Below, piece after piece: positions 1-64,000 of a DNA stretch of 64,000 nt; positions within the stretch are counted from its first letter, which is position 1, and every line of letters starts with the position of its first letter. Source of the DNA: Sanguinoderma infundibulare (taxonomy: Eukaryota > Basidiomycota > Agaricomycetes > Polyporales > Polyporaceae). The notes beneath the pieces were generated by a model. It was not told where the DNA came from. It worked only from the letters and a program-made list of their open reading frames with translations, and searched no databases. The stretch covers positions 3,720,001 through 3,784,000 of the forward strand of contig JAVLRN010000004.1 in NCBI GenBank assembly GCA_032821775.1, in the 5' to 3' direction. Both the position numbers and the translations under genes were made by a program.

Positions 1-1030
1 ATCTCTACGCGTGTACGCAGTAGGTTCGTTGGCTTCTGACACATTTTGAGGCAAAAAGGAGTGCAGTTCCCACGCCGTCGTTGATGCTGGCGAGGCGCTA
101 TACCACTTGAACTCCAAGGGCTCGAGAGCACTCGCTACTAACTGCCAACGACGATGACCAACGTTCGACGTCTCCCGCCCGACCGCGCTTCCGACCGCGA
201 CGGTCCTTCAGCATCAGTTCCAGCCGACGATCTCGAACGAGTACATTGACATTGACGCGATCGAAGAGGAGTGGACGTCGAGCCTCGTCGACGGCATGGG
301 GGATATCGTCAGCCTTGCTTCGGTGCGTGCGCATTTGTCTTTATGAATCAAATGTGCTGCTCAACACGTACACGCGGGGGCTGTGTGTTGTGTGGGTGCG
401 GGGTGGCAGATAGGCGACAAGGATGAAGTAGTTCCGCATCGCGCAGCAGGCGGGGCAGTGCCGCGCAGAGTCCTTGGTGCATCCGTTCGTCCTTTGTGGG
501 TTCGTGGTGTGTGCTCATCTCTCACTTCCTTTCTCTACGCGTCGTGAACTACCCGCAACAGACGTCTCGCGCCTCAATTTCCACTCAACTTACCCAACCC
601 ATCCTCCCCAACGCCACTCCAGATCAGCGCGGCGAACTCGCTCATGTCTAGGATCCCACCTCACGAAGCTCATCCTCCTCTTATCTGAAGAGTCCCAGTT
701 CGCGAGACACCGCGACGCCGAGTTGCGGGGCCTGCAGGCGGAGAAGACTGACGTGCAGAAGGTCTCGGCGCTGTTCGACGAGCTCCCGCTGTCGAGCAGA
801 GGCGACGACAATGGGCCGCGTGATGAAAGCAAGCACGAGTTAAAGTGTGCGCGACTCAGACCCTCGAATCCGACACGGCGGAGGAGCGTGGAGGCTGTGG
901 AGACGTGGTCTCGATGGTCCACGAAAGACAAAGGCAGGCTGGTGCGTCCTCACTGCCATGCTCATGCGACCTTCCAGCAGTTGACAATGTTGAAGCGGAT
1001 GCCAGACGAACTGTATATTGTTTACGCCAC
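1..1030 (+). other. Unassigned sequence with possible degenerate exons
   Basis: No gene could be identified. On the plus strand a stretch near 209-321 reads as an acidic open segment (NEYIDIDAIEEEW and onward) that ends at a plausible splice donor (GTGCGT). A second open segment near 680-840 is rich in E, K, Q and R and could be coiled coil. The two do not join into a recognisable protein, and stops separate them. This may be the 3' part of a gene that begins outside the window, or a relic. Confidence that anything here is expressed is low. Confidence 0.2.
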
Positions 1031-1031
1031 T

Positions 1032-1060
1032 CACGCTTTACACCCATGGACAACTACTTA
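1032..1060 (+). promoter_or_regulatory. Family promoter motif upstream of MYND gene 1
   Basis: CACGCTTTACAC is followed about 20 bases later by AACTACTTAAAGC, some 140 bases before the ATG at 1198. The same pair (CGCGCTTTG, then AACTACTT-A/C-AGC) stands upstream of the MYND genes at 11261, 12642 and 62754. This points to a shared core-promoter or activator element. The function is inferred from conservation only. Confidence 0.45.
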
Positions 1061-1197
1061 AAGCTGACCCCCTCCCACCTTCGCAAACCATCGTTCACGT
1101 TCTGGTACGCCACTCCATCCGACATCCTCTTCTTCACACCCGTCTATCAGCCTCGTCTCCGACGTATATTTCTCATCCCCGCTGGGCAGCATTTACG

Positions 1198-2249
1198 ATG
1201 AACGCCAGTGGCAAGGAGTCCACGGCCGTCGGTGTGCTCTGCGCCCGAGCAGCCTGCGACTGGTGCATGAAGCCTCGCACGAAAGGAGTCGTGCTCAAAC
1301 GATGTACCGGGTGCGCCGTCGCATGGTACTGCAGCAAGGAATGCCAAGCCGCTGCCTGGCCATCCCACAAGTGAGCGCGACACAATCCTCCACTGGTTTC
1401 GGCGCTGACCGCAACCACATCTGCAGACGCCTGTGCACTTCGCGCTCGCGAACCGAGGTCCCGCCGGTCTACAGGGATCTCGGCTACACGACGCTGGCCG
1501 CCGTCGCCGACGCGGGCAAGAGCTGGGCCCTGGCGCACAACCCCACCATCATCATGATCGGCAACGCGATCGTCGAGCTCCGCGGGGGCGTCGACGCCGT
1601 GCTGAGCGAGCCCCGAGCACTCGTGTTCGACCTGAAACCCCCGCCGCCACATATCCACGAACGCGGTCCATCCGCCGCGTTCGTTGTCGACGCAGTGGGA
1701 CTCCGCCACCAAGCCAGGCTCGATAATGTACAATCGGAGTGGACCGCCGCGGTCGTTAAGCACCGTGAGGCCGCAACACGGATAGTGCAGAGGGCGCACC
1801 CCGATCCACGCTTTGCCGGCATCGTCCCCATCATGTTCTACTTGGGCGGCACGCCGCTCGACTACCAAGGCGCCTTCCCCCTCTTCCGTCCCCGACCCCA
1901 GGTCCGTGAAGATGCAGGTCCAGCCATCGACCGCGACGACGAACGCACGACGCCCGCGCTGAAGGCGTTGGTGAAGCTCTGTGTTGGCTTCATCATGAAC
2001 CAAGGCATTGTGCTGCGCATCCCGAGCGACGCGGGCAAGGTCGTGCCGGACATGGGTTGGCTCGTGCGGCAGAAGAAGAAGAAGAATAAGTGGGAGTGGA
2101 CGCCTGGCAGTGCGCCGCAAGCTCAGGCTTGGGCGACGCTCGCCGAGATCACGCGCTTGCACGAGCAGGGCCTGTCGCCACAGGACGTCTTCGCTTTCTA
2201 TGATCGACTGTGGCCGTTCCATGATTCAGGCGCCGTTTCGGATGTGTAG
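1198..2249 (+). CDS. MYND-type zinc-finger protein, family copy 1
   Basis: Two exons, 1198-1370 and 1427-2249, join through a GTGAGC...CTGCAG intron of 56 bases and give about 331 residues. The N-terminus is a complete MYND finger with Cys20/Cys23, Cys36/Cys39, Cys45/Cys49, His57 and Cys61. The intron falls inside the codon just before the last ligand region, as in the paralogues. MYND fingers bind zinc and usually proline-rich protein partners. The remaining 270 residues are a conserved region of unknown function shared by all copies in this window, with an N-terminal block around ELRGGVDAVL and a C-terminal block like GLSPQDVFAFYDRLWP. No SET domain follows, so this is not a SMYD methyltransferase. 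The start is the first ATG downstream of the shared promoter motif. Probably nuclear or cytosolic; the molecular role is unknown. Confidence 0.85.
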
Positions 2250-3412
2250 GGAGTGTGGGTGGCGAAGGCCGCCCGTTCCCGGGACGCAGTATGAATGTAA
2301 GCCGAGTACTTAGATATGCAAAGAGTTAGAATCATTCCGGTGCGCTGGAGAGGGATTGAACGGGAGGTTTACCGGCGAGAAGCTTATGCCAGTCCATCAC
2401 ATCGGGCCTTGACTTTGCTTGACGTTCTTGAATGTGTCGTCCGACTGGCAAGTACCCCTCCTTCTTTGACTTCGACTTTGAATCGATACGGTCGCACTTC
2501 TCTCCCTCGATGCCGTGAGTATTACGTTTACACATAGTACGGAACCTTCCTCACGGCAGATTGACAAGTCTTCCGGATGTTGCGTTCTGAGCTGGCTGCT
2601 CGGAGAAAGGCGATGGACACGCAATGAGCCCCTTGACGCGTGCTTGGCATTGGCACGGCTGGAAGGTTTTCAGCTTGATGTATCTATCACAGCACAACAT
2701 TGCCACCGCTTGTCTCTTGGCCTTCTACTGGAGGTCTCCGACGCGCCACATGCAGCAAAGCTTTAGCCCCATCCGTAACATGGGAAGTCGCGCGTTGTTT
2801 CTTTGTCTTGTCCAATTCTGATGTGTGGCGAACAGGAGTGGTCAAGTTCCCACACGCAATGTCCAAGGCGAACTTGTTATTTACCCACTGCCCTTCGTTG
2901 TTCCCCACCGTGCCACTGTCCCCCAGTTTCCACCCTCAACCCTATCCAATACTATGACGCGAATCCATACATCACCATCTCTCATGGCCGATGCCAACGG
3001 CGGTGCGTTTCGGCTAAGGCACCTTCCCCCGCCCAACCGCACAGCTGCAAGTGGAACGCGTATGTTGTTGTCGTGGTTGAGACTTGGTTTACTCTCATTC
3101 TTTCCTTATTGGTTCAGGAGTTGACATGTTCGACGTTCTTGTGGTGCCGACCGCGTCGCAGTGCTGTTTACGCAACGCATCCGCACGCCGTGAATTGTGA
3201 TCCGCCCGCTACCACCTGGCGAGGCGACACAGTTCCGGGGATATGCAAAGAACGTATGCGATGTTCACGGCGGGTTTGCTCTCCGCATCAGTGATGAGTC
3301 GAAGAGCATACTTATACCCAACCGCACGCATCCATGGCATTCCACAGACAAACCCGAGCCGCGGCCGCGGCAACTACAGTAGGACGTCCAGCAGGAAGTT
3401 CAATCTCACAAG
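2250..3412. other. Intergenic region without recognised gene
   Basis: Apart from the EMC1-like scrap at 2332-2403, nothing here resembles a known protein. Short open stretches occur on both strands but have no start, splice or domain logic. The region separates MYND gene 1 from the GNAT gene. Confidence 0.4.
2332..2403 (-). pseudogene. EMC1 N-terminal fragment (relic)
   Basis: On the minus strand about 23 codons read MDWHKLLAGKPPVQS and end at a stop. They match the segment just after the signal peptide of the intact EMC1 gene (NWHKPLAGVPLVQSD, near 18440). No other EMC1 exon is found next to it. It is therefore a third trace of EMC1-derived sequence in the window, besides the intact gene at 14.1-18.5 kb and the pseudogene at 56.7-59.9 kb. 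The match is short, so it is a likely but not certain relic. Confidence 0.45.
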
Positions 3413-4692
3413 ATGGCGGACCTCCGTTTTATTCGGTTCGATAATGCTAGGACGTTCCTCGAGGTCACTAAACAAGCCGACGATTACTTGATGAAGAACT
3501 CTGGTCACCACTGAGCATTTCGGACTACAGACATGCTCCTACGGATCCTACCAGGGTCTTCTACCTGGCGGTCTGCCGTGGGGAGACACTTTTGTAAGTG
3601 CTTCGGACTATATTCTTGCGTACGTTTTAAACTGACGATGAGGCTTCCCCCATTAGGATCACTCTCGTATACGGGGTCAAGGAAGGCTTCCCGTGGGTCT
3701 TATCCGTGCCCCGACGTGCGGAAGACTTCCTCACCCCAGACGTCCTCACCCTCGCCGTCACGCACCTCGTCAACTCCGTACTCAGTCTTCCGTTTGGCGA
3801 CCCTGAAATCATACATCCCATGAGGGTCCTTGGTGTCGAAGGACCCGTGAACGCCTTCCTCGCCACATGGGCGGCCGCTCAGCGCGCCCGGGGCCTCCGC
3901 CTCCGCCTTGCTCCCAATCCACCCGCCATCTTCGTCACGTACATGACCCGAGACACAGTCGCCAGCGGTCCGCCTCCGCAATCCGTGCGGTCTGCAGTCC
4001 GACACCGCATCCACCGCGCTTCCGTCGCCGACCTCGAGTCGTTGATCCCGTTCTACGCCGCCCTCTTCGCCACCCACTCTGGCTCAGCGCAACAGCTTAC
4101 GCCCGTCAACGCCCTGGCGCGGCTCCAGGCGAACATCCCGACCCGCCTGATCTGGGTATGCCGCACAGACGGCGTGCTCTCTGTCTTCGCGGAGCTCGGA
4201 CGCGTCACACCGCGGACCATCACTATCCAGTCCGTGTGCGTCTCCCCGGAGCACCGCCAGCGGGGCGTTGCGGAGGCGGTGGTTCGCGCCATCTCGCGGT
4301 ATTACCTAGGACTGGCGGCGGCGGCGGACACGATGCTGTCGGGCCCCCCGGGTCCTCCGCTGGAGGGTGTGAAGGACCAGATCAGGGTCAACGTGGCAGA
4401 CGCTTCCATGGAGAGCCTGTATCGGCACCTAGGCTTCTTGCTCCCCAACCAGTCGCAGGGCCGCGCTGTTCTCACTGGGGGCGTCGACCCCGCCACGGGC
4501 CGCCCGGGATGGTACAGGTCTATCTGGCGGGAAGTGGAGCCTGAGCCTGGCCCTTCGACGAAGCCTCGCGGAGGCAGCGGTGAGTGCTCTCCCGTTCGCA
4601 GCCTAGCTTCAGTGTTATTTAATCTACTCCTTCGTAAGGCACGGGTCACAAGCAAAACAAGACTTCAATGCCTGACGTGTATATCTACATGA
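3413..4692 (+). CDS. GNAT-family N-acetyltransferase (5' end apparently frameshifted)
   Basis: The clear part runs from about 3505 through a 63-base intron (3594-3656, GTAAGT...TTAG) to about 4580, where a GTGAGT could be another donor, or to the stop at 4692. The GNAT acetyl-CoA motif is visible as VCVSPEHRQRGVAEAVVRAI, followed by a helix and a late SLYRHLGF segment typical of the C-terminal fold. Upstream, an ATG at 3413 opens a matching N-terminus (MADLRFIRFDNARTFLEV), but its frame meets TGA near 3512. The next coding stretch (SDYRHAPTDPTRVFYLAV) lies one base out of frame. No acceptable intron explains the shift, so this is a frameshift, a sequence error or a recent pseudogene. Such proteins transfer acetyl from acetyl-CoA to an amine; the substrate is unknown. 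Confidence 0.65.
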
Positions 4693-4837
4693 TTTAGGAG
4701 CGACACACTTCGCAGGAGTTGAAATATAGACACAGTTCCCCATACTAGACGCATCGCACCGGCCGGACCGCAAATGTATTTACACCAGAGCCCTCGGCCG
4801 GGACTGTCTCGATGGCAACACCGTGGATTTGCACAGG

Positions 4838-5341
4838 TCATCCGAACAGCAGCTCCAGGCGAAGGTCGCGGACTGAATGGTGGCAGAGAAAGAGGATCAT
4901 GAGGACGAACTCGTATTGTTGGTCCTCGAACTCGAACTTAGCGCTCGAGAGAGCTCGCCGAAGAGCTTCCTCGTATCCATCCACTAATTCGCCGTGATCG
5001 TAGTCAGCCGGGTCCGAGTCAAATTTGCATTTGATGCCGGGCCAGATTGGCAGTGCCTCGGGCCCAGTCATCGGCCCCGGGCCATACGACTTCTTTAACG
5101 CCACGACATTTGGGCCATGGATTGATTGGAACTGCGGAAATTTTGAAAGCGGAAACGAGCAATGAATCTTTGTCTGGAAAGACGGAGTCCGACCAGGCCC
5201 CCACGGGCCATCGCTGCCAGTGATCGAACGGATTTGCCGAAGCCAAACTTCGTGGCGCTGAGTGTCCTTTGAGCACTGCCACCCGTTGTCATCACCACTG
5301 AAACTCCTACCAGGTTTGGGTGAGCTCCCCATTGCACACAT
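4838..5341 (-). CDS. Hypothetical protein, about 160 residues
   Basis: A single minus-strand reading frame of 167 codons ends with a short hydrophobic stretch (YEFVLMILFLCHH). Its C-terminal half has coding-like composition (SDPADYDHGELVDGYEEALRRA, partly shown by position 110-135). No domain was recognised and no intron is needed. It lies tail to tail with the GNAT gene and head to head with the FunK1 gene. It may be a real lineage-specific gene; an upstream first exon cannot be excluded. Confidence 0.35.
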   Translation of the reverse strand: MCAMGSSPKPGRSFSGDDNGWQCSKDTQRHEVWLRQIRSITGSDGPWGPGRTPSFQTKIHCSFPLSKFPQFQSIHGPNVVALKKSYGPGPMTGPEALPIWPGIKCKFDSDPADYDHGELVDGYEEALRRALSSAKFEFEDQQYEFVLMILFLCHHSVRDLRLELLFG

Positions 5342-5775
5342 CTCAAATTCGGCAGAAATGCAATGAAATCGTGTTAATTTTAGGGCACGATAATGATGCC
5401 TGGAGAGTGAAATGTCACAAGCTGATGCAGTGGCAAGCGAACGAGCAATGATGTCAGAAAGTGTGACACAGAAATGTGACGTGTGCCGCGATCACAAGGC
5501 GCCGCACTGTGGGCGCTAGGCTAATCCAACTTGATTCTCAACCGCCACGACCAAGCCACGACGGCCCCTCGGTCTTCCATTGTCCTCCCAGTGCTGAGTT
5601 TGAAGTTCTTTGCACCGCATTGTGCACTCTTTCCAAAAGCTCTCTTGGAAACGCTGGCTCTAAACACCCGACGTAGCCTATAAAAGCATCCCAGGTATGT
5701 TTCGTTCTTCCTAACTCCCACTCCCATTTCCCAACCACCACATCCCCACTCGTCTTGTCACTCCCCTTCGTCATC
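5342..5775. promoter_or_regulatory. Divergent intergenic region before the FunK1 gene
   Basis: The 430 bases between the hypothetical gene and the FunK1 start hold no coding signal. A TATA-like CCTATAAAAGC lies at 5678-5688, about 90 bases before the FunK1 ATG, followed by a pyrimidine-rich tract (5700-5770) typical of fungal transcription starts. Confidence 0.5.
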
Positions 5776-8753
5776 ATGAGTAGATTCGGCTCTCGTGCTG
5801 TGGGATCTGACTCTCCTCTCAAAGCTAGTCTCGCCGCGAAATCAGCGTTGGCTACCGCCCAGCCTACTCGTCAAGACGATCACCGCCTACTACGACGCGA
5901 CATGCAGAACATGGGTTCAATTCTTGAACCGTCGGAGTTCCTCGGACGTTTCGTCCCATTACCAACCGGAGATTCGCTCACCAGCAAGCCCGACAACCCC
6001 TTCGTACGCACCAAGACTCCGAAGAACCTGACGGAGCGCGAGATGTATGCTACCTTCGTAAGTTGTATCATGGTCTCACCTTTCGATGCCTTCTAACGAT
6101 AGTAATTAGCCCAAGCTTCTTCAAAAAGCGTTTCCCAGCTCCAGTTCAAAGTTCAAGTTCGTCGCGACACCCTACAAGGCCGACAACACCACTGACTCCA
6201 AACGAGCTGTCGACTGTGGCATGTATCCAAACCACCACGCGCCTGAGAAAGAGGCGTTGAACCCGAAGACACCTCAGGATGCGAAGGACTTCAGACGCGT
6301 CCGCTGGTCTTGGATAGACCTACCCTGGGAGTGCAAGCCTCTCGACGTAGACCCTTTTGACGACAGTGATCCGTATGGTATGGCACAGAGCAAGAAACGC
6401 AGGGACGCCTACGGTCAGGTCCTGTCCTATCTTGAGCTCGTCGTCCGCTATCAGCTTCGCGCCTTCGTCTTCATGATCATCTTTGTCGGCCCCTACGCTC
6501 GCCTCCTCCGCCTCGATCGCTCTGGGCTCTGCGTCACGAAGCGGTTCAGCTACACCTCCACAGACAGCCCCCTCATCGAGTTCCTCTGGCGCTATACGCA
6601 GCTCGACCCCGAGCACCGTGGTTACGACACCAGTGCCCAGCGCATAAACCCGTCGTCAACATTGGACAAGCTTGCCACCTTGATGCGCAGGACCCGGATC
6701 GAGAAGGAACCGAACCGTCCCAAGGGGCACGAACACGTTGTCAAGCTCTGGACGGATTCGCTCGACGCACGGTGGCCATGGTGGAATCTTTGCGTTCCGG
6801 ACGAGGTAACCGGTCAGCGACGCCAGTTCCTCGTCGGCAAGCCATCGTTCCAGGCTCCCGGTGTCCGTGGCCGGGGCACCAAGTGCTACGTTGCGGTTGA
6901 GCTTATCGAGTACGAGGAGCATGGCAAGCAGAAGCTCAAGCTCGACGAGAAGTTCGTCTATCTCAAGGACGCTTGGCGCGTAGTAGTGATCGATCCCCGT
7001 GAAGAAGCTCTGGACATTCAGAAGGAGGGTCTCATTTTGCAGAAGTTGAACGCCAACCGTGTTCCGCGCGTGCCGACATTGGTGTGCCACGGCGATATCC
7101 CGGAGCAGTGTACACGAACCCGCGAGGTATGGAAGGAAGCGCATCCCGGCAGGGATTGTCCGCTGAAGACCCACCAGCACTACCGCCTCGTGGTCAAAGA
7201 AGTCGGGAAGCCGTTGTCTCACTTCAAGAATAGCGGAGAGCTGTTGTTGGCGTTGTATGATTGTCTCAAAGGTACGTCCCCACTCTTGCAATGCTTCCCT
7301 TCGAAACCTCATGGCATTCCATATCAAGGACATGAGGAAGCCATGGCTATCGGTATCATTCATCGAGACATCAGCGGCGGCAACATCCTGCTGTACATGG
7401 ACGACAATGGAAAATGGCATGGTCTTCTCAACGACTGGGAACTCTCGAAAGACTGTACTGTTGAGCCTGTCCCGCGGCAACCAGGAAGAACGGTAAGTGT
7501 ATCATTGTCGTCTGCGCGTGCCTCTTCAAGAATCTCTGACATTGTCGTTTCAGGGGACCTGGCAGTTCTCGTCGGTTCATGTTCAGGACGACCCGGGGAG
7601 AACCGTCGTTGCTGCGGACGAGCTTGAGTCCATCCTACACGTTATCGTCTACTACTCAGTTCGTTTCCTTCCCCACAATATTCCCAAGGATCTCGTCGCC
7701 AAATTCCTTTACAACTACTTCGACGCATCGTCCCTTTCCTCGCGAGGGGAGATGTCCCCATACGCCAAGCGTGCAGCCATAGAACTCGGGAAGATATCTA
7801 TCCGCGAATACCACGCCCAAGGCACTCTGCGGTTCATCTGGCCTAACGCCGATCCCAACGACACTCGCGTGGCCCGTAGGCCTCATCCCTTCAACAAATT
7901 GATCGACACGCTGCTCGGGTGGTTCCAGGCTCTCTACGCTCTTGACGAGCCCGCTCAGGACCCCGCTGAGGACTTCGCTGAGGACCCGCAGCAGTCTGCC
8001 AGTGGTTGGGAGGTAGAGCTCGCCGACGAGCCTGACTCCGATTCTGAGGACGTCGAGGACGTTGTCGACGACTTTTTCAACCCACCTGCTGTCCCCAGTG
8101 AGCCCACCCCTACGGTATCCCGGCAGGAGTTGGAGCGACGGGCAGACAACTTGAAGGACCATTCGCAAGTGCTCAAGCTCTTCAGGCGGACTCTCAAGCA
8201 CGAGCGGTTCCCAAGTGACAAAGTTCCGGATCAACGCCCCGCAAACGGTTACGTTCCCCAGGAGCCTGCCACACCGGAGCTGGAGTCAGAGCCCGAGGGG
8301 GAGGGTGAGGAGCTGGCGGCCGCGGCGGCAGCAGCAGACAAGGCGGAGTCGGTGGAAGTGGAGGATATTCTCGGTCCAGATGATGATGAAGACCCCGACG
8401 TAGAGGTTGATGAAGAGCCGGACCCGTATGCAGCCTTCGAGATCGCCATCGCCGACGATGTCGACGATGACGATGCGCGTCATTCTGAAACTCTCGCTGC
8501 TGATACGCCGCAGCCGAGTCCGGAGGACGAGCTGGAGTACTTGGACGCGCCCGAGGGTGCGGTCCCAGAGGCCGGCCTCGCGCAATTGGATGCCACAGAG
8601 GTGGCAGAGGCGGAGCATGCGGCCGCCGCGCGCACGCCCTCTCCCCCTCCCCCGCGGACACCCTCTCCTCCGCCCATTCGCCCGAAGCGCGCCCGCGAGG
8701 GTGAGACCGACGGTGCCACGTCCGATATCAATGCGAAGCGTAGCAAGTTCTGA
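5776..8753 (+). CDS. FunK1-type protein kinase
   Basis: Four exons, 5776-6057, 6110-7271, 7329-7492 and 7554-8753, give about 935 residues. All three introns obey GT-AG and keep frame. The kinase core shows the catalytic loop HRDISGGN at residues 493-500 and LNDWELSK near 514-521. In this family the DWE takes the place of the usual DFG, and a GTWQF activation segment follows. The HRD aspartate is present, so activity is plausible. After residue 650 comes an unusually long acidic, proline- and alanine-rich tail, ending with basic clusters (RPKRAREGE and NAKRSKF) that could be nuclear localisation signals. FunK1 kinases are a fungal-specific family expanded in mushrooms; substrates are mostly unknown. 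The first ATG after the pyrimidine tract was chosen as start. Confidence 0.9.
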
Positions 8754-9234
8754 GTGCGACACAACTTCCACTGGTCCTTTTTCCTGCTCATGTCGTTCGA
8801 GTTCGTGTCGGACGGCACGACGTAGCGGTCTCATACCCTTGTCTATATTTCTGTCTTCGCGCATCCCACTACCTGCTGTTCTCCTCGTTTTCGAATACGG
8901 TATCATCGCATAATGAATATCTCTTTTCGACGTGCATGTAGTCATGTTTCTATCGTCGCACACTCTCCGGCAACTGGTGCGTTGCTATCAGGACATGGGC
9001 GTCGTGAACTTAAGCGGGAGTAAGCTATTCGTAATCAATCCAACAGACGGAATTGCTCATAAAGACTCTTACGTCCACCGAGCGAATCCTTTAGGCCGAT
9101 ACGACGACGGGGTTCCAAAGCTGGAGGTGCTCACTATCCCCCCATCTGCGCAGGCGCAGCTGTTGACGGAAGGACAAAGGCCATGCTCAAGGACGTCGTG
9201 AAGCTCTGCCGAGCTCCTGATCATCCACCGCAAA
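8754..9234. other. Intergenic region without recognised gene
   Basis: The 3' flank of the FunK1 gene. Short open stretches on the plus strand (8932-9201) show no domain. The last part, toward 9234, is the 3' flank of the MYND fragment on the minus strand. Confidence 0.4.
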
Positions 9235-9617
9235 TCATTCGATCGTCTTCGGCAGAGTCGGCGCCTGGTCGCGGCGCGTGTCCTTCAGGAACGGCCACAT
9301 GCGCTGGTACGCCGCGAAGACGTCCGGAGCGGAGAGCGTCGTCGAGTGCTTCTCTCGCAGCCACGTCGTCAGCGTATGCCAGGCTTCCCGATCAGCAGGC
9401 TTCCACCTCCACCCCTTGCCGCGCCGCACGGACTTCATGACCTTGGGCAAGACCTCCCAGCGCGCCTCCGCCTGGGGCACGAAGACGAACCCGAGCTTCA
9501 ACGCGGTCATGCACAACCCCATGATCAGCCGCGTGGCGTTCTCCAACCGCGCCCTTTCGTCCCGAGGCGCGTCCTCCCAGCCCGCCGGGGGCTTGAAGAT
9601 GGGGCACGCTTGCAAGA
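9235..9617 (-). pseudogene. MYND-family C-terminal fragment
   Basis: An open minus-strand stretch of about 126 codons matches the C-terminal third of the MYND-family genes: a hydrophobic helix (IMGLCMTALKLGFVFVP), a basic patch (RRGKGWRWKP) and a terminal block with APDVFAAYQRMWPF, equivalent to SPQDVFAFYDRLWPF in copy 1. The finger and middle region are missing. At about 9617 the homology stops and F-box-family sequence begins in the same orientation, so the fragment was joined to an F-box copy by deletion or rearrangement. It has no proper start and is most likely non-functional unless expressed as a fusion. Confidence 0.65.
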
Positions 9618-10734
9618 AGGCCCTCGACGTGCCAGATCGAGTGTGATTCGTAGCTCAACTTCGTTCATGAAGGCCAATTTGTCCGCAGTGATCGCTTTGT
9701 CAACCTCCTCCAGCCGCGTTGAACATGCGTCGGTCGTTTAGGGCACTCACCCGACTCAGGCGGTGTAGGCAGATCGCCACCTTGCGCAACGTCTTTGATG
9801 CTTGGGAGAGAATGCCGGCACCGGCGAGACTCAGCACCGGGATATGCTCAGGTGGCGGTTTGTCGCCTTCACCGAAGTAGATGTGAATGGTCAGGGACTC
9901 GAGCTTCGGGCACGCGGCGAGGTTGAGTGCGTGCCAGTGGCCTGTGAGGAAACTCGTGAGCCTCACGCTCCATACTGTGACATGTCTAAAAATTACAGAC
10001 AAACGCACTATCAAGAGGGGCATTCCACAGATAGCTTGCCCCGTCGTCGAAGAGAGGTGCCCCGGGGCCATCGCATCCACCGATATCGAGGCTCTTTAGC
10101 TCCGCGCCTAAGCCCACGAGGAGCTTCAGAGAGCAGAGGCGAAATCCATTGATCGGCACTTGACGAAGAGGCACTGCAGGCTGCCGGGCTCTACTATGAC
10201 CTTCTCCAGTGCGTTTACGACCATCAGCATGCACCGCGGATCGGACAATTTCGCGAACCCGGTGCGAAGCGAAATCATCTTGATCCTTGCAGTCCGGTTA
10301 AATATTACTGGGTAGAGCGAGATGGAGGAGTCGAAGACGCCTGTTTCCCCATACACGTCAAATTCGTCGACCGCGAAGAACAGGGGAAAGGAAAGGATAT
10401 GGAACCAGCCGGAGACCGAAGAATAGCACGGGTAGGAACAGGGGCCAAAAGAGAATGCGTTGAGGTGGAAAAAAGCCGAGGTAGAGGCCATTTGGTGAGG
10501 TATCTTGTACGCGAAGTCGCAGACAGACAAGGATGAGGGGTTCAGCAATAGCTGTATGAGTGTAGCCATCACGGTGCCATCAATTGTGTGGGTGATGGAA
10601 ATGGGGGTATATTCCTTTCCCACTACCCCCATCCTGACCAGTGTAACCTTCCTGCGGCCCATAGCTGGAATTTCTTGGAGGAAGGATGTGAGGTGGTCGA
10701 ACGATCCATTAACGGGAACAGCTAAGCATCCCAA
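9618..10734 (-). pseudogene. F-box/LRR-like family copy A, lacking the F-box
   Basis: The minus-strand sequence carries the middle and late parts of a family seen four times here. The block VNGSFDHLTSFLQEIP begins near 10715, an ALEKVIVEPGSLQCLF segment lies near 10190, and after a probable intron come leucine-rich repeats (NLAACPKLESLTIHIYF, then LSLAGAGILSQASKTLRKVAI). The exon with the F-box is absent: at about 10735 the middle block abuts sequence that elsewhere lies upstream of the F-box exon. The last 80 bases of the family are also missing at the 9617 junction. F-box proteins recruit substrates to SCF ubiquitin ligases; this copy should not. Its divergent neighbour is MYND gene 2. Confidence 0.65.
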
Positions 10735-11260
10735 TCAGGAAAGGTAGGCTGTGCGAATTTGCCGACCCGGGATCTTCCGGGGGCCACTGCAACGGCGATG
10801 ACTCCTTCGAGTTGCCCGGCACAGTGTCGGCTACCATGGACTTCCTCGTCCAGGCCACTGGCAACATATTGTGCGCCATGGGCCTGGCATGTAGTCGAGC
10901 TGGTCATCCAACTTGGGTTGTATTCCACATCAACTCCTGTTCTTGGGGTTTTGTCGCGATTTTGCTCGTGAGTTGCATTCATTGATTATGTGTGACCCCA
11001 ACCGCAGCGGGATCAAACTCATTGTATGTTAAATAGAGCTCCGCCGAGACGTCGGCACCGTGGAACGCTTATTGTTTGTTTGTTCCAATGCGCGCTTTGT
11101 ACTTCAACCATTGCGTTGGAAACTACTTCAGCTCCAATCACGCAAATCCCACCTTTCCCCACACCTTCTTTCGTGCTTCTGCTCTTCTGCGCTACTGCGT
11201 CAGAAGCCCCTCTCTCTTGACAGTTCACGTCTTTCTGATCCTTACTAGTCGACACCCACG
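10735..11260. promoter_or_regulatory. Shared intergenic region, F-box copy A / MYND gene 2
   Basis: This divergent spacer contains TCCCAATCAGGAAAG and CCCGGGATCTTCCGG at the F-box end, and TGGTCATCCAACTTGGGTTG about 120 bases further. Related blocks occur at 30443-30590 and, reversed, at 63180-63300, in both cases between a MYND gene and an F-box copy. The MYND side carries CGCGCTTTG (11091-11099) and AACTACTTCAGC (11120-11131), 130-170 bases before the MYND start. It probably drives both genes. Confidence 0.5.
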
Positions 11261-12249
11261 ATGAACGTCCAGTCCGGCTTCCTCTACTCCCGAGTAGCAT
11301 GCGATTGGTGCATGAAGCTTCGGACACCCGCCGTTGAACTGAAACAATGTGGTGGGTGCGCCATCTCGTATTACTGCAGCAAGAAATGCCAAAGCGCCGC
11401 TTGGCCTAACCACAAGTGAGTACGCGCACGAAGAGTGCTGTCAGAACACTCCCGTTCCAGCACTGACCACAACCACTCTACAGACGACTGTGCAAGTCGC
11501 GATCGGGCGCCGAAGTCCCGCCGGTGTACAACCATCTCGGCTGTTCGACGCTCGCCGCTCTCGGCCTTGCCGGCAAGGACTGGACCGTGGCCAACAACCC
11601 CACCCTCATCATGATGGTGAACGCGCTCGTCGAGCTCCGTGGCGGCGTCGATGCCGTGGTGAATACACCTCGAGCAGTCGTGTGTAACATCGGTCCTCCG
11701 TGGTGCGAACATGGCAAGCCCCTTTCCGCATTCGCTCTTGAGTCCATGGATATTGGTGTCTATCAAGGCGACGTCAATAGCCCGGACTGGGCCACCTCGG
11801 CTGGACTCCGCGACGCCGCAACGCGGACGGTCCAGAGGGCGTGTCCCAACTCGAATTTCGCTGGCTTTATACCCATTACATATTGTCACCGTGGCACGCA
11901 GCTCTACAACCAGGCGGCCATACCCGTCTACCGCCCCCAGGTCCGCGAACGCGACGGCACCGACAAGCGCACAAAGGCCGCGCTGAGGGCGTTGGGGAGG
12001 CTTTGTTCCTACACCATGTGCTCAGGTGTTGCGCTGCGCCTCCCGAAGGACGCGAGACAGGTCGTGCCGGACATGGGGAGCCTCGTGAAGAAGAAGGGTT
12101 GGAACTGGGTGGCTCTCAGTGCGACGAAGGAGGCTGAGGCTTGGGCGACGCTCGCTGAGATATTGCGCTCGGACAAGTCAGACCTCTCTCCCCTCGACGT
12201 TTTCACCATATATTCTCGATTGTGGCCGTACGATTCTTGCCGCGTGTAA
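11261..12249 (+). CDS. MYND-type zinc-finger protein, family copy 2
   Basis: Exons 11261-11415 and 11484-12249 give about 306 residues. The intron sits at the same codon as in copy 1, after HK of the finger. The MYND finger is complete: CDWC, CGGC, YCSKKC and HKRLC. The rest follows the family: PPVYNHLGCSTLAAL, ALVELRGGVDAVV, a variable middle, then LSPLDVFTIYSRLWP at the end. No catalytic domain is recognised. It stands head to head with F-box copy A and directly upstream of copy 3 in the same orientation, consistent with tandem duplication. The reading frame is intact, so it is probably functional. Confidence 0.85.
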
Positions 12250-12501
12250 GAATTGGTCTAGCTGGAACTGTAGACAGTGTATGTAGCGAACGACGCATCG
12301 GGCCTCCGACGTCAGAAATGTATGTATCGTACGCTCTAACCACCAGATGATGGAGACGATGCACTTGATCGCCTGGATCGCCATTTATGACAAAGGGGCG
12401 TTGCTTGACATCCATTTTCAAAGTGTAAAGCTTAAAGCTCCCAGTCAATGTAAATGACATGGCGCGGCCGACGTCAAGGTACGCTAATTGTGTGCGTCAC
12501 T

Positions 12502-12530
12502 CGCGCTTTGTTCTTCGAGTATAACTACTT
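12502..12530 (+). promoter_or_regulatory. Family promoter motif upstream of MYND gene 3
   Basis: CGCGCTTTG and, 12 bases on, AACTACTTAAGC stand about 112-140 bases before the ATG at 12642. They match the motif pair of MYND copies 1, 2 and 5. Confidence 0.45.
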
Positions 12531-12641
12531 AAGCACCCCTCCCTAGTCCGTGTTGCTGTACTACTGGGTTCTGACAACTTTCTGTCCCCATCGAAACGTG
12601 CCTCACGCCTCCCAACCGTCCCCTGCCGGTCGACACCTACG

Positions 12642-13765
12642 ATGGATGCCGAAGCGATGACACTCAGCATGCTGCACTCCCAAGCGGCATGCGACTCATG
12701 CAAGAAGCCTCGCATGCACGCCGGCACACTCGGACAGTGCGCCACCTGTGCCGTCACATGGTACTGCAGCAACGAGTGCCACGCCGCCGCCTGGCCGTCC
12801 CACAAGTGAGTCTGCCTGTCTGAACAGAAACGCTCCGTCCGGTTCCGGCGTCGAACGTTGAACCCACAATGATAACTAACCACTTCCCCAGACAAGTGTG
12901 CGCTTCGCGATCCCGAGACGGACTCCCGCCCGTCTACAAGGACCTCGGGTACAGAACGGCGGCCGCCGTCGCCGATACTGGCACGAACTGGACCCAGACG
13001 CACAAATTCGCGCTCAAGATGGTCGTCGGCGCGCTGACCGAGCTCCACGGCGGCATAGACGCACTAACGTCAAGCGCACCCCGCGCCATCATCTTCGACG
13101 TGGGCCCCCCGCTCTCGCTCGTCCGCGACCGGATCCCTTCCGCATCCTTCGTCCTCAACGGCGTGTCGCTCGACGACGAACAAAATCCCGATGATAGTCC
13201 CCAGTCCCAAGCCGAGTGGACCGCGACGGTCGTCGCGCACCGCGAAGCCGCCGCACGCAACTTTCGGCGGAAAAATCCCCATCTGGACTTCGCCAGCATC
13301 GTCCCCGTTATATTCCATTTCCGCGGGACTCCGCTCTACCTCGAACGCGCCTTCCCCCTCTTCCGTCCCCAGATCCGCCAAGGCGTAGCCGCCGCCGACG
13401 AGCGCAGCAAGCGCGCGCTCAGGGCCCTAGTGAAGCTCTGCGTCCTCGCCATGACCCTAGGAATCGTACTGCGCGCGCCGAAGGACAAGAGTCAAGTCAC
13501 ACCGGATATCGGGGTGCTGGTGCGGGACTCTGAGAAGAAGTGTTGGAACTGGAGGGCTGCACCTCAGGCCGAGACATGGGCTAGGCTCGCCAGGGTATTG
13601 CGCTTGCGCGAGTCGGGCCTCTCGCCGCTAGATGTTTTCGCTGTCTATCGCCAACTGTGGCCGTCCCATTCCGAGCGCGTTTCGGATTCGGTCAAGGTGG
13701 AGAGTGTGGGGAGTGTGGTTGGCGGAGGCCGCGTTCTGGACAGATGCAAATTGATGGTTCTGTAG
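12642..13765 (+). CDS. MYND-type zinc-finger protein, family copy 3
   Basis: Exons 12642-12805 and 12892-13765 give about 345 residues, the longest copy of the family. The finger has CDSC, CATC, YCSNEC and HKQVC, so all eight ligands are present. The intron position is conserved. The family domain follows (LPPVYKDLGYRTAAAV, ALTELHGGIDAL, FRGTPLYLERAFPLFRP, LSPLDVFAVYRQLWP). A tail of about 30 residues after LWPS is not shared with the other copies. It lies 393 bases after copy 2 and in the same orientation. Function unknown; likely protein-protein interaction through the finger. Confidence 0.85.
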
Positions 13766-14104
13766 TCACTATCAATTGCATACCATGACGATTCATACGA
13801 CAAGCCTCACCGAAATGCAGCGCAGCGGACATCCAGTTCGATACGCAGAGATCAGGGTATGTGCTCACCGACCATACAGCCTTCCGAGCCCCTGCATCAC
13901 TTCGACGGTCCGGCGATGTTTTTGCACTGGTTTTCACGGCTCCCCATCTTTGAGGAAGAAGGAACACAAACAATAACAAACTTGGCGTCCTGTCGACTAA
14001 ATATTCAATTCGAGTGCAGACCCTTCTTTCTAACGCGCCATAGCGACATGCAGACTCAGAGTACACAATAAACAACGACAACAACAAACCCACGCACTGG
14101 CACC
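13766..14104. other. Convergent intergenic region, MYND gene 3 / EMC1
   Basis: These 339 bases lie between two convergent genes and should hold both 3' untranslated regions. No coding segment or repeat was recognised. Confidence 0.5.
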
Positions 14105-17100
14105 TCAGTCGTACCACCGCTCCCGCAGCCTCCTCCTCGCGACGATCGGCTTCGCGACGACGATGGCGAGCGCGAGGCCCGCGACGGTAATCACGAGCTG
14201 CGCCTTGTTGAAGCTCTCGCTGAGCACGTCGAACGTGTTCGACGGCGCGACCCGCGTGAAGAACATGTCCAGCCCGTACGCGAACACGAGCGACGTCGAC
14301 TCGAGCAGCGCCGGGGACGTGATGATCTCTCGCGTTTTGGCCACCTGCGGCAGACAGGGTGGGGTGTTCAACGGGATGCGTGGTTGAGGACTCGGGTGAG
14401 GGAGGGACGTGACGTACCTGGTAGTGGTGCGAGAGGACGCGCTTGGGGTCGTCGGGGAGGACGGGGTCGTACTGAATGAGCCACTCCTCGGCTTCCTGAG
14501 CGGTCGGCTTGTTCTTCGGGCGCCTTGGGTCGAGGAATCGACGAGGGAATGATTGGATCTGATTATTCTCGTTGGCGACTGGACAAATGCATGAGGGAGG
14601 TGAACGTAGCAACGCAAAGTCAACGGGAACTCACCGATGATGTCCTTGATAGTGATGCCATTGGTCGTCGAGGTCGGCGCGAGGGTGCGGATACCCCGAG
14701 GGAAGACGAAGGACTGCTCGTAGATGCTGAAGTTCGTCGTCTCGTTCGACATCGAGGACATATCCGAACTGTGCATACAGTCAGCCTCCGTCCACGGAAG
14801 TAGCAGATCATCCACACCTCTTGCGTTTGTCATCAACGCCGTCACCCTCATAGAACTCGACCGAGACGACGCGATATCCCTTCGCCTGGTTCACCCCCAC
14901 GTCCGCATCATAGTAATGATACACCAGCCAGTTCTCCACAAGCGCGGCCTTGACGTCGCACTTTCCACCGACCGCAGGTAGGACCGCATGGTACACGACC
15001 GTGCCCTTCGCGCCATCGACCAAATACACCCCACACGTCGCCTTCTCGCTCAGCGGCGCGCTCGACGGCGGGCCCGTCACGAAGCCCACAAGGTTCGAGT
15101 TCAGGTACTTGTACAGCGTCGTGCGGTTGCCCAGCACCTTGCCGAGCGACGCGACGGCGTCCGCGGGGCGCGTGAAGACGGTCAGGATGTCCTCAGATGC
15201 GGGGAACGGCAGCGACCACGTAGGGTATGCAACATGCTGCCCAGTGAACTCGACCTGCGCGGGCACCTGATGTCCTGTGATGCGACGCTGGCCTGGGGGA
15301 CCAGATCGCAGAGGGATGCGGAGCGCGGGCGCGATGGCCTCGAAAGCGAGCTTCGTCTGTTCCGTGTTAGGATACAGGTGAACCTGCAGGAACTCGTCAA
15401 GCAGGACGACCGTGCGCCCGGCGTCGGTCTTAACCAGGAAGGCCTCGACCAGCGGACCGGAGACGGCGTCTTCTCCCTCCAGAAGCTCGTTGCGGGCCGA
15501 CTGTCGTCGGGCGTCCTCTCCGGTTAAGGCATCGACGTGGAAGAGGACGGTATCGACGAGACCCTGCATGATTCCGATCTACGTAAGACCCCTGCACTCA
15601 AAATGCAAAAGGTTGCTGCTTACGTTGTCCGCCTTCCGCTGGGTCACCAGCACCACTTGCGGCGACTCCCCGTCGCTCACCGTCCTCGTGACGAGCATCT
15701 TCGCGGGGACGATCTGGCCGCCGACCTGTGCCGCCCAGCCGAGACCGAAGACGCGACTCCACAGAACCTCCCCGTTCGCCGAGTCGATGCCATACAGCTT
15801 GCCGTATGGGGTCGCCGCGACGATGACCTTCCTGAAGCCGAACGCGTCCCGCGCAAGGGGCTCGGATGCATTCCCGGAGGGCGCGACAGACGCGCTGACA
15901 GACGCGTATGACCCGGTCACGAAGCGGCGCACAAAGTTCACGGCATACTGCGGGAAGTCCTGCCAAAACTCAAACTTAGCCACCGAACCTGACAAGCATG
16001 TCACCCCATCTCACTACGGACGTACCTGGGCGTCCAGAAGCTGGCGTGCGACCCGTGCCGCAAACGTTTCCTGCTCACTCTCGCCTTGGGACGCGATCTT
16101 CCTTTCCGGAAGCTCGACGAGTTCGGCAGCGCGGATGTCGGCTAATCCTTCTTCCCGTGTCCATTGCAGTTGGTCCTGTTGCCACATCTGGACCGCACCA
16201 GTGGTTGTGGTCACGACCAGCCTCGTGAGAACCCTGTAGTGCTCTGGGTTGGCAGACTCGATAGCGACCTGTCGGACGGTCAGCACGAACGTACGGGTGG
16301 AAATACGGCTGGACAAACGTACGTGTCTGATGATGCCGTGGTCCCCTGTCTTGAACGGGAACGTGTAACCCGTAACGAGCCCCTTCCCGTCCGCGAGATG
16401 CGGCGCGAGGACGTGGGCAGACATTGTCTGGACAGTGACAGTCAATACCACCGGCTCTGCAAAGCGGCAGAGAACTCGCCTTCAAGGTATGTGTCCAGAA
16501 CACGCGCGCAACATAGGGGTTCCCATCGACATCCAGACCACCGGCGTAGATGGAGCCAGTGCGGGTGGGAGAGGTGGACTAGAAGAAATGGAAACGCGGT
16601 CAACTCGAGGCAACCGACCCTCGGCGGCGAAGCAGCCACGCACCGAATCCGCGTACTCCCAAATTACCTTCAGACCCTTGGGCGTAAGTTTAATGACCCG
16701 GCCAGAGCCGTCCTCGGTGATGGCAACGAATTGGCCGTATTCAGAAAGCCCGATATCTTCGATTTTCTGATAGACAGCACCCTTGATCACGCCAGGCTTC
16801 GCCTTCAACTCCGGGGTGAGCTCCAGAGACTTGATCTTGCCTTGTTCGAACCATACAACTCGATGGGAAGCTTCGGACCCTCTGACATCACTGAGGAAGA
16901 AGGCCTCGGATAGGTCGTTCGTCAGACTGGAAGGAACATCACCTGTGTGGATCACTTCGCCGCGGTCAAGCGTGAGGGACGTAATGTGCAACGTGTAGGA
17001 CGCGAACGATTTCGAGAGGCCGAGAAGATATACCGTGGAATGCGTTACTAAGACCTTGGCGTATACAACAAGAGAACTGCGGTTAAGAGCATCAGCGCTA

Positions 17101-18535
17101 TCACCGTCTGTGCTAAACAGGAGGCACTTACGTATGGTCCGGGGCTGTCCAGACCCATTTCACGTCACCAGTGTTGCGATCGACACGGTGAAGTGAGTGG
17201 CCGTTGGTGAGGACGTAGAAGTCATTCTGGTTGTCTTCGGCTCCAAAGGCGACGGCGGCGCCCAAAGAAGCGGGCTCTTGCAAACGGCCAGCTTCGGGAT
17301 CGTGCAGCCTCCTCTCGAGGAGCAACTGCCCTGACTCGGAGTCGAAGACACGTAAATGAGCCCCTCCTGGACCAGAAAGGGCGACGACAACTGCGGACAG
17401 AAGTCAGCACTGGTTTCCTGAGCGCGATGAGGTACAAACAGGCAATGGTTAATTCTGATTAATTATGATTCATTCGTTGGGCATCTTGGACGCTCAACAG
17501 GTAAGGCCATGTTACAGCCTCATCATCAAACGCAAACTCGGGCATGTAGCCCAAATAGGGAGAGGAGTATACAACCACACAGACACGCTCCCCGCACCAG
17601 ATGGACTGGATTGTCGGCGGTGAAACCCTCGATAGATGCGACTGGTAAGCCTAACGAGGAAGCAGTATGGTGCGTAGCAAGAACGCACACAACACGACGC
17701 AACGCGCCTCAGCTACAGGAGGTCTGATTGACCGTTCGCTCCAACATTCTGAATTATCCAGGACGTCGGTGAATGAGTACATGTAGCCAGACTTTGCCTG
17801 CCAGCCGCTCTGCTTTATTAGCAAGGAAGCAATCACGTCGGTTGAGGCCATCAGCCCGTCGTGCCTACTAAAGAGGTCGACATCCTGAACCACGAAGCCC
17901 TAGGCTTACATGACATATATTAGACTTGAGGCAAGGCACGATGTCCAAACGGATAGTATTATCCAGAGGAATTGGTGCAAGCACGGGTATGTCGGTGGGG
18001 GGACCGAATTGCCGTCTACAAGAACCATGGTCCAGAAGGCCTCTTCTAGCCCAGGTACGCGATTGAAGGCATACGGAGAGACTTCGCGCCGCAACGCCAC
18101 CACGACCGCCAATGACATCGATGGAATCCGACAACTACGACCGAAGGTTCGAATGAAAGCTCAGATGCATAACACTCACCATCTTTGTCTTTCCTGAATC
18201 CAACGACATGGTCGTCGTCATCGAAGAGATGTCGCCATGCTGTACTTGACAACGTTTGTTCCTTAGTCCCGTGTACGAGCCCCAGAGCGCCGTCACTCAC
18301 CTATGGACCCATTGACGGAGTGCAACGCGGCAAGGACATTGCTCTGCGTCGCCGTCAGAACAACACTGCTCGTTTGCCCGTCCTCGGATCTCCTCCTGTG
18401 GAAGACGGGTGCGGTAGAGTCGGATTGAACAAGAGGTACGCCAGCGAGAGGCTTGTGCCAGTTTGTGACGCCGGCTTCATAGGAATGAAGAGCGCGCGCG
18501 CATGTTGCCAGGAGTAGCAGGAAGATAGGCCTCAT
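14105..18535 (-). CDS. EMC1: ER membrane protein complex subunit 1 (EMC1)
   Basis: This is a multi-exon gene on the minus strand starting at 18535 with a signal peptide (MRPIFLLLLATCARA) and ending in a C-terminal membrane helix (LVITVAGLALAIVVAKP) plus a basic tail (RRRLRERWYD). The family pattern is clear: ALSGPGGAHLRVFD, VLTNGHSLHRVD, KWVWTAPDHTSLVVYAK, then the DUF1620 domain with PYGKLYGIDSANG, ALRIPLRSGPPGQRR and SFVFPRGIRTLAPTST. Usable exon ends include 18535-18301, 18239-18180, 17390-17132 and 17076-16644. EMC1 is the large lumenal and membrane scaffold of the EMC, which inserts tail-anchored and multipass proteins into the ER. The intron 17391-18179 is unusually long (789 bases). 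The exon ending at 16480 is followed by a GC donor (GCGAGT) instead of GT. The gene is head to head with a kinase-like gene, and that pair is duplicated at 55-60 kb. Confidence 0.92.
17391..18179 (-). other. Long intron of EMC1 with ORF-like content
   Basis: Other EMC1 introns here are about 50-90 bases, but this one is 789 bases. It contains a minus-strand open stretch (VVVALRREVSPYAFNRVPG, near 18070-18118). A similar open stretch (ITLRREVPPYTFIRGTGS) lies at the equivalent place in the pseudogene copy at 57138-57200. The extra sequence was therefore present before the duplication. No domain was recognised. Confidence 0.45.
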
Positions 18536-18956
18536 CGAGGCTGCTGCAGCCTACCAAGAGTCAACGCAGTTTTAGTAGAGGAGGAGGAGGAGAAGGAGGA
18601 GGCGAAGACAGTAGCGGTGGCCTGGCCGGCAGCATCACCCTCGTGCGTCACCCCCAACGCGTCAACGCGTTCAATTGACGCCCGTGGGCCTGCGGATCAC
18701 GGGCCGTTATTGCCGCCCACTACATAATCAGACGCCCACAAAGTTGAAGTTGGAAGCGGACCCCCGGTTTCTTCTTACTGCTCCATCGATATCGTCACCA
18801 ACATTTTCAAGCAGAGGATAGTTCAGCAAATAAGTACTGTGGCACCGTCGCCACATCCAACAGGGATATACTTATCTGTAGGCTGCATCACGTCGTCCAC
18901 CGCACCCAATCTTGCGCAACCACAGCTGCTGTCCGCTGCCAGTTGGCTTTCTAGAT
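18536..18956. promoter_or_regulatory. Divergent promoter region, EMC1 / kinase-like gene 1
   Basis: This 421-base spacer separates the two head-to-head genes. Part of it, including the stretch around CCACTACATAATCAGACGC and the last 180 bases before the kinase-like gene, is recognisable in inverted orientation at 56330-56550. It also has a GAG/GGA-rich run at 18576-18604 close to EMC1, which is a CGTC/TCC-rich run in the copy (56620-56650). Confidence 0.5.
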
Positions 18957-20035
18957 ATGGCTGAGCTCAGCAAGAAACGCCGCGCCCTGGTGAGTGTATG
19001 ATCGTCTACGTTTACTTAATGACTACTGGCTAAGCCGATCCACTAGTCTTTGGACGCGATTACGTCGCTCTGCATCGAATCCGGGCTCGGGAAGGATCAA
19101 AGTGGCAATCCCATACAGGTCCTTCTTTCTCGAGCGGCGCCGCCGCCCTCCAGGACGGTCCTGCCCAGGGACTTCGAGAAGTTCCCCACCATGTTTCTCC
19201 CAGCCTTGCCGCCAATCCCGCCGCCGCCGCCACCCAGCGGTGGTCCGCCGTTGGTCCTCCGGGTTCACTTAGACGAAGAGCTTCCGAAACCCAACGAGGA
19301 CGAGTACTACGACAGCGATGAGGAGGACGAGGAAGATTACTACAATGCTCTAGCCGAGCGACGCTCTTGGGTCTTCGCGCTCAAGGTAGTCGACCCGGAG
19401 AGCTATCCTTTCTACGTCCCTCCCTTGGTCATCAAAATCGCCGGCGAACGAAGGGGAAAGGCGCTAGCCCAGGAAGCGGGGATGTACCAAGACATGCACT
19501 CTATCCAAGGCTTCGTCGTCGCTCGGTGCTTCGGGTACTTCCGTTCAACCGTCGATCTGCGGACGATGTCAATCGTGCCATGGGATCCAAAGTGCAAGTT
19601 CCCTATCGATCCCAACGACGACTTCCGGCCTCCCCACCCCTCGGCGAGCCTCAACGTCATGGTTTTGGAACGACTCGGGGACCATATTCCCATCGGGAGC
19701 GTTCCTAAGAAGGAGTTGCAGTGCGTTTCCACAAGCAATGTCGTCGAGTTTAGGCTAACATGACGATCGTTTCCAGGGACGAGCTGATGGCCATGTTTGG
19801 GCAACTCATCAACCTCAATATCGACCACCAAGATGTCATCTACTCGAACATTCTATGCGCACCTGTCTCACCCCCCGGTCTGAAAGGCAAACGGTCTTCC
19901 AAGTCAAAGCGTCCATTCAACTACCGCATCATCGACTTTGAGCTCTCGAGGAGAATCAACGAGACTCCTGGGGGTATGAAGGAGGCAGTGTGGCCCTGGG
20001 TCTGTGACATTGCCGACTATGCAAGCCAACATTGA
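18957..20035 (+). CDS. Small kinase-like protein, copy 1
   Basis: Three exons, 18957-18989, 19047-19720 and 19777-20035, give about 321 residues. A proline run (PPIPPPPPPSGGPP) and an acidic stretch (YYDSDEEDEEDYYN) precede the domain. The C-terminal third has an HxD-x4-N catalytic-loop-like motif (HQDVIYSNIL, residues 253-262) and IIDFELS at 287-293, where the magnesium-binding DFG would be. LVIKIAGERRG near residue 125 probably supplies the ATP-binding lysine. This is the pattern of the protein-kinase-like superfamily, degenerate versions of which are abundant in mushrooms. Activity is uncertain. It is divergent from EMC1 and converges on a phosphatase 3' fragment. Copies 2 and 3 are nearly identical. 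Confidence 0.75.
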
Positions 20036-20039
20036 ACCG

Positions 20040-20475
20040 AGGCGCGTTGGTCTTCTCATGCACGGCGTTGCACCTGTACTATGTGTCCATTTCCATAGAG
20101 CGCGACTACGTATGAATCTAGTAGCAATTTCGTGATCCACCAAGAGTCATTGCATCCCCCGAAGATGTTCTCTGGAACCTGTGCGTCAAGGCTGTTGATA
20201 AACGTATCCATCTGGATCCACTCGAACCCAGGAACCACCGTCCCCTCGTGACAGGCACGCACAAAGTGCTCCTCTCCGCTCGCTGGCCAGACTTGCCACA
20301 AGGTCGAGGGACACGCCTACCTCCATGACGACCTCGGACCCCCCGCGGGCCACGGCAGGAGCACGATCTTCCCAAACCCGACCGGGCACGCGAGGCGGAT
20401 CAACGTTTCGTCGTGTCAGACATAGAACCGCAGCTTGAACCGCTCGATCCCGGATGGCAGAATTTGAATGCCCTT
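20040..20475 (-). pseudogene. Histidine acid phosphatase 3' fragment, copy 1
   Basis: The minus strand carries the last two exons of the phosphatase whose complete gene is at 51535-53374. It matches GEEHFVRACHEGTVVPGF, then MDTFINSLDAQVPENIF. The catalytic N-terminus (RHxxRTP) is missing and the frame is broken near 20400. It converges on kinase-like gene 1 and is joined upstream to F-box copy B. Confidence 0.7.
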
Positions 20476-20544
20476 CGAAACATTCAGAACAAGCCAACGC
20501 GATATTACTCACCGCATATTCACCACAGGTCGTGTTCCTCTTTT

Positions 20545-21370
20545 TACCACTTCGTAACTTTGAGCAATGCTCGCGAGTGGAGACCTGGCAAGGCATCTTG
20601 GATACCGACGACGACGTCTTCCCAAGGTTCACGTTCCACCGACCGAGAGCGAATGTGATGCGTAGATCGACCTCTTCCACAACGGGAAACCTGTCCGAAC
20701 AGATCGCCTTATCGACCTTTTCCAGCCCTAACATGCATCGATGGTGCGGGATGTTGGTCATCTGAGGCAGGCCGCTCAGGTAGATCGCGACCCTGCGCAA
20801 CGTCTTTGATGTTTGGGAGAGCATGCTGGCACCAGCGAGACTCAGCACCGGAATACCCTTCGGCTGCGGGTCCTCTAACGGCGAAGGGAAGTAGATGTGG
20901 ATGGTCAGGGACTCGAGCTTCGGGCATGAGGCGAGATTAAGATCGTGCAACTGGCCTGTAAGGTGGAAGGTAAGTCATGATCATCACGCGCCGGACTGTG
21001 ACATATTTGAAACGGAAAACAAACGCACCATCGAGAGGGTCATTCCAATCACCTTAATTGTGCATGCAAGAAGGACGATGTAGCACCGCATCCATCGATC
21101 TCTAGGCTCATGAGCTGCGCGCCCGAGCGCACGAGGAGGTATCCAATAGCAGCGGCGATGGCCGGCGACGTGTACTACTGGGCAGAGAGGTCCTGCAGAC
21201 TGCCTGGCTCTATGACCTTCTCCAGCCCGTTCAGGAGCATAAGCGTGGACCTCGGATCCGACCATTTCGTCAGGCCACGAAGCGCAAGCATCTTCGTTTG
21301 TTCCCGGACAGGACAAGGATGTTTGAGTACACATACTCCCGGTAGACCGAAACGATTACTTTACGATAGG
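20545..21370 (-). pseudogene. F-box/LRR-like family copy B, 5'-truncated
   Basis: Minus-strand homology to the other family members includes LRGLTKWSDPRSTLML (near 21280), GLEKVIEPGSLQ, an in-frame stop soon after it, a probable intron ending at 20960, and LRR-like repeats (NLASCPKLESLTIHIYF, then LSLAGASMLSQTSKTLRRVAI). The F-box exon is missing; upstream lies the glutathione transferase gene. The 3' side runs directly into the phosphatase fragment. It is a decayed copy. Confidence 0.6.
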
Positions 21371-21617
21371 ACGATTGCATGTATTTGTTCCTTCTTCGAG
21401 CGGACCGAGCGAGAGACTCACGATCTTCGATTGGGCGGTGCATGCCAACTGGCAGCGCTAGTGGCTCCAACACAAAGTACGAGGTCGTCTGACCGCTGCG
21501 CTGCCGTCTCCACGGGTGCAATGACTGGATTCGTAATCAAGTTGTATTCGCATAAATGCACGGCACGATACCGGTCTATGCAAGCGCTGCCCTCACTTTC
21601 CCCGCTCAACCTCGAAG

Positions 21618-22453
21618 ATGACGATTGTGTTCTACGACATCCCGAGCAACGCCAAAAGCGTGGCGTGGTCCCCGAATACATGGAAGACCAGGTGCGAGGA
21701 TAGAAACCGGGGGCGCTGCGTGAGAGCGTGCTCACGTTATCACATAGGTTCTCGTTGAACATCAAAGGTCTCCCGTACAAGACCGTCTGGGTCGAGTTCC
21801 CAGACATCGAGCCGCTCTGCAAGAAGATCGGCGCGACGGCGGCAGGGAAACTACGAGACGGCGCACGGCTGTACAGCCTCCCCGTCATCCACGACCCAAA
21901 CACCGGCGCGACCGTCTCCGACTCCGCCGCGATCGCGCGCTACCTGGACGAGACGTACCCGGACACCCCTACGCTCATCCCCCCGCACTTGGACGCGTTG
22001 ACCGCCGCGTTTGAGGACGCGTTCTGGGCGGTGATCCCGGGGGACGACCTCCGTTTCATCATTAGCCCCGCGGTGTACGACGTGCTCCGCGAGGGGAGCC
22101 GGCCGTATTTCCGTCGGACTCGAGACAAGTTCCTCGGGCAGCCGGAAGAGTACGAGCGCGGGAGCGAGAAGAGGGCGCAGCACTGGGCGAAGTTCCAGGA
22201 GGGTGTGCATCAGGTCGCCAGATGGCTCGAGATGGATGGGAAGGCGAAGCTGCCCTTCGCGGGAGACGAAGCGGGGATCACATACGCCGACATCACTGTC
22301 GCCGGATTCTTCATGTGGTTCAAGACGTGCTGTGGGGAGGATAGCCAGGAGTGGTCTGATATCAGAGCATTGGACGGCGGGAGGTGGGAGAGGTTCATGA
22401 AGGCATTCGAGAAGTATGAGGTCGTGGATGTCGGAGAGGAACTTGAGCTGTAA
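21618..22453 (+). CDS. Glutathione S-transferase, etherase/FuA-like class
   Basis: Exons 21618-21691 and 21748-22453 give about 259 residues. The N-terminal thioredoxin-like domain starts MTIVFYDIPSNAKSVAWSPN and contains the family's SPNTWKTRFSLNIKGLPYKT segment by position 18-37. A YSLPVIHDP cis-proline region and SDSAAIARYLDETYP glutathione-binding helix follow. An all-helical C-terminal domain covers residues 100-259. The start of the protein resembles the fungal GSTFuA and etherase-related classes, which conjugate or bind glutathione and small aromatic ligands and are expanded in wood-decay fungi. The catalytic residue is probably Ser18 rather than tyrosine. It lies alone between F-box copy B and the 23.1 kb element. 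Confidence 0.88.
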
Positions 22454-23101
22454 AAGGAGCATGGTACGCACCGGACTCCAGTCATGCGGAGTGAATGGGA
22501 ATGGGCTCGTCAAGAATCTTGAGGGTGGTTTCCTCATGCATCGCTCCGCTTGACGAACTCACAAGCGTCATTACATGTCGAGGCGGTGTGTACAACCGAA
22601 GTAGTAGACCGTGGTACGCGTTATCGTTCGGAGCGGATGTCTGTATGCGTTTCGCAATCCTCCAGATCTGCTCGACGTTCGTCGGATCCTGTCTCCTCGG
22701 CGAGAACGTCGTCCTCTCCAAGCCTTGACGCCTCGATCCCGAAATTTGTGGGGACATCGAGCTAATGCATCGCGCATAACGCCCCCGAATGTGACGCGGA
22801 CCAGAAGATAGGGCTCTACTCCTTGACCCTTGGTGTGACACTTGACAGGCATGAGAAATGTGTGCGTGTATATTTTAGGATCATCGGGGTGCAGGACCGT
22901 GCACGTAGTGTGTGGAAGCGAGATGGCACATCAAGGGAGGTGGAAGACGGAAAGAAAGTGGAGCTCGCAAGCTCGTATCCGTCGGAGGGATGTATTTGAG
23001 AGGATTGAATCATGGATAGTCGACATTCAGAAGACGCCAATGCAATGTTTCCAACGATCACGCACCATATACCAGCCACAAGTCCCGTTCCTCCCTTCAC
23101 C
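22454..23101. other. Intergenic region without recognised gene
   Basis: No gene was recognised. Short open stretches on both strands lack domains. The minus strand near 23050 has a small similarity to sequence near 20500 (GNIALASSEC versus SNIALACSEC), perhaps an old duplicated scrap. The last seven bases (23095-23101) are the left target duplication of the next element. Confidence 0.4.
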
Positions 23102-24155
23102 CCCAGTCAAAACCCCATCTATTCCCAGCAATTGCCAGTCATTCTGAGCGATTGCCATCTTTTGCCATCTTTTTCCAGCTATTCTCGGCGCCTGAGGAAG
23201 CCATTTTTGTCTCAATGCCGTCAACTTAGTTGTAGTTTCTGCCACTCCTATATAACAACTTTGCCCGACTTGTATAACTACGCCGGGCGCTTGGTGCATT
23301 CCTACAACAACATAGGCGGCCCCCCTATTATACTTGCACACTCGCTTGCTGGCGCCTGTCTCTCCCCATTGTTTTCAACTGGGCCGCCATCGAGCCCGCC
23401 AATGACGTCATCACCCTGCCCAACGTCCTCTTAAGATGGGCGACGGCCACTTTCCCTTCGCTGCCTCTTTCTTCCCCCCACCATCCATCCGGTCGCGCTC
23501 CCTGCCCGCCGTTGCCCTGCCCTGCTTTCTGTGTGCAGGGAAGTGTGCGACTGCATAATTGACACGTCATGATGCACAGCTGACTAATTTGCCAGGCTAA
23601 GCAAGATGCGCGTATGTGCATGACGTAGGTATGTGAACTGACGAGATGTATGCGCGTCGATGGGCATCAACTAACGATCATGTAGGTGACAGGTTGAGAC
23701 CACGACTCGCTACTTACATACACCGCATGGTGGCGGCAGATGAGCGGGTCAGGAGCGCGTTGGGTTTCCGGGCGGGATAGGTATCTGTACCCGCACGCAG
23801 GGGCGGGGGCGGGGGCGGGGACGCATTCGGGATGAGTGCAAGTGGCCCCGCGCGCCGCCGCGGACTGCTGTAGCTATTTTTAGATACCCCAATAGAATGC
23901 TTCAGCGCGATCAGTGCCGTATATGAGCTTTCCTGGCCGTTTGCTAGCCTTTCCTATCTTTTTGTGGCGCAGACAACAGCTGGCAAGAGACCGAATTCGA
24001 CGCCAATGGACGGAAAAATCTGAATGATGGCAAATGGCTTTTTGCATGCATTTCCATCCATTACTGTCCATTTCTATCAAATTCCGTCATTTTCTGGCTA
24101 CATGGCATACGGAAAAAGACAGGAATGGCTGGAAACAGCCGGGGTTTTGACTGGG
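23102..24155. mobile_element. Non-autonomous TIR element, 1,054 bases
   Basis: Both ends carry the 15-base inverted repeat CCCAGTCAAAACCCC, and weaker matching continues for another 13 bases (…TTCCCAGC versus …TTTCCAGC). The element is bounded by CTTCACC at 23095-23101 and 24156-24162, a 7-base target duplication. Subterminal regions are rich in short repeated TTGCCAT, TTTCCA and CCAGTCATT-like words on both sides. No transposase was recognised, so it must be mobilised in trans. The superfamily is uncertain; hAT-like elements are possible although they usually make 8-base duplications. The right end abuts the stop codon of F-box copy C. Confidence 0.7.
23800..23820 (+). repeat. G-quadruplex-type G-run
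   Basis: Four runs of four to five G separated by single C bases (GGGGCGGGGGC repeated) lie inside the 1,054-base element. The arrangement satisfies the usual G-quadruplex pattern on the plus strand. No function is inferred. Confidence 0.5.
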
Positions 24156-24157
24156 CT

Positions 24158-24723
24158 TCACCACCGGACCTCCGTAACTTTAAGCAATCCTCGCAAGTGA
24201 AGACCAGGCAAGGCCTTGTGAGCCCCAGCGACGACGTCTTCCCAAGGCCCTCGACGTTCCAGATCGAGTATGATGCGTAGCTCGACTTCTTCCATGAAGG
24301 GGAACTTGTCCGCAGTTACCGCTTTGTCGAACTCTTCCAGCCGTAACATGCGTCGGTCGTCTAGGGTGGTCGCCAGACTCAGGCCGTGCAGGTAGATCAC
24401 AACCTTGCGTAACGTCTTTGATGCTTGGAAGAGCATGCCGGCGCGGGCGAGACTCAGCACCGGGATATCCTCAGGCTGGCATTTGTCTGAGTCAACTGAT
24501 ACTCGGAGGTAGATGTGGATGGTCAGGGACTCGAGCTTCGGGCACGCGGCGAGGTTGAGTACGTGTCGGTGGCACTGCATGACCGCAAAGACCGTCTGTC
24601 CGGCTTGATACGGGAGATTATAATGAAGAGCAGTTCTACAGGTAGAACGCACAGCTGCAGCGTAAGATACCCGCTGAGACGTGCCATCAGAGCGAGTGGA
24701 CGGTGGTGGTCGGAACGAAACAC
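24158..24723 (-). pseudogene. F-box/LRR-like family copy C, internally deleted
   Basis: The minus strand begins with an F-box (CVLPVELLFIIISRIKP, near 24640) in the family's usual setting (SDHHRPLALMARLS). At about 24575 it jumps in another frame to the leucine-rich part (HVLNLAACPKLESLTIHIY, then LSLARAGMLFQASKTLRKVVI) and ends GLLKVTEVRW at 24158. Several hundred codons present in copies A and B are missing, and the frames do not join. Its promoter has been pushed 5.7 kb away by the palindromic element at 24743. Confidence 0.7.
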
Positions 24724-24734
24724 GTTGGCGCTTA

Positions 24735-24742
24735 ATCACGAG
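24735..24742 (+). repeat. Target-site duplication, left (ATCACGAG)
   Basis: ATCACGAG stands directly before the left end of the palindromic element and recurs directly after its right end at 30415-30422. Comparison with the intact-looking upstream region at 63300-63340 shows that the insertion split the 5' region of F-box copy C at this point. Confidence 0.8.
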
Positions 24743-24770
24743 CACCTGATCATCACGGTATTCCCACATA

Positions 24771-24808
24771 ATTAGGCTGGCATGGCGCCTATCGCATGGC
24801 AGCCTAAT
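24771..24808. repeat. Subterminal hairpin of the palindromic element
   Basis: ATTAGGCTGGCAT and ATGGCAGCCTAAT form a 13-base stem with one mismatch around a 12-base loop, starting 28 bases inside the end. The mirror copy is at 30349-30386. Such subterminal hairpins may be transposase-binding or end-recognition structures. Confidence 0.6.
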
Positions 24809-24825
24809 AACCTCGAAACACGTTA

Positions 24826-26310
24826 CAGTACTTTGCATAAAACACTGCAGGCCGCGTGCCCGCAAAAACCTATTTGTATCTATTTGTACCGTGTCCAAAC
24901 CCTAGGGTTTGTGTGACAATTGTTCAGTTTTCACTCCCTCGGCACTGTTGCCTGCCGCCGCCTGGGTACCTTGCTCTTGACTTCATCATGGTTTGAGCCT
25001 TGGCCCTCAGGATAGTATCCTGTCTAGCAGGCGAGCACCGGTTTGGGCCTCATTTAGTTTTCCGCTTCTACGGACTGAGGAAGGAGGTCGATTGGTGGGG
25101 CATAAGGGAATACTGTACACGGTGGAGGTATGACTGCTATCTATCGTACATGACTCACGAGCGCATATATACCGGTGTCACTTCGAACAGCGGGACGAGG
25201 GGAAGTATTGAGGGCGTTATGCGGATTTTCGTCTAAGTGGTGTACATACGCACTGCACTGGATCATAGAGGGTCGTACGAAATAGGGATTGGATTGAATC
25301 ACACATTGCGAGACCAACACGGAGAGACGGGATAAGCAAGGGGCGAGAAGGGCGAGATGTGACGATGTACTGTACACGGCGGATGACTGCTAGCTATCGT
25401 ACACAAGCATATATACTGATGCCACTTCGAACGGTAGAGATGAGGGGAAGTACAGAGGCGCGATGTAGGGGTTTTCGTCTATGTGGTGCAATACGGACTG
25501 CGGTGGATCATAGACGGTTGTGTGCAGTTACGAGCAGACTGAAACACCGAACGCGAGACTAGGACAGAGAGACTGGACAGGCAAGGTACGAGAAGGGATA
25601 TGGACGTGGTGGAACTGGTACACATGACTTGGAATTCAGAGTGCGAGCGGATGGGAGTAGGCGACACTGAGCAGCTTGGTGGACGAGCACCACCTTGCGA
25701 GCGAAATCGGTGCACGTCTGCTGGCATTCATCGAGGCGGCATCTTGACCGCTGGGCAGAGAGGGATGTACTCTTTATCGCGATGGAACAGCACCTCTCGA
25801 CAATACACACCTTTATATATCCTGATGGGGGCTGACCACCGCGCAATCCCACCCATCCTCTACCAGCTCAGAATGCCAAAATCCAACACTCGCAACCGGG
25901 TATGCTCAGGACCAGCCGGGCTCGTTCATGTCCAGAATGAGCTTGTCGGTGTCCAGATTGCGCTAGCTTGTTGTGACTTGGGCGGAATTGTTGTACCGGA
26001 GCTGATGGAAAAGATTGGGGTGGCAGGGGACAAAGTGGGTCGACTTGGGGCGAAGGATGACAGCGTAGGTAGCTCAGAGAAGATGCAGCAAGTGGAACGG
26101 TGAGGGATGGACTGAGGGAGACGTAGATTGGGTAGGAGATGCAAGCTGAGGAGTGTGATGCGAATCATCACGATCATTAATCACAAAGAATTGTCACGCG
26201 GGGATAAGCTGTCTCCCCAAAATGGTAAATCACCCCATTTGTTGATGGAACAAATAGATACAAACAGGTTTTGCGGGCATGCGACCTGCAGTGTTTTATG
26301 CAAAGTACTG
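24826..26310. mobile_element. Nested TA-flanked TIR element (left arm)
   Basis: The ends CAGTACTTTGCATAAAAC... and ...GTTTTATGCAAAGTACTG are inverted, with similarity extending over about 60 bases (24826-24890 and 26250-26310), and TA stands outside each end. A TA duplication and a CAGT start fit the Tc1/mariner-pogo group. No transposase was recognised in the 1,485 bases, so it is a non-autonomous copy nested in the progenitor of the palindrome. The mirror copy is at 28847-30331. Confidence 0.65.
25111..25610 (+). repeat. Two-copy degenerate tandem repeat (left arm)
   Basis: The unit starting TACTGTACACGG at 25111 recurs at 25368, a period of about 257 bases. Shared landmarks include ATGACTGCTA, CTATCGTACA, CACTTCGAACG, TTTTCGTCTA and GGATCATAGA. 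The copies differ by scattered changes and small indels, so the duplication is older than the palindrome. The mirror copy is at 29547-30046. Confidence 0.65.
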
Positions 26311-26379
26311 TAAACCCCAGCACTGCCAGTAAGACTGCCAATACACCCCTCCGGAATACTGCTTAAGGTAAGGATCAGC

Positions 26380-27108
26380 GTCCCCGCTATCAAGTCGTTA
26401 TCTGGGTTACTGATAATGAGGCTATCATCGATCACAGATAACGCTGGGCGTTGAATACGAGGTTCCCGCGCATCCCGCCGGCGCCACCGCTCCCTCCCAC
26501 GTCCGCGGCTGCCGGACTAGTCGTGCTCGCTGTCTCCGACGGTGAGCACGACTATCTCCACCATTTCTTCACTGTTTCATCCCATTCTTTCACCAATCGT
26601 AGTTAGATACATATCTAGATCATGTTTATCAACATGTCGAGCCACTACAGCCCACTCCGCCCTCCCTGGCGGCATCTTGAGAATTTGCAACTGCAGTCGG
26701 CGCCAACCGTGGGGCGTTGAGTATCGCGCGCCTCCGTGTTTCTTCCCAATAGGGAAGGTCACCATGAAGCAAACATTCTTGGAGTTGTTCTGAGGGCAAT
26801 ACTTATCCGATTTCGTTCGTTTTAGGCTTGTTTTTTTCGTGATTTTAAGATGGTTCCAACGCGTCCAGCAGTGTATTATTAAGTGAGCTATTGACTGTGC
26901 TATCAGGTATACAATGGTTGCCTCAAACAAGTAAAGAATGGTATGTATCTCGATCAATTCTCCATGTATCTGTTCATGAAAGGGCTCGTTGGAACTGCAC
27001 TACGAATGCGGTTCCAACGAGGCCTTGGACGTATGAATCCGTCCATCAGTTCCCGAGATATGCTGACCCTCACCTCCTACCAGGAGGACAGGTAGGCATA
27101 TCTCGGGA
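26380..27108. repeat. Cluster of hairpins in the inner arm
   Basis: Four short inverted repeats were seen: GTTATCTG/CAGATAAC (about 26397-26444), TAGTCGTGCTC/GAGCACGACTA (26518-26554), CTCGTTGGAAC/GTTCCAACGAG (26985-27021) and TCCCGAGATATGC/GCATATCTCGGGA (27051-27108). A longer imperfect pair (GTTCGTTTTAGGCTTG at 26815 and its complement near 27500) brackets the segment. All are mirrored in the right arm. They are not explained by any coding function. Confidence 0.55.
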
Positions 27109-27541
27109 CTTAGACCTCCTATTTGCGTCGTTTTTGTTGCTAACGATATCTACATGTCACTATAGCATGGGAACCTCTATATGCGGCCGCTGTATGCCCT
27201 GTATAAATTTCAGAAAGGTGAGTCCTGTATTCCAGTGCTTAACCCATTCTCACCAAGATATCTCTGTCCCACATTGCGTCCCCTTGGATTTCTATAGCTC
27301 ATCTGAAAGCTGTGGTTCGGGGCTTTCCAGCGACCCCCATATTGCCTATGTACCATTGCTAGAACAGCCAGAATTCATATCCCTTTCTCCTCCCCCCTGT
27401 GTGCCTAATGTTTTGCATACAGCTCTCCCAAATGTTTGCCAATCGTCATGTATTATACCCTGTTGGAATCAGGAAATATACTGCTTTCAAACAAGCCCAA
27501 AACGAACAAAATCGACCACAAACTCGCTAAGATACAGATTG

Positions 27542-27615
27542 TAGCATCCGGATGGCTAGTGTCCAAGTAATATTGCATTGGGTTATGGCTGCCTTAGGCT
27601 AGCTCCTGGGTTCTG
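27542..27615. other. Unpaired centre of the palindrome
   Basis: These 74 bases have no inverted partner and would form the loop. They include a small near-palindrome, CATCCGGATG, at 27546-27555. The centre lies at 27578.5. Confidence 0.8.
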
Positions 27616-30414
27616 CAATCTGTATCTTAGCGAGTTTGTGGTCGATTTTGTTCGTTTTGGGCTTGTTTGAAAGCAGTATATTTCCTGATTCCAACAGGGT
27701 ATAATACATGACGATTGGCAAACATTTGGGAGAGCTGTATGCAAAACATTAGGCACACAGGGGGGAGGAGAAAGGGATATGAATTCTGGCTGTTCTAGCA
27801 ATGGTACATAGGCAATATGGGGGTCGCTGGAAAGCCCCGAACCACAGCTTTCAGATGAGCTATAGAAATCCAAGGGGACGCAATGTGGGACAGAGATATC
27901 TTGGTGAGAATGGGTTAAGCACTGGAATACAGGACTCACCTTTCTGAAATTTATACAGGGCATACAGCGGCCGCATATAGAGGTTCCCATGCTATAGTGA
28001 CATGTAGATATCGTTAGCAACAAAAACGACGCAAATAGGAGGTCTAAGTCCCGAGATATGCCTACCTGTCCTCCTGGTAGGAGGTGAGGGTCAGCATATC
28101 TCGGGAACTGATGGACGGATTCATACGTCCAAGGCCTCGTTGGAACCGCATTCGTAGTGCAGTTCCAACGAGCCCTTTCATGAACAGATACATGGAGAAT
28201 TGATCGAGATACATACCATTCTTTACTTGTTTGAGGCAACCATTGTATACCTGATAGCACAGTCAATAGCTCACTTAATAATACACTGCTGGACGCGTTG
28301 GAACCATCTTAAAATCACGAAAAAAACAAGCCTAAAACGAACGAAATCGGATAAGTATTGCCCTCAGAACAACTCCAAGAATGTTTGCTTCATGGTGACC
28401 TTCCCTATTGGGAAGAAACACGGAGGCGCGCGATACTCAACGCCCCACGGTTGGCGCCGACTGCAGTTGCAAATTCTCAAGATGCCGCCAGGGAGGGCGG
28501 AGTGGGCTGTAGTGGCTCGACATGTTGATAAACATGATCTAGATATGTATCTAACTACGATTGGTGAAAGAATGGGATGAAACAGTGAAGAAATGGTGGA
28601 GATAGTCGTGCTCACCGTCGGAGACAGCGAGCACGACTAGTCCGGCAGCCGCGGACGTGGGAGGGAGCGGTGGCGCCGGCGGGATGCGCGGGAACCTCGT
28701 ATTCAACGCCCAGCGTTATCTGTGATCGATGATAGCCTCATTATCAGTAACCCAGATAACGACTTGATAGCGGGGACGCTGATCCTTACCTTAAGCAGTA
28801 TTCCGGAGGGGTGTATTGGCAGTCTTACTGGCAGTGCTGGGGTTTACAGTACTTTGCATAAAACACTGCAGGTCGCATGCCCGCAAAACCTGTTTGTATC
28901 TATTTGTTCCATCAACAAATGGGGTGATTTACCATTTTGGGGAGACAGCTTATCCCCGCGTGACAATTCTTTGTGATTAATGATCGTGATGATTCGCATC
29001 ACACTCCTCAGCTTGCATCTCCTACCCAATCTACGTCTCCCTCAGTCCATCCCTCACCGTTCCACTTGCTGCATCTTCTCTGAGCTACCTACGCTGTCAT
29101 CCTTCGCCCCAAGTCGACCCACTTTGTCCCCTGCCACCCCAATCTTTTCCATCAGCTCCGGTACAACAATTCCGCCCAAGTCACAACAAGCTAGCGCAAT
29201 CTGGACACCGACAAGCTCATTCTGGACATGAACGAGCCCGGCTGGTCCTGAGCATACCCGGTTGCGAGTGTTGGATTTTGGCATTCTGAGCTGGTAGAGG
29301 ATGGGTGGGATTGCGCGGTGGTCAGCCCCCATCAGGATATATAAAGGTGTGTATTGTCGAGAGGTGCTGTTCCATCGCGATAAAGAGTACATCCCTCTCT
29401 GCCCAGCGGTCAAGATGCCGCCTCGATGAATGCCAGCAGACGTGCACCGATTTCGCTCGCAAGGTGGTGCTCGTCCACCAAGCTGCTCAGTGTCGCCTAC
29501 TCCCATCCGCTCGCACTCTGAATTCCAAGTCATGTGTACCAGTTCCACCACGTCCATATCCCTTCTCGTACCTTGCCTGTCCAGTCTCTCTGTCCTAGTC
29601 TCGCGTTCGGTGTTTCAGTCTGCTCGTAACTGCACACAACCGTCTATGATCCACCGCAGTCCGTATTGCACCACATAGACGAAAACCCCTACATCACGCC
29701 TCTGTACTTCCCCTCATCTCTACCGTTCGAAGTGGCATCAGTATATATGCTTGTGTACGATAGCTAGCAGTCATCCGCCGTGTACAGTACATCGTCACAT
29801 CTCGCCCTTCTCGCCCCTTGCTTATCCCGTCTCTCCGTGTTGGTCTCGCAATGTGTGATTCAATCCAATCCCTATTTCGTACGACCCTCTATGATCCAGT
29901 GCAGTGCGTATGTACACCACTTAGACGAAAATCCGCATAACGCCCTCAATACTTCCCCTCGTCCCGCTGTTCGAAGTGACGCCGGTATATATGCGCTCGT
30001 GAGTCATGTACGATAGATAGCAGTCATACCTCCACCGTGTACAGTATTCCCTTATGCCCCACCAATCGACCTCCTTCCTCAGTCCGTAGAAGCGGAAAAC
30101 TAAATGAGGCCCAAACCGGTGCTCGCCTGCTAGACAGGATACTATCCTGAGGGCCAAGGCTCAAACCATGATGAAGTCAAGAGCAAGGTACCCAGGCGGC
30201 GGCAGGCAACAGTGCCGAGGGAGTGAAAACTGAACAATTGTCACACAAACCCTAGGGTTTGGACACGGTACAAATAGATACAAATAGGTTTTTGCGGGCA
30301 CGCGGCCTGCAGTGTTTTATGCAAAGTACTGTAACGTGTTTCGAGGTTATTAGGCTGCCATGCGATAGGCGCCATGCCAGCCTAATTATGTGGGAATACC
30401 GTGATGATCAGGTG
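27616..30414 (-). repeat. Right arm of the palindrome
   Basis: 2,799 bases, inverted complement of 24743-27541 with one difference noticed (29981). The inner features of the left arm appear in reverse order. The mirrored reading frames of the two arms are the same proteins apart from one Thr/Ala change. Confidence 0.9.
28847..30331. mobile_element. Nested TA-flanked TIR element (right arm)
   Basis: Mirror image of the element at 24826-26310, with the same CAGTACT ends and flanking TA bases. It is not an independent insertion: its position is exactly the palindrome partner of the left copy. Confidence 0.65.
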
Positions 30415-30422
30415 ATCACGAG
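30415..30422 (+). repeat. Target-site duplication, right (ATCACGAG)
   Basis: Direct repeat of 24735-24742, immediately after the last base of the palindrome. Beyond it the sequence matches the region upstream of the F-box exon at 63278-63320. Confidence 0.8.
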
Positions 30423-30683
30423 CCGGGCAGACGGGCGGACATCCCAATCAGGAAAGATTAGCGGGCCCGGGGATCTTCCGGCAGGCAAGTCCTTCGCAAC
30501 GTCGTATGCAATCTGTACCACTACCGTTCGCATATATGCATCGTGGTCCAGGTCCTGGTCATCCAATTGGCGTTGCATTCTACATAAGTACGTTCTCGGG
30601 CTATCGTAGAGATATTTATATCCGACCGTCGCGTTTTCTGACTTCTCTTTCGTTTCAGGTAACCCAACTGGCCAGTGGTAGAC
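30423..30683. promoter_or_regulatory. MYND-proximal half of a split F-box/MYND intergenic region
   Basis: It contains TCCCAATCAGGAAAG, CCGGGGATCTTCCGGCAGG and TGGTCATCCAATTGG, the blocks also seen at 10728-10920 and, reversed, at 63180-63300. A TATA-like GATATTTATATCC lies at 30611-30623, about 70 bases before the MYND start. The CGCGCTTTG/AACTACTT pair of the other MYND promoters is absent. Confidence 0.5.
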
Positions 30684-31775
30684 ATGCCTGATCCCGAGCA
30701 ATTACCACGCCCACACCCTCTCATCGGCGAGAGCCTCTCTTTTGTCCCAGAATGCGGCCATTGCTGCAAGCGAGACGTCCCGCTCAAAAAATGCGCAGGC
30801 TGCGGGATCAGGAAGTACTGCAGCAGAGAATGCCAAAAAGCCTCGTGGCCCACGCACAAGTCGGTGTTTTCCCTTCTGCACCTCTCCCTATGTACACCGC
30901 CCGCCGCTGACGTCCAACATAACATAACATAACGCTCGCCATCCAGGCTGATGTGTCGCTCCGAGGACGCGAACCCCATGAAGACCGCGACCACCCCCGC
31001 CGACGTCGGCCACTCCAGCGGCATGTCTCTCGGCAGGGCCGTCGACCGCTGGTCCAACATGCACTCCTTCACGCGCGCCATCATCGCCCACATCGAGACC
31101 GTCGGCTCCGAGAACTGGTCCCTGCCCGCGGACGGCCCCCGCGTGCTCCTCTTCGGCCTCGTCTCGCGCACGCCGCACGAGGCCGTTGACAGCCCCTCGG
31201 CCGAGTTCCGCATCGACACGCACTACATCCGGCACCAGCGCACCTACATCGAGCACGGCATCTACATCGTCGCGTCCCAGTGGACGCCTGGCGCGACCCG
31301 CCGACGCGAGAGGCTCGCGGAGACCATCCGGGAGGGGGAGGAGAAGAGGACCGGCGAGGGCCCAAAGTTTGCCGGCGTCCTGCCCGTCACGGTCTACCTG
31401 GTGGGCACAGGCATGGTCATGGAGGACCCCTGCCGGATCTACTACCCGCATGGGCTCGAGCCGGCCGAGGGCGTCGACCTGTTCACGCTGGTCGGCCTGA
31501 AGATGCTGATGTACCTCTGCCTCGGCTACGTGCTCCGCCCGCGGGAGCCTGACGACACGTCGACCAGGCTAGCGCTGTCGCGGATCGGCAAGTACGTGCA
31601 GCGGAAGAAGAAGTGGAGGTGGCAGCCCGCGGAGGATGCATGGCACGCGGTGGCGAGAGTCCTGCTGCAAAAGTATTGCTCCATCCTACCCCCAAGCGAG
31701 ATATTCGCGGTCTATCACAAGCTGTGGCCACACGGTATGCCTGGCAACTCCGTCCCGGAGGATGAAATGGACTAG
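30684..31775 (+). CDS. MYND-type zinc-finger protein, divergent copy 4
   Basis: Exons 30684-30859 and 30947-31775 give about 334 residues. The finger is complete (CGHCC, CAGC, YCSREC, HKLMC) and the intron interrupts the same HK codon as in the paralogues. The domain behind it is clearly related but diverged: KFAGVLPVTVYLVGTG, a hydrophobic GLKMLMYLCLGYVLRP helix, a basic KKKWRWQP patch and the terminal PPSEIFAVYHKLWP block. Composition is very GC-rich. It was originally head to head with F-box copy C; the giant palindrome now separates them. The frame is intact. Confidence 0.82.
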
Positions 31776-32895
31776 GTATTATCCTGTCACATCACGCGAC
31801 TGCTATGTATTCACCGCTGCCGCCCAGTTACTGTAACCTTATTACACAGTGTAGAATCACTCTCCAGATCTCCCTGCTGAATCTATATTTATTATGTATG
31901 ACTGCGCATGGTGCTACTTAAAAACGATCATAAACAAGCGAATAAATTTACAGCACGCCCGCGCTCGGTATAAGTACATGGCCACGATTCACCCCATGTC
32001 AGTCCGAGCGGCGACCCTCGAACTCCTTCTCCTGCGGCGAGAACTTGAAAGAAGGTGGCTGTCACCGACACTTGCGTTTTATTGTTCCGGCCTCAGCATG
32101 GTGTCGGCATGGATCGTCGTGTTCCGCTCGACACGGACCTGCAAGTGGTCGGTACCCCTACAGTACGTAGTGAAAAATTCGCGCGGTGTAGGTCAGCAGA
32201 TGCGAAGGTGTGAAGGCGCGGGCAAGAAAATACAGACAAAGATGAATCAGATCGGACACCCACGTCTGTCCGAAGAGGTCCGACGAGGTCGTCGTCGGCG
32301 TTTGCCAAGCGAAATGAAAGATGTGCACCTCTACATCCATCGAAATTGCGAAGCCAACACTCGCCCAAGTACGCCGTGAGCACCCCAGTTGCGAGGTGTG
32401 GAAGATCAGAGTGGCCATTCCATAAGTCAACGCGAGCCGACCCCGGACGGTCGACGTAGCTCGAGTCGCTCGGGCGTACAGTGGATGCTGATGGGTTCTT
32501 CTTGGTACCGAGGGTACCGAGGGTCACGATGCTCATGGGCTCGTCCACGCTTGCAGCCCTCGCTTGGGCCTGGCCATATCAGATGTTTCCTTCGGAGTTC
32601 GGACACCGTCGAAGCCTCGAAGAACCAAGTCAGACGGCATTTTCCTTGCAAGGCTCGAGGCGAAATCAGGGCACCCCATTTCAAAATTCAGAACCATCAG
32701 GTCCTGTGACGTTGACGTCATAGAAATGCCCTGTCGGTCATGAGTTCGACAGAGATGATAAGCTGGTGAAGAAGAAGTCGCAACTGGCCGACGATTGCAT
32801 GCGAGCAGAATGGTGAAAAAAAAAAACACAGATGTCGCTTGCTATCGTACATACATACCCTTGACCGCTATTCTATCCCTTTACGTAGCTCCACA
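31776..32895. other. Intergenic region without recognised gene
   Basis: This 1.1 kb stretch between MYND gene 4 and MsrA has only domain-less open stretches on both strands, including about 150 codons on the minus strand (32093-32548). An A-run of 14 lies near 32815-32828. Nothing else was recognised. Confidence 0.4.
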
Positions 32896-33821
32896 TCACC
32901 AATGTAGGCGGTGGTTCGGGCACTGGTACCCCGAAGGGTTCTTGAAGAGGTACAGCTGATGGTATTCCTCCGCGTCCCACCACGGGCCCGCCGCGACGAT
33001 CTCCGTCACGATCTTCGTGCCTACGGACGTTCGAATCAGCGGGGCCAGGGGCATTACTATTAGGCCGAGGAAGTCAAACGCACCTTGCGGGTCAAAGTGC
33101 TTCTTCTGCACCTCCTCGGTCACGCGCCGCGCAATCGCCTCCTGCTCCGGAGAATGGTAGAAGATGGCCGAACGGTACTCTGCACAGCACAGATTCGCAA
33201 CAACAAGAACCGGTGAGGGTGGAGTGGGGAGAAAGTGGGAAAGTGGGAAAGTGGGCAAGTGGGGGTGCGGTGAGATGGGAAGAGATCGGACGGGAACGGG
33301 AAAGGAGATACGCACGGGTGCCGACATCCTTGCCCTGCTGGTTCACCGTCGTGGGGTCGTGGGTGCGATAGAAGAACTCTGGCAAATCGCGGCAGAATCG
33401 ATGAGCACATGCACATGCATCCCGGACATGGTGTCCCATCCCCCCGCAAGGGCGCGGCACACTCACCGACGAGCTCCTCATACTTCACGACGCTCGGGTC
33501 GAACTCGACGCGCAACGCCTCCGCGTGGTCCGTCGTGCCCGTGCACACCGTCTTGTACCCCGGGTTCCTGGCCTCCTCCTTCCCCCCAGTGTACCCGACG
33601 GCGGTCCTGAGGACGCCCTTGTTCTCCTGTGGCGGGAAGTGCTTCAGGAAGATGTGCTCGACGCCCCAGAAGCACCCCGCTGCGAACGTCGCCACTTCTG
33701 GCGCACCGCTGCCTGTAGGTCCATCATGGACATGGACACACACCCCCATCCGTCAGTCGCCGTTGAATTGATATCGACGAGATCGAGATGTGTCGCGCTG
33801 GAAGGGTTACGTACCGGACAT
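32896..33821 (-). CDS. msrA: Peptide methionine sulfoxide reductase MsrA
   Basis: Five exons on the minus strand, 33821-33815, 33712-33467, 33378-33316, 33179-33084 and 33020-32896, give about 178 residues. The first exon codes only MSG in part. The catalytic motif GCFWGVEH has the nucleophilic Cys16. [25 protein letters not shown] and GTKIVTEI with EEYHQLYL are typical family signatures. The enzyme reduces the S-epimer of methionine sulfoxide in proteins and free methionine, with thioredoxin restoring the active-site cysteine, and so repairs oxidative damage. The C-terminus CPNHRLHW retains a cysteine that may resolve the disulfide. No targeting peptide is seen, so it is probably cytosolic. 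Length is usual for the family. Confidence 0.92.
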
Positions 33822-34509
33822 CGTTGCCGTAAACGCTGCTGAACTGATGCCTCTCGAGAGGTTAGGAGAGCGGGCGAAAGACGAGAGGAGGCTAGAGAGA
33901 CGGTTGAGCATCAGGACGGGTGCTTGTAAGCGTGTGCTGGAGAGCGTCGAGCTCGGTCATCCTTCGTCAATATCGCGCAAGGCCACGTGATGCTGGCGAC
34001 AGCGATAAAGTAAGCTGATTGTAAGCCGGTGCTCGACGTCCACGGTGATGTCGATGAGCTCGAGAACAAGGAAGGCGATGGAGCCAAGGAAGGTACCAAG
34101 TAGCAGAGAGAGCCAAAGGTCCGGTCTGTAACCGATCGCATTGAACGCCCACCACCTCCCGATCACCGATTCCAACGCTCCGCCCACACCGCGGCCGATA
34201 TGCAGAGCACAACCGGAGACGTATTTACCATACATACGGTTCCGGAAAACATACATAGAAAGCGTACTTGACAACGAGAGATCTAGATCAGCGTAACGGA
34301 CAAGCAAGGTACGTAGGTACAGCAGTACAACAGAACAGTTCCATATGTCCCAGTCCCTTTTGTGTTTTACAAGAAAGCCGAAGCGAGTGCGCGACCGGTC
34401 ACCACATCAGCAGCCAGTTGCCAAGCACCCCACGCAACCGGAAGATTTTCGAACGGGAATGAACGACCTCATCAGCCATCCACGAGTTCAAGGGGCAAGG
34501 GGAGAATGA
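33822..34509. other. Spacer with a possible small membrane protein
   Basis: A minus-strand frame of about 116 codons (33957-34307) includes a hydrophobic stretch (LWLSLLLGTFLGSIAFLVLELI) by position 65-86, which could be a membrane helix. No family was recognised and the start is uncertain. The rest is flanking sequence of MsrA and the F-box gene. Confidence 0.25.
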
Positions 34510-36935
34510 TCAGAAGAACTGCGTGGGATCCCTCCACTCCGCCTCGCTGCACCCGTAGCAGTCCAGCCAGTCCCGCGCGTTGAACTGCGTGCGCCCCTTC
34601 GGCCACTCCTCCAGCACGACCTGCCCGTTCGGGGTCTTGGACACCGTATAGTACTCGTCGTCGAACCGCGCCACGCTCACCATCGGGAACCCCTGCTCGA
34701 CGACCGCCTGCGCGTCCTCGACGTGGAAGTGCGAGAGCCCAATGTACCGCAGCTGCGGCGGCATCCCCGCGCGGAGTTGCTGCGGACCACAAGACAAACA
34801 ACCCACACACAAACTCAAAAGTCAGCGAACCGTCACCGGTCACCGGACGCCCGCTCGGCCAATGGGCGGACGCGCGCGGCGATAGAGGGGGCAGGGAGGG
34901 GTGCCACGTACCGACACGAACTCGAGGGTGTTGACCGGTGCGAGCGCTTGCAGCGTCAACGCCTGCACCCCCCGCGGCACTAACCACATCGCCACTGGCG
35001 CCGCGACGTCCTTCGGCAGCGTCGCCGTCAGGCTCTTGAGGCTCGTCAGCGACGGCAGCACGCCCCACACCGTCGCGTCGTACCCCAGCCGCTTCAGCGC
35101 CCAGTCCGCGCTCGGCACCGTCAGCTGCAGCGTCCTCAGCGCCGGCCGCCCCTTGAGGAACTCGGACAGCGCGGGGAACAGGTCGTGGTCGTTGACGCGG
35201 TAGCCGATCAGCGAGAACGCAAAGTGGTGCAGGAACGGCAGCGCCGTCGGGTGCTCCCGGAACTGCGTCGACGCCGTGCACTCCAGGTGGCACTCGAGCC
35301 GCAGGCTCTCGAGCTGGTGCCCGTTGGCGAGGATGTCCGCGAACGCGCGCGAGTCGGCGGGGAAGATGCCCTGGAAGTCGAGGTGCGTCAGGTTCCGGAC
35401 CGCGACCGCGTCGGCCGGGAAGCTCCAGTTCGGGTTGTGCAGCGACAGGTACCGGATCGAGGACTTGTTCTGCAGCAGGAACTCGTACACCTGGTTCGGT
35501 GCCCCGCCCGTCGAGTGCAACGAGAACTGCATGATGTGCTTGAATCGCGGGAAGCGCAGTTCTCCCGTGCCGTCAGCCGGCCTAGGTCGGCCGGACCGAG
35601 ACCGTCGGGGTCAGTTCCAGCACCATCGACCAGGGGCGGGGACGACGTACATGAGCGACAGGCCCGTCAGCCGGTGGCTGATCGACTCCAGGATGCGGAG
35701 GAATGAATACATGTCCTTCCAGCGCATCGCACAGTGGACGTGCTTCAGGTTCGTCAGCTTCGGGAGCGCGTTCGAGAGCATGCCCGTCTGGAACGTTATC
35801 GGGAACGTCTCCCGCCCGGGGACGAACACCCGGAGGGTCTTGACATGGTTCGCAAAGGTGGCGTCGGTGATGATTCGGGTGAGGATGTCTGCGCTGCGCT
35901 GCGACTCTCGCTTTTCCGACGCTGCTGCCGGCCAGCGTGGCGGCGGTGGGAAGGAATGGGCGGTCGGTCGATAAGGGGCAGTACGGAAAACGAACATCAG
36001 TACCGCATGCGCCGCATCAAGTCTGCGGTTGCCAACGCACCGAGGTGCAAGTCGATGCGCTGGAACAGGAGCTCGCTCGCGATCCGGGACAGGACGTGGG
36101 GCACATGGAGGAGCGACTTGAGGTCGCGAGGGGGCAACCACAGGGCGATTTCCCGCCAGATTTCTGTCGAGAAACCGGGGGGCGTATGGGGCTGAACGAG
36201 TGGCTGCGAGTCGGCGGGCATTACATGAACGTCAGTAAGAGGAAGGAAGGTATGGGAAGAAGGCACTATAACGTTCGACGGAGGCCGGCGGGGACGCGCA
36301 ACGCACCTTTCCCGGGTGGGCGACGTGCTGGGCCATGAGCGCCGAAGCTTCTGGGTCGCCCGGTTGCAGTTCGAGCGCTGCGAGGATGTCTGGGAGGAAG
36401 GCGGGAGGGGGGAGGGAGCCTGAGTAAAAAGTACGCGCGGAGCCGCCTAGAACAGCCTGGACCGACCTTGGTGCGCGCCGACGGGCAGTCCAGCCGCCAG
36501 TCTGGCCTTTGCCCGCATCAGGCGCGCCTTGGCCGCTTTGGGAGGGGATAATTTGGATATGGAGAGGCAGGACTGAACCGCGTTCTCTATGAGGGTTCTC
36601 GAGCTGCCACGACACAGGCCACCGCCACAGACGCAGATGAGGATGTGATACGGTACGGGTAGGTAGCATGGGTACGGCCGGGCATGCAAGAGACGAGAGA
36701 TCAGACACGGGCACGGGGTTGATAACAAGGCAATTACCGACCGGTCAAGCTCTAGATGGGCCATGGCGGATAGCAGGACGTCTGCCTTGTGCTCGTCGGA
36801 GAGACAGGTGGTGACGTCTCGGATGCTCGCGTCGAGGATTTTCGGGTTGAAGACGTTCATCGACCGGACGGGGGTCGAGGAGGAAGACGAGGAACGGGAG
36901 CTGAGCCCCAGGCCGGGGTGGGCTCGATGGTGCAT
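34510..36935 (-). CDS. F-box protein with N-terminal TPR-like region
   Basis: A multi-exon minus-strand gene. From the start near 36935, the exons code a short helical-repeat region resembling TPR (SKLSPPKAAKARLMRAKARL, then DILAALELQPGDPEASALMA). The F-box follows (FSTEIWREIALWLPPRDLKS, then HVPHVLSRIASELLF, near 36180-36060). Next come leucine-rich segments (LPKLTNLKHVHCAM, NLTHLDFQGIF, HQLESLRLEC, LPSLTSLKSLTATL). The protein ends WRDPTQFF at 34510. This architecture is common in mushrooms; the F-box should bind Skp1 and the repeats a substrate for SCF ubiquitination. It is unrelated in detail to the degenerate F-box copies A-D. Exon borders inside are not fully resolved. Confidence 0.75.
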
Positions 36936-37996
36936 GTTGGCCGTTCAAATGGCTATACGGATACGCTTTTGATGCTGAGGCGGCCGTTGCACGATGGCCA
37001 GTGGGTCGAAAAGTCAAGTCTGTGACCGGTGTCGGTAAACGCTGGCTTGGGCGGTCTAGGCTTTCCGACGCGAAATTGGGGTGATCTTGGATCTGGAAGG
37101 CAGAGAGGACCCGTCGAACGGTCGATCGCTGAGCCTCCGGGACGTCTGCTGGTCGTCGGGGGCGGCGCGTCGTCGTGAGAGTGGTCTGAGAGTCGCCACG
37201 GGCGATTACAACGTCACTGGACTAATGCCGACCTTCGCCGCGTGATGCCTGCCGCTCGGCCTGTGCGAACTTATACTCTTACCCCCCTCCTGTGCGTCGA
37301 CGACGATACTCACCGTCGGGAGTGCTGGGCGCAGTGTGGTGCTGGGACTGGACCCGTGTCGGGCGCGAGGGCATGGGCGGAGATCCCGATTACAGGTGGC
37401 GCATCACCCACCACAGTCTAAACACCCGTGGTCGCCGGTTGCTATATTTGGAAAGGGGAGCCAAAGTGCTTCACTCCCAACATCCGCACTCTCCTGGCGA
37501 TATTAACCCATGTTTACTCAACGGTTACGGGCGACTCTTCGGTTGCTCGTACATTTCCGGCAAGTTTCTTATTTTTCGCAGCCGGTCTTGCAGCGAGCGA
37601 GCGGTCCTCAGAACTTCAGAAGAGGGTGCGTGATATGCTTCACCATCGGTGCCCACTGCCGCGTATATGAAAGCGTCATTCGCGCCACAAGGACGAGAGG
37701 CATTTGCGGTTATTGCATCATCTGCCGCTGTGATCCATCTCTTCGGGCCACAGCGATCGCGTTTTTGGTAACACAAGCGCCCGAGGGTCGGTGCAGACTC
37801 AGTGCAGATCAATTCGACTCTTCAACACATCGGGGGGTTTCCACGCGTCGTGTCCTGTCTCATCGAGGGCGGTGAACAGTCCGAAAAGTGCGACAACAGC
37901 TCGATCGATCATGATACAAATATTGCTACATCAATGGACGACTGGACGGAACAGGGACCACTCTAGCGTAACACTCACACCGCACTTCTTGTCTAC
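36936..37996. other. Intergenic region without recognised gene
   Basis: About 1.06 kb between the F-box gene start and the end of the COP9 gene. No protein family, repeat or RNA gene was recognised. The first 350 bases should contain the F-box gene promoter. Confidence 0.4.
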
Positions 37997-40738
37997 TCAC
38001 ATGAAGCCCATGTCCTCCGCCCACCCGTGTCCGCCCCCCATCCCCATCGGGAACATGTCCTCGTCCGGACCCCACCCCGCGTCGTCCTTGTGCCGCATAG
38101 CCTGCTCCCAGAACGTCAGCCGAGCCAACGGCCGACCAACAGCGGACCTGTGACAGACCTTGGTCAAGTACTCCTTGCTCGCGTTCACCTTCCGCTCGAT
38201 CTCGTGCAGCAGCCGGCCGTGCTCCTGCGCGTCCACCAGCATCCTGTCCAGCTCGTCCTTCGAGATCTGCGGCACCGGGTCCGCGAACGTCACCGTCCCG
38301 TCCTCCGAGATACTCGCGTTGATCTCCCCAGAGTCGATCTGCGATCCCCCATCAGCCACGCGAAAGGTACGAGGTACGACAATGGAGATACCGAGCCGAA
38401 GCACGCACCATGGACAGGATAATCTCCCGCACATCTTCGGCGTTTTCGATCCCCACCTCCTTCCCGATGTCTCCCAGCCCTAGCGTCAGGTACGTCGCCG
38501 TCAGCTTCTTGATCAGCCACACCGGCGCGCGATCGATGGCCTGGTTGATCAGCCCCGTATTCCTCTCCTGAACGCAGCGTGTCAGCTCGTCCAGCCCCGC
38601 GCGGTCTAGACGCACGTACCTGATTGAATATTTCCTGCTCCTTGATCGCGATCAGACGGAGCGTGCTAACTTCGGCGGGGTACTGCTTCACGAAGCCGTT
38701 GTACGGCGTGTTCTTGAGTTGCCGTTGCAGCGCAGGGAGCGTGTATTTTGGGGGTGGGACGATCTGCAAATCGTCTGAGTAAGCCTCCAGTACCTCAATT
38801 CATCAAACGCGGGATCGCACCTCGCCGTACTGGATAAGCTGCACGAGCACGAGCTTCTTGTACGCCTCGAGCTGAATCGCAGCTGGCACGTGTCCAGGTG
38901 CGCTGACGCAGATCTCAAAGAACTCCTCTGCTTGTTGCCATCGCTTGAGCGCACCGAGGGCGATCCCGCCTGCGTAGTGGTAGATCAGGTTGTCGTTGTA
39001 GGTCAATTCTGACAGTGACGTGTCGATGGAGGTGATGGGGTGTGACAGGACGGGCAGCGCCGCGGTGAAGTGGCGCTGGGCGACGCAAAGCCTCAGGAAG
39101 ATGGGGTGGAGCGTCGTAAGGTAGGAAAGATCCGGCGGGTACCGTTGCACGAGATTTGATAGGGGTGCAATGGCGCCTCTTGCCTGTAAACGAAGTCTAG
39201 TGTCAGATTACTGTCCTATCTCTCATCAGAATTCGGCCCTCCGAGACGAAGAAAGCCGCAAGCATAAAAACAGACGCGTGAACTCGCTCCGACGACGACG
39301 CCGTCTCCGGCAAATCACTGGCAGGTATAGCGTGAAGACACTCGGTTGAACACGGGTATACTCATGGTCGTTTGGGCTATGCCCGTACCCCAGTGTCGGT
39401 CAGGTACGGGTATAAGCGCGAGTAACCCATGCTGAACGCTCGTGCACAAGCACCAAACATCCTGCAACATTTAACTCACGACCCCCTGATGTCCGATTGG
39501 AGGAAGCACAGGCCAAATAACGTTGTGGCAAGGAAACGCCACCCGTCACTGAACGATCCGAAAGTTTGGACATGAAAAGCGACGAGCTTGATCTGCGGCC
39601 GGCCTTCAAAATGTGACGGCAAGCACAGAACAAAAACACGTTTCAAAGCAACAGGGCTTCAGCTGCACTTCGTGCACGCCGCCCTGAGGCTGGAGGCGCC
39701 GCCGACAATGTCCAGTCAACGCCTACCGACCCTACGACGCATTGCTAACACAGCGGGGAGGCCAAGCTTAGGCTACCCGCACCGAGTCCGTCAGGACATC
39801 GCTCCGTGGCGCACTGACGGCATCGTTAACAGCTCGTTTTGACGACGATCCCCTCCCAGGTAATGTAGCGAGATGAAACCCATGTGGCAGTAGCGCGAAC
39901 ACTAATCCCACCGGTCGGTAGGACGCGTTGGTAGACATGCGCAGTGCTCAACACGATACGGTACGCGCAACCCCGGACAGCTTCGTAGCTTAGAAGACGG
40001 CTGGGCGTAGTTGCGCGTCGATCGGGAGACGGTGGCGTCCTATCACGAGCAACATGCAGACACCGCCTGCGTCGTAGTCGGTGGTAGGTTCAATGCGCCA
40101 AGCATATCTGTCCTTTCATGACCGCTTGGGCACGGAGAACGTTGAATATTGACGCATGCGACGTTCGAGACAAGGAGTCTCGCCGGGGACGCGATGCGGG
40201 GGAGCGTTCTGGAACAGCGTACAATGAATTGGGGTGCTCACGTTGTGTGCTGCCTCGTAATACCGCACGATGTCCTTGCCGAGCATGGTGACTGCAAAAG
40301 GGTGAGCGCCACCGAGTGCAGAGAGGCATCGGCGGAGGGACGTACCTCGATCCGCCGCCAATCGCGCCTGCACTGGATCAAACTTGCTCGTAAATGCCTC
40401 GATTGCATCTGGCAGTGTTGCGTTCGCCGCCTGGTTGGCGGCACCGATCAAGTGCAATCGTGCAGAACTGGGCCGTTAACGCGTTTACGCAAGCCCCTCA
40501 GAACAATGAATCCGGCGACGTACAGGATGTACAGGAAACCCAGAGTGTTTGTGTGTGGGTCAAGGACCGTCAAAGGGTCCTGTCCGCTCCCCAATGTACT
40601 TGCTAGGATCGTCTCTCGTACATCCTTCGGGGCGAATGCTTTGAGGTAGGAGGCGAGGTTGGGCGGGTGTGTCGTAATTTGCGTGAGGACATCATCCAAT
40701 GATGCAAGGCCGTGTCCTGAAGCTCCAGCGTGGCTCAT
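37997..40738 (-). CDS. CSN3: COP9 signalosome complex subunit 3
   Basis: Seven exons on the minus strand, 40738-40524, 40467-40346, 40291-40242, 39183-38821, 38763-38620, 38567-38409 and 38338-37997, give about 464 residues, near the family's usual length. The helical-repeat part shows LHPIFLRLCVAQRHFTAALP and YHYAGGIALGALKRWQQAEE. The PCI region includes AIDRAPVWLIKKLTATYLTL, EDVREIILSM and a winged-helix strand GEINASISEDGTVTF. The tail is glycine- and methionine-rich (FPMGMGGGHGWAEDMGF), as in several CSN3 proteins. CSN3 is part of the signalosome that removes Nedd8 from cullins, so it regulates SCF ligases, the complexes F-box proteins feed. Phases agree at all splice sites. One intron (39184-40241) is strikingly long. 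Confidence 0.88.
39184..40241 (-). other. Oversized CSN3 intron, 1,058 bases
   Basis: The other CSN3 introns are 44-78 bases. This phase-0 intron has good borders (GTGAGC...TTTACAG) but holds a kilobase of sequence without recognised coding content. An insertion into an older short intron is the simplest reading. No terminal inverted repeat or target duplication could be seen by eye. Confidence 0.55.
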
Positions 40739-41656
40739 GGTTGCAGAATGAGGTGCACAATGTGCGAGAGGAGCGGGAGGTCGTCGTGGACGATGAGCAC
40801 GAGCCGCATACGCATACGCAGGCGGCAAAGGAGCCACCGCTTAGATAGACGCCAAAGATTCTTAGCGGACTGCATGCCATCCTTACCCTCACCGTTTTCT
40901 ACGACGACCACTCACCCTTGCACGCCCTCGACCGAAACATCGATAGTATCTCGACTTCAAGCACCAGAAATTCAAGCTGGAATACTAACAGGTTAGTCTC
41001 AAATATTCTTCCACAGCCAGCTATCTTCCGTATTCCAGTTTATGTCAGTCGTCGAAGACCGTGATCTGTGGTTTGAAAAGAACTTCCGCGCGACGCTGTC
41101 ACGTCCACTCTGGTAGAGGGTTGGTTGCGGTGAGGCAAGGCGGAGTTGGCCGGTGCAGTGATAGCGCACTGAGTACTCAGAATGACCACGCCGTCGACCT
41201 TGGTTCTGCGTGGCACCCTTTGCTTTTGGCCTCTGTCCAGTCAGATCGCTCTCTGGACCAACTATAACCGTACATGTCCACAATAGAGCCCGCAGGGTAT
41301 GTGGGAATGAGATACATATTTTATCACTAGCCGGGACTTCTGGTGTTAGGATGATCCAAACCTTAGCATGCGGAAGTACTATCCTCGCACAATGGGGAAA
41401 GGAGGAGTATTCGAGGGCCCATTGCCACGAACAACTACTTCCGGAGATAGCGGGTCCCGCGTAACGTATTTGGTCCGTCAGAATTTTGCACTGCAATTCG
41501 ACGGCTTGCCCGAGACGATTTCGCAACTTTGCCCGCTCACGGTCTGGCGAATCATCCTTACCTTACTGCACCCCTCGCACAATGATTCGAAATTGTGGGG
41601 CTCATCGTGCGCTAACGGCTTGGCCAGGTCGTCATTCTAGGTTGCCTCATCCCATA
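40739..41656. promoter_or_regulatory. Divergent region, CSN3 / WRAP53-like gene
   Basis: 918 bases separate the two head-to-head starts. An ATG at 40871 opens a short serine/threonine/proline-rich frame (MPSLPSPFSTTTTHP) ending at GTTAGT, which could be a non-conserved first exon of an upstream transcript, but no partner exon was found. The rest shows nothing recognisable. Confidence 0.35.
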
Positions 41657-43738
41657 ATGGAAACGACTCGGACAGAACGGGGTGATGCGTTCTCAGGTGT
41701 ACTACAAATGCCTGTCCAAGAAAGCTATGCCTCATGGACGCCTCCTGTCTATGACATGAATCGCGCCCCACGACCGCTATATTCAGCCCATCTTCCTCTG
41801 GATCAGGTGAGCGCGGGCGGGACCGAAGATCCCTCCGTGTTCGCTCGCATGGCGAAATGGTACGTTACCCCATGGCTCACACATATATTTATTTCCGACT
41901 TCCCGTTAACACGCGCTCCGTCCCAGGTGTCCCGACGGTTCGGTCGCCCTCGCTCAGTGCGAAGACAGGTCCTTCAGGTTCCTCCAACTGCGAGTATATC
42001 CCCCGGGACAATCAGCTTTCGTTTAAACATAGGGATCTAATCTCTCTGGGGCGCACCAGTCCTCAGGAATTGCTCGGGGTCTCTATAGATGCCACGCTTT
42101 CGACTTCCCTTCCAACGTGCTTGAGGCAACCGTCTCCCATCCTCGACTACGCGTGGTATCCCACAGCGAGCCCACGAGACCCGGCAAGTTTCTGCTTTGT
42201 CGCTGCGGTGCGCGAATGCCCGGTCAAGCTCCTCGACGCATCCGATGGAAGGGCAAGTCTGTCTCCAATCCGAACCCTCCTGTCCAGTGCCAGCCCGCCC
42301 GGCAACTTACTTATTCTTGCGCACCCCATCCCAGCTTCGCGCATCGTATCGCATCGTGGATCACCGTGAGCGACAGGTTGCGCCGCACAGCGTGGCGTTT
42401 AACGTCGGTGCGAACAGGTGCGTCGATCCACGAACCCGCACTCTGCCCGCGATCTGAATCGCTCGCGTACGTCACCCGTGCCTCGGCGGTGGCGTCAGGC
42501 TTTATTGCGGGTTCGAGGACGCAATAGAAGTCTTCGACGTCCGTCGTCCCGGCGAAGGCACGCGGTTGCGCACCACGCCTTCGAAGAAGAGCAGAGACGG
42601 CCTCAAAGGCGAGTTCTTCCCGCACAAGCCACGCCTGGGAGCGCGGCGCGGCGCGCCGCAGGCGCACTCGAATCGGAATGCTTATCGGCATCGGCGGCAG
42701 GCCTCATATCGGCGCTGGCGTTCGCGCCGGACGCGTCATCGGACCTCTACGCCGCGGGCTCGTTCAGCCCCTCCTCCCCTTCCTCGTCCAACATCGCGCT
42801 CTTCTCCGAGACGAACGGCGAGGTCCCGCTGATGTTCCTCGGCGCGGAAGATCGGCAGCCCGGCGGTGGAGCAGGATACGGGGTGCGGGCCAGCGTTTCT
42901 CAGGTGCGTCCCCACACGGCGTGCGTGCGCACGCGGATAAGGCTCCGGGCACTGAGAAGGTTCACCAGCTGATGTTCAATCCCGCGAGACCGTTTCTGCT
43001 CTACGCATCCTTCCGACGTGTGCACGACATCTACTGCTGGGATCTGAGGGGTGACGTGAGCCGGCCGGCCGAGGTCTTCAGCACGCAAGCCGTGGGGCCG
43101 CCGATCCCCGGGAGAACCCTGACGAACCAGAGGCTTCGGTTTGACATAGACTTCGGGGGGAATTGGCTTGCTGTGGGGGACGAGGTGAGCGCGCTCCGTC
43201 TCCAGATCGTTCGCACGGGGCGTTGACAATGTATGCGTGCACCGGTCCGCATGGACGCCAACAGGGGGGCGGCGTCTCCGTATTCGATCTCGCTGCGCGG
43301 GGCGGTACAGTCGGGGGCGAGGGACGCGAGGGTGGGCCCCATCCCAGCCCGACGTCAATGCCATCGACCATGCCGGCCTTGCGCTATGCTGCCCATGGCG
43401 GTACGTTCCCCTTCACTTCAGGCGGTCGGTTTCTATACGGTGCCTCATTCTCTGACACCTGCACAGATGCCGTAGGCTCGGTCGCATTCCATGCTCTTCG
43501 TGCCTTGCTGCTGTCAGTGTCAGGGTCACGTCATTTCGATCCTGACGACGTAGAACCAGGGGTATCCCCAGTCTCGGACTCTGAAGACGAGACAGATGAA
43601 GAAGAGCCAGTAGAACGTCCGGCGAACCAGCAAGGCACACGTGGAGTGAAGAGGGGCCGCAACAAGCCTCAGCCAATTGCATTAGATACGACGATCAAGC
43701 TATGGAATTTTGCACAGGATGCAAACAGCGGGAACTAA
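41657..43738 (+). CDS. WRAP53/TCAB1-like WD-repeat protein
   Basis: Exons 41657-41859, 41927-42252, 42335-42417, 42499-42608, 42701-42903, 42969-43184, 43265-43400 and 43467-43738 give about 515 residues. Family signatures are strong: CPDGSVALAQCEDRSFRF, PILDYAWYPTASPRDPAS, RECPVKLLDASDGRLRASY, LYCGFEDAIEVFDVRRPGEG, TTPSKKSRDGLKGLISALAF and LMFNPARPFLLYASFRR. In animals this protein carries scaRNAs and telomerase RNA to Cajal bodies; the fungal role is unproven. Two introns (42253-42334 and 42609-42700) start with GC rather than GT. Between RFLQL (about 41985) and EYIPRDNQLSFKHRDL (about 41997) the frame shifts by one base with no usable intron, so there is either a sequence error or a recent lesion. 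The C-terminal part has an acidic linker (SEDETDEEEPVE). Confidence 0.82.
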
Positions 43739-43973
43739 AATGAAGATAACGAACTGTCGGGAGGCATGCGGGAAGCAATGTGGCGTGTGGGTACATATTA
43801 TGCTACTGTTACAGTGCAGTATACCTGATAAACGGAAAGCAGAACATAACAGCACAGACAGCCCAGAGATGAAGACGAAGCAAGGGTCGAGACCCCATGA
43901 AGTGCAAAAACGAGAGAGGACTTCGGGTAGAGCATGGAAGCAAGCAGGAGACAGATTGGGGCAACGTCTGCAT

Positions 43974-46213
43974 TCATTCACACTCTTGCAGACCGGTGTG
44001 AATGATGCGAGCAGCGGATTCAGAGCGAGTCTTGAAGGCACACTGGAAAGGCTTGGGGTACCTGATGATAGACGTGTTAACCTCCTCACCCCGAATAGCA
44101 GATACCTCAAATACGCACGTAACAAGTCCGCTAATATACTCGCCAGTGGGTTCGATGACAGTCCCGTTCGCGTCTCGGGGCTTGGCCAGATCAAAAGTTG
44201 ACAGAACTGATGCGATGCCGATCCAGATCGAACCCAACGCCATGTAGCGTCCGGGACAGATCCTCCTGCCGAAGCCGAACGCTGCGAGCTCTGCATCGCG
44301 CATCTCGGGCCGCAGGCTGCCGTCCTCGTTCAGCCACCGTTCTGGGATAAATTCTTCGGGATCGGGGAACATGCGCTCATCGTGCAAGATCGCCCTGGCG
44401 ATGGGTAAGTTAAAATAGGAGAGACCGGATTGGACAGGCGGGACCACTAACCAAGAGTTCCCGACGACGATCGAACCTGAGGGAAGATGGTAGCCGTTGT
44501 ATATGTCGTCCGAAGTGAGCCGATGAGGAACAGCTGGGAATCGAATGTGTTGAATATTGTTTAGCGAACAACGTCCAAGGCAGTCTACGAACCTAGCGGG
44601 GTCACTGGACGCCATCTGTAGAAGTAGGGGACGGTGAGATTCTAGTCTGAGAACGCGTCCGACAATGCATACTGACCTGAGAACTTCCTTGACGAGGGCG
44701 GTCACATACGGCAAGGAGGGCTCGTCCGAGAAATCAGGGAGGCGGTCTCGACCGACGACACGGTCGACCTCAGCTTGCGCCTTCCGTTGGATGTCTGGGT
44801 ACAACAGCATGGCCAAGAAAAACGAGCCAAGCGCGGATACAGTCTTTCGCGAAAAGACGTCAGTGTATTCACAGGATCGACGATGAGGGTCACCGACCGT
44901 ATCAGAACCACCTAAAATTGGACCAAAAGGTTTAGCCCTCGCTTCCAATGGACGGCTGAAATAGAGACTTGCCTGTATAGGCCGCAGCGCCCACACCGCT
45001 GATGACCCTCTCCTTGCGATTCTTATCTTCGTCTTCGTTCAGTTCGTTCAACAGAGACAGCATCATCGACGGGCGAGCCTTGCCCTGGGCCTGCATGCCT
45101 AACGTGAGCCCGAAGAGCGTCTACAGCCATGGTTCAGTCGGATAAGCTCACCATCGCCTCCGTGACGGCCTTGAATGGGCGCTCGACCATGGCGTCGGTG
45201 GCTTTCTTCCACTCCGCAGCTTGACGCTTGAACGTCGCGCCTGGGAACCAGGAAGGGACATGCTTCACTGCGATACGAGGATTCGGCTCGCTGATCAGCA
45301 CGATGGGCAGGGCACTCACGGATGGGAATGTAGTCCACGAGATACGCCCCTGCGTTTCCGGCCATGGACATCGCGTGCAGCGCGGTCTCGGCGGTGGCTA
45401 TATAGGGGTCGTTCGTCGGCTGGACATCGATGCCATACGCGACACCCAAGATGAGAGATCCTGCCATGCTATCCGCCGGGTATCAGCGTTCCGGTAACCT
45501 ACAGAACGAAAGAAGAAGACGCACTGCCGCAGATGGGTCATGAAGTCCTCCGGCGATTCGAGAAGACGTCGAAGGAGTTCCCGCGCGACCTTGAGCTCTA
45601 TGGGACGGTAGCCCACGGCTGCGTTCGAATGGAAGAACTGATGAAAGACCCGGCGGCGCTCCCGCCAATCGTCGCCGTAGCCCATGAAAACGAAATGCCA
45701 GTTGCAGCCGACCCTATGAGGATGCCGGTCAACGATGAGTTTGCGAGAACGTGGCGTCGACCTACAATTCATTCAGCATGGGCAAACGAACCCTGTCCAG
45801 GCGCGTGGCAAACGTCGAGTGTCAGCTTTCAGCACGGTGTCAGCACGAAACGCACGTACCTGTCAGAGTAGAGCGATGATCGCTTCTCAAACAGATCGTG
45901 GGCAGCTTGAGCCGAATTGACGACGATGACAGGCGTGCCTGCAAGGTCCAGGTAGATGACATCTGAGCCTGTGCATCGGTATCGACGTTAACGATGCGGA
46001 TCCGAAGAAAGTGGAAGCGACGGGGAGCGTACGGAACTCTCGACTCCAACGGGCATAGGCTAGCCACTCGAACTCCTTGGGGACATCGAAGAGATTCCCC
46101 ACAAGCGGGACACCCTTGGGGCCCGGAGGGAGTGTCCGCCTCTTCCGGTGAAGCACGACGGCTGCGGCAACCGCAACTACGACGAATAGAGTGAGGAGTT
46201 GGATGTCAAACAT
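43974..46213 (-). CDS. Cytochrome P450 monooxygenase
   Basis: A multi-exon minus-strand gene. The start MFDIQLLTLFVVVAVAAAVV is an ER membrane anchor, followed by the basic and proline-rich hinge (RRTLPPGPKGVPLVGNLFDV). Then come GSDVIYLDLAGTPVIVVNS-like sequence near 45950, the I-helix GGSDTV (split from its continuation by an intron near 44900), an ExxR helix (KEVLR, near 44680), the PERW segment and the haem motif FGFGRRICPG (near 44250-44290). It resembles the mushroom P450s often annotated as O-methylsterigmatocystin oxidoreductase-like, a huge multigene group oxidising aromatic and lipophilic compounds. The substrate cannot be inferred. All key residues are visible, so it may be active; exon borders are not all resolved. 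Confidence 0.85.
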
Positions 46214-46908
46214 GGGAAGCGAACGAAGTATGGTCGGGGAGAGGTGGTCGGCCTGCCCTCTTAGCCTGGACGTATTTATCGACCTGGCCCAATTTGTTCC
46301 CGGTGCACCCCGTCATAACTTCATGACCCTCGGCAGTCCCTAAACAGGTGGGCGACGCAACGTGGTTCAGCCGAAAGACGTTACGGCAAACAGGGTTGAC
46401 CCACCCATAGTGTCCAAAGAAGTTCCCGCATATGGTCCCATGTTCCGGCGTCGAGGACGGGCCTTCGCTGCATAACTGTTAGGTAAAAAACCCGCGGGAA
46501 GATAGCAGGCCCACCGCTTCGTGTAACTTACACGAAGCGGCGTGCACGCTATTTTCACGCGGTGTAATTGCCGTTCAAGCTTTGCCTTTGCCGTCGGCGC
46601 TAGATCTCGCTCTGGTCGTCTGTTGCCAACCTTGTGGGGGCCTCACCCGGAGATCCCCAGAAGGACTTCTTCGGGAAGCAAACTACGGCGACTCCATTCC
46701 GAACTTGCAAACTCGCGTTCCCAGGCGCCAGCTCATATTGGAGGGCGAGAAGCATCGGACGACCGACTGTCCGGACCCCGATCGGATGTCGAACCGTCGG
46801 CTTCCTGGCTCAGGGTTGGTCTCAATGTGAATGCTAATATGAATGGCACGAGTATGAAGGTGTATGTAACTATTGCACGCACTAGGCAATCCATATTCTA
46901 TTTTGACC
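46214..46908. other. Intergenic region with a perfect 27-base palindrome
   Basis: The spacer between the P450 start and the Dis3 end. At 46514-46540 CCGCTTCGTGTAA and TTACACGAAGCGG flank one central base as an exact inverted repeat. No gene was recognised. Confidence 0.45.
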
Positions 46909-49900
46909 TCACAGGCTGCGCGAATCGATGGGCTGCGACAGAGCCATGACGACCCGCCCGCGCTGTGTGTTCTTGTCTTGCTCGACCTCGACCAGGACCT
47001 TCACCTTGTCGAACACCGCAACCGTCACCTCCTGTCCGCCCGCGGGGACTGTGATTGTGTAGTTCTCCGCATCGAACTGAATCTCGCGCTTGAAGGTCAC
47101 GAGCCCCTCGATTCCCAATCTAAACCGCAAGGTTTAGATACTCTTCTCGCCCCATACCGCATCGTCGGTCGGACCACGTACCTGGACACGAAGACGCCGA
47201 GACCATTCCTGAACGCGCGAATCACATACGCATCCTCGATTACCGTTTCCTTTGCGCTTCGCGATTTCAATGCGAGCCCGACGTAAAACTCAACGCTGGC
47301 CCGGCTCGCCATCTGGGCCATTCGGTGGCGCTTGTTGACGACGTCCAGGATGCGTTCGACGTGCGACTTGGAATGGAGGCTGGGATGGAGCGGTGTGTAG
47401 CCTATTGCGGCCGCGAGCTGGCGATGGGCCAGGACATCTTGGGCGCGATGGGATAAAGTTGGTGAGATAACGCAAGCGATGGCCCAGAAGGTTGAACTTA
47501 CCCGCGTAACGTCTGATCGGGCTCGTGAAGTGGGTATAGATAGGGCTTGCCAAACCATAATGGCCAAACGTGTCCCGGCCCACGCTGCCGGAGCAGAAGT
47601 ACTCTGCCGACAACATGCACCGTGTGGCCATGATGCGCACTAGTGTGTTGAAAGCGTGCTCGTTGGGATCCTGGCAACGCAATTGACTTGAGCACAGAGA
47701 ACGTTGACGCCATCAGGCATGCTTACAACACACTTGTCGAGCGATGCGGCGAGCGCGCCCGAGCTGGAGACGTCAAGTGCCATCCCTTTCCGTCTCCTGA
47801 GAATATCTTGCAACTTCTCAAAATTGGTGCGGGGAGGTGGCAGGTGTCGTCTATCGGCAAATCATTAACACGGATAGTGGTGCGACGTGGCACCGTGAAC
47901 GAACCTGAGGACCGCTGTCTGTGGGAACGTCTCCTGAATCTTCTGCGCGACACTGATGTTGGCGAGGAGCATGAACTCCTCTACCAGACTGTTGGTCTCA
48001 CGGAGTTCCTTCTGCTCCACGTCGATAGGATCAGAAGACTCGGAACTATCAAGCTGGATTTTGACTTCAGGCGAGGCCAGGTTGAGTGCGCCTGCTGCCA
48101 TCCTCCCAGCCTTCAGCTTCCGGGCCAGATGATTGAGGAGCCGGATACTCTCCGTAAGTTCGTCGGAAAGGTTCCTTGGCGCGTGACCAGTCAATCACAA
48201 GGACGCTCTCACGCACATATGGCACAGACATACGGGTCATCCTTGCGAATTTGTGCCTCCTCGTACGTAAAAGCCGACTTGGAGGCAATCACGGATTTTG
48301 TAAAACGCACGTTGACGATCTGCGCTTCTGGGGATAATTCCTGCGGGGTCCGGCATTCAGGAGACCAAAGCCCGTGTGAGATGATCGTGACGACGCACCC
48401 AAATCACCGAGAACGCGAGCCTCTCCACATGGGGACGGAGGGAACACAGGTTCGTTCCAAGGAGAGCGGGCAACATGTCGATTCGCTTGTCGACCAGGTA
48501 CACCGTCGTCCCACGAGCAGCGGCCTCGCTGTCCATGGGAGTGTCAGGGTGCACGAAGTGCGACACATCGGCAATGTCTGTCCCTCGCGTCAGCATTCGC
48601 ATCTTGCGTAAATTGGATGCACGTACGGACGCCAGCCTCGATATTCCCATTGGGGAGACGGCGCGCGTGGAGGGCGTCGTCAATATCTTGGCAGCCTAAA
48701 CCATAAACCAACCTTAAAGTCTTCCAGATTTGATCACGAGTAGCAACACGCACCTGGAGGGTCAATTGAGCAAATTATGAGATCCCGTAAATCCTCCCTG
48801 TCCTTCCAGTTCGGGTCTGCCGAGTTCTTCGGGGGGACGATCCATTCGTCACCCTCCGCGGGGAGACAGTCCAGAATCGCCTTCCCGAAGGGCCTGTAGG
48901 GCACATCAAATTCCAGCAGCAGAGATTCTTGCTCCGCCTCCTTGCTCTGCACCTTTCCGAGAGCACGGACGAAGTGACCTTCGGGGTATCGAGAGGTGCG
49001 TTCCCATCGATCGATTGTCACCAAGATCTTCTGGCCAAGAAGCGTTGGCGCTTGGCGAGTCCGCAGGCGGATTCGCGGCAGCAGTCGGGAGACCGGGGTA
49101 GCGAAGACGGTTTGCAGAGAAAGCGACGTGGAATTCATCGAGGTCAGAGACGTACTATCGATGTGACACACATATCTGTAATCAGGCAAAAACGGGGGTG
49201 TTAATAACGCAGTTAATATGACCGAAAACAGTGACCACATACGATCGCCAGTTCCGTTTGATGATGCCAACCACCCGCCCTGTGGGTTGCTTGCTAGAAG
49301 GTGCCAGCTTAGCCGATTCACCCTGTAGTGCTTTCCGCTCCGCAACGGTCTCTTCGTCAACGACCTCCTCTTCTGAATCATCTGCGTCATCGTTCTTCAG
49401 AGTAGCTATTCGAGGATAGCGTAAGGAACTCGCGTATCACCAGACGAAGTAGAAGCCGTACCTTCCTGATCTACCACTTCGTCCAACGGAGCTTTCCAGT
49501 CCTTTTCGGCGAAAACCTCCACGGCTACGATGTCGCCTTGGACGGCACGGTTCATGTGCTCCCGGCCGACAAGAAGCACCGGTTTCTCGAAACCGGGCAC
49601 AGGCACGCTTCCCTGAATGCAATATCAGCCGCCGGCTTTTGCATTCTGGAGCGATCGACGAGAACGTGCGTACTTCGAGATAGTTGTACTGATTGGCGTT
49701 GAAATGACCCTGGTGCAATTGGCCCGACTTTACACCCGCGAGAAGAGTGGCCATGGGGAGATACTGTGACAGGATCAACTCTGAGCCAAACGGACATGCG
49801 ATAGAGATGCGGCGAACTCACGTCCGGATAGAGTACTTGGCGTGTGGCGGCGGCCGCGGTAGGTTCCAGGCTATCCGAGCCGGCAGCTGCAAGCAAGTCC

Positions 49901-50915
49901 AGCAACTCGTTCGACTCTTTGAGACCCTCGACGTATCTTCGAACTAATTATCGGTTGTAATGCGTCACTTGGGACGGAGATACGCGTGGGACATACCAGA
50001 CACGCAAGAGAGACCTTCCTTCTCCGCCTTTTGGCGATTCGCGACGTCATCGGTCAAAAGGACGACAAGCGGCAAGGATGGTCTTGACTGGCCTCGAACG
50101 GGCGGGCGAGAGAAGGATAGGTGGCTGTTGTACCATGAAGTGGCCTTACGGATACCTGCGTAAGATAACGTTGCGAAGTTCAGCGGGAGCCAGCCTTCGA
50201 AATTTTCAAAATGCTACCTCGATCGTTACGATCGTTCGGCGACTCGCCCTCCTCGCGTACTATCGCAGTCTCTCTAGATTACTACTGTCGGCATGTTTGA
50301 TCACAATCGCTCGACACGCCACACTCACGAACGGTATTCGTTGTAGAAGACCCAGATATTCTTGTCGTCCGACTTCACGAGGGCCTTCAGACGATTGTAT
50401 AGCGGTAATGAACGGTGCCGGACCTCTTCCATGACAGTCTGAAGGAGTATGATGGGAGGATTGAACTTAGACGATTCCATTAAGTCCATCTAAACATACA
50501 TCGTATGAGTTATGCGGGTTGAGGCCGGGTGAGACCAGTGCGCAGCGAGGAGGCCTGGGCGGATCCACGAGTCTTAAATGAAAGCAGGAGAAGACAGACC
50601 TGGGACAGAAATATGTTGGTGTCGGGCAAGACGAAATGCCCGTTGGGGAAGGAAGGGTGATCGAGGGACCCTGAGGAAGATAGAACGGCGTCGTGACTCG
50701 CGCAGAGGCTGCAGCTGTGTATGCCGCATGCAACATCGTCACGGAGGTACCGTTCGCGAAGGACTGAAAGGGTCACATTGGTTGCGGGAATGAAGAGGAA
50801 GCCACAATTGCGACGCACCCTTGATAACCTTCCCCCTCGCAGTTTTCTTGAAGAACTTCCTCTGGGTCACTACCGCTTCCGCTCGAGGTCGCTTGCGAAT
50901 AGAAATTTCAGGCAT
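46909..50915 (-). CDS. DIS3: Exosome exoribonuclease Dis3/Rrp44
   Basis: A gene of many exons on the minus strand. The start at 50915 gives [18 protein letters not shown] followed by [14 protein letters not shown], then the zinc-binding [11 protein letters not shown] segment. The PIN endonuclease domain follows ([13 protein letters not shown], then [20 protein letters not shown]). Cold-shock domains appear ([20 protein letters not shown] near 49570; [14 protein letters not shown] near 48990). The RNB catalytic domain has [17 protein letters not shown] near 48650-48700, [26 protein letters not shown] sequence by position near 48560, and [19 protein letters not shown] near 47530. It ends with an S1 domain to SRSL at 46909. 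It is the only catalytic subunit of the RNA exosome core, degrading and trimming RNA 3' to 5' in nucleus and cytoplasm. PIN and RNB acidic residues are present. Confidence 0.9.
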
Positions 50916-51534
50916 TCAAATGAAGACGGGGGATAACTGACGAGATTGGGCGAGGTAAAGTTGGGGGAGAGGTTGAGGACGAGGTGTAAAGTGCAAGTCG
51001 AGCGGATCCTCTGCGGCCCGGGCTGCGGAGCCTTGCGGAGCTCACACGCGCCACTTGAAGCTGCTTTCGGAGATTGGAAAACTTGTAAATACTCCCTTAT
51101 AATAATAATATAATTTGAAGGACCGCCGTGCGCAGCCCACTAAATGTCCCGACCCCATATCCAACCAAGTTTGTTGGCAGCATCCGCCATGTGGTTTTCA
51201 AGGGAAGAGCGCAAGCTTCAATGTACCAAGGTTGTGCGTAATCTGCGCTGTAAACAAGACTGCGTTCGGGGCAGCGGAACCAAAACGGAGCACCATCAAA
51301 CGGTCACATCCGACAACTTCAAGACCTCCATCCATCCTTGCTTGCTTCAACCACGCAGCAGAAGGCTGGGCACAGCTGTATACGCTTCGTCCTCGAGTTC
51401 ATTACCGTGACATTCCAACAATATCCGCCACGACGTCTCTGATCAGCACCTGACTTATGGCACCCACGTTCGCTACCAGCGCTCCATAAATGCCAGCCTT
51501 TTTACCGCTCTGCTTACTTGCTGCCTCGTCGACC
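50916..51534. promoter_or_regulatory. Divergent region, Dis3 / acid phosphatase
   Basis: 619 bases between two head-to-head starts. It includes an AT-rich run (TTATAATAATAATATAATT at 51097-51115) and no recognised gene. It should hold both promoters. Confidence 0.45.
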
Positions 51535-53374
51535 ATGAACCGCTACCTGGCGTGGTTCTTACGCATTCCCGTTCTATGTTGTCTAGCGAGACTCGCATCC
51601 AGCCAGTCGGGGACAATATCGTCCGTAGCAGGCGTCTACAACTCATCAACAACTCCCGCGAATCTCCCATGGAACACGTACAACTACTGCAATGCCCCAC
51701 ACGTCAATGCTAAGCACTATTCCAAGCCAACCAACGCCTCGGATGCGAAGCTTGTCTACATGAACGCGGTCATCCGCCACCACAAGGTATGTCAACGGAC
51801 ATGGACCGAGAGAACATGAGCTGACCCACCGCTGATGTAGCGCACTCCGGACAATCTCTACCCGAAGGAGAATGAACTGAACTCTATCCCGTGGAATTGC
51901 GCAGACTTCCCCCAATTTAATTATGGAGGGGGGAGCCCGTCGGCACAGATCTTCCACAACACGGAGCTTCCTGCCTGGCACCCGTTTCTCTCGCTGTTTT
52001 GGAATGGTACCTGCGACGAAGGCCAACTGACACGCGAGGGTCTCGTGGATTCTATTGCACATGGGAAGGTATCGTCTATTCCTTGGCCCCTCTTCGGAGC
52101 GAGTGCCGGGCCTTCTACGCTTCTCCTGCTGCACGGAAACTGATAGCGATCCTAGGATTTCTGGGGCGTATACGCCCACGAACTCGGGTTCCTGCAATCT
52201 GTCAACGAGAGGGACATCTTCGTTCGGACGTCCGTTGAGACGAGGACAATGCAAGTTGCCGGTGGTGTCATCGCGGGCATGGATCCTACTTTTGCGTCGA
52301 AGGCCTTTCCGGTCACGACGCAGCCTTCGCCGGTGAGTTTCCTGACATTCCCAGCCGTTTGGCACAAGTCGCCATGCCTACAGTCGCACGGTGTTCAACG
52401 AATGCTGTTGCCAAACATATTGCAGAATTTCATAGTACACTTCCCAATTACTGATGATGTCTTCCTCTCGCAGATCGACTCCATCCCGCCGAACTACCCA
52501 TGCGCGAACGCGAACAACATCCGCAACGCGTACCAGTCCGTGCCGGCCTGGACGGACCATCTCCAGCAAAATGCCGATCTGAAGGCGCGGCTGGATGCCA
52601 CGCTCGGCACCGCCGGGCTCGCCGACTGGGCTTCCTGGTGTGAGTTTCGCCATTAGCCGTTCAACTTCTCGACTTCGACGGTTCCACTGCACCCCTTGTG
52701 CTTAAGAATCAAACGGCTCATCGCCGCACCCACAGACGATCACTTCTTCGACACGTTTTCCTCGCGGACGTGTCATGGCCACCCCCTGCCGTGCAACTCG
52801 ACCGGGGGCTGCGTGTCCGAAGCCGACGCCGCGAAGGTGTTCGCGATCGGCGACTTTGAGTACAAGTGCGTGCCATGCCCGCGCTGAATCGCGCCTGATG
52901 ACGTATGCATCGTGTTGACCGGCCGCTTCTATAGCTACATCTGGAACGCCGCGGTGAACGCGACGGTGTACAACCAGCTGACGGCCGGGGTGTTCGTGCA
53001 GGAGCTCGCGCAGAACTTCAAGCTGTTCAGGGAAGGTGGCGAGCGGTTCAAGCTGCGGTTCTACGTCGGACACGACGGGACGCTGATCCGCCTCGCGTCC
53101 GCGCTCGGGTTCGGGAAGATCGCGCCCCTTCGGTGGCCCGCGCTTGGGTCCGAGATCGTCATGGAGGTAGGCGTGTCCCCCGACGTCGTCTAAAATGGTG
53201 TGCTGATGGGCATCGTCGCAGGTTTGGCAGGCGGGCGGGGAGGAGCACTTTGTGCGCGTCTTCCACGAGGGGACGGTGGTGCATGGGTTCGAGTGGATCG
53301 AGATAGATACGTTTATCAACAGCCTTGACGCACAGGTTCCAGAGAACATCTTCGAAGCATGCAATGGGCCTTGA
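51535..53374 (+). CDS. Secreted histidine acid phosphatase
   Basis: Seven exons, 51535-51786, 51841-52068, 52156-52332, 52474-52639, 52736-52865, 52935-53166 and 53222-53374, give about 445 residues. The first 23 or so residues are a signal peptide (LRIPVLCCLARLASSQS). The catalytic motif RHHKRTP (residues 81-87) holds the phospho-accepting histidine, and the proton donor pair GHDG is at 363-366. Several Asn-X-Ser/Thr sites (for example NSST and NGTC) and paired cysteines fit secretion. The two-domain fold belongs to the phosphoglycerate mutase-like branch 2; such enzymes scavenge phosphate from organic esters outside the cell. Its 3' end converges on kinase-like gene 2, and its last exons are duplicated as fragments at 20.0 and 55.0 kb. 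This is the only complete copy. Confidence 0.88.
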
Positions 53375-53476
53375 GCCATCACCAAATTTCTACCAGATAC
53401 ATGTAGTTGCGCTCTACACAAATGGATACATAGTACAGTTGCAACACCGTGCATGAGAAGACCAACGCGCCTCGGT

Positions 53477-54555
53477 TCAACGTCGGCCTGCATCGTCGGC
53501 AATCATACGGACCCAGTTCCACACTGCCTCCTTCATACCCCTAGGAGTCTCGTTGATTCTCCTCGAGAGCTCAAAGTCGATGATGCGGTAGTTGAATCGA
53601 CGCTTTGACTTGGAAGACCGTTTGCCTTTCAGACCAGGGGGTGAGGCCGGTGCGCATAGAATGTTCGAGTAGATGACATCTTGGTGGTCGATATTGAGCT
53701 TAATGAGTTGCCCAAACATGGCCATGAGCTCGTCACTGGAAACGATCGTCATGTTAGCCTAAACTCGAGGACATTGCTTGTGGAAACGCACTGCAGCTCC
53801 TTCTTAGGAACGCTCCCGATGGGAATATGGTCTCCAAGTCGTTCCAAAACCATGACGTTGAGGCTGGCCGAGGGGTGGGGAGGCCTGAAGTCGTCGTTGG
53901 GATCGATAGGGAACTTGCACTTTGGATCCCATGGTACGATCGACATCGTCCGCAGATCGACGGTTGAACGGAAGTAGCCGAAGCACCGAGCGACGACGAA
54001 GCCTTGGATAGAGTGCATGTCTTGGTACATCCCCGCCTCCTGGGCTAGGGCCTTTCCCCTCCGTTCGCCGGCAATTTTGATGACCAAGGGAGGGACGTAG
54101 AAAGGATAGCTCTCCGGGTCGACTACCTTGAGCGCGAAGACCCAAGAGCGTCGCTCGGCTAGAGCATTGTAGTAATCTTCCTCGTCCTCCTCATCGCTGT
54201 CGTAGTACTCGTCCTCGTTGGGTTTCGGAAGCTCTTCGTCTAACTGAACCCGGAGCACTAACGGCGGACCACCGCTGGGTGGCGGCGGCGGAGGGATTGG
54301 CGGCAAGGCTGGGAGATACATGGTGGGGAACTTCTCGAAGTCCCTGGGCAGGACCGTCCTGTAGGGCGCCGGCGCGGCTCGAGAAAGAAGGACCTGTATG
54401 GGATTGCCACTTTGATCCTTCCCGAGCCCGGATTCGATGCAGAGCGACGTAATCGCGTCCAAAGGCTAGTGGATCGGCTTAGCCAGTAGCCATTAAGCAA
54501 ACGTAGACGATCATACACTCACCAGGGCGCGGCGTTTCTTGCTGAGCTCAGGCAT
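53477..54555 (-). CDS. Small kinase-like protein, copy 2
   Basis: Exons 54555-54523, 54465-53792 and 53735-53477 give about 321 residues, colinear with copy 1 in exon lengths (33, 674 and 259 bases). Sequence is nearly identical, including IDHQDVIYSNIL, RIIDFELSRR and the acidic YYDSDEEDEEDYYN stretch. Differences include MPELS at the start instead of MAELS and an H for Q at the second splice junction. The frame is intact. It ends 102 bases from the end of the phosphatase gene, on the opposite strand. It probably arose by duplication together with the phosphatase 3' end. Confidence 0.75.
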
Positions 54556-54849
54556 GTCTAAACAGTCAAGTGCCAGCAGAGACAGCTGTGGTTGAAGAAG
54601 TTTGGTTGGTTTCCTGCTGTGCGGCGGAGTCAAGAATTTGCTGAGCCACCCTATCGACTGTCAATGTTGCGGTTCGACAAGGTGAGCAACAGTGGAGAAG
54701 TTAGCGACGATGACGGTGGAGTATAGAGGGAGTTCAACGCTCTGCGGGTTTCGGTGGCTGTTGATGGCTCCGGGCCTCCGGCCGTCCATGGGCGTCAACG
54801 GGACAGAGGCCACACCGATGCAGCCGCCATACGACTTACCTTATGTACA
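54556..54849. other. Spacer between duplicated modules
   Basis: This stretch lies between kinase-like gene 2 and the next F-box/phosphatase scrap. It lacks the EMC1-side promoter sequence found upstream of copies 1 and 3, so the duplicated block ends close to the start codon here. No gene was recognised. Confidence 0.4.
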
Positions 54850-55142
54850 TCACACAGGCAGTGGTATACTCTTAACCTCGCCTTGTGCTCGAAGCTCGAG
54901 TCCTCTTGTCCACATCTATTTCCCTGCCTCCTCTGACGACCCGCAGTCGTGGGGGAGGGTGGTGCGTGGGTTTGTGTGGATCCCGATGGATACATTTATC
55001 AATAGCTTTGTCGCACAGGTTCCGGAGAACATTTTCGAGGGATGCAATGACTCTTGGTGGATCACGAAATTGTTACTAGATTCATACGTAGTCGCGCTCT
55101 ATGGAAATGGACACATAGTACAGGTGCAACACCGTGCATGAG
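54850..55142 (+). pseudogene. Fused scrap of F-box family and phosphatase 3' end
   Basis: The first hundred bases match the leucine-rich part of the F-box family (TLNLALCSKLES, then PHLFP). From about 54955 it becomes the last phosphatase exon (VRGFVWIPMDTFINSF, VAQVPENIFEGCNDSWW) and runs to a stop at 55142. The same order, F-box then phosphatase 3' end then convergent kinase-like gene, exists at 21.3-19.0 kb on the other strand. It is non-functional. Confidence 0.65.
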
Positions 55143-55161
55143 AAGACCAACGCGCCTCGGT

Positions 55162-56312
55162 TCAATGTTGGCCTGCATAGTCGGCAATCATACGGACCCA
55201 GTTCCACACTGCCTCCTTCATAGCCCCAGGAGTCTTGTTGATTCTCCTCGAGAGCTCAAAGTCGATGATGCGGTAGTTGAATCGACGCTTTGACTTGGAA
55301 GACCGTTTGCCTTTCAGACCAGGGGGTGAGGCCGGTGCGCATAGAATGTTCGAGTAGATGACATCTTGGTGGTCGATATTGAGGTTGATGAGTTGCCGAA
55401 ACATGGCCGTGAGCTCGTCCCTGGAAACGATCGTCATGTTAGCCTAAACTCGAGGACATTGCTTGTGGAAACGCACTGCAACTCCTTCTTAGGAACACTC
55501 CCGATGGGAATATGGTCTCCAAGTCGTTCTAAAACCATGACGTTGAGGCTCGCCGAGGGGTGGGGAGGCCTGAAGTCGTCGTTGGGATCGATAGGGAACT
55601 TGCACTTTGGATCCCATGGTACGATTGACATCGTCCGCAGATCGACGGTTGAACGGAAGTAGCCGAAGCACCGAGCGACGACAAAGCCTTGGATAGAGTG
55701 CATGTCTTGGTACATCCCCGCCTCCTGGGCTAGGGCCTTTCCCCTCCGTTCGCCGGCGATTTTGATGACCAAGGGAGGGACGTAGAAAGGATAGCTCTCC
55801 GGGTCGACTACCTTGAGCGCGAAGACCCAAGAGCGTCGCTCGGCTAGAGCATTGAAGTAATCTTCCTCGTCCTCCTCGTCCTCCTCGTCGTCCGACCAGT
55901 CCTTGTGCACGTCCTCTTCCTCCTCGTCATCGAACTCATCCTTGTCGTGCTTCTCCTCATCTGGTGGTGTCTGGGTGAGTATAGGAAGCTCTTCGTCTAG
56001 CTGAACCCGGAGCACTAACGGCGGGCCACCGCTCAGTGGCGGCGGCGGAGGGAGGGGCGGCAAGGCTGGTAGATACATGTTGGGGAACTTCTCGAAGTGC
56101 TTGGGCAGGACCGTCCTGGAGGGCGCCGGCACCGCTCGAGAAAGAAGGACCTGTATGGGATTGCCACTTTGATCCTTCCCGAGCCCGGATTCGATGCAGA
56201 GCGACGTAATCGCGTCCAAAGGCTAGTGGATCGGCTTAGCCAGTAGTCATTAAGAAAACGTAGACGATCATACACTCACCAGGGCGCGGCGTTTCTTGCT
56301 GAGCTCAGCCAT
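55162..56312 (-). CDS. Small kinase-like protein, copy 3, with acidic insertion
   Basis: Exons 56312-56280, 56222-55477 and 55420-55162 give about 345 residues. Exons 1 and 3 match copies 1 and 2 in length; exon 2 is 72 bases longer. The extra 24 residues fall in the acidic linker and add a second Asp/Glu-rich run (DEFDDEEEEDVHKDWSDDEE). The catalytic-loop-like HQDVIYSN and IIDFELS motifs are kept. It is head to head with the EMC1 pseudogene, mirroring the intact EMC1/kinase-like pair at 14-20 kb, and tail to tail with a phosphatase scrap. The frame is open, so it may be expressed. Confidence 0.75.
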
Positions 56313-56701
56313 ATCTAGAAAGCCAACTGGCAGCGGACAGCTGTGGTTGCGCAAGATTGGGTGCGGTGGATGACGTGATACAGCCTACAGATAAGTATAT
56401 CCGTGTTGGATGGTGCCACTTATTTGTTGAGCTATCCTCTGCTTGAAAATGTTGGTGACGATGTCGATGGAGCAGCAAGAAGAAACCGGCGGTCGGCTTC
56501 CAACTTTGTGGGTGTCTAATTATGTAGTGGGCGCCAATAACGGCACGTGATCCGTAAGCTCACGAGCGTCAACGCACGAGTCGCGACGGTGATACCTGCC
56601 GGCCTACTGTCTTCATCTCGTCATCATCGTCGTCGTCGTCGTCCTCCTCCACTCGCTCACCTCTAGAACTCCCTTGACTCTCGTTAGCTGCAGCAGCCTC
56701 G
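56313..56701. promoter_or_regulatory. Copy of the EMC1/kinase-like divergent region
   Basis: The sequence is recognisably the inverted copy of 18536-18956, for example GGTTGCGCAAGATTGGG, TATCCGTGTTGGATG and TAATTATGTAGTGGGCG. The EMC1 side has diverged more than the kinase-like side and includes a GTC-repeat-like run (CATCGTCGTCGTCGTCG, 56627-56643). Confidence 0.5.
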
Positions 56702-59700
56702 ATGAGACCAATATTTCTTTACCCTATACAACATGCGCGCGCGCTCTCCATTCCTATGAGGCCGGTGTCACAGCCTGGGACAAGCCGCTTGCTGGTGTAC
56801 CTCTCGTCCGACGCTATCGCACCGGTCTCCCACAGGAAGAGATCCGAGAATAGGCAGAGGAGCAGTGCTATCCTCACGGCTACGCATAGCAATGTTTTGC
56901 CGCGTCTTACTCCGTCAATGGGTCCATAGGTGAGTAACGAAACTGGTGGGGTTGTACACGCTTCTGAGGAATAAATGTTGTCAAGTATAGCATGGCGACA
57001 TCCCTTCGATGACGACGACCATGTCCTTGGGCTCAGGAAAGACAAAGATAGTGAGTCCCACGCATCTCAGCTTTCACGCGAACCTTTGGTCGTAGTTATG
57101 GGATTTCGTCGCTGGTATGGAGGCTCGTGGTGGGATCATTACGTTGCGGCGTGAAGTTCCTCCGTACACCTTCATTCGCGGAACTGGGTCAGAAGGAACT
57201 GGGATGACGGTTCCTTGTAGAAGGCTATTCAGTTCGTCCACCAAGATATTCGTCTTTGCACCAACTCTTGGATACTACACTGTCCTTTTGGACATTGGGC
57301 CCTGCTTCAAGTCTAATGTATGCGTAGTTGTCTACCTCCTTCCGGTTTGGGCTACACGCCCGAGCTCTTTGCCATGCGTTTCGTGACGGGGCTGTAACAT
57401 AGCCTCATTTGTCGAGCGTTGAAGATGTCCAATGAATTAATCAGGATTGATATGTGCCTGTTTTTGCACCTCATCGCGCTCAGGAAACCAGTGCTGACTT
57501 CTGTCCGCAGTTGTGGAGCCCTTCCTGGTCCAGGAGGGGCTCATTTGCGTGCTTTCGACTCTGAATCAGGGCGCTTGCTCCTCGAGAGGCGGCTGCCTGA
57601 TCTCGAGGCAATCTGTTTGCAAGAGCATGTGTCTCTGGGCATCGCCGTCGCCTTTGGAGCCGAAGAGAATCAGAAAGACGTCTGCGTCCTCACCAACGGG
57701 GACGAACCTCTCCGTGTCGATCGCAACACTGGTGACGTGAAATGGGGTTGGACTGCCGCGGACCGAACGTAAGGGGCTCCGATTTAGCAGTGACGATGAT
57801 AGCGCTGATGCTCTTAACCGCAGTTCTCTGTGGTATACGCCAAGGTCTTCGTAACGCATTCCACGGTATATCTTCTCGGCCTCTCGAAATCGTTCGCGTC
57901 CTACACGTTGCTCATTACGTCCCTCTCTCTTGACCGCGGCGAAGTCATCCAGGCAGGCGATGTTCTTTCCAGTCTCACGAACGGCCTATCCGAGACGTTC
58001 TTCCTCAGTGATATCGGAGGGTCCGAAACGTCCCCTAGAGTCGTATGGTTCGAAAGGCAAGATCAAGTCTCTGGAGCTCACCCCGGAGTTGAAGGCGAAG
58101 CCTGGCGTGATCAAGGGTGCTGTCTACCAGAAAATTGAAGATGTCGGGCTTTCTGAATACGGCCAATTTGTTGCCGTTACCGAGTACGGCTTTGGCCGGG
58201 TCATTAACCTTACACCCGAGGGTCTGAAGGTAATTTGGGAGTACGCGGATTCGGTGCGTGGCTACTTCGCCGCCGAGGGTCGTTTGCCTCGAGTTGACCG
58301 CGTTTCCATTTCTCCTAGTCTACCTCGCCCGCCTGCACTAGCTCCATCTACGCCGGTGACCTAGATGTCGACGGGAACCCCTATGTTGCGCGCGTGTTCC
58401 GGACCCACACGTTGAAGGTGAGTTCTCTGCCTATGCCGCTTGTTGGAGCCGGCGATATTGACTGTTGATGTCCAGGCGATGTTTGCCCGTGTCCTCGCGC
58501 CGCACCTTGCGGACGGGAAGGGGCTCGTTATGGGCTACATGTTCCCGTTCCAGACAGGGGAGTACGGCATCGTCGGACACGTACGTTGGTCCCTTCGTAT
58601 TTACATTTGCACGTTCATGCTGCCCGCGCTGACCGTCCGACAGGTCGCCATCGATGTCTGTCAACCCAGAGCACTACAGGGTTCTCACGAGGCTGGTTGT
58701 GACTACAACCACCGGTGCGGTCCAGATGTGGCAACAAGACCAACTGCAATGGACACGGGAAGAAGGATTAGCCGACATCCGTGCTGCCGAACTCGTCGAG
58801 CTTCCGGAAAGGAAGATCGCGTCCCAAGGCGAGAGTGAGCGGGAAACGTTTGCGGGGCGTGTCACACGCCAGCTTCTGGACGCCCAGGTACGTCCGTAGT
58901 TAGATGGGGTGACATGCTTGTCAGGTTCGGTGGCTAAGTTTGAGTTTTGGCAGGACTTCCCGCAGTATGCCGTGAACTTTGTGCGCCGCTTCGTGACCGG
59001 GTCGTACGCGTCTGTCAGCGTTGCGCGGGACGCGTTCGGCTCCAGGAAGGTCATCGTCGCGGCGACCCCATACGGCAAGCTGTATGGCATCGACTCCGCG
59101 AACGGGGAGATCCTGTGGAGTCGCGTTTTCGGTCTCGGCTGGGCGGCACAGGTCGGCGGCCAGATCGTCCCCGCGAAGATGTTCGTCACGAGAACGGTGA
59201 GCGACGGGGAGTCGCCGCAAGTGGTGCTGGTGACCCAGCGGAAGGCGGACAACGTAAGGAGCAACCTTTTGCATTTTGAGTGCAGGGGTCTTACGTAGAT
59301 CGGAACGATGCAGGGTCTCGTCGATACCGTGCTTTTCTACGTCGATGCCTTAACTGGCGAGGACGCCCGACGACATTCGTCCCGGAACGAGCTTCTGGAG
59401 GGAGAAGACGCCGTCTCCGGTCCGCTGGTCGAGGCCTTCCTGGTCAAGACCAGGCCGGGCGCACAGTTGTCTTGCTGGACGAGTTCCTGCAGGTGCACCT
59501 GTATCCTAATTTGGCGCCCCCGCGCTCCGCATCCCTCTGCGATCCGGTCCCCTAGGCCAGCGTCGCATCACAGGACATCAGATGCCCGCGCAGGTCGAGT
59601 TCACTGGCAGGCATGTTGCGTACCCTACGCGGTTGCTGCCGTTCCCCGCGTCAGAGGACGTCCTCGCCGTCTTTACGCGCTGCGCGGATGCCGTCGCGTC

Positions 59701-59870
59701 GCTCGGCAAGGTGCTGGGCAACCGCACGACGCTGTACGAGTACCTGAACTCGAACCTTGTGGGCTTCCTGATGGGCCCGCCGGCGAACGCGCCGCTGAGC
59801 GAGAAGGCGGCGTGTGGGGTGTACTTGGTCGATGGCGCGAAGGGCACGGTCGTATGTCATGCTTTGGATG
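56702..59870 (+). pseudogene. EMC1 pseudogene (truncated, frameshifted)
   Basis: Plus-strand copy of the EMC1 gene at 14.1-18.5 kb. It starts ATGAGACCAATATTT with a shifted frame in the signal peptide. It keeps matching exons (GGAHLRAFDSESGRLLLERR near 57540; LELTPELKAKPGVIKGAVYQ near 58080; YGKLYGIDSANGEILWSRVF near 59080; NRTTLYEYLNSNLVGF near 59720) and ends in homology after KGTVVCHA at about 59855. The last quarter, including the membrane helix, is absent. Other lesions are a 36-base in-frame loss in the SASVAPSGNASEPLA region and frameshifts around 58050 and 59460. At the intron where the intact gene has a GC donor this copy has GTGAGT (58419). It cannot code a working EMC1. Confidence 0.85.
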
Positions 59871-60460
59871 GGGGAAATAGGGAGGGTCCGTCCTCTCGAG
59901 GGCTCATAACCCTTGGAGAGGTAACGTTTCGCTGCAGCATGTTTTGAGCGACAATGGCTTGATGGGTCATGCATTTGACACTTTGCGTTCGATGACTTGC
60001 TTCATCCGCGTATGCCGCGCCTGATAACATGATATGAAGCCTATGTAGACATGCATACGAACTTTATGTACCCTCCGTCCATATGCAACTATTTCATATG
60101 AACTCCGTGTATCCTGAGGCCTGAAGGCAGTCATTGGGTGCCGAGGTTGACGTTGAGATGTCCAGATTCGTGCGGCCAGGGTGCAGCTGAATGTGCGAAT
60201 ACGTGTATACAGTAGTCCACACTTTACGCGTTAATGCCGCATATTTGTACAAATGGTGGCGTGAACATACGGAAAGAGAGAGTAGAATGGGGATGTAGTA
60301 GATACATGACGAGATCGTAGTAAGGACGATGAAGTTCTTGAGTGTGCGTGCAGTGTACGTGCGGGAAACGTGATAGTGGAGGTTTGAGGGAATACAGATG
60401 TATACAAAAGACAATGCCGAATCCAGTGCCCACAATACATTGCGCATCCTCGATTGACCG
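59871..60460. other. Intergenic region after the EMC1 pseudogene
   Basis: Beyond the breakpoint of EMC1 homology no gene was recognised. The minus strand from 60460 down is the 3' flank of the next hypothetical gene; a possible donor (CAGGTAACGG) lies at its end near 60462, so a further exon could lie here. Confidence 0.35.
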
Positions 60461-61051
60461 TTACCTGGTCGATGTCAGTACGGAACAGTTGTACACAGCC
60501 TGGCATAGAACGCACTCGTCGCAATCCATGACATCCTCCGGAATGTTCGTTTGAGATCCACCAACGGAAGGGCCACGGTGGTTTGGTACCGCCACAATCG
60601 CCATGAAGTCTTCTGGCGGCATGATGCAAAACGGGGATTGAGCCAGTGAGTCCCGCTCTGGGCGGCGAGATTTGGACTGCCGCCTGAGGTCGTGGAGAGG
60701 AGGGTGTCTCTTCCTGATGCCGGCGGAATGACGCTTTGGTCCGGAAACCTTGGCCGGCTTGGACGGCGTATCGAGAGGACCGTCTCGATCATCGACCACG
60801 GGAGCGAAGCTTGCGAGTCGGTCGTTCCTAGCCCTGTTGCGATCGTTCCTTTGGGGCCCCCAAGTAACGGTGATATCCTTTCGTCTTACCCTCGCGGGTG
60901 TTTTGGGGGCAAAGGCAGCCGATTTGAGCCCGGCTGAGAACTTGCTTCGAGTGGACGGGCGGTGGCTGGCTGCCGCGATGGGCGCGATCTGAGTGCCGCT
61001 GTGGTCACCGGACGAGACGTCGGTAGCTGGCATTATGAATGGGGCCTCCAT
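60461..61051 (-). CDS. Hypothetical basic protein, about 190 residues
   Basis: An open minus-strand frame of 196 codons, probably starting at the ATG coding MEAPFIMPATDVSSGDHS or slightly downstream. The middle is basic and proline-rich (KRHSAGIRKRHPPLHDLRRQ), suggesting disorder and possible nuclear location. The end has a cysteine cluster (DCDECVLCQAVYNC) that could bind metal. No family was recognised. The stop follows a possible splice donor, so the annotated C-terminus may be wrong. Confidence 0.4.
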   Translation of the reverse strand: MEAPFIMPATDVSSGDHSGTQIAPIAAASHRPSTRSKFSAGLKSAAFAPKTPARVRRKDITVTWGPQRNDRNRARNDRLASFAPVVDDRDGPLDTPSKPAKVSGPKRHSAGIRKRHPPLHDLRRQSKSRRPERDSLAQSPFCIMPPEDFMAIVAVPNHRGPSVGGSQTNIPEDVMDCDECVLCQAVYNCSVLTSTR

Positions 61052-61783
61052 ATGGATGAATAAATGGAGATAGCAGTAGCAATGGAAGGGGAAAGCGGAG
61101 GGGGAAGGTGGTGGAGGTGGTTGAGATGGACGAGGTCGGCAAAGCAGCGTTGAATATGAACTTAGGCGCTCCCGCGGACCTCCGAGGGGACGTGCTCAGG
61201 ATGGTCCCAGCGCCTTCTCCTGCACGACCGCACGCACCATGTCCCTCCTTAAGCTTGGTTCAAGCAGGTGAAGTTCGACGAGGAGTCTGCTTCGCGTGCA
61301 GATTGATATCGACTGTTCCTAGTGGCGCTCGCTCACTCTCATGCTTTCGCCTGTGCCCTCTCTGTTTCTCGCCTCTGGCTCCTTCATCGTCTCCTGTGCC
61401 CTTACTAAGTGTTCTGGTACATGCGCTTGCTTGTCGTCTCACTGTCGCACCTCCGCTCTCCCTCGTTCCCTCACTTTAGCTGGTATACGCTCCATCGCTC
61501 CCCAACTCCCTGAAAGTTACCGAAACTTAGCTCGCAGCAAACATCAATCGTGTTTGTGTTGGGCTGGTCGCGGGATTAGCTCGACGTTAGCAGTAACTGC
61601 TGCTAATTGATTGGCTATTAGTGTGCTTAGTGCTACACTGCTATTCGAACACGAATTATCCCACTTATTGATAATTACTAGAGGGGTATTTCCTGATGAT
61701 ATCTATGGAACGCGGCCTTCGTGGCCAACCATGCTCCCTACACTATCTAACGAGGCTGAATCCAAGACAGCCCCGCGGAAATG
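61052..61783. other. Intergenic region without recognised gene
   Basis: Between the hypothetical gene start and the end of MYND gene 5. The plus strand is pyrimidine-rich (61200-61500) with open but low-complexity frames. No element was recognised. Confidence 0.4.
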
Positions 61784-62754
61784 CTACGGCCATAGTTGAT
61801 GATAGATGGTGAAAATATCGTGAAGGGAGAGGCCCGACTCCTGCAAGCACAATCGCTCGGCGAGCTTCGCCCAAACCTCACTCTGTGGCCCATTGATAGC
61901 CGTCCACTTCCAACGCTTCTTCTCCTGCACGAGGATCCCGATGTCGGGCAAGGTCCGGCCCGCTCCCGTCGGGAAGCGCAGGACAACACCCGAGCTCATG
62001 GCAAAGGAACAAAGCCTCCACAATGCCCTCAGCGCAGTTTTTGTGCGCTCGCCGGTTTCGCCGCCTTCGCGGGCTTGGGGACGGTAAAGGGGTATGGCGG
62101 TTTCGTGGTAGAGCGCCGTGTCGCGGAAATAAGATGTCATGGGAACGAAGGCCACGAAGTCCGGGTGGTTATCCATCACCTGGACCGCCGGTATTGGGAC
62201 GCCGCGGAGCGCGATTGAGGTAACCCACTCCATACTATCGAGGTCGCCTCGGTAGTCGCCGAGTTCCATGTCCTCGAGGTAGAATGCGCCGGAGAGACTC
62301 TTGTCGCGTGCGTGCGATGGAGGTCCGATGAGAGCCACGATCCCTCGGGACGCGTTCACCACAGTATCGACGCCGCCCCGGAGCTCGACCAGGGCATTGA
62401 CCATGATGATGAGGGTGGTGTTGTGCGCTAGGGTCCAGTTCCTGCCAGCGCGGCCGAGGGCGACCAAGGTCGTGTAGCCGAGATTCTGATAAACCAGCGG
62501 GAGGTCGACGCCTGATCGCGAAGCGCACACATGCCTGCAGAGTAGTTGTGGTTGTGGTCAGCCCTGGAACGTGGGGCCTAGGTTGTGGTAACACCACTTA
62601 GCACTCGCCGCACTTACTTGTGAGTTGGCCAGGCGGCGGTCTGGCAGTCCTTGCCGCAGTAATGTGTGATGGCACATCCAGTACATTGCTTGAGGACACC
62701 GGTGTGTGCCCGAGGCTTCATACACCAGTCGCATGCGGCTGCTCGGGATGTCAT
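61784..62754 (-). CDS. MYND-type zinc-finger protein, family copy 5
   Basis: Exons 62754-62618 and 62534-61784 on the minus strand give about 295 residues, the shortest copy. The finger has CDWC, CTGC, YCGKDC and HKHVC, so all ligands are present, and the intron is at the family position. The domain follows copy 2 closely (LPLVYQNLGYTTLVALGRAG, ALVELRGGVDTVVNASRG, FRDTALYHETAIPLYRPQ, LSLHDIFTIYHQLWP). The stop comes directly after LWP, so the tail of other copies is missing. It is head to head with F-box copy D. Likely functional; role unknown. Confidence 0.85.
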
Positions 62755-63338
62755 TGTAGGTGTCGTCTAGTAGGGATTAGAAAGAGCAAGTGTCGAGCAG
62801 GAGGGATGTTCAGACGCAGTAGCGCAGCAGACTATGAACACGAAAGAAGGCGTGGGGCAGGTGGGAGAGGTTGGCGTGCTGGCGTCCGGGCATTGGCGCT
62901 TAAGTAGTTTTCAAAGCAGTGGCTGACGTGCAAAGCGCGGAGTGGAGTACACAATAAGCGTTCCTTGCCGACGACTTGGGGAGCTGTATACAACTTCTAT
63001 TTGACCACGAGGCCGGCGCTGAGAAGATGGATGTTAAGCGACTCACCTTTGTTATAATGGGGATCCGGTCCATCATGGCATCCGAGTTGGACTACCAAAC
63101 GAAATAGCGGTTAGAACAGCGCAAGCGGTTGGGGTCGGATATAATCAAAGTTGAATGCCGCTTACAAGTAAGATCTCGACGAGCTGATGTAGCATACAAC
63201 TGAAGTTGGATGTCCAGGTTTGGAACACGGTGCATATAAGTATAGAGGTACAAAAGGGTGACCATTTGATACACTTACCTGCCGGAAGATCCCGGATCGG
63301 AATCGACACTTCCGCCCGGTTGATCAAGCGTCAACTTC
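62755..63338. promoter_or_regulatory. Shared intergenic region, MYND gene 5 / F-box copy D
   Basis: On the MYND side AACTACTT and CGCGCTTTG (reverse strand, 62902-62909 and 62931-62939) repeat the family promoter motif 148-185 bases before the MYND start. On the F-box side the blocks CTGCCGGAAGATCCCGG (63281-63297) and CAACTGAAGTTGGATGTCC (63197-63215) match the spacers at 10.8 and 30.5 kb. This is the most complete version of the bidirectional spacer. Confidence 0.55.
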
Positions 63339-64000
63339 ATGTCTTCCTCCGACCACCACGACCGACTCACCCTCGCACATCTCAGCAGGTGTCGCACACT
63401 GTGCGATTTACCTGTAGAACTGGGCCTCTTGACAATCTCCCATGTCAAGACGCACAAGCCATCGCTGCGGTCATGCAGTCTCGTTTGCCAGTCTGCGTGC
63501 CGTCGCCATCGAGCACGTCTTCAGCTTCAGGGGTTTCAATGTTTCCGTCAGGGGCTCATTCGACCACCTCATAACCGACACTTAGGCCGTCCGCCGTTGC
63601 CCTTGACGGTTCCATGATGGCTACGCTCATGCAGCTGGTTGCCGAACCTCGTCTCCTTGTCTTCCTGGTATTTTATATATGGGCTACCTCGCCACCACTG
63701 CGCAAACAATGAGATCGTGCTCTTTTGTTCTCGATTTAGGCAGAATGAGCCTGACCACGCTTGCGACTCGCACGAAGGGCAATGGCAGATTGTTACCCGA
63801 GTCTTGCCACCATATCCCCTCTCAACCCACGTTGTACGAATCGTCACGACGCACCTGTGCATAATGACCCTACAATGTAGATATCTACCTTGTGTTCAGA
63901 GTGCAATATATCGATTCCGCCGTCCGAGAAAAGCGTCCTTCGCTAACTACGCAGCCTACACTTTCAACTAGATCATATCCCATGGCCACAATTGACGATA
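63339..64000 (+). pseudogene. F-box/LRR-like family copy D, degenerate, cut by window end
   Basis: The ATG at 63339 opens MSSSDHHDRLTLAHLSRC and an F-box (CDLPVELGLLTISHVKTHKP, then SLRSCSLVCQS). After CQS the homology to the family continues one base out of frame (AIEHVFSF, FNVSVRGSFDHLITD) and meets TAG near 63583. Further family traces (LDGSMMATLMQLV, near 63605-63645) follow after an internal deletion. So it has a frameshift, a stop and a deletion, and is unlikely to make a full protein, although a short F-box-only product is possible. The remainder to 64000 is not assignable. Confidence 0.6.

Follow-up and report, generated by a model that had tools for sequence, protein, structure and literature searches.

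A nested palindromic element with KDZ-type ends in Sanguinoderma infundibulare and the palindromic transposon family at its centre

Long palindromes are generally regarded as unstable and, to our knowledge, there is no settled account of how foldback elements come by their long matching arms. The systems described in the literature that come closest to the locus presented here fall into three groups. Foldback elements with long inverted repeats have been described in animals and plants (PMC4079207, PMC3169594); for one of them, Tetris, the excerpted text reports that no autonomous partner was found and suggests homogenisation solely for repeats inside two of the three complete copies (PMC4079207). 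Among the KDZ (Kyakuja-Dileera-Zisupton) transposons, excerpts of one account give 8-bp duplications for Zisupton, CA..TG ends for Kyakuja, and 7-bp duplications without TIRs for Kyakuja families (PMC12730594), and excerpts of another describe KDZ1-KDZ3 of Cryptococcus as 9.2-11 kb long, with TIRs of 139-241 bp and duplications of 8 bp for KDZ1 and 4-8 bp for KDZ2 and KDZ3 (PMC12810828). Finally, the palindromes of sex chromosomes (mammal Y, willow W) are reported, again in an excerpted source, to have arms kept alike by gene conversion (PMC7023750). Among the papers listed, mostly from outside subscription journals, titles and abstract openings yielded no fungal palindromic transposon with arm correction.

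Structure and layers of the palindromic unit

The window analysed here is a 64,000-nucleotide stretch of the S. infundibulare genome (contig JAVLRN010000004.1, positions 3,720,001 to 3,784,000). Self-comparison of the arms places a palindromic unit of 5.7 kb at positions 24743-30414 of the window, centred on 27578.5. Its left arm (24743..27541, forward strand) and right arm (27616..30414, reverse strand) are each 2,799 bp long and make up 5,598 of the 5,672 bp of the unit. The giant near-perfect palindrome proposed in the first-pass annotation is thus present in the assembly, with two arm mismatches in place of the one it had counted: on the left-arm strand, T against C at 25176 (mirror position 29981) and C against T at 25461 (mirror position 29696). 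Between the arms lies a loop region (27542..27615) that shares homology with the corresponding loop in the palindromic core family presented below; imperfect pairing extends to 27549/27608 and leaves 58 nt between the arms (27550-27607). The arms do not pair by chance (log10 P about -1,684 at equal base frequencies). The 8-bp target-site duplication ATCACGAG, also proposed earlier, abuts the arms on both sides (24735..24742 and 30415..30422), and the flanks beyond it have no mirror symmetry. With very long inverted repeats forming most of its length and a target duplication bounding it, the unit resembles foldback elements in structure. It is a non-autonomous chimera of three layers, namely KDZ ends, a mirrored TA-flanked element and a palindromic-family centre, so that its earlier description as a single element is right in that it inserted as one unit and wrong insofar as it implies a homogeneous one.

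The outermost layer is a KDZ-type terminal block (24743..24825, forward strand) that starts with CACCTGATCATCACGG and ends in the dinucleotide TA that belongs to the inserted element; its mirror image at 30332..30414 (reverse strand) came from the same-terminus searches. A KDZ-type subterminal block, which directly follows the terminal block in relatives, lies at 26311..26733 (forward strand) and, as recognised by comparison with those relatives, at 28424..28846 (reverse strand). The terminal block matches the seven other termini read at 81-89% over 83 bp, and the subterminal block is found at full length (83-87%) at seven places in elements of C4, C7 and C13, and in part (90-91%) at two further places. 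As regards tandem subrepeats, another feature looked for in foldback elements, additional subterminal units recur at intervals of about 310 bp in the KDZ relatives; the window element has one unit.

A genome search with the terminus CACCTGATCATCACGG, as suggested in the first-pass annotation, returned nine exact sites and found it to recur with other 8-bp duplications. A longer terminal pattern, with up to three mismatches allowed, occurs at 11 genome sites, which form five inverted pairs and one single. The four pairs other than that of the window span 10.1-22.5 kb (three of them 10.1-12.0 kb), and a profile search placed matches to PF18758, the KDZ transposase, over the cut-off inside all four: at C4:1252780-1253790, at C4:1389359-1389514 and C4:1399600-1403091, at C7:794675-795685 and at C13:625722-626732. 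The pair spanning 22.5 kb holds three groups of such matches and may be nested, and some of the transposase matches contain stop codons (introns or decay). Exact 8-bp duplications bound all four pairs whose flanks were read (the window, two on C4 and one on C7); the other three duplications, CCGCCGAT, ACCAATCG and GCCAGTCC, are all unlike that of the window. This recurrence of the termini with different duplications bears out the view that the palindrome inserted as a unit and is no inverted duplication of resident DNA.

Genome-wide there are 87 PF18758 matches, none of which falls inside the window unit (C4:3744743-3750414). The absence of a recognisable transposase, remarked upon earlier, therefore stands for the unit itself, but a source can be named, as the four same-terminus elements hold PF18758. 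By its termini and its 8-bp duplication the unit is a putative member of the KDZ family, and a non-autonomous one at most. The CxC1 cysteine-cluster domain has been reported beside some fungal KDZ transposases; its profile, PF18802, has 46 matches in the genome, and among the four same-terminus elements that of C13 alone has one, below the cut-off (25.5 against 26.9 bits). A coding element was also considered and rejected: the eight left-arm open reading frames scanned (82-217 aa) match no Pfam family at E <= 0.01, and no KDZ match lies inside.

Between the terminal and subterminal blocks of each arm sits a TA-flanked, MITE-like insertion (24826..26310, forward strand; 28847..30331, reverse strand, at the mirrored position) with inverted repeats of about 67 bp at its ends (CAGTACTTTGC...), which may be a TA-duplicating MITE of the Tc1/mariner type. 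It carries diverged (72%) internal repeats, is lacking from the termini L001, L002, L004 and L008, and has a separate copy, 99.7% identical, at C10:27149-28638. All five differences among the two window arms and the C10 copy are CpG-to-TpG changes, one of them private to each window arm and three common to both. The TA element and the truncation of the core are alike in both arms.

The central palindrome (26734..28423) is a symmetrically truncated copy of a palindromic family with 7-bp duplications, 2.2-2.5 kb long and present in about 20 copies in the genome; the 1,690-bp core matches end to end at 18 other places, at 85-87%. Of the 14 P2 copies, 13 have an exact 7-bp duplication and one has a mismatch; the duplication is also exact in all four P1 copies and in both single-arm copies read, that of L040 being little informative as it sits in a CACCCA-rich stretch. 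An interrupted P2 copy (C8:2204462-2208550) and a partial copy (C9:2488854-2490182) were left out of the P2 readings. Exact P2-type termini occur at 33 and 34 sites, which form 30 inverted pairs no more than 4.1 kb apart and leave three and four unpaired, and one P1-type terminus has eight exact occurrences; this exact-terminus search found no autonomous partner of the core family. A hAT mobiliser, or a hAT7-like origin of this family with its 7-bp duplications, gained no support, none of the eight genome matches to the hAT dimerisation domain (PF05699) lying between paired core termini. On inspection by eye, the core family has outer arms that resemble a tRNA (GGTTCAAATCC). ARAGORN detected no tRNA in 10 loci and none in the window, and Rfam returned, for eight loci at E <= 0.05, three matches that are all below gathering scores and none of them a tRNA; the structured RNA or tRNA reading was rejected on these results.

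Evidence for arm-to-arm recombination in the core family

The first-pass annotation had ascribed the near-identity of the arms either to a recent origin or to active correction between them. These possibilities cannot be told apart from the window copy by itself, and it is the central family that shows correction and loop flipping. Across 11 P2 copies, both arms carry the change at 39 variable sites, a single arm does so at six, and two sites are mixed, these counts leaving out three of the 14 copies (L041, L042 and L049) that carry divergent tracts and are given separately below; 27 of the 39 symmetric sites are private to one copy. Single-arm changes in the P2 family amount to eight in 21,912 bases. 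Among six lineages, all 15 pairwise comparisons have 76-117 sites identically changed in both arms and 0-3 otherwise, where independent change is computed to give about five shared sites; lineages 10-15% apart have near-identical arms within each copy. For 29 of 38 arms, no other arm is as close as the partner in the same copy; four arms are tied and five are nearer to another copy (both arms of L041, both of L042 and one of L049).

The loop is oriented 7:7 relative to the unique ends in the 14 P2 copies and 1:3 in P1, and two copies, L045 and L046, differ by six bases and an inverted 58-bp loop. In L041 and L042 a divergent tract lies near the loop, in the one arm of L041 and the opposite arm of L042; 43 and 42 of 818 positions, respectively, differ between the arms, and the two loops are oppositely oriented. 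In L049 the divergent tract is present in both arms except beside the loop, suggestive of its having been partly copied across. No source of this tract was found among the matches listed, the best of which, besides these three copies, was the window element at 85%. Joint arm changes together with both loop orientations, as conversion and exchange would give, show what appears to be arm-to-arm recombination in the core family.

Two other readings of the family were rejected. Independent re-formation of the palindrome in each lineage is contradicted by the homology of the loop across the 18 copies and the window element, and by private symmetric changes in copies at most about 2% apart. A mutagenic hairpin cycle fails in that private change per site is no higher in the arms (27 of 996 sites) than in the unique tails (16 of 367; Fisher p = 0.16).

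Origin of the window element and comparison with known systems

We consider it likely that a captured palindrome was the basis of the window unit, a non-autonomous transposon with KDZ ends, and that the unit originated by outward copying of one side. A core palindrome would have landed in a KDZ element; as a present-day parallel, the KDZ element C7:789038-801032 harbours a complete P2 copy flanked by a 7-bp duplication of its own. The captured palindrome would then have been truncated on one side, and arm-arm recombination or fold-back-primed synthesis would have copied the truncated side outward, beyond the old palindrome and through the KDZ end, onto the other side, leaving two identical inverted KDZ ends. 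A KDZ transposase acting in trans may have cut the product and inserted it at ATCACGAG, and arm recombination may still hold its arms identical. By eye, the junction sequence CTTCGGC is common to the KDZ copy L002 and the core, is absent from the KDZ copy L004 and is not whole at the window junction, so that it carries little weight. Against this origin stands that, among the 11 terminal sites, no KDZ-ended palindrome other than the window element was found. No donor or intermediate was found, and the KDZ blocks match other KDZ copies at no more than 81-91%, so that the parent lineage is missing. More tentatively, and with slightly less than even confidence, we propose that the core transposons live permanently as near-perfect palindromes by arm recombination and that, inside a host transposon, the same process can symmetrise the host end and yield a new giant palindrome in one step.

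The alternative that survives best has the same fold-back origin and differs on later correction alone: a single recent fold-back or inverted duplication in a KDZ element, moved once and uncorrected since, whose near-identical arms would reflect its youth. The two single-arm changes of the window copy (0.036% per site) are close to the single-arm level of the P2 family, so that one fold-back event without later correction would explain this copy equally well. Such an event would also fit the mere two mismatches in 2,799 bp, the private CpG-to-TpG change of each arm, such as a young element would acquire if its arms decayed independently, and the finding of a sole copy of its kind. We nevertheless hold it to be rather unlikely, as the family at the core of the window corrects and flips its arms, and as the three CpG-to-TpG differences from the C10 copy are common to both arms, though these are possibly older than the duplication.

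Alternatively, symmetry may be renewed at transposition, a hairpin or gap-repair step copying arm onto arm and randomising the loop, with no part played by recombination at the resident locus. The private changes of P2 copies might have been made symmetric during transposition in this way; the loop orientation near 1:1 fits a flip-flop in a hairpin-copying cycle, and the rare single-arm changes would date the last move. Several details suggest otherwise and lead us to regard this explanation as improbable. The comparison of L041 with L042 is consistent with a flip whose breakpoint was 200 bp or more away from the loop, and in the second arm of L049 the tract ends before the loop is reached, an outcome expected of ordinary recombination. 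Moreover, six of the eight single-arm changes (a pattern noticed after the fact) fall in the outermost 14% of the arm, the part in which homologous tracts would be expected to end, and one of the 14 P2 duplications is already mismatched. Finally, assembly is known to produce perfect palindromes in error, but it is highly implausible that unresolved or missed-adapter long reads made or symmetrised this one, given that its symmetry ends at a transposon terminus with an 8-bp duplication and unlike flanks, that real arm differences are kept elsewhere (L041 and L042), that the same behaviour is seen in 18 further core copies, each in different flanking sequence, and that contigs reach 4-5 Mb.

The window palindrome, taken with its core family, suggests how giant palindromes arise and stay perfect. 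Should the favoured origin and its extension to the core family be true, recombination would erase single-arm mutations and randomise loop orientation in palindromic transposons, and outward copying would symmetrise whatever else lies at the end of the host element, giving a product with the host's termini. The window unit also shows that a single mobile unit can draw its ends from one family and its core from another. Within a single genome, some 20 palindromic copies and single-arm relatives represent a range of states: arms that have diverged, a tract copied in part, loops that are flipped, a palindrome lodged in a KDZ element, and the product with KDZ ends. Arm correction, the rate at which it proceeds compared with mutation, and the outward growth of palindromes are thereby open to direct tests.

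With KDZ transposons, as far as the excerpts describe them, the locus has in common PF18758 in the same-terminus elements, 8-bp duplications, CA..TG ends and, for three of the four same-terminus elements, a length (10.1-12.0 kb) like that of Cryptococcus KDZ1-KDZ3, whereas the window element is without a transposase, is almost wholly palindromic and has arms made mostly of non-KDZ sequence. Its insertion resembles TA-duplicating MITEs in its inverted-repeat ends and TA duplication but is merely a passenger, with no transposase assigned. Very long inverted repeats around a short middle are shared with the foldback elements FB, Galileo, Tetris and Tm1 and, with Tetris, the fact that no autonomous partner has been found, so that very long matching arms as such are, on the excerpted accounts, not new in kind; what sets the window unit apart is its tiny unique loop, its KDZ terminus and the palindrome of a second family as its centre. 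As in the palindromes of the mammal Y and the willow W, to the extent that the excerpted source covers them, arms are kept alike and the same test applies, lineages differing while arms agree; those palindromes are chromosomal and measure tens of kilobases and more, whereas here they are dispersed mobile elements of 2-6 kb.

Structure and ends of the window palindrome

The palindrome is made up of a left arm (24743-27541) and a right arm (27616-30414) separated by a short loop, and is flanked on both sides by the target-site duplication ATCACGAG. The first-pass annotation of a near-perfect palindrome bounded by an 8-base duplication thus stands, except that the arms differ at two positions where one had been noticed. 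The annotation further denied that resident DNA had been duplicated in inverted form on the spot, and this is borne out by the finding that the same terminus bounds elements elsewhere with 8-bp duplications of their own. Chance was ruled out as the source of the palindrome, and an assembly error is very unlikely.

Searching the genome (48.9 Mb in 87 contigs, with the window on contig 4) identified the exact terminus CACCTGATCATCACGG at 9 sites and a longer terminal pattern, allowing up to three mismatches, at 11; the latter form five inverted pairs and one unpaired terminus, which contig 3 carries 13 kb from its end. A gene of the window has its best match in a Dichomitus squalens protein (79%), followed by Ganoderma leucocontextum as the next named species (77%), among the 120 listed of 225 matches; the host is accordingly a polypore-type basidiomycete. 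All four pairs other than that of the window (C4:1246289-1256652, C4:1386787-1409267, C7:789038-801032 and C13:619201-629312, numbered by contig) enclose matches to PF18758, the transposase domain of Kyakuja-Dileera-Zisupton (KDZ) DNA transposons. In the 22.5-kb pair starting at C4:1386787, these matches fall in three groups and the pair may represent nested elements. Stop codons within some PF18758 matches may reflect introns or decay. CxC1, a second KDZ-associated domain, yielded a single, below-threshold match among the four same-terminus elements. Exact 8-bp duplications were present at the four terminal pairs whose flanks were read (both on C4, that on C7 and the window: CCGCCGAT, ACCAATCG, GCCAGTCC, ATCACGAG).

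Other repeats were observed around the palindrome. A large inverted segmental duplication (14986-20446 and 53040-59862; pieces of 52-1,178 bp, 78-98% alike) brackets the central 33 kb, palindrome included, and its right copy is partly repeated within itself (53403-54580 and 54952-56341). One further stretch occurs in three diverged copies (9617-9949, 20550-20963 and 24170-24581), the third of which adjoins the palindrome.

The passenger and the palindromic core family

Each arm carries, inside its KDZ-type end, an independent element with a TA duplication, placed symmetrically in the two arms (24824-26313 and its mirror; positions 82-1571 counted from the outer end of the arm). A copy of this passenger with 99.7% identity maps at C10:27149-28638, and the site is uninterrupted in four other KDZ termini (L001, L002, L004, L008). 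Five sites differ among the two arms and the C10 copy, three of them common to both arms and one private to each. At every one the C10 copy reads CpG and the arm TpG, the pattern expected of methylated DNA undergoing decay.

The 1,690-bp centre of the window element (arm positions 1992-2836 and their mirror) has end-to-end matches at 18 other places (85-87%), all of them parts of longer elements. The 14 copies read of one palindromic group, P2, are 2,448-2,459 bp long with ends GAGCAGCTTCAG and GTAGGTATTCAG, and carry 7-bp duplications that are exact in 13 of the 14 and have a mismatch in the other. The second group, P1 (L040, L048, L051, L053; 2,191-2,234 bp), has exact 7-bp duplications in 4/4 copies, and the palindrome extends almost to the element ends in three of them. 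Eight single-arm relatives comprise one arm and the loop (1,524-1,546 bp between paired termini), with exact 7-bp duplications in both of those read. A genome search with exact P2-type termini returned 30 inverted pairs: 15 are of P2 type (an interrupted copy included), 8 belong to single-arm relatives, and the remaining 7 include two just 102 and 209 bp long. No autonomous partner of the family was found among them. A search with one P1-type terminus gave 8 exact occurrences.

Several observations on this family are worth recording. A 4.1-kb P2-type element (C8:2204462-2208550) has roughly 1.6 kb of additional DNA parting its arms at the loop, and a shorter relative with core termini (C8:1197623-1199072) contains a palindrome of its own, some 690 bp in length. 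Judging from coordinates alone, core-family termini are paired 102 and 209 bp apart at C11:473379-473480 and C9:2061395-2061603, possibly delimiting minimal elements. A tRNA-like box, GGTTCAAATCC, was seen by eye facing outward in each arm of loci L040-L057, no more than some 250 bp beyond the 1,690-bp core; neither ARAGORN nor Rfam called it. Two core-family elements, the P2 copy L044 (1065, 1125, 1197, 3412) and L058 (2794, 2827, 2850, 2886, 4239), have repeated occurrences of the motif GGATGCATCC close to their ends, which are possible transposase sites; this recurrence was not seen in the P1 copies L048 or L053, and the motif is missing from the window element.

Probable correction between arms and inversion of the loop

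Six lineages (the window, all four P1 copies, and L044 standing for P2) were compared over 790 columns. In 15/15 comparisons, 76-117 sites had changed alike in both arms, against 0-3 that had changed in a single arm or in some other way; independent change predicts about 5 shared sites, with a maximum of 14 in 2,000 simulations. Eleven P2 copies with 996-bp arms displayed 39 symmetric variable sites (27 private to one copy), 6 single-arm and 2 mixed sites. Private sites in the unique tails of P2 numbered 16 in 367, so that the arms are not faster (p = 0.16). Post hoc, 6/8 single-arm changes were noted within the outermost 14% of the arm length, where homology ends. The window arms have two single-arm changes (0.036% per site), which is the level seen for such changes in P2.

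Most arms in a tree of 38 group with the partner of their own copy. By distance, this partner was strictly nearest for 29 arms and tied for four, those of L045 and L046, which are identical across the columns compared; another copy was nearer for five (both arms of L041, both of L042 and one of L049). Loop orientation relative to the unique ends is divided 7:7 among the 14 P2 copies and 1:3 in P1, and inverting the 58-bp loop of either L045 or L046 leaves 6/2,459 differences between them, four of which form two mirror pairs. The right arm of L041 contains a divergent tract (columns ~617-807), and its loop is in orientation R; in L042 the tract is in the left arm and the loop in orientation F, as if one were a flipped form of the other with exchange outside the tract. 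L049 carries the tract whole in its left arm and up to column 769 only in its right, which looks like a conversion tract that ended short of the loop.

Proposed origin and classification of the window unit

The KDZ element on C7 contains a complete P2 copy that has a 7-bp duplication of its own (ACTTTGA) and is lodged between KDZ subterminal repeat stretches, and this is the kind of precursor required for the window unit. On either side the window core is cut off at the identical point, where the same KDZ block adjoins it. Of two KDZ copies compared at the junction, one shares the short sequence CTTCGGC with the core; this sequence is not whole at the window junction. Because two independent identical truncations accompanied by two identical TA insertions are implausible, we infer that one side of the unit was copied onto the other. 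Copying through the KDZ terminus would have given a product with an inverted pair of KDZ ends, to be trimmed by transposition to precisely the present unit.

The window unit is classed as non-autonomous, its ends being of KDZ type and its form that of a foldback element; it has no KDZ transposase of its own and is therefore not termed an autonomous KDZ element. The eight arm ORFs scanned match no Pfam family. For comparison with its 8-bp duplication, reported lengths are 8 bp in Zisupton and 7 bp in Kyakuja (PMC12730594), and 4-8 bp in two Cryptococcus KDZ families (PMC12810828).
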